From contig NC_092680.1 in NCBI RefSeq assembly GCF_964355755.1, positions 20,933,001 to 20,997,000 of the forward strand: a DNA stretch of 64,000 bases, in the 5' to 3' direction. The notes below the pieces were generated by a model that saw only the letters and a program-made list of their open reading frames with translations, made no database searches and was not told the origin of the DNA. The stretch is from Antedon mediterranea. Its lineage: Eukaryota; Echinodermata; Crinoidea; Comatulida; Antedonidae. The position numbers and the translations under genes are program-made. Positions 1 to 64,000 of this stretch are shown here, piece by piece; positions within the stretch are counted from its first letter, which is position 1, and every line of letters begins with the position of its first letter.

Positions 1-945
1 GAACTACCGTACTTGTCCAAATAGCTTCATTTTTGTACAAGAGACAAGAATTATAATTTTTAATCTTAAAACATAATTTGATTTAATGAGCACGTTTTTT
101 TATGCGAGTAGTTTAAAAAACCTATTTCTTTTCAAATTCACTCGTTTGATTTTCGTGTTGCTGTTCTATTGTTAGTCAACTGAAGCTATTGTTAATTGAA
201 AGGCTTGTTACATAACCATTAACCCCCAAACTCGCATACACTCGCTTGTAGTGAAATTAGCTTAAATCACAAACAGCATTAAGACAAACACAAATATATA
301 TATATATATATATATTTTTTTTTTTTTACCGGAGAAATCTATGTAGGAGAGTGTTACAGTAGGCGGAGGTGCACTTTCGGAGTAGCTTTCTAAATATTAC
401 TGTATCATAGGCCTTAATGTGTTTTTTCTTCGTTAATCTTTGTTTTATGTGAATTATCAATTTCCTATGTAAGCTCTTCATTTCAACTATGAGTTGTATT
501 TTGAGTCTTTTTATACCGATTAAATAAAAAATAAATAAATAAAGATAAAACATATAAAATTCATAAAAATAATATAAACATAATTACATAATAAAATTAA
601 AACGAAATATTTTCTTTTTAACGAAGGGTAGAGGATAAACAAATCGTTTAAATACAGAATTCTACATTAGATATATTTATTGATAATAAATGATTCTTAT
701 ACCTTGAATGAACCAATCATTGAGAATGCAGTGGTAATGTTATCATAATTATATAATATAACTTCATTGAAATTTATTGAGCTCCTTTTTAAATTAGTTA
801 AGAATTCATTTCAAACAGTCCAAAACCTCTCCCTCAACCCTTTCAAAATACTGAATCCGCAATTGACCGGCACATTCCAATATACATTATATAATTTGAA
901 TTGTATAGGCCTACTTTTTGGTTTTAAACATATTAATTATCTTAC
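1..945. other. left-edge non-coding stretch (intron of the DEG/ENaC-like gene)
   Basis: No exon is recognised here. The stretch lies downstream of the splice donor at 941-945 and is probably first-intron sequence of the partial minus-strand channel gene. It holds a (TA)n tract at about 295-314 followed by a T run. Open frames in it are short, AT-rich and lack family motifs. Confidence 0.5.
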
Positions 946-1277
946 CTTCTACTACAGTTGTTTTCACCAGTAACGTTTTTAAGTCCATGAAACGACGTTT
1001 CATCACTGAAAATAGCAAACTTGTTGCCACAGCATCCACGTTTAGCATTTTCTTCAGTCCCGCCGTCCACAGTGACCGGTTTCTTCATTTCCAACGTTGC
1101 GTCGTCTGCCAACCATGCACCAGGCTCAACCTTCGCTAATCCCCATGCCTCTGCTATTTTATTCTGTGTACTTCTATTCGTAATGATTGACATTTCGTTA
1201 GTTTCCAAAATATAACTTGGATTTTGATTGTCAAACATTTTCCGCCGAGCGTTCTCATCCCCAATGTGCTTTTCCAT
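946..1277 (-). CDS. DEG/ENaC-family sodium channel, first coding exon (partial gene)
   Basis: This exon encodes the cytoplasmic N-terminus (110 codons plus 2 nt) of a probable degenerin/epithelial/acid-sensing sodium channel. ATG is at 1275-1277 (minus) and the exon ends at a consensus GTAAG donor (941-945). The last residues read FAIFSDETSFHGLKNV and end with an Arg-Arg pair. A His-Gly pair (H97-G98) preceded by F and S/T residues and followed by basic residues is the known gating motif just before the first membrane helix of DEG/ENaC subunits. The preceding roughly 90 residues are polar and not recognised. The helix, the cysteine-rich ectodomain and the second helix would lie beyond the left edge; no later exon is visible in 1-940. 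The gene sits downstream of the SLC44A gene on the same strand. The family call rests on one short motif; subtype cannot be set. Confidence 0.6.
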
Positions 1278-2226
1278 AGCGTTAGAAATGTATTATTCAG
1301 TGTATAAAAACACTTGATTTATTAAGTCCTTTAAAAGTGCATTTGTCTTATTCTCAATAAATACAAGGCGACTTTGTACACTTTCTAGCTCATCGTCAAT
1401 AATGTCTTAAACCCGTTTTCCACTATGCAAATGTATTCGAAAGCATTGGCTTATACGCATGCGTATTCATATTTTCATCTACCATTTATGACGAGAAAAA
1501 TGCGTAACCAATCAACAGGCTTTTAGGGTGTGTTAGCAATTACGGTAACGTGATCCTTCTAACCTTCTAATTGATTCGCTTAGTAACTGCGATTAAATTT
1601 AAATCAAACTTCAAACATTTATTCTTCTTCCTTAATCATATTGAACATTTATGGCAAGCCTTGTAGGTTTCTCAAATACCTCGTCAACATTGATCGATTT
1701 CTTTGTCTACGTCATGATAGATATTACCGTGTACACAGGTTTGATTGCAATTTGACTTTGAATGCAATCGATTTGATAATTTAAACGTAAATATTTGAAA
1801 ATTATAAAGTTGATATAATTCAAATATTATGCCAATAAGTGATTATTGATTTGAATTAGCATATTACTTATTAGATTGTGAAGGCAAACAGTTGTTGTCT
1901 CAGTCTGTGGTATAAGCAACTCTTTGAACTTTAACGACAGCACATTATCACTGTTGTTGCGTAAGTCTCTGTCCACGGTATTAGAAATAAGTCTAAAGAC
2001 ACCATCTGGTAGTTAAAGTCATTTCTGGAAGTTTAGATCCGTCTGGTAAGGTCAATCTATTTTCGAAATTGGTTTAAGCATGTCGAAGTCAGTCTCGTAA
2101 AGTAAATAATCTGTCTACTAAAACTGTGATTTGATACAAATACAAATTCACCATTTTTATTATCTTTTATCTGTGCTTAGAGACTAATTTATTTACATAG
2201 TTTTACAAGAATACCGCCCTGTGATC
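1278..2226. other. intergenic interval between the SLC44A 3' end and the DEG/ENaC-like start
   Basis: This roughly 0.95-kb interval should contain the promoter and 5'UTR of the minus-strand channel gene. I see AT-rich unique sequence and no recognisable gene, repeat or clear core-promoter motif. Confidence 0.5.
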
Positions 2227-2232
2227 TTTATT
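2227..2232 (-). terminator. candidate poly(A) signal of the SLC44A gene
   Basis: AATAAA on the minus strand, about 86 nt beyond the TAA stop at 2318-2320. It is the nearest canonical hexamer downstream of the stop. Cleavage position is not determined. Confidence 0.55.
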
Positions 2233-2317
2233 CACAATTATATAAAATTAAATACAAAATCATTAAATATTCTGTTTGATATCAATCTGAAATGATTCAT
2301 GTGATCTCATGTGACCA

Positions 2318-5300
2318 TTACGTCAGCACCACGCGCTCTCTTTTTTCCAAGGCAGCTCTCGCCTTTGCAGCATTTTCAACAAATTTCTGAAAGAAAATTT
2401 GATTAAAAACATGATTGTCGTTTTCACACTTAAACTTGCATTACACTCAGATACAACTTAGTAGTGGATCTTGCTAAACTGATTCCACTTTGTATAATAA
2501 TATTAATAATAATGATATTGATTATTATTATCATTACACGATAATTGTATAACATATTGTGCAATCCGAAAAGCCCACTATGTAAAATGCTAGCCATGCA
2601 AACAAAATGAATCAATAGAACATACCATCAGATTCTTACTCATGTAGTAAGGTTTTACTATTCCATCGTTGGCCTTACAGTCTTCGCAGAAACACAAAAA
2701 CAATGTATCGATTGCCATCTAGTAATAACAACATTAGTCTTGTTTAAAACCAGCCGATTGTGCAGTCGGTCGCTTAAGCCTAACTCAGAGAGCATCTTAA
2801 GCCTAACTCAGAGAGCATCTTAAGCCTAACTCAGAGAGCATCGTACGACGAAGCCCGACAAAACGTCTTGACGTCGTCGGTGCTGTCTGAGTTCAATCCT
2901 GACGAAACGAGTCGTTTTGAGATAGCGTCGGGCGTAGTTTTTAGGTCGTCGGGTTTTATTTCTTCCGACGAGACGACCCGTCGTACGACGCTGTCTGAGT
3001 TTGCCTTTAGTCAACAGTCAAGGACAAAATCGTAATTATTACCTACGGTGTTCTGATCGGTCGTTCTGTCATTTTCTTTAGTAATTTAGTCTTTCTCAAT
3101 TAAAATAATCATCAATTTTAAATTTTAATCATCATTTAATCGCATTGGTAAATTCTTACCTCATAAACGGACAGAAAAATATGGCTGATAAGGAGGGCAA
3201 AGATGGCGGCAAGAGCGATAGGCACAGCATAGTAATTGACGTCCGGGTCATCCTAAATTGTAGATAATATTAGTGTTTAGTAGTGTTTAGTAGCTGTCTA
3301 AGAAAAAAAAGTATTACCCGAGCAGGGAGTTGTACAACTCCCTGACCCGAGGCTGCAATGACACAGTTTCCCGGGGTCTTGAAATAATGTCAACAGTTTG
3401 ACATCATATGCAACACATTTGACCAATCACGGCGGGTTTGAAGATACATTACTTAATAACGTTTTTGCGTTCCTCCTGTGGGAAACAGCTTTAACAGGTG
3501 GTTGTGCAGCACAGTTGTACCTAGATTTGAATTGAACTAAAGGAAGCATTCTCAGAAATACAACTTATCAAAAACATTCATATTCACCTGTAAAAATTCC
3601 AACCCGATGACGACGACGGATGCGGCGACGGCGACTTTTCCGAGAAAGAGCAAGAAATCTCCAACTGAATTGATGGCAGCCACTCGGAGAGCGTTGGATA
3701 TTAACACTGCGAACGCCTCCTTTGCTGCTTTGCAGAAACTGTACCCATGAATTGCTTTGAAACGGAAATAATGAGAGAAAGACATGTTAAATATTGTATT
3801 TGATAATGAGATCCTAGATGCTGAATTATATGAACCAATATCACTGTGTTCTCTGAAATATATGTCACTCAATATTATGTAACTTCAGATAATATCACTC
3901 CACATAGGACATTCGATTACTTAAGAGCTATTTTTACGATCCAAAATGTTCAAAGTATAGAGGCAACAATTGGTACCGTACGTCTTAAGGGTAACACATA
4001 ACATACTCATAGGACGATATAAATATATTTTTTGAACTCTGTTTGATAGAATAATAAAGTTAAATGTATTTACCAATTTCAATGTAGGCATTACGATTGA
4101 TGAATTTTAAGACCTTCTCAAAACACCAAAGACAGCATTGTAAGCATTTTAATATGTACTTCAACAGTTCATTTTGTGATCCTTTCAGTCTAATGTTAAA
4201 AAAAAAACAGCATTAATCTTAGTTTGTAAAGTAGTAGTAGGGATCTTTAGATTTGATTGCGACAATCCAAGAAATTAATGTTTCAAAATAACAATAACTG
4301 CAGTCGCGTGCTCAAGATAGTGTTTACCAACCGACCGACATAGCGAGCTGTAGAGTCGCGTTGCACGCGACTAAAAATGTAGGGTATTGCCAGATCGGAT
4401 CTCATATTACGTCGTTGGTCGTTGACTAGAACTAGAATCCGCCAAAACTGAGTCGAGTTACGCCTTTGTCTACACTATCAAACTATTTTGACAAAGAAAG
4501 TGTGATGTGCCCAAATATGGTAGTGATATGCCTAAATATGGTAGTGTACATATATGGGCACATCACATTTTGTTTCCACATAAAGTTAGATAGTGTAGAC
4601 AAATCTTAAGATCAAAATGATTTGATGTGGCGCGCGTAATTACATTTTAAAAAGTAGCATGAATTTCTACTGCTGTAGTTACATTATTAAGTTGCCATTC
4701 GATTATATAAGATAAATACATTTTTCAATCAGGCCAGTAGTTTTATATTATCTTTTTGAAACTCGAAGAAGGTAGACATAATTACGTACACATAATATTC
4801 ACATTTACAATGATTAGGAACACATGAGGAACAGCAATATTAATATATTATTGAGAACATTAATCATGAAAAAGCACTTACTTTGATTGGATGTATCCAA
4901 GAACGAATCTTGCGAACATAACCAAGGCGATAAGTAATGATCCGAAGGCAATTGAGCCAAGATGGTATCTGGAAAAAAATATATTGGAAAAGAATTTAAT
5001 GTTACGATATGCTTTCTACAACTTCCATACACCCTGTTCGCCAGGGAGTCATTTTCCGTCAAAAATATTAATATTAAATTGTTTTGAATTGCATTGTTTA
5101 AGACTACTGGTAATAACACATTATCCGGAATAAAGTTAAGTGAAATAATAAATATTGTTTGAAGGTTTGCATGAAGAGATCAATATGTAGATATAAAATT
5201 TGTGGTACACCACGTACAAAGTTCTGAAAAGAACTGTTGAGTTTCTCTACGTTGTCGTTTCGATCAATTACACTTTTATCTTCCTCAGGAGTAGTGAGAA

Positions 5301-8300
5301 TGTAGAGCTAGCCTAGAAAGTCCAGAAACAGGGAATATAAGTGCAATTGGGTGGGACCTGGTGTGAAATCTAAATCCAATTAAATTAACATACTACTACT
5401 ACAATTAATTTACTAAAATAAACTTGTCTATTTATTTATCTCTATTTACCTCAGAACACGGCCAACTGAGCGCAAGATAGGCCATCCCAGCGTAGACTTG
5501 TCTCGCGTGAAAAACCAGATAGAGATAGCACTGGCGATTACAAACTGTTGGCAGGCTATCATGAACTGTGACCCCCAGAACAAGCCAAACAAATGGTACC
5601 ACCACATATACTGTCAAATATAAATCATTATTAACATATTGACAAACTGAAACATAACGTACCAACTTCACCAACAAAGATATAATATTGTCCCCCCTAA
5701 AAATATATATATTTTTAATTTGTTGTTGAATATGCCATTTTAATGTAACATAATAGTTCACTTTCATCAAAAACTGGATCGAAAAAAAATGTAATTTAAA
5801 GCAAAAAATACCTGAATTGTCTGTCAGTGTGACAGTGTTCTTTTTTTTAAGTAACCTTTTTTTTTATGAGTGAAATAATTATTTTTGATGATTTTTTTCA
5901 ACAGATGTGAATAACTATATTAAAACTGCAAAATAGAATATTCAACGTCTGATTTTATTAATCTCTATTTTTCGTTTTGTTTGGGGACAATACATCTTTA
6001 AGGAATACCATTTCATACCATTATTGAGAAATATACATTTGAAGTTGGTCCAAAAGAAAAGAATTAAAAATAATCTTTACAAAGGAGGCATATAGTGTAG
6101 TTAATGTAGCTAATGACTGGAGGTATTCGCTTTCGATTATGTTGTGCTAATCGATTCAAACCAATTGTACCTATCGCATAACTATAATACTGAAATAATA
6201 TAAGTAATACTGATAACAATTGTTACTACTGTATAATTGCTCCTTTGTGAAATTAGAGATTTGAATTGATTTGTGAAATTGGTTTGCGTTTTACGAATTA
6301 ATACAACATAATTTAAAAAATAATTAGAATTTTGTTCGAATCGATTTCTAATAATACAAAGCATCAAGGAATGAAGTATTATTTCCTTTTTTGTTAGATA
6401 ACGACTTAAAAATTGATTATTGCATTATATACTTTCATATAACATTTTTCATTTGCTCAATTCTCTTCCAAATTCACTCAAACAAAATATATTTGAATTG
6501 TACAATTGCAAATTAGTACCGACGCAGAAATTGATTATTAGCCTACATTCAAAAAGTTTTGTAACTGACATTTTTCATTTACGCAATTCTCTTCCAATAA
6601 CACTCACTAAAAACAGGTTATAATTTATTTGTATACAAATTAGCAATTGCGATAAAGTTATATTGGATATTGGTTTTGCTGTGGAACGTTATAGAATTAT
6701 TGCCAATACCTCAATAATTTTCTCTTGTTGGTACTCGACCCTTCCGTCTTCTTGTGCAACTGGCTCTCCTGATGTTGTAAGATAGAGAAATACAGCTATC
6801 CAATAGCAAGTAAGGATTGCTAGAGCTAAGAACGTCTAAATAAAAGTAAAACGAACATTTATTTGGTATTATTTTTTATCTTTTTGTTTTATTCAAAAAG
6901 CAAAAACATAGAAAAAAGAAAAACAATAAAGATAAGTGTTAATAATTTCACGAGCGAAGTACATTTTAAATGTTATTGAGCGCTAACGTTTTATGTTTTA
7001 CAAAACGAAGGAATTTAATGTTTTCCTCCTTTTTTAATAATTATATTTTATGTGTTTTGACTGTCTTTTGCTGAACTTTCTTCTTCTGTTTCGTTTTGTG
7101 GATCTGTGGATGTGTTCGCTATCTATTTGTATTGATCTGTGGATGTGTTCGCTATCTATTTGTGAATTCGTTGATGTTTTATCGTTCTTCGAAACCTTGT
7201 TGCTCTTATTCTGCATAAACATCCGAATCAATTCACGTTTACAGCTTTTACCATAAGCCTACTTGATATAATCACGGAATTACTCCATGATATAATGATG
7301 GTAAGATCTTAAAAAAGAAGATTTACTGATTGTTGTATGTAATCCAGTCGACAAGACCCATGCGGGAGGAAGTTTATAGTCAGCAGACAAGAAACTGAAG
7401 TTGCTGTTTCTTGTCGCTAGAAATGATACAGTACGAGAATCGTATGTTGCTTACCCAGAATGGTTGAAGTAGAAGCAATGGTATTGCACCAATTGCCTTG
7501 CCCGATTCTTTAAACAGCGCCACCACTAGTGCAATTCTTTTACGCATAACGAACAGTAACAGCAGTAAGATAACCTATAATAAAAACAAAGAAAACGAAT
7601 TGAATTTGTCTGGGAAACTAAAAGTTAAATTGACCAGCAATTTGTGGTGCGAAATGTCTGCAGTTTATTAAATTACGGCAAATATATTGTAAAATGAAGT
7701 TATTCAAGTTTATACTTTCATGTTTCACGTTGACAATGAGTCAGTCTTGGCGAGCATGTTTGAGAGAGAGATTTAGAAAAGACAATAAAAAACAAGTTAA
7801 CATTTACCGTAACCCCTGACGTTACACTGGCGTATATTAACATCGTCTTCACATTCTGTTTATCCGAATCTAGTTGTTCTAATACACAAAAGAAAACAAA
7901 AACATAATTATGATTTGTAAAAAAGTTGCGTTGATGAAAAGGAATAGTACCGTTAATAAATAACGATTTTCTCATCTTGGTTCGACGTACGCACAACCTA
8001 CAGTACGTTGTTGTCATTTGACCAATCACTATCGACAGATAGATACTTGCGTTGCATTGGTGTCCATAAATTGTATTTTAAAGAGTTGGAGCTTGTGTTC
8101 ACTGCTAGTATAAAATAGCGCGTTATTACATAAAAATTACCTTCGACTGGGATCTCATCTAGATCTCTCTTGCGTAAGAACCATTGGTACCATAGGTAAC
8201 CACTGCCACCAATACTTCCCATGATAAAAAACACTACCATAAACCAAATCACCACGCCTGCGAAGAATCTCAGTACAACCATCATCACAATTGCAAGACC

Positions 8301-11300
8301 TAAAGAAGTTTGTTAAACCGTTAATGTATACATTTTCAGATTACATAATACTTTGATTTCAAAACCTCCCGCCGATAAGCGAGTATCTAAAACACGATTG
8401 GGTATTGAACAACTCACATTTTCTGATATCTTTGGCAGCGCCATGAGCAATGACTGTTGGAATGGCGCTATATAAATCGAACGATTGATTGATTGATTGA
8501 TTGATACAAACTGTGTGATGATAGGTGAATGGCTCTATGGTACCTAAAATCTTAATCTTGTTCATTATAGTTGATGTTGAAAGTTAAGTCTTATACTTAT
8601 GTATTTATGTCTTAGCCTTTTTTTTTCAAGAAGGGGCTGAAAAAGAGTTTCATTGATCATTAACTCAAGAAAGAGCATTTTATTTTTTATTGTGACTCAC
8701 CAATGGAAATGGCACACAAGTAGCAAATTTCTCTCCAAGATGACTTGATGTCTGCTAACGCTTTCTGAAAGTAGATGATTCAATATAAGTCTATCTAAAC
8801 TTCCTAATCAAAACACATAATTTGGAAATGTTTGTAATGTAATTGCTCTGTTACCTTGAACCACTCTGTATTTATTAATTTGGAAGCTTCTCCAATTATG
8901 GATGAAGGAAAACATCTATATAACACGCCATCACTGAAAAAAAACCCAATAAAATCAATATTGAAGATAAAATTATTCGTGTTGTTTTTAAATAAATCGA
9001 TGAATAATTCACTATCAACAATCTATTCATGGGTAGCCTATATTAACATTATTTCATCATGGATTCAATTTAAGAAAGAAAATGGTAACTTGTGAGAAAT
9101 ACTAGAAATCTGTATAGTGCTAAACATTTAAATTACGGTAATTCTGGTATCTTACTATCATAGTGTTTCAATTGGAAACAGGTAGGCCCTAAAGAAAACA
9201 ACTAACTAAAGCATAAACAATGGTCTTCTATCTCTTCACATCATAATTCAACGTCTCTAATTAACGAACCTTGGGGAGATCGGTAGATCGGGACAGTCAT
9301 CAATATCTCCAAACGTGATATCGGTGAAATTTTCAACTTCGTACGAGCAATATGAGAGGCCGATATCGGCGTATGCCTCCAGCTCTTCCATGGTACTGAT
9401 GGTATCATTTGGACAAGCAGCCACACACAGTTTCTTACTGTCTATAGATCCAGTTAACGCCGTGTCCTCAAAGTAAAATAAATACCTGGGGAGAAATGTA
9501 AGCCATGGTCATATTGATCGAACTTATGCTTAGCAAAAAAAATGTTTTAAAACATATTATTGTTCATGTCAAAGTTCCTTTCATAAAGACTAAAGGATTT
9601 ACTGGTTTGATAAACAAAGCTTTCATTTTGCACTTAAAGCACGGTTTATTTTTTAGCTGTATGTTATTCAAAATGTTAATTATAAATGGAAATTAAACTT
9701 GAATCCGGATGGCAGGTGTAGTAGGTGTAATACAAAATATTATACATATGTATTGAGATGTACCTATGCAACGATCATCATTCGTGCATCAACGTACCTT
9801 TTGTCTTTCATATTCAAGCCGGAAAGCTGTACACCTGGAATATCTTCATTTTCCTGTCCACACACGTTGCCATAGCTATCGACGCCAAATATTAAACGTT
9901 CTGGTTGGCCGTGTGTAAATGAAACAAACGCTACATAGCCCTAAAGATTATTGAGATTGGTCATAAAATATTTTATAATTTGGAGAGCGGGAAACACGCC
10001 CAATATCCTTGCATGCATAATTAATTACCATGACGTAGTTTGGTCGTCGTTCGTCTAAAATCGAAAGCTCCCTACTATTTTAATTAGAACTACACCACTC
10101 TCTCTCTCACTCATGTCCCTACACCCTTAAACACCTCCCCACCCAGTGTGGCACCAACAGAGGACCCCGTCTGGAATAGTTGCTCCTTCCAACCCTCCGC
10201 CCCCCCCCTTTCACCTTTCCGTCGGATTGACCATGTTTTACGGGGAGAAAAATAAGATATTTTTTGATTAAAATAAAACAATACCCTATTGAGTGTACCC
10301 AATTTAGGAATTTAGGAATGCCTTCTTTAAAAGTTACCCCCAAATATGTTATATGCCTTTTCTCCTCCCGTCGAGAAAATCTTGGCGCCACCGCTGTTCC
10401 CCCACCCGCACGAGCGTTCTTACCATTCCACACCAGAAAGCCAAAAACAAGATACAGCAAAGTACGTCACGGCATTGACGGTTGTCAACGACGCCATCGA
10501 ACTCTTCGTCGACTTCACTGTCAGCCTACAAGAGATGAAAAAAAAAATAATGCTTAAATAAATAAAGGAAAAGAAAACAACAATACAATATGTAACTGAA
10601 AAGTAAGTTACATACAAGAAAAATAAGATAGGCCTACAGGACAAAAACACATGAAAAAACAAGGACATAATATGGAACTACAATATTTGACTGAAAAAGA
10701 ATCTTTAATCTGCAATAATACTCGTTTCATTAAATCTTTAAAAACAAAAAGCATCTAGGCCTACACCTAACAAAAAACTAGATACATGGCGCAAACTGTC
10801 TATATTATACAGATATTGTAACATTTGAGCCCATGGTTTTATGGGTAATCTAATGTTTTTGATTTTCTTAGTATATGATGCCTTTTCGACCAGTTACGTC
10901 CTCATACATAAGTTTATTAGGCCCTATTTTCTGAATATTACCAGACCTTACTTTAAACCAGGAAGGCCACACTTCGCGCGAACAATGAATAGGCCTGTTT
11001 ACGCGCAAACAAAGCGTGGTTACCATGTCGCAATTCGAATTAAAACATGAAAAAATTATAAGAATATGAACAAGAAATATGCCTAGGCGCGCCTATATAT
11101 ATTATTATAATACAAAATTCATACCAACATAACATGTCTTGTCAACTAAACCTAATTTTATTTTTGTAATGTGTAACTCGGTAGTTGATCTGTATCTGAT
11201 TTTCTGGACTGAGTTTATGGTGTCGGTCAAGCGCGTCGAGCCATCGCGTACACACACGTCACAATATAGTGGCAGTGGTCATTGTTATACTTTACGTCAT

Positions 11301-11512
11301 ATAAACCTAAATAAAATTATTTTTTTTCTACATCTCAGGCCTACCGTACCTCCTGGAGCTCCAGGAGGTAGGCCTACACACGTCACGTACGTAGTCTTCC
11401 AGGAATTGTAAAATATACGTCTTTTAAAATATAGCTAACCATTCTGTACCGTAACAACATCTGAACTTACCCTAAATGGCCGAACCTTGTTATTTCCAGG
11501 CATAAAACTCAT
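2318..11512 (-). CDS. choline transporter-like protein (SLC44A/CTL family), complete
   Basis: Multipass membrane protein of the SLC44 choline/ethanolamine transporter-like family. Seventeen exons (5' to 3'): 11512-11471, 10525-10424, 9940-9798, 9485-9270, 8933-8855, 8764-8701, 8299-8141, 7878-7808, 7574-7455, 6835-6710, 5610-5450, 4968-4882, 4189-4074, 3754-3588, 3252-3160, 2718-2626, 2386-2318. They sum to 1908 nt, 635 aa, with phases closing throughout, near the family's usual 650-700 aa. Landmarks: RDVLCCILFLAFWCGM (first helix), a large Cys-rich extracellular loop with N-glycosylation sequons at N122 and N148, KAIGAIPLLLLQPFW, YHLFGLFWGSQFMIACQQF, INRNAYIEIAIHGYSFC, and the C-terminal signature DTLFLCFCEDCKANDG followed by KPYYMSKNL. 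These match CTL2/4/5-type members. The N-terminal cytoplasmic segment is short. Introns carry the MITE copies and foldback elements listed separately. Paralogue number and substrate cannot be decided from sequence. Confidence 0.95.
2795..3005. mobile_element. GC-rich inverted-repeat element with triplicated left end (SLC44A intron)
   Basis: A left arm containing ACTCAGAGAGCATCGTACGA and a right arm containing GTCGTACGACGCTGTCTGAG face each other across about 180 bp of CGACG-rich sequence, as in a small non-autonomous DNA transposon. Just outside the left arm a 23-bp word (AGCCTAACTCAGAGAGCATC core) occurs three times in tandem. The insertion lies in the intron between SLC44A exons 15 and 16 and carries no coding potential. 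Confidence 0.6.
4301..4380 (+). mobile_element. short foldback repeat, family D (copy 1)
   Basis: Begins near GTCGCGTGCTCAAGATAGTG and ends GAGTCGCGTTGCACGCGACT followed by AAAAATG. The same ends and an internal CGACCGACATAG word recur at 30373-30462. The right end is itself a hairpin. Confidence 0.5.
4462..4604. mobile_element. MITE family A copy 1 (intron of SLC44A)
   Basis: One of 12 related palindromic copies in the window. Family ends read GCTCTGTCTACACTATCAAA and its complement GTTTGATAGTGTAGAC; this copy has a slightly diverged left tip (TTTGTCTACAC). It contains CCAAATATGG at 4511-4520. No open frame, so non-autonomous. Confidence 0.8.
5676..6003 (+). mobile_element. MITE family B copy 1 (intron of SLC44A)
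   Basis: About 330 bp bounded by AAGAT(G)TA.TATTGTCCCCC on the left and GGGGACAATACATCTTT on the right, which are inverted relatives. The internal words ATATGCCATTTTAATGTAAC and ATTAAAACTGCAAAATA are shared with copies at 19952, 24167 and, inverted, 28028. No coding potential. Confidence 0.75.
8420..8503 (+). mobile_element. 3' tail of a retroposon ending in (GATT)n
   Basis: The sequence GGAATGGCGCTATATAAATC followed by GATTGATTGATTGATTGAT looks like the 3' terminus of a CR1/Rex-type LINE or its SINE partner, which commonly end with a short-word tail. Only the tail is visible, inside an SLC44A intron. Family assignment is an inference. Confidence 0.4.
11349..11368. repeat. perfect 20-bp palindrome
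   Basis: CCTCCTGGAGCTCCAGGAGG is its own reverse complement. It lies in the first intron of the SLC44A gene, about 100 bp from the donor of exon 1, and is flanked by GTA and AGGCCTAC words. Confidence 0.9.
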
Positions 11513-14500
11513 GCTAGCGGCGAGTGATTAGGCTCTCCAAACAATCATCTGTAAAAGAATTGTAGGAGATACAAATGTAAAATCTAGGCAACCATGCTCT
11601 GTCTATGAATCAACTAATGAACCATTAAATTAAAAAAAAAACAGTCTTGAAGACTCGTCGTAAGCAAGCCACTTCGTTTAAAAAATAAATAGGCCTACTA
11701 TAATGTTATGCAAAACTGGGGCTTGTTCACCCACCGTTTGCTTCGTTAGTTTCTCCAGTTATTAATATTATATGTATAGGCCTAGGTATATTTCATAATA
11801 GCGCCTAGGCTAGGATAATAAAATATTTCAGACAATAGGTCGATCCTAGGATAACATACATAATTCAATATATCGATTTGTTGACGCAAACAGCGCACAG
11901 CAGCAATACTTAAATACCGTATCAATTCTTAAAGCCTGTCTTAAGATATTGACGTTTTTGCTTTTGTAATTCCCAACATACTGTGTAACTGTGTAGCCTT
12001 GGCTAATACATTTTTGTTTGTTAATTATTTCGAATAGGCATATTCCACTTCATATACATATTATAGACCTAGGCTATGCCTGGCTGCCAATTTTTAGTGA
12101 CATTATGACGAATAATGTTAATCATGATTGTTTAGTGGGTCGTCTAAGCCCTTGGCTAATATCATGCATTATTAAAAAAAAAATTTAAACGGTGCTCTCA
12201 TAAAAAGACTAGGCATACAGGCCCTTTTCGAAAATAATAAATACAATGAAAAAAAATACCTTAAATGTTTATTGGGTGCATGAGAAGACAAATATTTTAG
12301 CTTAGGCCTGCATTTATTCTGTATTCTGAAACACGCAATGTTTGTGCGCGTATCGCGTTGGCATTCTACGGCGCTTTGATTAAAAACTAAAGAAAATAGA
12401 TTAAAATCTTCTTAAGTCTGCTTATAATCATACATGATAAGAAACAGACAACTTCAACTAAATGCCATTTAATGTTGGTTTCCGTTTTTGAAAAGGTCGG
12501 TGTGAGGTCGAACCAGTTTATAATTTCTTGGACTACGATTTGTATTCAGTCAATATAACATTAATTATACATATTTTCAAAAGGCCTAAAGTAGAGATAT
12601 TTTATTTTTGTGAAAGTAGAGTAACACACTATCTGCAGGAATTTTATTGTTGCTGCTTGATAATAAAAAAACACCCCGTTATTTGTACTTTATCAACACT
12701 ACTGTATGTATTACAAGACAAGTAGCTATATAGACCTACTTATACTTACTCTGTATGACAGTGTTATGGTTTTTAAAAATTATGAGTAGGTCTACTTACC
12801 TAGAAATGTTGATACAGTTACTGAATTGAAAATAATTTATTCAAAATCCAGGACAAAAGGAACTCATGAACCTCTTTTTTCTTTGCACATTGTCTGCATT
12901 AAATGGTTATTGTTTTCAGAAAAAAATATAATGTGAGACCAATAAAAGGAGGAAATAATTATTATCGATATAATTTCTTCGCGGTGGTTGCCATCCATTT
13001 AGCCTCTTCCATTTTGTCGTCAGGTAGAGAAATGATAATTAATTCATTTTCAGAATTGTAATTTAAACTGGAGTAGGCCTACATTTAAGATCAATTTTCT
13101 TGTGGATTTTACAAAGGCTTTTAAAAGTGTTTTTATTATACATTTATTTTTATCTTCTTAAATTTCATATTTCAAACTTCATAGTTAAGGGTCTTCAAGA
13201 TTTTGCTTTTTTTTTATTTTGTTATTTATTTGTATTTTTATAAGAATTCGAATAAAGTCAATAAATCAATCACCTACTATTATTTTGACTAATTATTATT
13301 TTCATTATCATTGCTCAAAATTCAGTTTGCGATAATATTATGAGAATATAATAAATAAAATGAGAGGTGGTTGATTTTCATTATGAATGCGTATTATTAA
13401 TAAGATTCTACACTAAACCGTACTATCGTTGATGCCTAATAAGCATAATCAAAATCATAGTCAACCATTTTAGGAAATCTTTCGGCCTGGACACAATCAT
13501 GAAAAAATAATGTCACTATTCAGGAATACGAATTATCCTATTTCCTGTCTCTAGCTGGCTCATACATTTCTACCTCATATTGTTGGGGACTCTTTCCATT
13601 GAAACGAACGCAGGAAATGTTTTAAACAGCCAATCCCGGCCCCTTAGTATATATATAGTATAACTATGTTCAGAGGGACACCCTTAGTTGACACGTTGAT
13701 TTTCGAAAAATTCTACATTTTAATTTTCGAAGAGTATAAGCTAATATAAATAATTAAGCAAACCTACCTTCGATCTACTCTCCTTAGCGTTTATGGCTGT
13801 TGTACATGTGCCTAATAACTAGACACACTTACAGTTGTAGTAGGCCTATATAACGATCACAAATCCGTCAGAATCCCGGACAATCCCAACATATTATGAC
13901 TAAACCAGACGAATTCTTTAAGCTATATTTAAACTTTGTATAACTTTTGATTCACAAAAACAAATATTCCTGAGCCAGGAAATTAAATCACAGTCTGACT
14001 TAACCGCTAAATAAGTCAACCTATTGGAAACACGCGGCGTGACAAATAGCCGCTGCGGAGGAAACCAAGACTTTATTATTATTTAGTCAGTACATTTTTT
14101 ATTATTTAGTCAGTCTCAAACAATTACCTTGTATTTCTTCTCGCATTGCATTAATAGTCAAGGCCGTAGCGAAAGGTTAAAAACAGACGAGGAAAATATG
14201 CAAATATAATTATTAATATAAAATATGGAGAGAATTGGGGGGTGGGTGGTGAAAATTTAAAATTTCAGACGATCGAGGCGATCAAGCGCCGGCTACGGCC
14301 GCCGGCTACGGCCGCCCTGATAAAGGAAATTTTAAATTATAAATTGTTTTTATTTATTATAAACTATACTATAAATTATATAGGGGTGGGGGGGGGGGGG
14401 GGGGCTTCTACTCATTTTATTCGCTCATCTGGCTGGTATAATTCTGGGGAATTATTTTGCCCCCAAATTCCACAATTTACCTAACGGATGTCACTTACAT

Positions 14501-15098
14501 TTGATTTACTGGTTCCTGTGACAACACACTGGACCTAATACAGCGATGTCATATGAGTGGTAGCCCCCAAAAGGCCAACATTTAGTTTATTATTAAGCTT
14601 TAGTAGTATTTAGCATTGTACAGTATCAGTAGAAATAAATATATACTCTGAATAAACTTGGAAGCTTAACCTATTTGTGTTGTGTGTAAATAGGAATAAC
14701 AAACCGTCGATTTGGTAACAATGTTAATGGTACACACCAAATTGGATGTAGGAGGTTAACATCACCATGGTATATTATAAACAACATGATGTTTCAGTAA
14801 TGTATCAACAGACCACTGATGAACCTCTGATAACAAACGTCACTTTACGTTTCCGGTTTATTATCTTGAATTCAATTTCAAAGACATAGACATCGCTTTA
14901 TTCATCCATAAATTTGGAAATTACAATTTCTTGGTAATACAGAGTAAAATTAATCAATATCATAATTATAAAATATAACAATATTATCAGTACGTCGTCA
15001 TTGTTGGATTGTTCACTCATGCATGCATCCATGGTACCATAGCTTATTAATAATTAGTTCTTCACTCTATACTCTCCTTCTTGATTCTCTCTTCTTTT
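11513..15098. other. intergenic region upstream of SLC44A
   Basis: AT-rich DNA between the divergent SLC44A (minus) and RMC1 (plus) genes. It should hold the SLC44A promoter and 5'UTR next to 11513, but no TATA box convinces me. Visible oddities are scattered AGGCCTA words, a GGCTACGGCCGCC direct duplication at about 14289-14314, and a G run (14388-14404, with four more Gs at 14383-14386). No gene is recognised. Confidence 0.5.
14383..14404 (+). repeat. G-rich homopolymer run
   Basis: Four Gs, one T, then seventeen consecutive Gs. It could form a G-quadruplex but may also vary in length in the assembly. Nothing nearby suggests a promoter role. Confidence 0.85.
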
Positions 15099-15099
15099 A

Positions 15100-15238
15100 G
15101 CTTGGTTGTCAATGGCGACGCAACGCAAGCACGTAACGCAACTTAAGCAATGGATTACAGACAATATCTATTTTCATTGGTCAACTCCCTTGCGTTGCGC
15201 GTACGTCCTTGCGTTGCGTTTCTAGTGGGGAGACCTTA
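15100..15238. mobile_element. foldback element family C (copy 1)
   Basis: Diverged copy with GACGCAACGCAAGCACGTAA on the left and CCTTGCGTTGCGTTTCTAGT on the right, which are inverted relatives. Better-preserved copies or parts lie at 27564-27664, 34497-34716, 30238-30292 and 45470-45616. Typical outer end is GTGGTTCCCACTAG. No open frame. Confidence 0.6.
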
Positions 15239-15780
15239 TTTACACCTATTTTACTCAATGGATTTATATTATACAATTTTTTTTTTTTATCAAAATCATT
15301 TTTAATTTCCTGTATTGAGGGATCTGACCTGAGAAATTTAGTTATCATAATTGTAGGCCTGCTGCTGCAGGCTGCAGCTGCAATGAGGTTCCTAGTCTCC
15401 ATGATAATATTTAGTAACTACAATTTTAACTCACCTTTTTGTAAAATTAAAGTTGATCAACTTGAGTTGTACGTACCATCACCAGTTCCGAACACAAAAT
15501 GAGCCTAAGACGATCTGGTAATGTTTTTATGATAGTCCATAAATTGATATCTAAAAATAGGTCTAAGCTTTCGCTCCAGGGGGTCCTGCTCGGATGATAC
15601 ATGAAAAACAATACATTTTAATGAGTGTGGAAGCATACAACGTATGTAGTGTTGCTATAACAGCCTATTGTTCACTGACACCGTCACGCACTGTAAAATA
15701 AGCAACAGTTGTCTTGCGGCTAAACAAAATAATATCTGTCATAAGTCTAACTGTTTTGTCCCACTATTCGTAGAATCAGT

Positions 15781-16376
15781 ATGATGTGGGCTCCTAAAAC
15801 AGTATTTGGTGATAAGGCGCTGGAGTATGTTGATAATTTTACGTACTTAAGGCCATATTTTAACTTCGAATCTAAGATGAAACAGACATAAAACGCCAAT
15901 ATAGATCTCTATGTATTAGAGGTAATGTTTTATGTAGGACATTTTCATACTGCTCCAAATCAATCAAATGTTTTTTGTTCAGATCATTGTTTTAACATGT
16001 ACTGTTCTCCTTTATGGTCTAATCATTTTTAAAAAGATATCAACCGACTTAAAGTTTGTTATAATAATGCTTTCCTGAGGTTGTTGGGACATCCCAGATT
16101 TGTTAGTGCGAGGAATTTGTTTGTGGAAAATAATATTCCATCATTTTATGAATATTTGAGGATTTCGACTTACCAATTTCTTACAAGAATAATGAAAAGC
16201 GAAAACAGAATGTTAATTTGTATATATAAATATTTGTTGATGGATTCAAACATGTACTACAAATGGAGAGAGGCATTTATACCAATAGATAAAAGTTTTG
16301 GTCCTCTCTCCTTTATCTTTTTCTTTGTAATGTATTATACCATAATGGACAATTGTCTGAAATAAAAGTTGAATTG
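15781..16376 (+). pseudogene. degenerate 3' end of a non-LTR retrotransposon (reverse-transcriptase ORF)
   Basis: Conceptual pieces read like the C-terminal part of a LINE polymerase ORF: GDKALEYVDNFTYLR near 15810-15850, then YNNAFLRLLGHPRFVSARN at about 16058-16114, followed by LFVENNIPSFYEYLRIST. The frame is broken by several stops and shifts before 16081. The piece ends with a short 3' non-coding segment and a TTGAATTGAATTGAA tail (about 16366-16382), as in CR1/L2-like elements. Clade is not determined and the copy is dead. It lies in the RMC1 upstream region. Confidence 0.7.
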
Positions 16377-16486
16377 AATTGAAATTATACGTTTTATTAT
16401 TATGCTCCGCCTCACTTCCAAAATCCATAGATTAAAATATGCAGTACTCTATTGTTGACCACTAGACTATTATTTTGTTTTGGTTG

Positions 16487-17010
16487 TATAGTCTGCCAAT
16501 GCGTGACGTTTTTATAGTCTGCCAATGCGTGACGTTTTTATAGTCTGCCAATGCGTGACGTTTGTATAGTCTGCCAATGCGTGACGTTTTTATAGTCTGC
16601 CAATGCGTGACGTTTGTATAGTCTGCCAATGCGTGACATTTGTATAGTCTGCCAATGCGTGACGTTTGTATAGTCTGCCAATGCGTGACGTTTGTATAGT
16701 CTGCCAATGCGTGACGTTTTTATAGTCTGCCAATGCGTGACGTTTGTATAGTCTGCCAATGCGTGACATTTGTATAGTCTGCCAATGCGTGGCGTTTTTA
16801 TAGTCTGCCAATGCGTGACGTTTGTATATTCTACCAATGCGTGACGTTTTTATAGTCTGCGCCAATGCGTGACGTTTGAATAGTCTGCCAATGCGTGACG
16901 TTTTTATAGTCTGCCAATGCGTGACGTTTTTATAGTCTGCCAATGCGTGACGTTTTTATAGTCTGCCAATGCGTGACGTTTTTATAGTCTGCCAATGCGT
17001 GACGTTTTTA
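16487..17010 (+). repeat. 26-bp minisatellite, about 20 copies
   Basis: Unit TATAGTCTGCCAATGCGTGA followed by CGTTTT or CGTTTG, nearly perfect over 524 bp. A few copies have single substitutions (TGACATTT, TGGCGTTT) and one has a 2-bp insertion (near 16859). Because 26 is not a multiple of 3, the repetitive open frames through it are artefacts. Every regular copy contains TGACGTTT, close to a CREB/ATF half-site. It lies about 0.8-1.3 kb upstream of the RMC1 start. Confidence 0.95.
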
Positions 17011-17440
17011 TTGCTTACAATTTTGATTTTGTTTTGTTACTACACAGGCTTGTTTATAAAGATGATACTAAACGGTTAACTACATTTTTGAACAGAAATC
17101 AAAGGTAATTATAACAGTTTTCATCCTAGAAATTATGAAATAACAATCCATTCTAAACCGCTGTTGGTTTCGATTGAATAAAATAAAAATAAAAATAAAA
17201 TTACACAATGCTCAGCAATTTGAATATAATCATTACGATACACTGCGATGTTATTGTGCTCATTGAATGACGTCACTTGATGGGAAGTTGATCGTTGTAT
17301 TTTATTTTGTGTTGTTTATATTCATTTTATAATTATTGATTGTTTCACCGTATTTTGAGAGCTGAGATTGATTCTATCTAGTGTATAAACTCGTATAAAA
17401 TAAATAAAAGGACCGAACGTCTAGTAAGTATGCCTGAAAT

Positions 17441-17629
17441 ATGGAAAATAAAGCGGCATGCAGATATTGTCAGAATATTTTGTTTAATTCAGAGGATAGA
17501 CACACATCGAAAAGAAAATTATATTATGAGTGTGAAAAACTGGCTTTGCGGTTTACAAAACAAAAAGTACACCGTCGTCCGGTAGATATAAATGTTTACA
17601 TGTGGCGTAACAGCATTCTTAAAAAGTAA
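17441..17629 (+). CDS. possible small open frame upstream of RMC1 (doubtful)
   Basis: A 62-codon frame starting MENKAACRYCQNILF, rich in Lys and Arg, with one CxxC pair and little else. It ends about 190 bp before the RMC1 start, within what should be the RMC1 promoter or 5'UTR. The residue mix is less AT-biased-looking than other chance frames here. It could be a zinc-binding exon, an upstream ORF or noise. I do not recognise a family and see no conserved splice context. Confidence 0.2.
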   Translation: MENKAACRYCQNILFNSEDRHTSKRKLYYECEKLALRFTKQKVHRRPVDINVYMWRNSILKK

Positions 17630-17818
17630 TGCTATCAAGGTACTGTCTGACGTATAGGTGGCGCTATCTACTGTTATGATATGGATGAATGCTTCTGAAT
17701 CTGCTGTGGCCTCCTGTGAGAACCGAACGTCAGAAGCGGCTCAGTCAGGCGGTGATTTGACGTTTGCACTCTTGCTTGCACTCTAGCCTAGCCCTAGGTC
17801 TAGCGATTTATTTTCAAA

Positions 17819-20800
17819 ATGGCAGAGGAAGAGAATTTCTACATACAACTGTCACCAAAACCTACAAGATTTGAACCAGTCACAAAAGTGTCAAATGTAT
17901 TTTTTGATGAAGCTAAACGCCAGGTAAGAAGAAATGTATACACGGCACGGCGGCACGGGACGTCACGTCTTTTTCAGTGTAGCCAGCCAGGCTAGGCTAG
18001 CCTAGTGGGCCTGGCCCTAGGCTAGCTAGCTAGTAGGCTATAGTTTTAGTAGTAGTAAGTAGAGAGTAGGCTGGCGCCCAAACTGGGACCTGTCCTGTGG
18101 ATGATGGGACCCTACCATCTAATAAATAAGTAAACCAAGGCTAGTTTAATAATAGTTTACCAAGGACCTTGGGTGGATTGCTATAAAACAGTCTTAACTG
18201 ATGGTCTTAACTCCCCGATTAAAGCCGGCTTTATCAGATAGACGGTCTTATTAATAAAGCCACTCCTGATAGACCATTGCTATAAAACAGTCTTGGATAA
18301 GACCGCGTAAAGTAACAAATTGAGGGCGTACTTTGCGCGTAGAATACCAAATAAGGTAATGTTCGTCACGCTTGTTCAATTCACAATCATAACAGTACGT
18401 ACATTTCTACGCGAGAAAATCCATTCTAGGCCTAGGCCTATATAAGAATAAAATCACCGTTATTATTTGATTTAACACTTAAAACTCGTTTAATTGGTTG
18501 TAAAAGCAACAAAAAGAGAGGTTTAAGACTGTTTTAAGACTCCTTCGAGTAGGCTTTAATTTTAAAGACCGTTTACAGGTCAGACCGCGGTATAGCAATG
18601 GTCTATAAATAAAGACTACTTGCTACGTCACGAATTATAGCCGGCTAAGCGCTAAGACCGTTTATAGACCGCTTATAGCAATCCGCCCCTTGACATTTTT
18701 AGTAGCGACCTCTATGGTTTGATGTATTTTTCTAAAATATTATAGCGCCCTCTATTATCTGGACATGATTTTGTAAAAGTTGGTCTGACACAACATACAT
18801 AGGCTTAGTTACTAGACGATAGGTTCAGTGGGCAAACCAAGGCCTATCATAATATTATTGATAAACTAATAATATAATGCAACCTAATATTATTGATAAA
18901 TTAATAATACTATTATTAGTTTTTGTATACGAACATTTTGTCTGAATAACCCAACAATCAATGTTTTTTTAGGTGTTTGCGGTGCGTTCAGGTGGAGCCA
19001 CAGGAGTAGTTGTCAAAGGTCCAGATGATAAAACCAGCACAAGTTTTAGGTACGGTACTGTAATTCACTTTTTTTTTCTTTTGACCATTTTGTTTCAAAC
19101 ATTGTGTCACTGCTAGGAAAAAATTGGCTCGTTCTTAGTTTTTTCTTGTTAGCTTTCCTTTGAATATTGTTGTTTTTTAACGGCCAATACAGTAGGTTTA
19201 ATTTTATGGTAACTATATTTATTATTGGTGATTTTTTAAACCAATTTCAGAATGGAAGACAAAGGAACCGTGCTGTCAATTAAGTTTTCACCAGATATGA
19301 ATATTCTAGCAGTTCAAAGGTCACCCAGGACTGTGGTAAGAAGTAGAATAACATTGAATTTAAAGCTCTGTCTACACTATCAAACTAGTTTGATAAGGAA
19401 AAGTGTGATGTGCCTAAATAATGTTATTGATATGCCCAGATATTATAGTGATATGACATCATCATCACATCCATATGTGAGCAAATTTTTTTGTCACATA
19501 AAGTTTGATAGTGTAGAAAGGGTTTAAAACTGTTCTAAAATTCAACTCTTCTCTGCTATATATCCAGTATGCTATATATCTGCTACATATCCAGTATGCT
19601 ATATATCTGCTATATATCCAGTAATGTTGTTCAGAATGATATAGCATAACATTGTCTGTAATTGTTGTTTACTAATTGACATCTATTACATAACATCCAA
19701 ATAAATAATCATTAATAAAATATATTTACTTTCATCAACAGGAATTTATAAATTATGTTGATTCCAAAGTGGACAATGTTGAATATTCTCAAAGTTGTAA
19801 GGTAAAGTTTTTTTTTATTTTATTGTTAATTTTTCTAGCAAAGCAGACAATGGAGGCTGGTGTGAAAATAACATATTTATGTATATTTATCAATTCTGTA
19901 ATAAGTGTATAAAGTAAAATAAAGAGTATATGTTTACTTATTTTGTATACTTTAAAGATGTATTGTCCCCCTAAAAAATTAATTCTTACAATTTTTTTTT
20001 AATATGCCATTTTAATGTCACCAAATAGTTATCCACTTTGACCAAAAATTGGAAAGAAAAAAAAAACATTTACCTAAAAAAATGGAATTTAAAGCAAAAC
20101 ATTGTCCAATTGGCTGCCAGCCGATGGGTTTTTGGTTGAATTCAGCCATTTATTTTGTAATTTTATAAGTGAAAACATAAATTTTTTCCATTTTTTTTTC
20201 TACAGAAATGATTAACTTTATTAAAGCTACAAAATAATCTATTCAAAGGCTGATTTTATTAATCTTTATTTTTCATGTTTTTGGGGGGAAAATACATCTT
20301 AATGTTATAATATATATATATATGTAGTGTATATTAATATTAGTATTAATAATAATATTTTAGACAGTATACATTGCATACAGTATAACTGAAAGTATTT
20401 CTAACAATATAGTACTATTTTAAATGTATAAGTATTGGTCTTTTACTATGTTCTTATAGGGTAAAAATACAAGAATTATTGGTTACAACTGGACTAATGA
20501 AAATGAAATTGTTTTTATCACGGACCATGGGATAGAACTTTACCAGGTAGATTTTATACTTTTAAAGCATACTGTAATTTTGATAATTTTACTAAATTAA
20601 TGAACACAATTTGTTATTATATTAATGTGTCTATTTTATAATGTTTTATTTGTGTTGTTTAAAAAAAAAATATCTGCATTAAGGATAAAAAGTAACCTGA
20701 ACCTAGAATCACACTGCTGACAGCAGGTGCCCTACCAATATACCATTGTTATTTTGATGGTATAATGTATGTATCAATTTGCTGTGTACTTGATAGGTGT

Positions 20801-23800
20801 ACCCTGAGAAGAAGAGTCTTAAGTCGCTGAAAAGTTTTAGTTTATCTGTAAATTGGTTTGTTTATTTGGTAAGTACTTTTTTTTATTGTTTGGTTTTCAT
20901 TATCATTACATTTGTAATATTGTTGTTGTAAATTGTTTAGTTAGCATTGTAATTTGGTTTTAGTAAATTGTTCATGTAGAACGCACCTTCATATCAAAGT
21001 GTGCCACTGTTACAAAAGTGTATGTTCAAATAATTATTATTCTTGTTTCTAAACCAACATATACATGAATATTGGAGCCTGTCCAACAAAGTATAGAGCA
21101 TAGATGATATCTTTTATATAAAGTTTAATATTATTTATTAAACTATTTTTTTACAGGCAGAAAGCAGTCTTCTGCTGTTATCATCTTCTCCTCTTGGTAA
21201 CATCTTTAATCCATTTCTATTCAAGGTTTGTTGCTAAAGAGTAGTTTACAGTATGGTAATCCTGAAAAAAAAAGATGAAATCATAGATTTTGCATTTTAG
21301 CCTTTATTAGAAAATTTTTGAGAATTTTTTCAGAGTTACGATACTTTAATTAGTGGCTATTTTAGTTTTTATTGCTATTATGTTTTATATTTTAATTTTC
21401 ATTTTTAAATATACTAATGTTTGTCCAGTCTAAAACTTTTGTTTAGTATGTTAATTTATTTCATACGTTGTGTTTTTACAGCAAGGTGCAAACATAGTAA
21501 AGTTGCCCAAGTTTGAAGTGGATCTTCCAGTTATAACCAAGCCACCCAAATTATCATTATTAGAGAGAGACGTTTCTATAGGCAATATGTAAGTGATTAT
21601 ATATCATATCTAAGGCTCTGTCCACACTATCAAACTTTATGTGACAAAAAAAATGTGATTTTAGTTTTATTTATTTATTTTTATTTATTCAAATTTCTGC
21701 CATACACAATACAAAGAAGACAAAACAAGTATAAAAGGCAAGAAAAGACCAAACAGGTGCCAAACACCTATGTGATGTGATCATATATGGACATGATGAT
21801 GTCATATCACTACCATATTTGGGCACATCACACTTTTTTTGCCAAACTAGTTTGATAGACAGAGCTTTACACAGTTTAAATCTAAGAAATGAAATTTACT
21901 GTTATTTATACAAGTTATAAATACAGATAGAATATAAAAACTTTAATTGTAATGCCGTTTACTTATATTTTAGTTATGGTATACTGTACATCATTGTACT
22001 GAGACATCAGCCACGAGGACCAGGCAACAAAGGAGCAGAGGTTGTCCTCTATCAATTACAAAAGTAAGTCTCTTTTTAATACTGAATATCAATCTTTATA
22101 TCGTTTTAGCTCTGTAATATAAATTTTCTCTGTATACAGTCCATGTTTGTTTTATCTAGATTTCAATACAATATCAAAATATTTTATATAATCTTTTAAC
22201 CTCTGTCTGTGTAATATCACTTAAATATTCATTGATAAATAGATAGATAGACATATATACTGTAACCTTCACCATATTGTTTATCATTGCAATAAAAGTG
22301 GGTTGCCCCCACAAAAAAGAAAAAAAAAAGTAAGTCTTTTAATACTTGATTTTATTTATTTGTTTTACCTGTACAGGCAAGGTTCAATTCAGATCCTTCA
22401 TCATTGTAATTGTTTAATGTATTTGTAATTTTCTAGGGAATCTCCCGCAAAGAAGACAGATGTTCTTCGGCTGGATATGAGTGGAAGGTTTGCTGTTAAT
22501 GTTGTTGTAAGTGTTCTTTTTATAATATTTATGTAGGTAAATCAAATTTGTCATTCATTTATTTATCTATTTTGGTCTGCGCATATGTATCGTTATTTTT
22601 TATTTATTTTTTTCTTTTTATAGGACAACTTAGTGGTTGTACACCACCAGGCATCAAAGGTAGGAGTTTTATTTTATGGTTACAAAATATTTTAATCCGA
22701 TATTAAAAAAACTTATTTGAGTTACATAAGAATAAAGTAACTTCAAATATGGAACAGGATATCATATTCAATGTTTGGATTGAAATATTATAATGATTAT
22801 TGTTGATTATTATACAGTAGTACCCCTATTAACAACCAAACAAAGTTTACCCTTAACAGGGGTTAGTCTTAGTGTTCAAACATATATTTCCTTTGTTTAT
22901 TTCATCGGAAAATGTCCCTTCTATTAAAGTGTCACAAAAGAGGGATTCTAATATATTAAATAGTGATTTATGAACATATTTTAGCAAATAATTGATGATA
23001 AATACTAAACATTATTCACTATTTAAATTTGCTTTTTAGACTTCATTGATCTTTGACATCAAACTGCCCACACCAGAATGTGATAATTATGTCAACTACC
23101 ATTACCCTGTGTTAGCCCCTCTACCAATCAAACCATTCACGTTACGTGTGGCTGGCGTTCCTACTGCTTCACTACCTGATGCTACTCAAGTCAACTGTGA
23201 ATTATGTATCCTTACAGTAGAACCTGTGTGGAGACTCCTTTAGCACTTGGACAAAGTGTCACAGAAATAGTGGTAGAATAGGGGTTGGTCGTAGTGTTAA
23301 ATTGTTAAATCATTCCTTTCACAGGAAAGTGTCCTTTTAGTAGGGTTGTCCCCTGAATAGTAGTGTCTACCCACTGTATCCCAACTTTTTTTCCCAACTC
23401 TGTTTTTTTTAAAATAGTACTGCAATCCAAATTTGCCTGCAAATATAAGTAGAACCCCTCCTCAGGCTCCTCTGGGTCAGTATTATTAAGGGGACCAAGA
23501 AACAAATGACCCCTCCTCAGGCTCCTCTGGGACAGTATTATTAAGGGGACCAAGAAACAAATGGCCCCTCCTCAGGCTCCTCTGGGTCAGTATTATTAAG
23601 GGGACCAAGAAACAAATGACCCCTCCTCAGGCTCCTCTGGGTCAGTATTATTAAGGGGACCAAGAAACAAATGACCCCTCCTCAGGCTCCTCTGGGACAG
23701 TATTATTAAGGGGACCAAGAAACAAATGACCCCTCCTCAGGCTCCTCTGGGACAGTATTATTAAGGGGACCAAGAAACAAATGGCCCCTCCTCAGGCTCC

Positions 23801-26800
23801 TCTGGGTCAGTATTATTAAGGGGACCAAGAAACAAATGACCCCTCCTCAGGCTCCTCTGGGACAGTATTATTAAGGGGACCAAGAAACAAATGGCCCCTC
23901 CTCAGGCTCCTCTGGGACAGTATTATTAAGGGGACCAAGAAACAAATGACCCCTCCTCAGGCTCCTCTGGGACAGTATTATTAAGGGGACCAAGAAACAA
24001 ATGGCCCCTCCTCAGGCTCCTCTGGGTCAGTATTATTAAGGGGACCAAGAAACAAATGACCCCTCCTCAGGCTCTTCTGGGTCAGTATTATTAAGGGGAC
24101 CAAGAAACCAATGAGAGACAGTGTTTTAACACTAAAGCTAACCAATATTTAATGGTCACATTCCACTTAAAGATGTATTGTTCCCCTGAAAAAATAATTC
24201 TTAACACAATTTTTGTTGAATATGCCATTTTAATGTAACATAATATGTATCCACTTTGACCAAAAATTGGATCAGAAAAAAAAATGTATTTACCTGAAAA
24301 AACTGTAGTTTAAAGCAAACAATTATCAAATTGGCTGCCAACCAATGGTTTATGATTGAATTTAACCATTTATTTTGTCATTTTGTAAGTGAACAAATTT
24401 TTGTTTTCGTTTTTTTACTATGTAAGTGATTAACTTGATTAAAACTACAAAATAACTAATTCAAAGTCTGATTTAATTAATCTTCATTTTTCATGTTTTT
24501 GGGGGACAATACATCTTTAATAGGGAGTTATACTATACATTTTGGAGAAAGAGATTACATGATTAAAAACTATCATAGATAAAACTTTTATCTGCTTTTA
24601 ATTTAAAATTTACATTTCTTAACTGAATACAAGATTCTCCCAATTGGGTTGTGTTCCAGCCTAACATAATCATAGATGCTAAGCTAGGCTGTTTATGGCA
24701 TGTTTGTCTAAAACTTGAACCTCTAGTCACCATGATTCCAGACAAAGTAAGTCGCTCCTTGTTTTCTACAGTATCAGTAATACAGTATCGTACTTTACAA
24801 ATCAAAAAGTAACTTTAGTCACAAAATTACATTATTTATTTTTGGTTGAATGAAAACTAAATTTATTTATAAACGTTGTATATATAAATATGCATTTTCT
24901 GTATAGTAATTTTATTACTTATTTTTATATCTTTAGTGCCGCTTGATTGATTTTCTTCTTCTACGTACTGAATGTAAATCTGTTATTTTGAGAGTCTGTC
25001 GACAGGGTAAGTAAAAGGTCAAGTTATTATTTCATGAGGAGTGAGTGGCCGAGCGGTTAAGACAGTGGAACCGTAATTACGTAGCCATAATATCGCCAAG
25101 GGTTCGAGACGCGCTCGCTCCATGGTTCTGATGGTAGAACCAGTCTTCTCGAATAAGGACTATAAACCGTAGGTCGAGTGTACACATCTGGCTCATTTGC
25201 AATTTAAAAAACCTAGTACATCTTTCGAGACGAGTAGGGAGTTACCCCGGTGTACTGGTTCACACACAGCCACTGTCACAAACTCTTGCAGAACAGTGTT
25301 AGACTGAAGGGGCTATCCAGTATAAAGAATAAATAAATAAAAAAAAATTGCTGTACAATTCATATTCTGAGGACACATCATCATCATCAGGCATCCTTCA
25401 GTCAAAATTGACTATGGAGACAACATTGGAGAGAATTTCATCCGTTATCCAGTGAGTCTGTGTGAGTTCCAGTAGCTGATCTAGCTTTTCTTTTCAGATA
25501 CCTCTCTTCACTTTCCATACGATATCTTTCTTCGCTGTGTACAAGCCCAGCCTTAATACAGTCTTTCCATGATTTTCGGTCATCAGCCTAATAACATACA
25601 TAATACACATATGAAAAATGATGGACAAAAGCAGCTAATGCAAAATACATCGCTGTAACTCAAATGAGCCAGCTACCACTCAACTACAGCGCCAGAGATT
25701 GGCTCAATTCCATGCTACTGCTAGGACTAACTCTTTCTTGTCTCTCAACAGCTCTTGTACCAGGTCAGCAGTGTAACTTGGCAACTATTGCAAGAATATT
25801 TGATAAACTCAACCAGGTATACAGGAACTATTTAGAATTGGAACAAAATGCTCAGCAGGTAGGTTCGGACATCAACCTTTCTCTCCCCTGTTGGTGCACT
25901 CAAATGTGGTTAACCTTACCTGTAGCTAGTTGCTCTCCCTCAAATCCCCTCCCCTCCTCTCCTAACCTTTCTCTCCCCTCCCAACATTTTCTCTCCCCTT
26001 CTTGAAGCTCACAAGCAAATGTCTGTACACAATTTATCACCCAACTTTTTTCAATTGTACCTCATTGTGGTTAACCTGACCTGTAGCTAGTTACTCTTAT
26101 CCTCTAATATTAACTATTTTTGTAGGCATTTGATGGTAGTGTATCTCGTAGTTCCTACAAACGACCCACCAGAGGCCAAGCTGTAATTGATCAGTCAGAA
26201 ATGTATACACATGTCTTTTCTGTATTTGATGATACGAAGGTAAATATTGAGAAATATGTCAACATCTTTAATCAAAATAAAGCATGTTTTAACATGAAAG
26301 CCTGAAGTCAGTAAATCAGAAATTACAGTATACTCTAATGCACTGTACTTAGTGTGTGCCCAAATGTATTTTCAATGTTTTTACTTTCTGTGTTGGAAAA
26401 AAGAATGAAATCAAGCCGTCCTATAATATAAAATGATATTTGTAACTTGCATACGTATAAAATTATTAATATTCTTGAGAGAAGCTTAAAGGTAGGTAGG
26501 TAGGTAGATGCGTTTAAATTAATACCATTATGAATTGATCTGTAGGATATTAAATACAAGTTTGTTGTTGCTGTACTTGTGGAATACATGAGGTCTTTAA
26601 ATAACCTGCAAATTCCTGTTCAGGTATGTTATACACAATATTGTTAGAAACATTGTAGAACATATAAGTGATTATGTTGACCATGTAATATAAGTGATTA
26701 TGTTGACTATGTAATATAAGTGATTATGTTGACTATGTAATATAAGTGATTATGTTGACCATGTAATATAAGTGATTATGTTGACTATGTAATATAAGTG

Positions 26801-29588
26801 ATTATGTTGACCATGTAATATAAGTGATTATGTTGACTATGTAATATAAGTGATTATGTTGACCACGCAAAAAAGTCAACACCTAAATCATTCTATTGAT
26901 CTTAAACTTTTATCTAGTTTTATATTTATTTAATTTTATTTAATCTACTTTATTTACTTTTTTCTCAAGTATAGTACTTGCTTTGTTTGCACAATATAGT
27001 ATCCACAATTTTTTAAGTTATCGTCCTTAATTTTTGGTCGTAAATAAGTATATATTTGTTATTATATCACTTGCACTAATGAAGGGCTACTATTGCCCGA
27101 GGGCTCTGCTAATTTTTCTGGCTGTTTTGTAGTTTTTTGCTTATTTTATTTTGTATCTCCATTGAGATCCAGCCACTGATACCAACAGCATTGTCATTAT
27201 TTTTTAAGTAATTTGCCTTTGGATGTATATATATATTGTATATCGATATATTGGTAATGTCGCAATTGCTTATTATCTGTAATAATAAATAGCAGGCTTG
27301 CATGTTCTCTTTATTCTGCCTTTCTCTTAAGTGTTTTGCTTAATACTATTTTCTTCTCCAAATTATCTTCTTCAGCATTATCTTTATGAGTTAGTCATCA
27401 ACACACTTGTGCAGAACAATCGTTTTTATCAGTTACACCAGTTCTTGCAGTACCATGTGTTAAGTGATTCCAAACCTATAGCATGTTTGCTGTTATCATT
27501 GGAAGCCGTCTATCCCCCTGCTTATCAACTAGCCCTTGACATGCTTAAGGTAACAGTTGTTTTGCTAAAGCGTGGTTCCCACTAGAACGCAATGCAACGT
27601 AATGCAGCGACGTATCGACTGAAGGTTGCGTTACGTTGCGTCGCTAGTGAGAACCATGCTTTACATAAAAGTTATGCATTAAGACATTTGTTTTTATCTA
27701 AATAATTTTTGACTGAAATCTACTGTACTCCACACTCCGGAGCGTTGACACCTTTTTTAAGTGTGTGCCCCAGTGTTGGATCTTCGGAGTTTTGCTAGAC
27801 AATATAAAGGGGTACTAAAAAACATACAGATTTAAGTGAAAAGATTTAAAAGAAAATATATTTTATAAATTGTGGTTTAGTTGTGTTGCATTTGAAGAAA
27901 TTTAGTGGTTTACAAAATTGTTTGTCAAATATGGGTAATGATTTATTGAATTGTGGTTTATCTTAGCATACACTTTGTGTGGTTCCAATGACTCATCATC
28001 AGTACTATTTCTCATTCGTCCGTGGTATTTAAAAAAAACCTGAAAAATAAAGATTATTAAAATCAGACTTTAAATAGGCCATTTTGCAGTTATTTACTTC
28101 TTTAAAAAAAAAAGTAATCATTTCATTTATAAAAAGCGAAATTAAGCGGTTAATTTTAACCAAAAAACATTGTATGACAATTTAAGTATTTGTGGCTTTA
28201 AATCACAGTTTTTCAGGTAAATCATTTTTTTTTTCGCCCCAGTTTTTGGTCAAAGTGAATAACTACTGTATTACGTGCCATTAAAATTGATTTATTTTAT
28301 TTATTTATTTAACAACATATTTATACAGGATTATACACAATCAAGTAGAAATATACTTGTTTTACTTTGTGGTCCTGTCGACAAAAACGGATACAAATTT
28401 AAATACTTATACAATTAATAATAATAATAATAACAATAAAAAATATAAACTGGAAGTTAAATGTTATGAAAAGAAATAAGATCTGTATCTGCTGGCAAGT
28501 CATTCCATATTTTTCCGCCTGCAACTTTAAAAGACGAATCCATTTTGCTACGGGTATAATGAGGTATAACAATATTTAAATTATCTACTCCACGCGTTGA
28601 ATGGGTGTGTACATTCCCAATAAAATTCCATATTCAACAAACAATTGAAAATTGCATTTAAGCATCAACACACAAGCCTTACAATACTAGTACTGTACTA
28701 TTTTTTTAATAGAGAGTTACCACTGCAAACGAAGAAATTATCGAGGTCTTGCTTTCGAAGAACCATTTACTACAAGCAATACGATTTCTACGGACAGTTG
28801 GTCTAGTTGAAGGCGCTTCTGCCAGAAAGTTTCTAGAAGCAGCGTTAAATACAGGGGATAACAGTGTGTTTTACACCGTATTCAAATTCTTCGAACAACG
28901 CAACATAAAGATGAGGGGAAATGCAAAATTTATGGCAGGTAACTTATGAATTTAAAGAGATTTATACATTATCTTATTCTCATAGAGTTATAATAATAGA
29001 GAGAAGCCCAACACAGCTCAACAAGTGAGAAAGTATCAATTATTACTGCATCAATCAATCAGATACGCCAGTTTGAAGTGCATCACTACGCCTGGGTTGC
29101 AGCAGGCAGTGATTTTTTACCATGAACGATCCTCTCCAGTTGTAATACTCATATGCGTTTTATGTAGTCGTTAATAAAGAATATATCTTCTTTTTAAACA
29201 TGTAACATTCATGATTTTTTTTTAATGTATAGCTCTGTCTAAACTATCAAACTAGTTTGACCAAAAAGGTGTTATGTGCCCAAATATATGACATTATCTT
29301 TTCCAAATATGGGCACGTCACATTTTCTTGTCCCATAAAGTTTGATAGTGTAGTTAATTACTGAAAACAATATAGTAGTCCTCTTCTAAAACAAACATTG
29401 TATATTTTTTGATAAATACAAATACAACAAAACAATACAAAGGATACAATTCTTCGTATTGTAATTTATTTGTAACTTTTTAATAAATGCAATGAACTTT
29501 TTTTTTTCTGATAGGTGAACATTGTGAAAAATATGTGAAACAAATGGAAGCCATATATGGAATTAAATCAATAGTAGTCAGCAGCTGA
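17819..29588 (+). CDS. RMC1: RMC1, regulator of the MON1-CCZ1 complex, complete
   Basis: Third subunit of the metazoan MON1-CCZ1 GEF that activates Rab7 on late endosomes and autophagosomes. Twenty exons: 17819-17923, 18973-19049, 19251-19335, 19742-19801, 20460-20546, 20797-20868, 21157-21225, 21482-21588, 21974-22063, 22437-22506, 22624-22659, 23040-23205, 24634-24746, 24937-25006, 25752-25858, 26126-26239, 26546-26623, 27376-27549, 28713-28938, 29515-29588. Total 1980 nt, 659 aa (human protein about 657). Family-diagnostic strings: QVFAVRSGGATGVVVKGPDD, VVDNLVVVHHQ, TSLIFDIKLP, LHQFLQYHVLSDSKP, FKFFEQRN. The N-terminal two thirds is the beta-propeller region; the C-terminal third is the helical Mic1 domain. 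ATG context AAAATGG is good. Exon 13 is deduced from phase and from NWVVFQPNIIIDAKLG. Introns carry five palindromic elements, a SINE and two minisatellites. Confidence 0.97.
18167..18690. mobile_element. about 520-bp terminal-inverted-repeat element in RMC1 intron 1
   Basis: Left end GGGTGGATTGCTATAAAACA and right end TTATAGCAATCCGCCCC are imperfect inverted copies. Internal words are also mirrored (AGACTGTTTTAAGACT versus CTATAAAACAGTCTTAACTG; GCCGGCTTTATC versus TATAGCCGGC). There is no transposase frame, so this is a non-autonomous DNA transposon or foldback element. Confidence 0.65.
19361..19527. mobile_element. MITE family A copy 2 (RMC1 intron 3)
   Basis: Bounded by TTTAAAGCTCTGTCTACACT and GTGTAGAAAGGGTTTAAA, so both outer edges show TTTAAA. 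The copy starts only about 25 bp after the exon 3 donor. Its CC(A/T)6GG sites are partly mutated. Confidence 0.8.
19952..20303 (+). mobile_element. MITE family B copy 2 (RMC1 intron 4)
   Basis: Left end TTAAAGATGTATTGTCCCCC; right end GGGGGAAAATACATCTTAA. The interior shares CATTTTAATGTCACC and TATTAATCTTTATTTTTCAT with the other B copies. Confidence 0.8.
21611..21870. mobile_element. MITE family A copy 3 with a nested insertion (RMC1 intron 8)
   Basis: Left end GGCTCTGTCCACACTATCAA, right end AGTTTGATAGACAGAGCTTT. The copy is interrupted at about 21660-21770 by an ATTTATTT-rich insert ending near CAGGTGCCAAACACC, after which the family A interior (CATATATGGACATGATGATG) resumes. Confidence 0.75.
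22812..23400. mobile_element. two diverged copies of an ACAGTAG(A/T)ACC-ended repeat flanking RMC1 exon 12
   Basis: At 22812-22985 the text ACAGTAGTACCCCTATTAAC is followed by AGGGGTTAGTCTTAGTGTT and GGAAAATGTCCCTTCTATTA. At 23212-23380 a related series appears: ACAGTAGAACCTGTGTGG, AGGGGTTGGTCGTAGTGTT, GGAAAGTGTCCTTTTAGTAG. Order and spacing match, so these are two old copies of one element on either side of the exon at 23040-23205. Confidence 0.5.
23454..24112 (+). repeat. 55-bp minisatellite, 12 copies (RMC1 intron 12)
   Basis: Unit begins CCCCTCCTCAGGCTCCTCTG and continues to AAGGGGACCAAGAAACAAAT. Copies differ mainly at two positions (GGGTCAG or GGGACAG; ATGACCC or ATGGCCC). It lies between the RMC1 exons ending at 23205 and starting at 24634. 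Confidence 0.97.
24167..24520 (+). mobile_element. MITE family B copy 3 (RMC1 intron 12)
   Basis: Left end TTAAAGATGTATTGTTCCCC, right end GGGGGACAATACATCTTTAA. This is the best-preserved pair of inverted ends of the family; TTAA at both outer edges suggests a TTAA target site. Confidence 0.85.
25037..25348 (+). mobile_element. tRNA-derived SINE (RMC1 intron 14)
   Basis: The 5' part resembles a Leu/Ser-type tRNA: A-box-like TGGCCGAGCGGTTAAGAC and B-box-like GGGTTCGAGAC. The terminal GGAGTGA (25038-25044) can pair with TCGCTCC just before CATGG, i.e. an acceptor stem is still visible. The T-arm stem is not paired, so this is not a functional tRNA. A roughly 200-bp unrelated body follows and the element ends in an (AATA)n/A-rich tail at about 25329-25348. 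Confidence 0.8.
26664..26871 (+). repeat. 26-bp minisatellite, 8 copies (RMC1 intron 17)
   Basis: Unit ATAAGTGATTATGTTGACTA with TGTAAT, alternating with GACCA variants. It starts about 40 bp after the exon 17 donor. Unrelated in sequence to the 26-bp array at 16487. Confidence 0.95.
27564..27664. mobile_element. foldback element family C (copy 2, RMC1 intron 18)
   Basis: Starts AAAGCGTGGTTCCCACTAGA and ends GTCGCTAGTGAGAACCATGC, so the ends are inverted copies, with CAACGTAATGCAGCGACG inside. It lies 15 bp after the exon 18 donor. Confidence 0.8.
28028..28293 (-). mobile_element. MITE family B copy 4, inverted and truncated (RMC1 intron 18)
   Basis: Reverse complement of the family B interior: CCTGAAAAATAAAGATTATT and GTTTTTGGTCAAAGTGAATA match the other copies read backwards. 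The outermost GTATTGTCCCC ends are missing or eroded. Confidence 0.7.
28300..28625 (-). pseudogene. 3' fragment of a LINE reverse-transcriptase ORF, antisense
   Basis: Translated on the minus strand, about 28485-28545 reads KVAGGKIWNDLPADTDLIS, a typical C-terminal WN-LP motif of LINE polymerases. It continues to an (ATT)n/ATTTA-rich tail on the window's left side (28300-28320). It lies directly beside the family B MITE and is non-functional. Confidence 0.65.
29231..29355. mobile_element. MITE family A copy 4 (RMC1 intron 19)
   Basis: Left end AGCTCTGTCTAAACTATCAA, right end AAGTTTGATAGTGTAG. Shorter interior than other copies; CCAAATATGG is present on the strand shown. Confidence 0.8.
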
Positions 29589-29768
29589 AAATAAGAAGCC
29601 ATATGTGGAAGATGAGAGTGAGCATAACGTGAGTATGGTTAAACGCCGAAACATCAATCCAGTGTTAGTAAGTAGAGCTGTTCACCTGGGTCATACGGAA
29701 TCTACAGTTGCAATAGATTTTGAAGTGAATGAAGTTTGTATATAAAGGACCAAATATCTGTATATGGA

Positions 29769-29774
29769 AATAAA
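29769..29774 (+). terminator. candidate poly(A) signal of RMC1
   Basis: AATAAA about 180 nt beyond the TGA stop at 29586-29588. It is the first canonical hexamer downstream. Confidence 0.6.
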
Positions 29775-30237
29775 TGGGGTTTTCTCATTCTTAATTGAGT
29801 CACTAAAGTTTGTAATCTGATTTGCATACATTTTGCAAATGAGTCGGAACTGTGTTTTATTCTAAACCTAGTCTGCTTCCTTTAATTTACATAATTGTAT
29901 ATCAAAGAATTCATGTCATATCATACTAAGCTTATGCAATATTCTCTGTGGTAGGGTGGCCAATTCCATGGTGATTGTAGGCCTACTTATCAGCGACAGG
30001 AACTGGGATCTTTATATGTTAGTCAAGTATCCTAATTACTCGACTACCGCAATCTCTATTATTACTCGACATAAGTAGATAGTAAATATTATTGTTAATG
30101 TTTATCGTATTATATTAATAAATAGATATAATTTGATGTACTATATATTACTGAAGTAAGCCTATAATGCAAGTAATACAGTTGTCTTCAAGATTAAAAT
30201 AGCCGTACTGCGATTACAACACAACGTATGGATTATT

Positions 30238-30292
30238 CGCTTGTCAACTCGCTACAACGTCCTTGCGTCCTAGTGGGAACCAAGCTTAAGAG
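30238..30292. mobile_element. foldback element family C (partial copy 3)
   Basis: Right half only: CAACTCGCTACAACGTCCTT then GCGTCCTAGTGGGAACCA, matching the right terminus of the copy at 45470-45616. Confidence 0.55.
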
Positions 30293-30372
30293 AGCGTTAC
30301 TCAAGCCCTGTCGTTTTCCATCAACCATCCCCCCTCCCCCTCGACATTTGAATTAACAAGGCCAACAGCCAT

Positions 30373-30462
30373 AAGTCGCGTACTAAAACGCATAGTGATA
30401 CCGGACCGACAGACAGACCGACATAGTAAACTATAGAGTCGCGTCCACGCGACTAAAAATGA
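30373..30462 (+). mobile_element. short foldback repeat, family D (copy 2)
   Basis: Shares GTCGCGT near the start, GACCGACATAG inside and AGAGTCGCGTCCACGCGACT plus AAAAATG at the end with the copy at 4301-4380. Confidence 0.5.
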
Positions 30463-30807
30463 TCACTATTTCCAAATGACATTTAAAAGAATGAAGAAAC
30501 ATTAGCATTTCACATAGATATTTATTTTAAATTTTGTGTGCCAATATTGTACAGCGAATTTATATATTCCTATTATATTATGCCAGATTTAATCGTTAAT
30601 TTGTCAATAAAAATATAGTAAAACATATTGAAACAATGATGTAAAATCACTTCATTATATCTTAAATCTCTATACGTGAACAGCCAATTTTCAGCTGACT
30701 TTTCCGCCCAACTAAGGAAACCCATCACCCAATTGAAGATAATGACAGCGTGTTGAGATTTCGACCATGTTAAACTCCAAATATATCATTAGTTATCAAT
30801 TAAATTG

Positions 30808-30813
30808 TTTATT
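30808..30813 (-). terminator. candidate poly(A) signal of annexin gene 1
   Basis: AATAAA on the minus strand about 150 nt past the TAG stop at 30965-30967. Confidence 0.45.
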
Positions 30814-30876
30814 TTTAACCTATCATATAATAAACCTTTCCCACTTTAATCTTCAAACGATCCCTTACATTCTAAC

Positions 30877-31009
30877 CGTGTTCACACGGGGTCGTCTAAT
30901 TTCGAACGAAAGCAATTAGCATCTTTCTGTACAGTCTCCGCTCGTGTTCACACGACGGAATCGTCTAGTTTCGGACTAAGGCAATTAGCATCTTTTTGTA
31001 GTCACCGCT
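30877..31009 (-). repeat. tandem duplication of the annexin gene 1 terminal coding segment
   Basis: Two copies of a 66-67-bp unit, each starting CGTGTTCACACG on the plus strand. The upper copy (30943-31009) encodes the final codons and stop of annexin gene 1. The lower copy (30877-30942) lies past the stop and still spells MLIAFVRN then TAG when read in one frame, but small indels shift it relative to its start. It is therefore a relic in the 3'UTR. Confidence 0.8.
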
Positions 31010-34000
31010 CGTGTCATCTTTGATCCACTCGGACATCGGTTTGCCGTACATGCGCAAAAACTCCATTTTGGCTGTGCCGAGATCAATCTGAAAGTATTGA
31101 TAGAAAGCGAAATTGAATCAATATGAGAATAATAACATGACTCACAAAGTCATGCTTTTGAAGAAGATAACTTTACTGTTTTTAAACGTTGTTTTATACT
31201 GTTCCTCGTGACGTGTTGTGCTTGAAAAATGCAAAGCAAAAACATGCACGGACAATCACATGATATTCTGAAACTAAATATATAAAATACGTTATCTTCC
31301 CCAACCAATACGCACATTTGAAATAAATATTATGATCGAACGCATAACCCCCGCGTCTCGGACCCAATATTTCCGACACTTCTGAAGGAGCCCAGTTCCC
31401 TTGACCAAAAATACTAAATAATAAAATGTACCTCAGCGCGAGAGACAATACAACGGATCAGCTGCTGGTCCTTGGTTCCTGCACCTTGCATTGCGTCACG
31501 GATCCGTTTGGCGAAGTACGCGGGCGTATTACGCGCACATCCAACTAAAAATGGAGAAAAAGATATTTAAAAATAATATTCGAGTTATTAATAATCATCG
31601 TCTTCGTCACTTATGATCATTGAATCTCTAAATCAATGATCGAGTGAGTTTTGACTTAATATTAGTAAAAGATAAATATTTTGGCACGTATAGCGTTTCA
31701 TACGTATACTACTTAAGCTTGTAAACTCGGGATGTATTGCAGGACAAAATTCGAAACGCTGACTCAGTGGTGGACTAACATAAAAAATACTATAATATGT
31801 ATGAATGGATGTATGGAGCGCTGTCGTCATTATATCCGTATCAATTGTCAATATTGTCGCAATCGCAAATCATCGTTATTGAGTCAGTAATGGTTTAATC
31901 ATCTTTGTCACATTATTTTTTCTCATTATGTCGACATTGTAAACAGTCGGTTCTAGCGTACTTCGTCGGAATGACAACTTCAACATTGACTTCGATAGGT
32001 GCGAATAATAGTATGATTAGCTTACTGATGGCTAGGAATCCATCCTCTAAATCGCCAGATGTTTCACTCTTAATTGCTTCTTCTATTGTCTTCTTAGATA
32101 TCTGAAACCCAAATAATAAGTAACGACTGTCACAAAGCATAGTAACTATCAGTGTATCCGTTACTATCAGTATTACAAGAAGATTAAAATACTCACTCGT
32201 GAAAAACAAAAACCAAACAATTCGTTAGTTTCTAAACGATCAGAGATAGTATATTCCAACACTAAAGCTCTGTCTACACTATCAAACTAGTTTGACAAAA
32301 AAAGTGTGATGTGCTCAAATATGGTAGTAATATGACATCAATATGTCCTTATATAAGCATATCACATTTGTTTGTCACAAGAAGTTTTGAGCTTAACACG
32401 AAACCTACCTTGTCATAAGCATCGAATGTAGCTCTTAGTTGGGCAAAGCTTCTTGTTGCTAAGACACGCAGTATTTCAGATTCGTCCGTCCCCCATTTTG
32501 CTTCCCCAGCCTAAATGGTGTAAAGAAATCATCATCATTGATATAATTATTATTTTAATTAACCACTTTTATATTTAGTAAATGTCAGTAAACATTCAGT
32601 AAACCTGTTCTGCACCATGTTGTACAACTATGGCATTGGTACATCTTCACAACATAGTCATCTTTACCCTTTCTCCAAATATTGAAATGGTGTTATTGTT
32701 TTGGGGGTTGAAATTGTTGAAATGATAATGAAGACGGTAACCAATTATTGTTTATTTTTGTTTTGTATACCTTGTAAATGGCGTTGGCGTCCGCATTAGC
32801 TTTGCCCTCGTCGACGGTGGGGCTTTCATCTCTCGCAGCCTAAAATAAAAATATCATAATTTATTTCATGTAGGCCTGTTTTAAGAATGCTAAAACTCAA
32901 ACATGTTAAATCTGTATGGTTTCAACAATGTTAAGCACTTAATAACAGTCCTCCTACCCAATGTTAAGTTGTGTCTATACTATCAAACTTTGTGACAAAA
33001 GTGATGTGCCCATATATGGACATGATGATGTCATATAACTACCATATTTGGTAACATCGCTACCATATTTGGGCACATCACACAAGTTTGATAGTGTAGA
33101 CGAGCTTTAGTTTAGCAAACTGTTCGACATTAGCTGTTGGATTGTTCCGTTAGATATAACAACCATAACACAAACCTGGCAACATGAAACCATAAGACGT
33201 TTAAAGTGACCGCTAGTCTCACTCATTAGATCCTTTTCCAAATCCCGTTTAAATTCTGCAAAATAATTTACACAAAAACAATTTACTAATGCATGCGTCT
33301 GATAAAGCTTTTAACACAAATTACAAATATTCGACCATATTAATATATTATGTTATTCATTTATTGTGAATAATTTATTAGACTATTTTGTGTCAACTAT
33401 TATTGAGGCTTCTAAAAATTGTCCTGGATAATGGGGTTTAGTGTCAAAGATAGATTTATTCTAAAGCTCTGTCTACACTATCAAACTTTGTAACAAAAAA
33501 CGTGATGTGCCCATATATGGACATGATGATGTCATATCACTACCATATTTGTTCATATCACTACCATATTTGGGCACATCACATTTTTTTGTTACCACAT
33601 CCTGATTGAGAAGTAAGCCTGTTTACCTTTCTTGTAAGCTTCCTTTATGCTTTTGATTTCCTTTAAAAGAAAAAGATAAAATTAGCAAACTTTTAAACGT
33701 AAGTAAATAAAAGTCAATATGGAGGATATGATTATACTGTATGTTATAAATTACAAATTACCTGGTTGGTTCGTGTACACATTATCTCCAGTATAGCTTT
33801 CTCGTCAGTTCCAGCACCCTTGAAATAAATAACATTAAATGCTACCGGTACTTAGTATGACATTAGTTTCCAATGCTTTTGCCTATTAGGCCTACTACTA
33901 ATGTTTTAATTCCCTATAGAGTTTGTATTATGTGTACACAATGAATTAGTTTTTAATAGCCTTATCACTCATTATATATTGCGAGCAATCATAGATCATT

Positions 34001-37000
34001 CGTTAAAAAGTTCATTAACATTTTCGCTATTTAAGACTGCTTTGACAAAACACTTTCACATGATTGTAATCATTTAAGTAGTTTTATATCAGCTGCTGCT
34101 TTTACGGAATTTTCGAAAGCTTCTCTAACTTTCGTAAGTCCTTGATTGACACTGACATTATGATATTAATGTTGGGTTATTTTCTTTTGTTGTTGGCTCA
34201 TATAATATCTTAGTTTATTCTGTATTAACTGTACTTGAGTGAGTGCATAATCTGCTCTAGCCTATTCTCGCACTCATGATTAGGACTATACAAAATACAT
34301 TAGGAATTTCAATATTTTGTCACAATTAGCGTGCTATACCTTCATAGCTCCTCGTAGAGACTTGGCGTCGTAAAACGCCGGTTTATCGAGCAGTGCTATT
34401 ACAACATCCTCGTACTTTCCACCCAGCTCACTTTTCAGATCCTTTAAGAGGTCCTAAAATCAAAAGCAATCAGATTATGATTGATTTATATACCAGTAAA
34501 ACGTGGTTCCCACTAGAAGGAAACGCAACGTAACGCAGCGACGTATCGACGCAAAGTGCTTTATTGCGTAATCACAAGTGAGAACCTACGACACACTCAG
34601 TGCTGCAAACATCGCAGGTTTGATTCCACGCAGGCGGAGACGAACACAATTATTAGAAGGACATTTTCTTATGTTGTGTAGGTTTCGTTACGTTGCGTCG
34701 CTAATGGGAACCTTTATTACGACATACCTTGTACATACATGTATCACCACTTTTCTTGCAAGACCATACTTTAGTAGTGTATTAAGGTCGGACGTTTTAC
34801 TTGTAGTATACCGAATAACGTTTTATTACAAGTCATAACTATTAATGTTTTATTATAAAGCTCTAGTATTAGAACGCAACAAAACATGCACTGAAAGTAG
34901 AGCAGTTTTGTTATTCATAGCCTTGACGAAACAGGGACACTCGTTTCTGGATCTATGCTCAGCAGGCCTATGATACAGCTTCCCTCTTTACAGACCGTGT
35001 TTCCTTATATTAACTACTACCGTACCTCTTAAAGGCCAATTTACACAGACGAGCGGTAACGGTAAGCGGAAAACCGCGTAGCTTGTCATCTAATCTGTAT
35101 CTAATCCAGAGCGGAAACCGCCCGTCCGCTCCGCGTTTTGTGACGTAAATGGTCATAAGTAATAATATAGATTTTATATTGTACTACCGTTACCGCTCGT
35201 CTGTGTAAGATAGCCTTAAAGCTACAGTGCACACTATAATGTTCGAAACGAGAGACGGTGCTGTTTTGTTAAATAATGAAAAACATTACGATGAATTTGG
35301 CCTTTGGCGACGCGTCGTCTTCCGTTCCGTGAAACGGACTAGGATGAGCGTGATAACTATAGTACAGAATTCTAATCTATTAAGCCTACAGTAATACAAG
35401 TTATATTAGTCATGTGCCCCTATTATTGAGTATTGTAATTCAAACTATCATGTGACCACTTTCATTCTCTTAATGTTGTTCAGAGGTGAGAAATGTCACG
35501 TGAAATGTCTTGGAATGTAGCTCCAATTATTCCAAAAGAAAAAAATAAAACTTAAAAAGAAAGTAAATCTTACATCTTTCAATATTGTTTACCATTGTTT
35601 AATTATTATAGTGGTTTTTTTTTGGGGGGTGGGCGGGTTTCTTTTTTTACCTTTCCGTATGAGGTTTTGAAGTGAATCACAATTTCCTGTCTCTGAGCGT
35701 TTGATCTGAACGCCAGTATATCGGTAATCGCCTGTTCGTCCGTTCCTTAAAAAAATGTTGCGGAGAATTATTATGTTTTGTTACGTGTTCAACATTGAAT
35801 AGTAGGCCTATTCCTTGTTTTAGTTAGTCAGACATGCCTTACCGTGATATCTTTATAGCATGTACAGTTCATTCAAACGAAAACAATTTTTATTTAAAAA
35901 ACCGAACAATCTATAAATAAAACTAAAACGAACAATCTATAAATAAAACCAAAAGAAATACCAACAATCTATATAATTAAAAGAAAAACGAACGATCTAT
36001 ATAAATAAAAGAAAAACGAACGATCTATATAAATAAAAGAAAAACGAACGATCTATATAAATAAAAGAAAAACGAACGATCTATATAAATAAAAGAAAAA
36101 CGAACGATCTATATAAATAAAAGAAAAACGAACGATCTATATAAATAAAACTAAATGAAAAAACTACTAATCTATATAAAACTACAACACGTGACGTGAA
36201 CCAGGCACTTACGGACGGAAAGAAAATGCAAAATCAATTTAATAATAGTAAATAATTTCGTGCAAAAAAATTCCCATAAAACAACTGCACCGTATACATT
36301 ATGTATATCACTATACCCTATACAAAAATAGGGCTGTAGAGAAGTATGACCATTACTTAATGCATGACACATTACCAGCTGACTAACCTAATCCCTTCAT
36401 TGCTTTCCGTAATGCACCACAGTCCGCTTCCTTGTCAAAGCCAGCATAGCTGCTTACAGTTCCCTTTAAATAAACATGAAATAAATGTTAAAACTCCTCA
36501 TATTTCAGTATGTTATTGCATGAAGAAATTCTCTTCCATGACCCCAGTGTCATTTATTTTATTAAATATCTACAAAATGGTTTTTTTTTTTGAATGACAA
36601 TTAAAATGTTACTAATTATTCTCGTTTAAAATAGTTGTTTTTTTTTTGTTGGAAAGATTTGACATTTTGCTTCAGGTGTTACTTTATATTAAAGACCTCA
36701 AAAGAATGTTCACTCCATTTAGTTCAACTCAGAGGAATATTGTAGGTATAGGTCAATGGCTTAGGTTAGGCCTACTGTAGACAGTTCTAAGCCAGTAGTT
36801 TTGGCAAATGCACTCCTCCAGATAACTACCTCGGGATAACTAACCACGAAGGAGTGAACAAAACCTTTATTTATTTAGACGAGATGGCTTTGAATGTAGG
36901 CCTAAAGGTGGTGAGGCTCGTCTGATCTGTGCAAGAGATCAGAATAAAATCAGTGCATCACTATGCCAGGTATTGTGTCTTTTTTTAGCAATAGATAAGT

Positions 37001-37705
37001 GATTTCCAGTTGAATACATGTGGTCACAATAGTACGGTCTTGTTCAATACATTATTTAACTTTAAGCTCTGTTATGTGGGTGTACTGAATAATACTGTCG
37101 TATTGTAGTAGCAATTGGTTTAGAGAAAATTACAAGGACACATAGAACTAACGGAAGGTAGTGGAAAGTTTACGCACCATGACCGAAATCTGTAGATATT
37201 TTTTCTGGACACGCCCTTTTCTTAATACAGTTTTTATCCGATAGGCCTAATGTAATATGTTTTAAAGTGTAATGCATTTACTATAATGTGGACCTAATTT
37301 TGAACAACTGAAGTAGGCCTACTTTTTTTTTAACATGAAAATAATCCATGAATTTTACAGAAGTCTAATCTAATGTCACGTACACAAACCAGCTTGCAGA
37401 TTTTCAGTAAATTTAAGTAATGAGTTTAAATAATAGTATTAGGATAACGACGTCCATATGGGCCGTATTATATGGCAATTGTGTTATTTTAATGCATATT
37501 AAGTCTACATTAAAAGACCTTACGGTTATATGATTGTATTTGGTAATTGCAGCGGTTAACTTGACAGGAATGTTTGTATCTTTTCTTCCATTTGTCAAAT
37601 CCACAGCCAAGTTAGAACCCGCTAAATACTAAACACTCTTCTGCCATATCAAACAGTTATCTTATAAACTTATTAATAAGTACCTACCTGACCTCTTGAT
37701 GCCAT
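30965..37705 (-). CDS. annexin, canonical four-repeat (gene 1 of the cluster)
   Basis: Calcium-dependent phospholipid-binding cytosolic protein. Twelve exons: 37705-37688, 36463-36388, 35745-35651, 34453-34340, 33818-33762, 33660-33627, 33255-33176, 32839-32771, 32510-32409, 32101-32026, 31544-31432, 31087-30965; 957 nt, 318 aa. The N-terminal tail is very short (MASRGQ, then GTVSSYAGF). All four repeats keep type II calcium loops: KGLGTDE with SELGG, KGAGTDE with SETSG, KWGTDE with SETSG, QGAGTKD with [18 protein letters not shown] is the usual repeat 4 entry. No signal peptide or transmembrane helix. Exon lengths and phases equal those of the next annexin, showing tandem duplication. Two donors (exon 2 GTTAGT, exon 7 GTTTG) are non-consensus but GT. 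The last exon is partly duplicated downstream. Orthology to a numbered vertebrate annexin cannot be fixed. Confidence 0.96.
32263..32394. mobile_element. MITE family A copy 5 (annexin 1 intron)
   Basis: Left end AAAGCTCTGTCTACACTATC; the right end is eroded (AAGTTTTGAGCTT). Located between exons 9 and 10. Confidence 0.7.
32965..33110. mobile_element. MITE family A copy 6 (annexin 1 intron)
   Basis: Left end GTGTCTATACTATCAAACTT, right end AAGTTTGATAGTGTAGACGA. CCATATATGG is at 33010-33019. Located between exons 7 and 8. Confidence 0.8.
33461..33600. mobile_element. MITE family A copy 7 (annexin 1 intron)
   Basis: Left end TAAAGCTCTGTCTACACTAT; right terminus missing after CACATCACATTTTTTTG. 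CCATATATGG is at 33511-33520. It ends about 27 bp from the exon 6 donor. Confidence 0.75.
34497..34716. mobile_element. foldback element family C (copy 4, annexin 1 intron) with inserted middle
   Basis: Left end AACGTGGTTCCCACTAGAAG, right end GTTGCGTCGCTAATGGGAAC. About 100 bp of unrelated sequence in the centre makes it longer than the copy at 27564. Confidence 0.7.
35033..35218. mobile_element. 186-bp inverted-repeat element (family E, annexin 1 intron)
   Basis: Left arm TTTACACAGACGAGCGGTAA and right arm GTTACCGCTCGTCTGTGTAA are perfect inverted copies. The element is flanked by CTTAAAGGC and GCCTTAAAG, so a TTAA-type target duplication is plausible. No coding potential; single copy in the window. 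Confidence 0.8.
35902..36180 (+). repeat. 28-bp minisatellite, about 6 clean copies plus degenerate ends (annexin 1 intron)
   Basis: Unit GAAAAACGAACGATCTATAT with AAATAAAA. The clean block is about 35983-36150 and degenerates on both sides. It lies between annexin 1 exons 3 and 2. Confidence 0.9.
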
Positions 37706-39333
37706 TTTTAGCTCTAGCAGTCTTTGACAATTTTTCACTGGTATAACTACTTTGGCTCGTCACCAACTGAATGACAGTCGTTTGTATTATATCTCCACAA
37801 CCCTTCCTCGAATCAGGCGAGTCCATTTCGTAAATGGGGAGTTTTAAATTCTTGTCAATTAAAAAAAAACTAAACTAGTTATTTTGCTGCAGTATCTCCG
37901 TCTAAGAGTAATAAGGTTTATCTGGTTAAATATCGACCTGGCGATACGGTGTTTGTTTGAGATGATGTCTTCTGTGTCGCAGAACATTGCCATTGAATGG
38001 AATTAATTTCAAGGGATTTTAGCCGTTTTTTGTTTGTTTGTTTTTTTATCCTTGTAGCATATAATACCGGACTTCTCCAAATTTGGTGATGATTCGAATT
38101 AATCTAAAATTCTTGATCATACATACACTTCTACCACAATTACCGATCGGAACTACTGGTTTTTTTCTGACGTCAAGTTGAGTTATACATCTTTATATAG
38201 GCCTGTGTTTTTTTTAAACGCAATATTGCTTTATTAATAATATATCTTTTATTATTAATAGTAACAAAAGAGGGAAGAAATTTATATTAAGGAGTATGTG
38301 GTGGTGGGAACCACTTTTAGGTTACGAATGCGTTGCCGTAATTGAGGCGTGATACTGTTTTATATTTGCTGTGATGTTTGGCTTATACTGCTGGCAACGT
38401 TATTATTATTAAAAATGGGTTTTTTTTTATATGGCTATGCAAAAAAAATAGATCGATAATTTAAATTTAAAAATACAGTTTACAGTATAAATTGATACAG
38501 ATTTTGTAAACATAATTATTGAACAAAAAACTCTCATCTATGTCTGGACCAAATGTAGGCCTATTTTTTAATCGTCATGTTCTTTTGATACATATGCATC
38601 TTCTTAATAATTATTAATGTGGTTATGTAAATATTAGATACAAGATATTAAATAGTCATAGACCTATTATAGTCACACAATAGTGAAAATGATATTATAT
38701 ATTATAATATTGTCTCTAAAATCATAAATGAATCAAATTCTGTGTAACCAACATTTGGGCTATGCGTGTGTGACCACAAATAAAATGATCTCTAACTCCA
38801 TCTTCTTTTATTATGATTATTATAATAATATTTAATATGTCTACGCATTTTTAAATTATAATTCATGTCTACTTCGTGCACTTAACTAATATACAGTAAT
38901 AAAGCTAGCTAGCTTATAATATGTAATAAACTTCTAATTAACATAATGGTCCTTTTTTTCGATGGCCCATAATGCACTGTATTGATCTTTCGTATATTCA
39001 TAATTCATGTCATTTATTAATTTGACCAAAAACCGTCAATAAAAACAGGTTAGGAAAAACAAAAGCGACCTAGGCCACGTATGACTCAATGAGTCACTAA
39101 AATATTAGAATAATATAATTGTTGTAAAAATATATTTATATGATATTATGTAATCCCACAGTTAAATTATCAAGTTAAGCCGTAGATTATTAAAAATAAA
39201 CTTTTAAAATATCTCGAAAAATATAAATTAGTTCATTTGTCGTAGTTTAATAATTTATAATGAGGCCCTTAACAATAGATAACTAAATATATTATTATTT
39301 CTATAAGTTGCTATACGTTTCGAAGGGCACTAT
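37706..39333. other. intergenic region between annexin genes 1 and 2
   Basis: About 1.6 kb of AT-rich sequence that should contain the annexin 1 promoter near 37706-37900. No clear TATA box or repeat element is recognised. The part nearest 39334 is the likely 3' flank of annexin 2. Confidence 0.5.
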
Positions 39334-39339
39334 TTTATT
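39334..39339 (-). terminator. candidate poly(A) signal of annexin gene 2
   Basis: AATAAA on the minus strand about 42 nt past the TAG stop at 39381-39383. Confidence 0.5.
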
Positions 39340-39380
39340 TCGCGTAATAAATCCAAAAAGGAACAAGTTACAAAATCATG

Positions 39381-42300
39381 CTATTCCTTTAAAATGGCAA
39401 GAAGGACGTTTTTGTAGTCTCCACTGCAATCGCCTTTTACAAACTTTTCAACTGTGTTGTTGTATTTCTGGATAAATTTCTTCTTTATTTGGTCAAGATC
39501 AATCTGAAAGAGTAAAACGTTTGATAGTGTTCATTTACGTTTTTTCCTGACGATAAATGCAACATAACGTAATCAAAAGATTTTTAATCCTTCCAATCTT
39601 CGAGCAACATGAACATGTGCTTCTATCGTATTTGGTTTTATATCATTGGACATCTGGGCCAAGGCATTGTTGAGTCGCTAAACAATTTGTGTTTTCTTCC
39701 AACACATTTTATAAACTTAATGTTTGAAACAGTGATGTGTAAAAGTAATTGTTAAAACTTGGGAACTTAAGATTCAATTAATTCTATTATTTCAAATATC
39801 CTTAGCACAATACAGAGGCCAGAATTGTATAAAGGTATAGGTAAAAAAATCCCACAAAATTAGATATTTGACGAGCAAAGCCGGCAGAATTAAACAAATA
39901 GATGAAATTTAAATATTGCACGTATTTGTTTTAAAATGTACAAATGTCAAGTTGCTCAAAGTTTCACCTACCTCGGATCTTGTTACGATAATGCGGATGA
40001 GTCGGTCGTCATCGGTACCAAGTCCCTTCATCGATTTGTACAAACCTTCGACGTAGTAATCGATTACGTCATTGCTAAATTTAGCTATGAATAACAAATT
40101 ATTGGTTACTATTTTAAATTTCGATTTTCAATTGTTAAGCACTAATTTAGAAACTAATTATATTATATTTGAGGAAATTTATTTGATCGTAGGTTATAGA
40201 TTGAAATTCATTTTTCAAAAGTAACATTTTTGTAGATATGACTCTCGAACTTTTGCTAATAATCATTTATTTTGTCCTCACCAATTGTCAAGTATCCGTC
40301 GCAAAGATCTCCAGATGTTTCACTTTTGATGACATCATTAATGTTTTTCTTGTGCGCCTGAAACAATTGAAAATACATTTTTTTACTACTTTTGTATCCT
40401 TTTTTCTTCAGGACCAACAATACAAAAATAAGAAATAAACTTCAAAAGCAGCTAACACAATTAGAAACTATTTAAACTGTTTCAGACTAATTAAAATTAA
40501 AATCCTAATAAGGTCAACAGCAGATTGTAACATACTTTTTCGTAGCCTGCAAAGACAGCTTTGAGGTGGGCGTGGCTTCGGGTTGCTAGGATACGGTTAA
40601 ATTCAGATTCGTCCGTGCCCCACTGGTCCTCACCAGCCTAGTAATTAATTAGTAAAATCTTTTATTAAATTATTTATTAACACAGCATAATATTTATCAA
40701 TATTTCATTTTTTTTATTATGGTTTACATAACACATTGAAATAAATAGATTGAAAAATAAAATAAATTAAAGCAAATACAAAATTCAAAGTTTACATTCT
40801 CTCTTTGGCAGAGCAAAATATCAGTTAAAATCAAAATGAAAAATGTCCAAATTACTATGCATAGGCCTACCTCAAACAAAGTTTTTACGTCTTGAACGAC
40901 TTTATGCTCGTCAACAACATCACTTTCATCTCTCTTAGCCTGTTTAACAAAAGAATAAAAAACATAGTTGATTAAACTTAAACAAGTTATTGTTATATTG
41001 TTGTAACAATATATATTATACGTATATGTTATCAGTTAACCAAAACCAATAAGAGTTATATTCTATTACCAGTATGTTAGAAATAATTGATTATTATAAA
41101 GAAATATTATTCTTATTTATAATTTTGAAAAAAAAATGTTACTTCACATGTTTGTACATAGATAACAAAAAAGCAAGATTGTTACTTCAAATTACTTTTA
41201 TTGTTAGCATAAATAAAATCAGACTTTAAAAAAAAGAATAAAAATATACCGTGCACATTGAGACCAATAGACGTTTGAAGTGACCGCTTGTATCGTCCAT
41301 TATGTCCTTCTCTAGTTCTCTATCGTAAACTAAAGCAAAAGAAAAAAGAAAGAAAATATAAAAATGTAAAAAAAGAAAGAAACAGTGTAAATGTTCAATA
41401 CAAGTTTAATTGATTTAGTTTACACCATCTGATTCTGTATCTGTCGCTAGATACTGTCTAACCGACTACTGCAAGTCAGTTAGATACATACATATCTAGG
41501 TGTATTACATATACTGTTATACAATTCATGTTGTCTCTGTCAGTAGGTTCTTGTGACAGCTGTATAGAATCAGCTGTGGAAGTGGCTAGTGGTACATAAC
41601 TTGTTGTATTTTGATCTATATTTAGATCCTTGTTGTATATTAGTTAATTATATGAATTATTTAAGAAGATCCTAAATACATGTTCGTCTTACATTAAGAA
41701 AGGATGGATGTAATTTTTAAAAATGAAACAAGAGCCAATCAAAGACGTACCTTTTTTGTACATTCCTTTTATAGCTGTAATTTCCTATAAATAGATTAAG
41801 AGATTATTACCAATAAGATGCGCATAGAGTATGTATATTAAGTATTTGGAGTAAAGCTCTGTCTACACTATCAAACTAGTTTGTGATGTACCCAAATATG
41901 GTAGTGATATCTCCAAATATGATAGATATCATCATCATGTCCATATATGGGAACATCACATTTTTTGTCACATAAAGTTTGATAGTGGAGCTTTCGAGTT
42001 CTCCTTGTTGACACCCCATTACATTAATCATAATAACATCTTTATTAATAAAGGGTTAAGATCGTATAATTTAATGAATCATGTTAACCAACCCATGTTA
42101 TTTTATTGCAAACACTGAACAGGTCAAAACGCGATGTCATAGTACTTGTGTAATTGTATTGCATCCGCCATAGTATTGTTCGATTATGATAAATACAGTA
42201 CTGGTAAATAGTAATACTTACTGCATTGCTTCTTGTACACATAATCTCAATCAGTACTCTCTCGTCTGTGCCAGCTCCCTAGTAAGTAAACAGTAAATTA

Positions 42301-45153
42301 ATTTATTTTACTGAACTACAATAGGATTGCAATAATGCATTGTTTAACTAAGTTATAGTGTTTTGATGTTCAAATATGCACGTTAAAAATGGTGCCGACT
42401 TTGTTCATATTGTGTCGGCCTACTTGTACGCACTGTGCATGTCACACCAGCCATGCAGCGTTATTACATCCACAACTTTGAATAATAATGTCGGAAAACA
42501 AAGGATACGCTTTTGAGACATGCGCATAAAGATCTGTCTACACTATAAAACTTTATGGTATGAAAATGTGATGTGCCCATATATGGACATGATGATGTCA
42601 TATCACTACCATATTTGGGCATACTACCACCATATTTAGGCACATCACACTTTTTTTGTCAAACTAGTTTGGACAGAGCTTCATGTTTGTGACGGTCGTA
42701 TTAATCACAAGCATATTAATTAAAAACAACAGTTTTACCGATATAGCCTTGTTGAGACTATGCACATCGTACTCGATCGGTGTCTGCATTAGTGCCAATA
42801 TTGTTTCTTCGTAGTTCCCACTCAGATCATCTTTAAGATCTTGTATCAAATCCTAATCACAATCCAGTGAGGTAATGATTAGTTTGTATTATTATTATCG
42901 ATAAATATACATAGCACCAACTGGCGTATGTTGAACAATAGAAAAATACGAACATAAAAAGAAACGACAGTTGTTGCCGGTACCAAGGCACAGCACTGGG
43001 TACAGAACAAAGACTAAACTGACATCGCCAAGTAAATGAAACTTATTGGGCGTGTGGGTATATAGAAAATAGGCTAATTCGCCTTTAAAGTGAAACAGTT
43101 TAATTTGGTTTCAGTGTATAACCAATAACACATACTAATAACAACTAACAACATTTGAATAATGAATTGAATAATCCCAAAAACATTTAAAAAAAATAAA
43201 AGCGTTAGGATAATCAGTGCTTATATCTACTCCGTTTCAGTATAATGATACTGCCCGTTCTAACTATGAACAAGATTCGCCTTCACGTCGATTTCGAATG
43301 TCACCAATGTTTTTTTTTGTCTTTGTCTATGAAATGTGTTACTTTTAAGAAGCATCTGCCGAATATAACTCACTTTTCCGTATGCTGTTTTGTACTGTTC
43401 CCGGATCTCTTGTCGTTGGGCATTGGTTCGGTTAGCAAGTATTGCTGATATCTGATCTTCATCGGTACCTATGTTTTAAACGTGGATCATTATTGCTCAT
43501 TTTCTTACATGAAATACATTTGTTCTCTTATATTGTGATTTTTGCCAATAGTTTGCATGCGCCTTTATTTAAAGTTGGAGAATTTATGAGGCTTACTGAA
43601 AAGAATTGGGTAACGCTATTAGAGTAAACCATTCTCAATTGAAAATCCAGATTAGACTATGTATTACTGTGGTAGTATTAGTAGCGTTTTTATATTTATT
43701 TAATTTAATTTGTCTCGTCATGTTGTGTTTTTGTGAGGGTCCCTAGTGATCAGCTTCGGCTGAATGAACCACCATCGTAAAAATATTGTTGAAATAGATA
43801 AATGAAAAATTTAATAATTATTGCTAACGAATAAGTCTAATGTCATGTCTTTTTCGATCTAGCGTCGTCTGATGGACCTCTCAATTTCTTTCTATCATGT
43901 CTATTTCTTCAACAGCAATCCATATTCTAAATCTTGTCTTCCAAAATGATCGCTTGCCCTAGGTTAGTCTCCAGGCCACCAGCTCAGACACTACTCTTCT
44001 CTCGGAATTTAAGATCAATGTTAATTTGCTGTACTTACCTAGACCTTTCATGGCATTCTTGAGAGCTTTTGCATCATCTTCCTTGTTGAACTTTGTGAGT
44101 GCTGATCGTATAGTACCCATTGCGCCCTACAAAATAGCAGAGTTATTACAATCTGATGTGTTTGATCTGAATTAGCACGAGAAATAGTCACCACTGAATA
44201 AACTACCAGCACAAATTGCGTGTAATTAACTACTATTTTTACATGTTTATATAGTTGATTGCAAAATGCATATGAATTGTTGACGTGGTCATTGGAGCCA
44301 CAGCTTACGAGTAGCATTGTGCACTGTGCGCACGTAAATCAACTTAAGTCATTTATGCACTCATGCGTGTATAAATTAGTAATAATTAGTAACAAACACT
44401 AATTCAGTTACGTCATTATCTCGAAACTTTAAATTGATGGTTTACATAACAATAAATGAATGTCGGTACCTGGCAATATTAGTATTTCATTCATGTATTT
44501 ATATATTCTTGTCTATATATATATATATACAAGTCACGTGACATGTCGTGTATTTAAATAGATAAATTAAATCGTGTTTTTAAGTAAGGACCCTACATGG
44601 AACCTCCCGATTTTTTTCGAAGTTATGCATTTTTGGCAAATATTTTGGAAACTCACAAATCGCCCACAACAAACAATCCGATAGTAAGCCCTGAAGTCGT
44701 CCACTAAACATACATCACCCATTAAGTAAACCTCAGTGGTCACAACCAAAAACCAAGCGCAGATCTCTCCCACGTAATCTTGAACATCACCAACAAGCAA
44801 ACTCACATCGACAAGACAATCTCCAATCGCTAAACCAAATTCGCATTGTAGTGCGCAGCTTGGATTTAACAAATAAGGCAACATTTTGTCTTATTTATCT
44901 TGGTATTACCATATTGTTGTTAGATTACGAACTAGTACCGGTAACTTACAATCTAATTTCAAGCTAAAAAATGAATTAAATAATTCCAATTCAGTTTGAT
45001 GAATTCAATATCATCCGTTATGGGTGAAGTTTATTGCGCGTACGCAGCCATGTCATCAATTTTCTAACGCGCGTTTTTCTTTTGCGTGTTAGGCCTATAC
45101 TAACACATAACTGTTACGGATATATATTTTTTGAAAATACCTACCTTGCTCAT
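39381..45153 (-). CDS. annexin, canonical four-repeat (gene 2 of the cluster)
   Basis: Calcium/phospholipid-binding annexin. Twelve exons: 45153-45145, 44126-44039, 43468-43374, 42852-42739, 42278-42222, 41784-41751, 41329-41250, 40939-40871, 40637-40536, 40357-40282, 40084-39972, 39503-39381; 960 nt, 319 aa. The first exon encodes only MSK. Calcium loops are intact in all repeats: KGLGTDE with DDLSG, GAGTDE with DDTSG, QWGTDE with SETSG, KGLGTDD with GDCSG. From exon 3 on, exon lengths match annexin gene 1 exactly (95, 114, 57, 34, 80, 69, 102, 76, 113, 123 nt). No signal peptide. A TATA box and CCAAT box sit just upstream of exon 1. Two family A MITEs lie in its introns. Confidence 0.96.
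41851..41994. mobile_element. MITE family A copy 8 (annexin 2 intron)
   Basis: Left end TAAAGCTCTGTCTACACTAT, right end AAGTTTGATAGTGGAGCTTT. Contains CCAAATATGG and CCATATATGG boxes. Located between exons 5 and 6. Confidence 0.8.
42527..42681. mobile_element. MITE family A copy 9 (annexin 2 intron)
   Basis: Left end TAAAGATCTGTCTACACTAT, right end AAACTAGTTTGGACAGAGCT. CCATATATGG is at 42577-42586. Located between exons 4 and 5. Confidence 0.8.
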
Positions 45154-45225
45154 TGTGATAGAAAGAAAAAAACGTTATTCGATCTGACGACTGTAATAGT
45201 TCATCTGATGATCTGGGAAATTCCT

Positions 45226-45252
45226 CCTTTTATAAGCGCTGTATCTTATTGG
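45226..45252 (-). promoter_or_regulatory. core promoter of annexin gene 2 (TATA plus CCAAT box)
   Basis: On the minus strand TTATAAAAGG lies at 45226-45235 and CCAAT at 45248-45252. The TATA motif is about 75 nt upstream of the ATG at 45151-45153, so transcription would start near 45200 with a short 5'UTR. The boxes are unusually close together (about 13 bp). The call is inferred from motif and position. Confidence 0.55.
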
Positions 45253-45469
45253 TCACATGTTGCCTATTGTGTTTTTGTCCAAGGACATCAAGGTTTGTTA
45301 AAATACAATATAACAGTTAAAACGTACCTAGGACGACAACGTCACGTGTCGTCAAACTAATCACTAAGCGATATTCTTCATTTATCAATATTCATTTTAA
45401 ATTGTTTTGTTAAATGTAAAATACTTACAAACATACTATACGTTTTTTTTAGGCTGGTTACATTCCTTA

Positions 45470-45616
45470 AACTAGGTTCTTGGTTTTGGACGATGCGCAA
45501 TGACGTATGCGCAACGCAAGTTTGACTAATCACAAGCGACAGTCCCAGTGATTGGTCAAATTATTTGCGTGGCACTTACGTCATTGCGTTGCGTCCTAGT
45601 GGGAACCAGTGCTTAT
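45470..45616. mobile_element. foldback element family C (copy 5)
   Basis: Left half TAGGTTCTTGGTTTTGGACG with GCGCAACGCAAG; right half ATTGCGTTGCGTCCTAGTGG then GAACCAGTG. The arms are inverted relatives with a diverged left tip. Confidence 0.65.
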
Positions 45617-46053
45617 GTAGTTTATTTTGATTTGATTGATAAAATATTGAATGTATCTAATATAAATTACAAGATTCTGCTTTCACAAAATTTATAATTA
45701 TATATATATATATATTTATAGGCGTTTATAGGTCTTTAGCAAATAAAGTCTAACAGTGCTTAGAAAAATATTAAGAATCAAGGGTGGTTTTGAAAACAGA
45801 TTTTTTTTCAACGTTAAAAATGCCAGCTATAAGGTTTAGTGTATTCCATTAGAAGTTTGTTTTTGTGTTTCAGTTGAGGAAAGGAGAGAACTACTAGACT
45901 GGTAGTAGGCCTACAAGGATATCATCATTCACTGATACGATGCCCTTCAATGAAATCACTACACAACCTTGCCATTGTATAAATGTATATAAAACAAAAC
46001 GAATTCAATATTTCTATAGTGTGTTTTGATTGTCTTTGTATTAAATGCCAAAA

Positions 46054-46147
46054 GAGGTTAAAATATAACAGGTAGGTCAGGTGACATACCATGGCCCAGA
46101 GAGGTTACAATATAACAGGTAGGTCAGGTAACATACCATGGCCCAGA
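46054..46147 (+). repeat. 47-bp direct tandem duplication
   Basis: Two copies of a unit starting GAGGTTA(A/C)AATATAACAG and ending ACATACCATGGCCCAGA, differing at a few positions. Confidence 0.85.
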
Positions 46148-46591
46148 GAGAAGAAGTTGCATATAATTAATACATTATCTTTCTGCACTGTAACCAAGGC
46201 TACCTATTGTTAATGAAAATTAAACAAACAACCGTTAAACATGCAGGTACAGATAACAAATGACTTTCAAACAAGAGCAACCAAATATAATACGAAGTTA
46301 GTTGTTAAACCAAACAATCCGATTTAGCATTATCTATGGACGACCCTGGAATGAAATCCATTCCATGATTATGACTGAATTTCGATTGCATTCATTTCAA
46401 CACACCAAAGTATATCGAACATTGGAAATCAATCAATAAGATTGTTGTTATCTGTCAATTTACAACAAAAACTACATACAAAAGGTGTTAATTTAGTTAT
46501 ACCAGGGAAGAGTGAATTTCAATCTTTCCTGGTTTTCAATCTTTGACAATCTTATACACAAAACCCTCCACCTTAATATATAGCATTCACT

Positions 46592-46597
46592 TTTATT
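46592..46597 (-). terminator. candidate poly(A) signal of annexin-like gene 3
   Basis: AATAAA on the minus strand about 190 nt past the TGA stop at 46788-46790. Confidence 0.4.
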
Positions 46598-46787
46598 AGT
46601 TTCAACTAAGTTACGATCACTCTATATGGGTTTACTTTGACCATTTTTAAAATGACATAATGGTAATTTGCAGATCCTCTGCTCGTGTGACGTGTTTAAA
46701 TTAAACATAACCCATCTACTTGATAAATATCTATCGATATATATCGGTAATTTATCTATTATCGAACGTGCAACAGATTACAACGGG

Positions 46788-49700
46788 TCACATCTCCTCC
46801 ATATTTGCAAGCGGTACCAATAGTTGTGCGCATGCTCCGTGATAGTGCGCTTCAATATCCTCTGCCAGGTTTCTGTTGTATATCTCCCGATATTTGAGCA
46901 CAATCTGGCAAAGATTGACCTAAGAAGATAAACAAAATTTATTTATATGTTACTCTTTTAATTTAAAGAAATACAACTATTTTTTAAAAATACAAAATAA
47001 ATGATTAAAACATTTATTTTTTTTAAGCGATTGCATAATAGTCAACATTTATCAATGAATTGATAAGAAAGTAGCCTACAAGTGTATAAATAACACTATT
47101 TTCACGTGATCTGTCTCACATTTGAGTTACAACTAAATAGGCCTTATGTTACAATGTGTATTCATGTTTATCGGATGTTGTAACTATAAAACTACATTTT
47201 TCTGGCATCAAAGAATGGTGATATTAATGTCATTTTTAGAAAATGTATGTCCAGTCGCAATGTCATATTTTCTCCATGGTTATTGTTAGTCAACACGCTC
47301 GTGGTGAACTCGTGTCATCAGACAACATGACGTCACTTTACTGGTATCTCGCAGCCAGCATATCATATAAATTATTCACAGCTATTCTGCAAGCTCATTA
47401 GTTATTCACAGAACAATATAAAACCATCTATGACCTATAAAATTAATAATCCTTTTGAAAATGCATATGATTCATAAGCATACAACTGTTGATTTGAATA
47501 TAGTGTTATTATGCATTATGTTGATTTCAACAATCTAAAAATTGCGACATGAATAAACGAAAATTTACAAATTATTTGTTGTTGGGACTAATAAATAATG
47601 TGCAAACTTTTTTCCACTTGGATAACTATTCATTTCAAAAGCTTTGCATATTTATGATTTTTTTTTTTTTAATAAGGTCACCCTTTGAATCTTAATGTGT
47701 TCGTATAGCTCGTTTATATAATCAAACCGCGAAAAACACACTTTTTAAATAAATCGTACAAAATTATAAATGTTGAAGGTTTTTTTTGCCTATCTGGACA
47801 TTGAAGTGTTTCTTCAAATAATAATAGCAGAATTTAAGCCTAATACAGGTCAAATTAGCAGTTTGACGAGTACCTATCTCTTGTATGTTAACAATAGTGA
47901 AAACTCATGAGGTAGATTTTTCTAAGCACACTTGACGTCCCAGCATTTTACGGCGATGGCTCTACGGCGATATCGTAAATTTCGCAACAATTCGTTGTCA
48001 AATGATTCTCGGAAACATGTTTATATTGATGATGGTTAATTAAAATGAAAGAAATTAACATTAAATTAAAATATACGTAGAAAAATGATTGTAATGAATT
48101 GCCAATGGTCTGTAATTTAGAAAGCTATCATCAGTTGTACCTTTGCACAGTTTACCAGGGTAGTTTCAACAGCCTCTTCGTCCAGGGTCGTATCTGTGGC
48201 TAATCCAAGAGAAAAGAAGAGTTTCACGGCACAAAACTTGGCTTCATCGGTAATATAATCAGCTAGGTGAAAATCAGAAACATGTTTTTTTTTAATGTTG
48301 ACACTCCGACAAACATAATTTGATACGTAAAGCTCTGTATACACTATCAAACTAGTTTGACAAAAAAAAAGTTTGATGTGCCCAAATATAGTAGTGATAT
48401 GCCCAAATTCGATAGTGATAGGACATCATTATGTCCATATATGGGCACATCACATTTTTTTGTCACATAAAGTTTGATAGTGTAGACAAAACTTTACACG
48501 ATACAAATGAGATGGGTGCGTCCCAACCCGGTCCCAACATAAAGAACACTTCCCAGAATTCTCATCCCAGATTTAATGATTTATTTATTTATGAACTATA
48601 TAGTTATTATTAAATACATTATTTGACTTTTTAACTAAACTTCGCCTTAATGATGTTTTATATTTGTATTAGAAATACCTACCTATGTTTAAGAAACTCG
48701 CCTGTATGTTTCCTACCATCTTTCGTTTTATGTGGTATTGTATCCACCGGCCATACGTCTATATAAAAATGTATTCTAGATTTTGTAAGTTTTGTATTTT
48801 CTTAACCTTTGTTGTCTCTTAAATGTTTGTTTTTGATAATAAATTGGGAACAAAAAACGAAAATGTATTATTTTTTGTATTATGATAAATTAATTGAAGG
48901 CGTTTTTCATTTCAACCATTTAAGTTAAGATATCAGTTATTTATTGACCACACCTATGATTTAACGGTATAATAAGCTGACCTCGATCGGCGTATAATAA
49001 GCTGACCTGGATTGGCGTATTAATCGTAAATCGTATTATTAATTGGTGGCGTTTTTTAAAATAGTAAATCTATCTCCTATGATGAGTAAATGTTTGTTTA
49101 GTCTATTTTCCACACTAAGCGAATATATTCGCGCGAATTGTTCTCTGGTTTGTTGCGCATTTTCCGATCACAAAAAAATATATTTACACATAAATACGCA
49201 TGCGCACAATCTGATTTGTGTGATTTGTAGTAAAGATGTTTCGCATACTATTTCGTAAATTAAGTTGTAATCGATTTAGGCGCATACCAAACAAACGAAA
49301 AGATACAATTTTCTAGAAATTACTTTTATTGTATAATTTTATCAATGAATTTTATGTTTAGCAACTTATTTGTTAACAAGTTGACTTTTTGTTCATTGTC
49401 ATTAAGTCATTAACACTTACTATTTTATATTGGTTGAACACATCGTTGAGATGTGTTTTATCATGGGCGCCCAGAAGTCGTAATAACTCGCTTACATCAG
49501 AAGAAAATACAGCCTAAATAAAATGTTAAATATAATGTGCTCTTGTTAAAATATAATAGTCTACTTAAGGACTGTATGAAAATAAAATGTTATAAACATT
49601 AGGTAACTAGTTTGCACAACTTTGTTTACACTACTGATAATATTAAACACTTTTTCATAATGTAATTATAACCATAACATAACAGTTTTACCTGTCGAAG

Positions 49701-52157
49701 AGTGTAGGTGTCGCTCTCTACGTTCTCAGCTTTTACCACACCATTTTCATTTCTCTGAGCCTACAGAAGAGCCACAACACAAGAAAATACGATATGATTG
49801 ACAATAACCTTGTACTATTCTATCATTCTGTGAACGTTTTTGAAGGAAAATTGCACAAGTATCGGTCAAATAAGGACTTTAATACCATTCTGCGCTTCAA
49901 AGCATAACTGACTGTGGGTCACAAGAGGCAAATTAGCCTATGTAAGTATTTTGCAAAACACATCCCATCTACGAACGCACATCCCTACTACGCGAAATGA
50001 AAACCTAAATAAGTATGAAAAAGAAGTCTGCACTTACAGATGCAAGAGATCTTAAGACATTCTCTTCATCGCCACTAAATCCTTTCACCAAAGCTTGATC
50101 TAACGATTCGCTGGTATCTAAAAATAACAACGTTCTACAAAATAGTCATATTGCTCCTATACTCCTCTGTTCGAAATGTAGACGTTATTTAATTGATCAA
50201 CAATAAACTCACTTTGTAGGCCCATATTAACAGTTACCTAATTCTGTTCTGATTCCTCTAATATAAAATATATAAATCTTTTTCTTCACTGTCGAGCTTC
50301 ACTTCTTAGTATTCACTTAAGTACTTACCAAGTTTATATTGTTGTTGAATACGTTGAATTTCCTGTTAAAAATCAAAATAAGTCGTAAGATAGAAATAAT
50401 ATAAGTATAGTAATAATAATATCACCAAACCCAAACCATTATTAGTATGTCAACGCAATTTTCCCACCAATTTTAAGTTATGTTACAGGTGCCCCCTCGC
50501 GTGGGCTTGTTTCAAGAAAAACCCAGCAATAGAATACATTCAACATGATGTATAATAAAACAATTAAACAAAGAATATAAAGAAAATGATTATCATTAAA
50601 GCAATACATAAGTCAGCATTCATCTTTTTTTAAGTACCAGTTTACCTCATTGTCATTTGTGATGAGTAGTGCGCTTGCGCGATCAGAGTCTTCGAGAAGT
50701 ATGGATCTTTTCAGAGACTTTGTCACGTGGTCGGTTGTTCCGCCAATCAATGACGCCCAACAATCAGTTGCTATAATTGGAAATGCTTCTGACAAATCTT
50801 GCAAAAGATTCTGAAACAAAGATTTCATTTTGAGAACAAAGTAAAGGTTCCTTCTTTTCATTTATTGTCTGTTTATAGTTTCAGTTTCAGTTTCAGAAAG
50901 CATTAACCGATTAACATAAACATTTTTTCTATTTCTTCTTCTGTATTGACATCCATCCACTGCTCCTTAGTATTTGTATGTATTTACTTTTCTATTTGTT
51001 GTTTTCTCTTTCTTTTCTTTCTGTAAGCCAACCTTTTTGCTTTCTCCTTTTTTCAGATATTAATAAAATCCTCTGCGAATCTCTTAATTTATGTGTTTCT
51101 CCGTCTAATTCGTATCTTTTCTAGATCAACTCTCTTCCCTTGTTGAAGAGAAAATCTTGAGTGACGGAGTAGGCCTACGGTCTTCTTGTCTCAATCTTTC
51201 ACTCATATTATTTTCTCCCAAGAGATCATTATTGTGGTTACACCAATGTAACCTCTAATCTACGTCCCACACTCGCCTCTTCCATTATATGTTACTTACC
51301 GAGCCATAGGCCGCTTGGTAATATTTGCTTATACTCAGTCGGTCCGTGGCGCTACCCCTTGACACATGCGCAGCTACTGCCGTAACATTTGGTTCTTTTA
51401 TCACAAAAAGTAAGGAAGGAGATGCGTATGGTTATTTTTAGATCAATATTTAAAATTATAATTTACTGTTTGGTTGGATGGTTTTCACGTATAATCGTAG
51501 TAGGCCTATTCAGATTTTAATTTGCCAATTTTTATTTGAAATTTAACCTGAAATCACTAGATCTACATCCTAAGTGCCGCTTTTAAATATTATTATTATT
51601 TCTGCGACACGACTCATTGACAACAGCTTACCAATGGATAATACTTCCGATCTTATAGTTTGAATGATCACATCGACATCTGACTGTGGTATTGAGCACT
51701 AAAAATAATTTACAACATAAACTATTGAATAACGACATAGACAATTAATGTAGGCCTACTGTATTCGTTCTCTTACTGTCCTATTTATTTTTTTTTACAA
51801 AAGTAGTTGAAAGAACAGAAGTGAATTAAAAGAGGCAAGAAAAGTGTATCTTCAAAAGTCACAATTACTCCAAATCATCATCATGATGAATCAACCACAT
51901 TGCTGTACACTAGTCCCACAATCGAATAACAACTTATACAATACCTGGTATACTCTATATTCAGCAGTCGACACATTACAAGGCGGTAATTCACCCGTAC
52001 AAGCATCGACGTCTTGTACTTCTCGTACTCGATATTCTTGGGAGTTGTCAACGCATAACGCCCATTGTGTCCAGGAGTAACTTTCGCATCTCGCATGGCA
52101 TTTATAAATACATACAGATTGTATTAAAACAAAATATAAAGCGCGTGTAAGAAACAT
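46788..52157 (-). CDS. secreted thrombospondin-type-1/annexin-like protein (gene 3 of the cluster)
   Basis: Eleven exons: 52157-51945, 51698-51632, 51394-51300, 50810-50646, 50362-50329, 50117-50038, 49760-49692, 49513-49421, 48758-48683, 48262-48141, 46919-46788; 1146 nt, 381 aa. Exon 1 encodes a hydrophobic start (MFLTRALYFVLIQSVCIYKC, probable signal peptide) and a short TSR-like segment: W29xxW32xxC35, R43xR45, C53 and C60. Exons 2-11 follow the annexin exon series with the same phases (67, 95, 165 = fused 114+57, 34, 80, 69, 93, 76, 122, 132 nt), so the core is an annexin by descent. The calcium loops are gone: no GxGTD motif, with SLGLATDTT in repeat 4 and a 9-nt shortening over the repeat 3 loop. 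N-glycosylation sequons occur at N61 (NVS) and N96 (NVT). AGCTATAG just before the ATG could be an acceptor for a 5'UTR exon. Likely extracellular; function unknown. Confidence 0.85.
48327..48497. mobile_element. MITE family A copy 10 (annexin-like 3 intron)
   Basis: Left end TAAAGCTCTGTATACACTAT, right end TTTGATAGTGTAGACAAAAC. TAAAG and CTTTA at the edges. Contains CCATATATGG. It lies about 65 bp upstream of the exon starting at 48262. Confidence 0.8.
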
Positions 52158-54389
52158 TTTTAATCCTATAGCTTTTATATGAATAACTTGTCGAACATAC
52201 GTCAGTAAAAATAGGCCTATACTCTGTCGATCTGCAGCAGACGGTATAGTTGCGTCAACAAAAGTTATTGGAAGTTGATATCATGTTGGCGTAACATCTT
52301 GCTTGGCCATTCGGTTCATTACCCGCTATTCAGTCGGGTATTATTTTAATAAAGATAAAAGTATCTATTTGTAATTTAACCGTGTTCACAATTCTACAAT
52401 ACCTGTAACTAAATACTCCGGTCAAATATAATAATTATTTAAAAATAAATAAATATTCATATTAAATTAAAATCATCCCAATAAATAGATATACCATGTT
52501 TATTCAGTTTTCTGGGTTTTTTTTTTTATTTTTTATCTTACCATGTATGCCTAATCGAATTCAACAAATGTACACAAAATTCAATCATTTCTGAAATGTT
52601 TTTAAATTATTATTAATAGTACGGTGTAGTTGTGTTTTATATTGGCCTATAGGCCTATAGGCCTATGACGTATTTCCGTTAACAAACAAATTAGAATTTG
52701 AGTATGAGGCTTTGATTTTGGTTTATTTCAGTGATTTTATTTATCAATGAGTATCCTGTTAAAAAATGATCATATAAGCAGGAGGAGATCTTTCTTTTAT
52801 TTCATATTATTATTACCGACAATACCACAAAGTCCCATTACACCTGGTACGTAAATTTGAAGAAATTACACTAAAACCGCAAATACACAAAACAACAAAA
52901 AGAGATTTGCTTATGTGTCTGTCTCCCTCTTACGATTGGATGGCAATAATACATTACGTCATTCAATTCTCCAAAACAAAAACATCCTCCCCCGCAAAAA
53001 AAAAAAAGTTCGTTGAATTGGTGGCATTCTATTGAATAATTGCACACATGTTTATATTCCATTAAATCTGTAGCTGACAACACATTATTGGTAAGTAATT
53101 TACATGATATAAATGTCAAGTCCGTACTTTTAGGCCAATTACCTAGGAACCGAGACTCTCATATAACTTAAATAATTGGGCCTGGTACCACCGCACACAG
53201 AGCGTTGGTACCTCCTGGTACATACGTAGAAGTACTACTAGGCCTACACTACTTACTACAGTATGCTAGAGGAGAGATGTAGCCTACTGTACCTAGTTAA
53301 TTTTAAATAAAGATTTGATGAAATGTAATTAAATTAAATAGACCTAGGCCCTAGCGCCTAGCCCCGGCGCCCTAGCCCCTAGGTCTAAGTACCTAGATAA
53401 AAAATAGTTTTATGTTTTTTCTTATGAATTATGATTTAATGAAGATTAGTTTATAGAATGCTGAATAATTAAATTTATTAAAACAATATTGAGGAGGAGC
53501 ACAGTCAAAAAGTTATTTGTTTTTAAAGAGAAATATGGTATGATAATTAATAGTTAGAAAATAAGGAAGGAAATCTACTTTTATTTTATATTAGGTAACC
53601 TCTCAATGACTATTATTATAATTTATAAAGCATTTTATTTATTAATATAAAGAATTAGTAGGATGTATCTCTTTCTGAAATTTTGGTTTCATAATGTGGT
53701 TCTGAATTTTGTTTTATTATCGTTGGACTGAAATAAAGAAATAAAATGGGGAAAAAAATAAAATGATTGATACAGTATTTTATACAATACTGTAAATAAA
53801 TAAAGTTAAATAAGTCTTTTTGTCTACATACAGTGGAAACAAGCCATTTCTGGACACCATGTTAAACAATTATAAGGGTTGTATGAGAAAAAAATGTTCT
53901 GTGAAATGTTCCATGTTCCATGTAGGTTATGCCTACACCACTATGATTTAAAATCATAAAGCTCTGTCTACACTTGAAACTTTATGTGACAAACAAATGT
54001 GATGTGCCCATATGGACATGGTGATGTCATTTCACTACCATATTTTGCCATATCACTACCAAAGTTTGGCACATCCCTAGTTTGATAGTGTAGACTGCAG
54101 AGATTTACTTGAAACAAGAAACCAATCATCTTTTATTATGAGAATAGCAACAAAGCAAAGTGGTATTTGAATATCATACAAAAATTAATAACTGAACTTG
54201 ACCTTTTCAAAATAACCTTGATCAAATGGCTGGTAATGCAGCAATAACAAATCTGAAAGACACAATTTGATACCTATTTTTAGGTTTATTCATGACAGGT
54301 TTACTCTGGCCCTGCAAGTTTACTACAGTAAAAAAAGAAAATTAAAAAGAAACATAAATACATAAATTGTGTAAACTTTTTTTTCTGCA
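52158..54389. other. divergent intergenic region between annexin-like 3 and the double-CD20 gene
   Basis: About 2.2 kb that should carry both promoters and the 5' non-coding exon of the downstream gene. The segment 52651-52668 is a run of AGGCCTAT words, and 53338-53395 is rich in CCTAGGC/GCGCC words. A family A MITE sits at 53956-54106. No other gene is recognised. Confidence 0.5.
53956..54106. mobile_element. MITE family A copy 11 (upstream of the double-CD20 gene)
   Basis: Left end ATAAAGCTCTGTCTACACTT, right end TAGTTTGATAGTGTAGACTG. About 290 bp upstream of the coding start at 54398. Confidence 0.8.
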
Positions 54390-54397
54390 GATAAAAA
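54390..54397 (+). other. 5'UTR remnant after an upstream splice acceptor
   Basis: TTTTTTTTCTGCAG ending at about 54390 is a strong acceptor immediately before ATAAAAA and the ATG at 54398, so at least one non-coding 5' exon lies upstream. I could not place it. Confidence 0.55.
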
Positions 54398-57300
54398 ATG
54401 ACAGACTTATTAGTTCCTGATACTCCAGCAGGTCAGATGTCGAATAGATGGCAAGACGAGGAGATGGTAGAGCCGTCTTGTTGCGGTCCTGTTCGTCCAA
54501 AGATTAACACTACTCCTATTAAACTACACAGCATTGTGTACATCGTCTGTGGAGTTTTGTCAATTGGATTGGGCATTGTAGCTTGTGTGCTTGATTGTAC
54601 GTTCAAAGGATTGTCAATCCCAGCTGGTGTTCTGGTAAGGAAAAATGAATTTCCATAGTTTATTTAACTAAACATCATGTACACCAGCCAGCATGCCATA
54701 CTGGGCGAGACTACCATGTGTAGGTAATAGTTAATATTGCTGATTTGTTAACAGCTCAAATGGTCACATAAGAAATTTTCTAACCATGAGGTATACAATT
54801 GTCATTTTATACTGCCAAGTACTAACTAACATACTGTAATGTGAACATTAACAGAAACAAATCTGTGAAGAAAAGTATATGTTTGATTTTAAGGTGTAAG
54901 TTATACTGTAATGCCAATTGAATTAAATTCAATTGAAGAACATTGGCTTAGATTCATTCAAATAATGTAACAACACACCATGTATGCAAAATAATGCATA
55001 TACAAGCTACAATGTAATGCTTTCTTTTTTCTTTATAGCTTATTAGTACTGGTGTTGTTGGACTGATTGTTAGAAAACATGGAGTGCTGGTACAGTACAA
55101 TGATCATTATTTGCATTTGTTAAAAAGAATAGTATTGTCCATTCTCAGTCAAGTTTGGATTTATTTTTAGGGAGTTAAAGGGAGTAGAGACTTGGGTGAA
55201 TAGAGAAATAAAACAATACTTGGGTAGGAGGAAGACCTTAAAATAGGCTTTAGGGTGGATGAAACTCTCATCACCAACCACCCCCAACAGAATTACTCTA
55301 TAATCTTTACTTGATTGTAGAAGTATATGCTTATGTCTTTACCAAGTGTGCGCCCCCTACCCCAACAATTTTATAGCCATGTCTTTTTAAAATAATATAA
55401 TGAGTATTTTTTTATTTCTGCAACCCAACTGATAGATTTTATAATATGAAATGTTGAGCCCCTAATCTAGAATGCTGGATCTGCCCTTGTTTACTATCAT
55501 ACAGTAGTAGATTATGAATAAATAATGCTTTGGCTCTAAAAGTTTGATTTTATTGTGAATCAAAATAATAATATGAAATTTGTTAAATTACAGGCAATTG
55601 TCTATGGATGGTTAAACCTGTTTTGCTTTGGTTATGGTCTTACCCTTCTTGTTTTTATGATGATTGCTCTTCCTTTAAGAGAGGGTAACTGGGAGGAGTT
55701 TTGTTCAAGTTATGATTGCAAGTATTGGTATACTGATGATGGCTGTTGTTACGATGAAAAACTCAGCTTAAAGGTATTGGTTAATAATTATAATGCCAAG
55801 CATCTAATAGTAGCCTGTCAGAAATCACCTTCACTAGTGAGATAAGCGTGTGTGAATAAAATTCCCAAAGTAGGTTAAGAATATATTAGACAGATATTGA
55901 TTAATTATTAACTCCAGGTAGGGTAATATAAAAACAGGGATTTAATGAGAAAATTTACATTTTTGTTTTCTGTTTGAATCCAATACAGTAGTTGACAGTT
56001 TTTTCTGTAATACATTAATAATCATGACAATACTGCTATGATATAGAGAGTAAGCTGTATTATGTTTAATAGTGTTCAGGGCAGACCACTGTACATCTGC
56101 TTTTGGTTCTTCCAAACATTTGTAGCATTATTCTTACCAGATAGGTATAGTCCTGACAGATAGTATTGTCAGTACCATTTGCTCGATTCTCTCATTAATG
56201 AGATATTGTACAAGAGACACAAATCATTGTATTTACTGTACAACAATATGCATGACCTACAGTACAACTATCCATCTTCGCTAACATAGCTCTAAAATGT
56301 TTTTTTTTTCTTAGTGGGGGAATGTTTTGATTGATCTTGGAATCCTGGTTGTTGGTGTTATCGTCATGGTTACATCATTAGCAGCTGGTACTCTTAGTTT
56401 ACGTGACCTGAATTGGGTCAAACTCTGCTGTTTGAAAAAGAATAGTTTGGTAAATTCCTCTTACTTATTTCAAATTCAAATATTTTCAAAAACTGCACAG
56501 TAAAATTAGACACATCTAAATATTTACATTAATCATAACAAGAATAGAAATAAACAAAATAAATTGGCTTGTATCACAATTATCAAGTGTTCTAATAAAA
56601 AACTTCTAATTAGAAACACAAAAAAATTTAAAAAATCTCTCACACACTTTTTTTAATCGGAAACTCTTCCAAAATCGGAAACTCTTCCAAAATCGGAAAC
56701 TCTTCCAAAATCAGAAACTTTCTTAAAATCATAAATTTTCCTAAAATAAAAAAATATTCTAAATCAAAAAACTTCTTTCTTATTTTTGTTTGTGTTTATA
56801 CTGTAGCAAGCAGGACAAGTTGTTGTTCCATCCCAGTCTTCTGGTAAGAGTACACAATTCAAATATTAAGCAGAATGTTGCATATCTCAATTGTATTGAT
56901 TTTCTCATCTTTACCATTTAAAATTAATTGATATCTAGTATATCACTGGGCAGTTTAGAATTTCTTTTATGTCATATATTTGTAACAATATAACAATTAA
57001 TATTATTATCATTAAGATTAACATAAGAACAATGAAATATTAATTATTAAATTATATCATGTGCTATGTATAGAGACAGAATTAGAACCTAGTGGTCAAT
57101 CATCATCATCATCATCATCTTTCATGAAGCAATGTTGGACACCATGTGATAGTAATGGTCATCGTAATGCCACTATCATCTTAAGTATCATCCACATCAT
57201 TATTGGGGTCATCAGTGTTGGACTTGGAATAGGAGCATTAATTGTTGAATGTAGATATGCTCATATTGGAATGCCAATCTGGACAGGAATACTGGTAGGA

Positions 57301-60018
57301 ACATTAGTATGATATTATAACATCAATTACCTTAGCTTATGTCAAAGAGCATTTCATCTTAAAAACCCACATATTTTATATTTTTACTGCCAGTGTCAGT
57401 AGAGTCCCGTTCACTACTGGACATTTAAGACATTTGATCTTCATAGATCTTCATAGATCTTCATAGATCTTCAAAGATCTTCATAGACTACAAATTTGAA
57501 ATAATTAAGAGTAAATTACAAATTGCATTCAATTTGTTATCTTTTTTTTATGTTAAGGAAACCTAAACACTTATTGAATATTTACTTTGAATATTTACTT
57601 ACAGATATTTATGGTGACTGGTTTTTGTGGATTTCTGAGTACCACAGAGAAAGGGGCATATGTAAGTCACTTAGATATTAAAACTAAACATTTTGACATG
57701 CTGTTCTGTCTAAAATCAAAGTTCTTTGTTGGATATTCACTCTGTATGTGTTTATTTTTCACTTGTGTATCTTGTATCCAGTATCCTATGTTTAAATCTC
57801 TGTCTACTCTATCAAACTTTGTGACAACAAAATTTGATGTGCCCATATATAGACACGATGATGTCATATCACTACCATATTTGGGCACGTACATCACATT
57901 TTTTGTCAAACTAGTTTGATAGTGTAGACTAAACAACATAAAACATCATCTTCTTTCAGATTCCTTGTTTCTTAGCCTTCTCTGTTTTAGCATTCATTAT
58001 GTCTATTAACATGTTTACCTGGGCAGCTGTTAATATTCCTGCAGAACCAGATTGCGCTCCAAAATGTTTTAAATGGTGTACTGATGATACTCAAAACTCA
58101 TATAACTCGTATAGGTATAGTACACCTGATCCTAGAAGATACTGCTGTGATCTTGGTGAAACTTGCATTGCCAATACAGAAGCGGTAAGGCTATTTAGTT
58201 GTAGATGTTAATTTTGAATTACTTTGTTTGAAAATATTTTAATTAAAATGTTTACTTTCCACAATAAAAGAGTTGGACAAGACCTCCTTCATCTGGGTGA
58301 TGTTGTGGATATGAATTAAAATTCCAGGGTGGTTGTTAATATTTAAAAAATAAACCTACTACCATATAAGGACACATTATTTGAACCTAACACTATATAA
58401 GGACGCATTATTTTAACCCACAACAAATCCACTCCCAAAGACTTGTAATAAGACTTGTTTATGTAGAGCATCTTGTATATGTTTGTCTTAAGATAAGATA
58501 AGATAAGATAACTTTTATTGATCCTCAAAAAGGAAATTCATTGCTCGTCATAATAACAAGAAAACACAATAAAAACAAATATAGCATAAAACCATTCATA
58601 TAAAAACATCAAAAATACAAGATAAAATTATCTTCTTGACTTTCTATTGTACTGGATGATACCTGTCTTGTGAACAGGATTGCCACTAAAGAAGGATAGT
58701 GAATGAATTTCTGGTTATCCTTGGAAATTTGCCTAAATATAGAAAGAGAAAGAGATAAGTACACATTATTTTATTGTATTAACTGATAAACTTCATTTTT
58801 TTTTTGCAGGTAGTTATAGACTGTTTAATTGTTGGATTTGGTATTTTGGAGATGTTCGTTTGCATGGCAACGTTTGGTCTGTCTTTTTCACAACTTAGTT
58901 GTTACATGTGTTGCCATAATGGGTGTTGCTCTAATTGTAAATGTGTTGAAACTCAGGTAAGTTTATTTATATATATCATTCTTAAAATTGGAAGACTAAT
59001 AATGAGGGATAGGAAATATGTATGGAGTTGAAACACCATCTTACTCAGTTACTTTGTAGTAGAGATTAGCTTAGTGGTTAGTGTACTTGCCTTCCATTCC
59101 GAAGGTATAGGGTTCAATCCTGACCAGGGTGTAACTCACAACTGTTTCTACTCCACCACCTAGTTTATCCATCTTGTAATTTGCGAGAAACTAAACTAAA
59201 AATTCACTTGTAAGATAAGTTTACTAAATAATAGTCAAAACAATGTGGTGTATGATTTGGTTATTGTTTTTTTTTTTTAACTATTATTTTAGACCTCACT
59301 AGTTCACATGAGGTGTTCCTGTCACAGAATTTGACCTATTACTATAACCCAGGTGTTAAGAAATTCATTGTGAGGTGCAAGTCATTCCCCTTTCGATATG
59401 GCTACATTATTTTTAAAAGTAACTGTACATTCCATATATTCCAATTCCAATGATTTTTGTAATTTTCATATGCTCGTAATAACAACAATTTTGTTTTTTC
59501 TTTTTCAGACCAATACTGCATACCAAATGGTGATGACAACCGATGGTAACCTGATGATGGTACCAGTACCAATTACACAGCACGGTATGACACCTTCCTT
59601 GGTAAACAACCAACAGATGATACCTCAACCAATGGTGATTCCTGCTAATCAGAATCAAACATCAGGGTCTCCTGTCCAGCCAAACATAGTTGGAGGACAG
59701 TTGCTGGTCCAAGGGAACCAACCAATGATGTTTCAAGGAAATACACAGCCAATGATTGTAGTTCCTGGTCAAGCTCCAGTGTTTGTTCAAGCAAATAGAC
59801 AGCCAGGAATTCAGCAGCCAATGGTTCCAGGCATGAGTCAGCAGGTTCAAAACCAGATGCAACAAAAGAACCAACCAGCGCCACAAAGTCAGCTAACCAA
59901 CCAGACAGCTAGCACACAGGTCCAAGCAGGGTCACTTCCACATGGAGTTGAATCGCCTGCTGTGGTCAGCGAAGATGCTAACCAAGGCATTGAGGTTATT
60001 TCAGACCCGACCGTCTAA
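54398..60018 (+). CDS. tandem CD20/MS4A-like eight-helix membrane protein with Gln/Pro-rich tail
   Basis: Ten exons: 54398-54634, 55039-55089, 55594-55773, 56315-56449, 56807-56843, 57074-57294, 57605-57661, 57960-58184, 58810-58956, 59509-60018; 1800 nt, 599 aa. Residues 1-201 and about 214-430 are two homologous units, each a four-exon set (helix 1, helix 2, helix 3 plus loop, helix 4). Both have a Gly-rich first helix (IVYIVCGVLSIGLGIVACVL; IIIGVISVGLGIGALIVEC) and a second starting IP(A/I). Unit 2 helix 2 (PIWTGILIFMVTGFCGFLST then TEKG) closely resembles the CD20/MS4A signature. The loops between helices 3 and 4 share C-(2)-W-x-TDD and a CC pair (CKYWYTDDGCC; CFKWCTDD then YCCD). The tail (431-599) is rich in Gln, Pro, Met and Asn. 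The units join through a short exon (56807) with matching phase. They could instead be two adjacent genes. Function unknown; MS4A proteins act in signalling and chemosensation in vertebrates. Confidence 0.82.
56649..56735 (+). repeat. 18-bp short tandem repeat (double-CD20 intron 4)
   Basis: Three clean copies of AATCGGAAACTCTTCCAA with further decayed copies (AATCAGAAACTTTCTTAA). It lies in the intron before exon 5. Confidence 0.8.
57437..57487 (+). repeat. 10-bp short tandem repeat (double-CD20 intron 6)
   Basis: AGATCTTCAT repeated about five times, with one CAAAG variant. Confidence 0.85.
57792..57932. mobile_element. MITE family A copy 12 (double-CD20 intron 7)
   Basis: Left end AAATCTCTGTCTACTCTATC, right end CTAGTTTGATAGTGTAGACT. 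It ends about 27 bp before the exon starting at 57960. Located between exons 7 and 8. Confidence 0.8.
58493..58660 (-). mobile_element. LINE/SINE 3' end, antisense (double-CD20 intron 8)
   Basis: A (AAGAT)n run at 58493-58511 followed by AACTTTTATTGATCCTCAAA and AAGGAAATTC looks like the reversed 3' terminus of a retroposon whose tail is the pentamer array. No coding part is present. Confidence 0.45.
59056..59180 (+). mobile_element. tRNA-derived SINE fragment (double-CD20 intron 9)
   Basis: A-box-like TTAGCTTAGTGGTTAGTG and B-box-like AGGGTTCAATCCTGAC at tRNA-like spacing, followed by a non-tRNA body (CAACTGTTTCTACTCCACCA). It differs from the SINE at 25037. No intact cloverleaf, so not a tRNA gene. 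Confidence 0.65.
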
Positions 60019-61339
60019 ATTCAATTAACAATGTTGCGACAAAAATTTCTCAAAATAATCATATCATATATATATATATTAGAAATGAATTACAATACAA
60101 ATTAGGATTTTTATAATAATGTATACGTACGCACAGGTTATCCACGGTGTTGTAGCTGATAAAATGATCAGATCAGGGCCATTAGTTGATTGGGCACCAA
60201 ACAAGATAAGATTATTAGATAAGTCAAATTTTAACAATTTGAAGTATAGAGGAAACCCAAACAGGACATACATGAGGTATTGGGGAAGAATTTAATGTTA
60301 ACATTTTGTTTAGCAAATAGTGCTAATCTGATTGAGTCAAGAAACATAGGTTTTTGTATTGTATTATTTTGCTACACAATTTTAGAAATGTGTAGCAATA
60401 AGTTTGTATAGGTTTTTACTATGATACACTGGCGAAAAATATTCCCTGCGCTTGGTATGTAGTATATTTTGTGTTTATAATACAGTAATCTTAGTATTCC
60501 CTGCGCTTGGTATGTAGTATATTTTGTGTTTATAATACAGTAATCTTAGTATTCCCTGCGCTTGGTATGTAGTATATTTTGTGTTTATAATACAGTAATC
60601 TTAGTATTCCCTGCGCTTGGTATGTAGTATATTTTGTGTTTATAATACAGTAATCTTAGTATATCGCATCAAATGAATTTTAGACATAACTGAAAAACTG
60701 ATTCAATTGTGTTCAAGTGAATGTATTTTCATGGAATACTCCTATTTATTTCCTGTGGAAAGAAAGATGAGAAATAATATACAGTATCATTACCATCATA
60801 GTCAACCGATATTTAGTGCACCAAACAGTAAATTTTTACAGTAAATTATCAGTTTTTTAAAAAGATGTGAAATTGAAAGAAAAGGTTTTTTTTTTTAACA
60901 AATAGCTCTAATTAAAATAAGTACATGATTGTAGTTCATCCTCTTGTCTATTCTGATCTAATAATAATGTGCAGTATCCAATATTTGTAACATTTCCATT
61001 TTGTATTTTTAAAGTTTTGGTACATTTAAAGAGTTCTATTTTTTAGTATGCTATTTTAACTTGAATTATATTATATAATGTGTAATTTTAGAGAAGGCAT
61101 TTAGACCTGTTGGTGCTTGGAACAATTTAATCTGTTATATATTATACTAAACCCACATAATAATGTATACATAGCTCTATTTTCAGTATTCTTGGAAGCT
61201 TAGATTAATATAAACCTGACAGTATACATGTTTTGTAGTACTAAACAAGATTGTTTTTGATGTAAGGAACTCCAAAACATAGGGTAGTTTATTGTAGTGT
61301 AGTGTTGTATCCTCAGTTAGCTTTCCTTAAACAAATAAA
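60019..61339 (+). other. probable 3'UTR of the double-CD20 gene
   Basis: AT-rich and non-coding. The first convincing AATAAA that I see is at 61334-61339, about 1.3 kb past the stop, so the 3'UTR may be long and include the 55-bp repeat array at 60441. A shorter 3' end using a variant hexamer cannot be excluded. Confidence 0.4.
60441..60660 (+). repeat. 55-bp tandem repeat, 4 nearly identical copies
   Basis: Unit starts ATTCCCTGCGCTTGGTATGT and ends ATACAGTAATCTTAGT. Copies start at 60441, 60496, 60551 and 60606 and are practically identical, so the expansion is recent. It lies 420 nt after the double-CD20 stop, probably in the 3'UTR. Confidence 0.95.
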
Positions 61340-61613
61340 TATCATTAAGTGAATCCTTTGTGTCTATTGGCTAAAAGTTATTTTTAAAAAGTTTGTTATA
61401 ATCTACTGTAGGCCTACCTGAACTTGAACAGAGTTTTTTTTTCAAATATGAACTTAAATTTTACAGAACATATAGTTTGTTACTCAAAGTGTTTAAGTTT
61501 CATTCTATTATATAATATTAATACTGTATACTAGAACAGATAACAGAGTACAACCCAACCATAGACACAGTGTCACGTATGGAATGCCATTAATCTATTC
61601 GCATGTGGTGATT

Positions 61614-62330
61614 TCATGCTCTTATACTATTACATGCTCTCTGCACACCATGCTCTTATGCTCATTCCTAATTCTCGTATACTCATTCTTAATGCTCGTA
61701 TACTCATTCTTAATGCTCTTATACTCATTCTTAATGCTCTTATACTCTTTCTTAATGCTCTTATACTCATTCTTAATGCTCGTATACTCATTCTTAATGC
61801 TCTTATACTCATTCTTAATGCTTTTATACTCATTCTTAATGCTCTTATACTCATTCTTAATGCTCTTACTCATTCCTGATGCTCATTTTTAGTCATGCTC
61901 TTATACTCTTTCTTAATGCTCTTATACTCTTTCTTAATGCTCTTATACTCATTCTTAATGCTCGTATACTCATTCTTAATGCTCTTATACTCATTCTTAA
62001 TGCTCTTATACTCATTCTTAATGCTCTTATACTCATTCTTAATGCTCTTATACTCATTCTTAATGCTCTTATACTCATTCTTAATGCTCGTATACTCATT
62101 CTTAATGCTCTTATACTCATTCTTAATGCTCTTACTCATTCCTGATGCTCATTTTAAGTCATGCTCTTATACTCATTCTTAATGCTCTTACTCATTCCTG
62201 ATGCTCATTTTAAGTCATGCTCTTATACTCATTCTTAATGCTCTTACTCATTCCTGATGCTCATTTTAAGTCATGCTCTTATACTCATTGTTAATGCTCT
62301 AATACTAATTTCTTAATGCTCTAATATTCT
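61614..62330 (+). repeat. 21-bp minisatellite with nested higher-order repeat
   Basis: Core unit ATGCTCTTATACTCATTCTT plus A, about 20 or more copies with CGTATA and TTCTTTC variants. The right part is reorganised into a longer repeat: one full unit, ATGCTCTTACTCATTCCTG, then ATGCTCATTTTAAGTC, recurring at about 56-bp steps near 62161, 62217 and 62273. Because 21 is a multiple of 3, long repetitive open frames run through both strands, but they show no gene features. Confidence 0.95.
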
Positions 62331-64000
62331 CTCGTCATGCTCTTATGTGACTTTCCATGCTCTATACTTTTTCGTCGTGCTCTTAGTCTTATGCTTATTC
62401 TTAATGTTCTTAGTACAGTATAAGAGCATGAAGTCATCGCATGAGAAGTGGCGTTCCATAGTCACGTAACTCGCTGCTTCCCTCTCTTTCGATTGGATGT
62501 GAATATTACGTCATGCATCCTGCTGTAGTAAACAAAACATAGCAGAGGAGGAGACGTTACGTGTTAAAAACACGTTGATTTGGCATGGTGCTTAATTTCT
62601 TGATTTTGCATAAATTGTCGAAAGTTAGAGAGTTATATCATCCTAATTAAATAATAGTCATTATCTGTTTTTATCTGACAACACATTATATTGTAGGTAG
62701 GTAAAAAATGAAAATCGCTACTAGTACTAGGCCTAGGCCTACCTCTAGTAGGCCTAAGGCCTAACTAGGTAGGGCCTACAGTTACATACTAGCCTAGCTA
62801 GGGCTACTAACTAGTAGGCTAGGCCTAGGCTAAGCTATACTATAGCCTACCTGGAGGCTAGGCCTAGGCCGCCTTAGTAGGCCTAGCCTAGGCTCTATTT
62901 TAAATTTATTTATTAACTAGAGGCTAGCTAACAGTGCTTACTGAGTAGCTAGTAGGTAGGCCCTAGCGAGATAGCCTACCGTTAATAAATAGATAATAGG
63001 CCATAACATTATTATAACAGATTCCCATTATAACTAGGCTAGGCCTACTACTAGAGTCTAGCTAGAGTATTATATAAAAGACCATGTAGGCCTAGTTAAG
63101 CTAGATAGAACTGAAGGATTAAACAGTCCAGGTCCCTAATAATTGATTTCTGAAGGGTGCTCATATCCATTATTAATTGATTAAAAATACAAAAATTATC
63201 GAGTTTTTACAATTTTATGTTTGCAGGATGTTGTAGGCAACTCGTGAGTAGGTTGGATGAAGTATTTGAACAATTTTGAGTAATTTTAAGAGGAGGTGGG
63301 TACGAAACTGCATTAGCGCCGAAACGGATAATTATATGAAATTATTAGAAAATATTAGCTGTTAAATAAAATTAATATTACAGTTCAAATAAGGCCCTAA
63401 TTTGTTTACATTTAATTTTTTTTTGTAAAACTAGTGATTTGTATTTTAACAAGCATACTTATATAATTAATTATTAATTTTATTTTTTGTTATTAATTCA
63501 ATTGAACTGGAATTGTTATGACTATGATGAAAATACTGCTGCTTCCATATTTTATTGTTTCACTGATTTTATTCGTGAATAAAGATACCAAGAATATACT
63601 GTACCACGTACGTCACCAGTTCCTATAGTTATTTTGTTGAAACTGAAACTAAAGAGGCCAATTCATTTTATGGATTTAGGATACATACAATAGCAGCACA
63701 ATACAAAGCAAATTGTGGTATTTGAATATCAATAAACAGGAATTTAATGACCTTGCCAAAATAAACACTGTACTGATCAAATGAGAGGAGTTATGTCTTG
63801 TGATGCAATAACAGACATTTGTTAAAATTTACTGTAATGTTATAATTAATAATAATAATATAATATGTATTAGTTACTCTCGGAACACTCTCATAACAAG
63901 AGGTACTACGACTCCGACCCATACAAAATGTTTACAAAATATAGTCATTCATACAGATACAAAAAAGTAATAATGGTTCACAATTACAAAACATCAAGCA
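62331..64000. other. right-edge non-coding stretch
   Basis: 62440-62580 is unique and relatively rich in CpG-containing words. 62720-63110 is a dense field of TAGGCCTA words, and the rest is AT-rich. No exon is recognised; a promoter or 5'UTR of a gene beyond the right edge is possible but not shown. Confidence 0.4.
62720..63110. repeat. dense cluster of TAGGCCTA/CTAGGCCTAG words
   Basis: The self-complementary words AGGCCT and CCTAGG and their TAGC/GCTA relatives make up much of about 390 bp without a fixed period. The same words occur singly all over the window (for example 11754, 52655, 53340). It is not a clean tandem array. Confidence 0.75.

Follow-up and report, generated by a model that had tools for sequence, protein, structure and literature searches.

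Gene 3 of the annexin cluster in the feather star Antedon mediterranea (46788..52157, minus strand, of the 64-kb window of NC_092680.1 that we analyzed) encodes a protein in which a leader and a TSR precede an annexin scaffold that lacks calcium-phospholipid sites, a conclusion supported by sequence comparison and structure prediction. The product is probably a classically secreted protein, composed of a signal peptide, one TSR, and a four-repeat annexin-fold core, that serves as an extracellular platform. It belongs to a TSR-annexin family that, as judged by sequence, has at least three genes in the A. mediterranea genome (genes 3, 4, and 5). A first-pass annotation of this DNA had read the gene as an annexin scaffold without calcium-phospholipid sites behind a leader, and that reading fits the orthologue, fold prediction, and two paralogues considered here.

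The spliced model contains 11 exons and yields a product of 381 amino acids. All 10 introns are GT-AG, and the phases chain free of stops. The 381-residue model and the exon 1-exon 2 junction (51945 to 51698) of the first-pass annotation were both reproduced with the same ends. Exon 1 (213 bp, 51945..52157; this and all following exons are on the minus strand) carries the hydrophobic leader proposed earlier, at about residues 1-22 by hydropathy (52092-52157), followed by the TSR from C24 and a sequon at N61. Exon 2 (67 bp, 51632..51698) opens with C72 and then begins annexin repeat 1; its phases, 0 in and 1 out, are the same in genes 1 and 2. Repeat 1 continues in exon 3 (95 bp, 51300..51394), where a sequon at N96 stands in the place of the GxGT loop, and ends with C142 in exon 4 (165 bp, 50646..50810, read as a fused 114+51), which also holds the start of repeat 2. 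The rest of repeat 2 lies in exon 5 (50329..50362; 34 bp, a length common to genes 1-5) and exon 6 (80 bp, 50038..50117), and exon 7 (69 bp, 49692..49760) is the linker to repeat 3. Exon 8 (93 bp, 49421..49513), in which the calcium loop is lost and shortened, and exon 9 (48683..48758; 76 bp, as in genes 1, 2, and 5) encode repeat 3. Repeat 4 is split between exon 10 (122 bp, 48141..48262), with C308 and C336, and exon 11 (132 bp including the stop, 46788..46919), with C342 and C368. An alternative exon 3 acceptor at 51376, giving a 375-residue model, was rejected; it leaves the protein six residues short of the A. japonica orthologue, whereas the acceptor at 51394 restores exactly those six residues in the alignment and is backed by an EPNVT/DPNIT match to that orthologue.

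Two ordinary annexins in the window served for comparison over their core exons: gene 1 (30968..36463, minus strand) and gene 2 (39384..44117, minus strand), the latter with intact calcium loops. Gene 1 gives 312 residues identical to the database protein "annexin A7-like [Antedon mediterranea]." The core exons of genes 1 and 2 measure 76/79, 95, 114, 57, 34, 80, 69, 102, 76, 113, and 120 bp. When the 165-bp exon of gene 3 is taken as 114+51, all 11 core exons agree with those of gene 1 in frame and 6 of the 11 agree in exact length, so the earlier claim that the exons track annexin exons in order, phase, and mostly length holds. The exon corresponding to exon 4 is similar in gene 4 (168 bp) and is present as separate exons of 117 and 51 bp in gene 5. 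Rfam (gathering threshold) and tRNA scans across the window returned nothing.

The W-x2-W-x2-C, R-x-R, and C-x6-C segment noticed in the first-pass annotation is found at W29-x2-W32-x2-C35, R43-x-R45, and C53-x6-C60. It had been called a half-TSR but is actually a whole one, the last cysteine of which is C72, the first residue of exon 2. The sequence has the cysteine before the tryptophans, WxxWxxC, RxR, and then the three successive cysteines of a TSR. C24, W29, W32, C35, R43, R45, C53, and C60 are invariant in 32 TSR rows (gene 3 exon 1, 28 of the 45 units of gene 4, and 3 of the 4 units of gene 5). Against Pfam, the TSR or exon 1 alone gave no match. Against a TSR profile, the gene 3 TSR scored 11.5 bits, with shuffles reaching 11.0 (its own 1000) and 11.8 (all 2000), and that of the A. 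japonica orthologue scored 17.5 bits. Together the two scored 27.2 (83.6%), and adding gene 5 raised this to 39.4 (95.7%); when the columns of that three-row set were shuffled 60 times, the best score was 16.6. A PDB search with a profile from the TSRs of genes 3, 4, and 5 found thrombospondin-1, properdin, and F-spondin, and one with a 52-residue N-terminal piece of the A. japonica orthologue found nothing at E<=10. The TSR fold model was built on an alignment of TSRs and is therefore not independent evidence. An alignment of the whole A. japonica orthologue with TSR fragments misplaced the fragments and was discarded.

The spliced protein matches Pfam Annexin (PF00191) in four stretches with E=3.4e-22, and no other Pfam domain lies above the cut-off; weak matches to DUF7516, Ring_hydroxyl_B, and Ribosomal_L27_C fell below it and were set aside. 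Gene 3 was absent from the 31 matches that a whole-genome PF00191 scan gave among 60 scored candidates, since it is too diverged exon by exon. The first-pass annotation had named a structure prediction without four annexin repeats as evidence against its reading; instead, the predicted structure adopts the annexin fold. Its claim that the calcium loops are lost in all four repeats is borne out, with both GxGT and the acidic ligand (D/E about 38-40 residues on) of the type II sites absent from 4/4 repeats, and the two N-glycosylation sequons that it listed, N61 and N96, are the only two in the protein.

The core cysteines C142 and C368 are kept in all four family proteins. Total cysteines per core (6, 6, 6, and 2, against a median of 5) are not raised. 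An even cysteine count in every family member is ruled out beyond the last TSR and core by gene 4, the whole mature protein of which has 357 cysteines, an odd number; the parity argument is therefore confined to the last TSR plus core.

The orthologue of gene 3 in A. japonica, from another crinoid genus, has 381 residues and 61% identity at 99% query coverage (375-residue query model). It also starts with a hydrophobic leader, by hydropathy, followed by a TSR, and 40 of the 69 aligned residues of exon 1 are identical. The first-pass annotation had named a complete cytosolic homologue in a sister species as evidence against its reading; the sister-genus orthologue is not leaderless. A profile search with the two sequences in a set of 5.8 billion proteins returned only the A. 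japonica orthologue at E<=10; the search scored 7,255 word-sharing candidates, and because relatives without shared 5-residue words escape it, absence from other echinoderms does not follow. One existing record of such a protein bears only the name "annexin A4-like."

Could gene 3 be a relic that is still secreted but is decaying into a pseudogene in this lineage? Its orthologues have diverged fast (61% identity, compared with 86% for those of gene 1), and protein searches with gene 3 returned no A. mediterranea record, though one was returned for gene 1. However, all 11 exons are open with intact splice sites, and 10/10 mature cysteines and 2/2 sequons are conserved in A. japonica, which makes decay very unlikely.

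Genes 4 and 5 have 45 and 4 TSR units, respectively, and both lie on very long branches. The gene 4 TSRs match TSP1_spondin with E=9.4e-87. The gene 4 core retains one acidic calcium ligand, and the gene 5 core is sequon-free. No further TSR-annexin was found with local profiles in the flanks of the C11:2.88-2.92 Mb cluster (30 kb per side) or in those of the window (10 kb per side), and no TSR motif was found in the 19.8 kb examined at the C10 annexin locus. In both paralogues, the TSR joins the annexin core at a phase-0 intron, as in gene 3. This repetition bears on the idea that gene 3 is a model error, with exon 1 taken from another transcript and exons 2-11 being a degenerate cytosolic annexin. 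The exon 1-exon 2 junction is predicted from sequence, and exon 1 alone lacks a Pfam match, yet the A. japonica record, taken as deposited, unites the same parts, with residues conserved both before and after the junction, and C72 of exon 2 completes the exon 1 TSR in a four-row alignment. We regard such an error as extremely improbable.

We propose that, in a crinoid ancestor or still earlier, an annexin gene was duplicated and TSR exons became joined upstream of the copy. The gene 3 protein would enter the ER, where a C142-C368 pair could staple repeats 1 and 4, the odd TSR cysteine could bond the TSR to the core, and an N96 glycan would occupy the position of the former repeat 1 calcium loop. 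The former membrane face, thus altered, would be non-binding; the core would offer protein or glycan ligands a rigid platform outside the cell, with the TSR anchoring it to matrix or cell-surface glycosaminoglycans, and in the long forms the same module would sit on a longer stalk of TSRs. Alternatively, a secreted TSR-annexin might still bind lipids or other ligands without calcium, for example as a factor in the coelomic fluid with an opsonin-like or antimicrobial role, and would then not be a structural scaffold. The secreted architecture fits this possibility, and as phosphatidylserine binding is reported for the TSRs of BAI1 (PMC9723945), a TSR could restore lipid recognition. Loss of the calcium loops from all four repeats, a sequon on what was once the membrane face, and annexin as the sole Pfam domain above the cut-off argue against it, and we consider it unlikely.

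Overall, the same protein in a second feather star and two larger relatives in the genome suggest that a normally cytosolic family has turned extracellular. We think it quite likely that crinoids, and perhaps other animals, hold a founding class of ER-secreted annexins, in which glycans and disulfides take the place of the calcium-phospholipid face and one to ~45 TSRs carry the core, so that the annexin scaffold serves as a module for extracellular matrix or for recognition. The nearest known TSR counterparts are the TSR-array extracellular proteins F-spondin, SCO-spondin, properdin, and thrombospondin, none of which, to our knowledge, has an annexin domain; TSR arrays with an annexin are a combination absent from the listed titles and abstract openings in which we looked for a TSR-annexin. 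ANXA9 and ANXA10, the calcium-insensitive annexins of vertebrates, have likewise kept the annexin fold while losing its type II calcium sites, and we know of no signal peptide or TSR in either. Ordinary annexins are described in a 2024 review (PMC10882027) as cytosolic and without a classical signal sequence, their exit from cells being headed "the great conundrum." The earlier statement that annexins lack signal peptides stands as this general description but not for Heterodera schachtii and H. glycines, whose effectors Hs4F01 and Hg4F01, like gene 3, carry a predicted signal peptide ahead of their annexin domains (PMC4388550). Compared by description, these cyst-nematode proteins differ in that a conserved-domain search identifies four conserved annexin domains in them, and the PMC4388550 passages on them mention no TSR. 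Ordinary animal annexins of the AnxA2, A4, A6, and A7/A11 type have GxGT calcium loops, whereas gene 3 has a leader, a TSR, and cysteines at new positions, and no such loops. Its annexin fold appears to have gained disulfides, a glycan, and an ordinary route of secretion and to have dropped calcium-membrane binding, and it therefore offers a natural way to test what the fold can do away from membranes.

Gene 3, the TSR-annexin under study (46788-52157, minus strand), lies on contig C11, which holds the window in this 354-Mb, 18-contig genome. Re-derived exon by exon, the gene comprises 11 exons, every intron is GT-AG, the phases are unbroken, and the encoded protein is 381 aa, the same length as that proposed by the first-pass annotation. 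A 375-aa model was dropped because alignment with an orthologue, P0001, pointed to a different exon 3 acceptor, which restored the 381-aa form. P0001 ("annexin A4-like [Anneissia japonica]", 381 aa) was the sole match to a 375-aa gene 3 query among 3,920 word-sharing candidates scored from 5.8 billion proteins, with 61% identity over 99% coverage. The gene 1 protein, an ordinary annexin encoded in the same window, is identical over 312 residues to "annexin A7-like [Antedon mediterranea]"; for gene 3, no A. mediterranea protein was among the database proteins returned, and public annotation may lack the gene.

The orthologue has a leader of the same kind, the segment WTQW..C/EYRVRE/DAC../PCN, identical residues at the junction (YQ|CSI), both sequons (N61 and N96 in gene 3, N61 and N97 in P0001), and cysteine at 10 of 10 mature cysteine positions. 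Exon 1 is about as well conserved as the rest of the protein (40 of 69 aligned residues identical), and by segment the identities are 9/23 in the leader, 32/47 in the TSR, and 196/307 in the annexin core. Gene 1 is 86% identical to its ordinary A. japonica orthologue (P0003), compared with 61% for gene 3 and P0001, indicating that gene 3 evolves faster. The records of P0001 and P0003 both report a 985,037-bp contig, which suggests that the annexin cluster is syntenic between the two species.

Exon structure was compared over the core exons of the ordinary annexin genes 1 and 2 only (76/79, 95, 114, 57, 34, 80, 69, 102, 76, 113, and 120 bp). With its 165-bp exon read as 114+51, gene 3 agrees in frame with gene 1 across all 11 core exons and in exact length at 6 of them, which bears out the earlier proposal that its exons track those of annexins. 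The 57|34 split is common to genes 1 and 2, and gene 3 has a matching 34-bp exon.

A weak match of P0001 to the annexin cluster at C11:2.90 Mb (E=1.4e-4 within the fetched loci) led to two larger paralogues, genes 4 and 5, in head-to-head orientation. In gene 5 (C11:2890154-2895160, minus strand; 12 exons, 608 aa), the leader is followed by three TSR motifs; an acidic Gly/Asp linker separates these from a fourth, behind which comes the annexin core. Gene 4 (C11:2896201-2908197, plus strand; 12 exons, 2,859 aa) also has a leader, which is encoded together with 45 TSR-type motifs (W-x2-W-x(1-2)-C) in exon 1 (L019:2102-9658), a single 7,557-bp exon that is itself a very long TSR array. Because exon 2 completes the last TSR and passes into the annexin exons in phase 0, the two halves belong to one gene. 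With the 168-bp exon of gene 4 likewise read as 114+54, all 11 core exons in both gene 4 and gene 5 agree in frame with those of gene 1; exon 4 is fused in genes 3 and 4, by either one intron loss or two. Pfam assigns TSP1_spondin to exon 1 of gene 4 (E=9.4e-87, 27 stretches). The segment of gene 4 that comprises the last TSR and the annexin part is assigned to annexin at E=2.2e-17, with two stretches that pass by themselves, and gene 5 is so assigned at E=2.9e-18, with four stretches. TSP1_spondin stays under its cut-off in both, at E=0.00032 for the gene 4 segment and at E=5.2e-6 (two stretches) for gene 5, and no Pfam match came from gene 5's last TSR by itself. When the whole genome was searched with P0001, 11 candidates were scored and ten matches lay within E<=1: eight were window exons (8/11) and two lay elsewhere, one in gene 4 (E=0.21) and one in gene 5 (E=0.83). 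Gene 3 is a member of a family, with genes 4 and 5 as relatives.

One branch of the tree (91/97, not starred) has all four TSR-annexins on the same side, and gene 3, P0001, and gene 5 group at 100/98, or 100/99 with gene 4 left out. Given the very long branches and the odd composition of two rows, shared architecture and exon phases outweigh the tree.

Around genes 4 and 5 lies a second annexin cluster (C11, ~2883064-2920239; loci L021, L020, L009, and L010) that contains three or more ordinary annexins, distributed over both strands. TSR exons of other types occur beyond its last ordinary annexin (L010:9456; L024:786 and 2349), with no annexin exons found after them within 30 kb. A strongly diverged annexin locus on another contig (L011, C10:5704000-5713900; ~5600-9600 within that locus, minus strand) has degenerate-looking loops and no TSR motif nearby, and could possibly be another calcium-independent annexin. 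The window itself contains minisatellites at 16487-17011 (26-bp units), 23454-24114 and 60440-60662 (both 55-bp units), and 61650-62346 (21-bp units). Repetitive long open frames are present in the arrays of 26-bp and 21-bp units. On the plus strand, an open frame at 57022-57312 is weakly CD20-like (E=0.022, below the cut-off).

Each of cysteines 72, 142, 308, 336, 342, and 368 of gene 3 is matched by a cysteine in P0001 and in gene 5; for gene 4, the core alignment shows those of C142 and C368. Among 48 ordinary annexins, cysteine occupies these positions in 0, 6, 0, 0, 0, and 0, respectively. Core totals are not unusual (6, 6, 6, and 2 in gene 3, P0001, gene 5, and gene 4 versus a median of 5); what is conserved is the positions of the cysteines and not their total. 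The last TSR plus core holds 10 cysteines in gene 3, P0001, and gene 5 (5+5 by alignment) and 8 in gene 4 (6+2). Whole mature proteins have 10, 10, 36, and 357 in gene 3, P0001, gene 5, and gene 4, with leader cuts placed by judgement, and as the gene 4 count is odd, parity deserves little weight for the long form. C142 and C368 would form a disulfide that links repeat 1 to repeat 4 at equivalent positions. A TSR-core disulfide is likely, since the odd core cysteine appeared where the TSR lost one. The N96 sequon sits at the former repeat-1 calcium loop, and a sequon within 6 columns of that loop is present in three of four TSR-annexins (not gene 5) versus 0 of 48 ordinary annexins.

The first-pass statement that annexins lack signal peptides has exceptions in H. 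schachtii and H. glycines, whose annexins have SignalP-predicted signal peptides (PMC4388550); Hs4F01 is likewise described as a secreted annexin-like effector (PMC5632807). Among the titles and abstract openings listed for open-licence PMC papers that link annexins to TSRs, thrombospondin, domains, or secretion, no TSR-annexin appeared, and none of those on secreted annexins with signal peptides concerned one; of the latter, one mentions transgenic mice expressing a secreted form at the start of its abstract, and another is the nematode review already cited.

Most likely, the gene 3 protein would enter the ER, be cleaved ahead of the first TSR cysteine, fold with disulfides and a glycan on the former membrane face, and serve as an extracellular platform that the TSR would hold to glycosaminoglycans or receptors; we infer every step from ER entry on. 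Semaphorin-5A TSRs have reportedly been solved with sucrose octasulfate, which mimics heparin.
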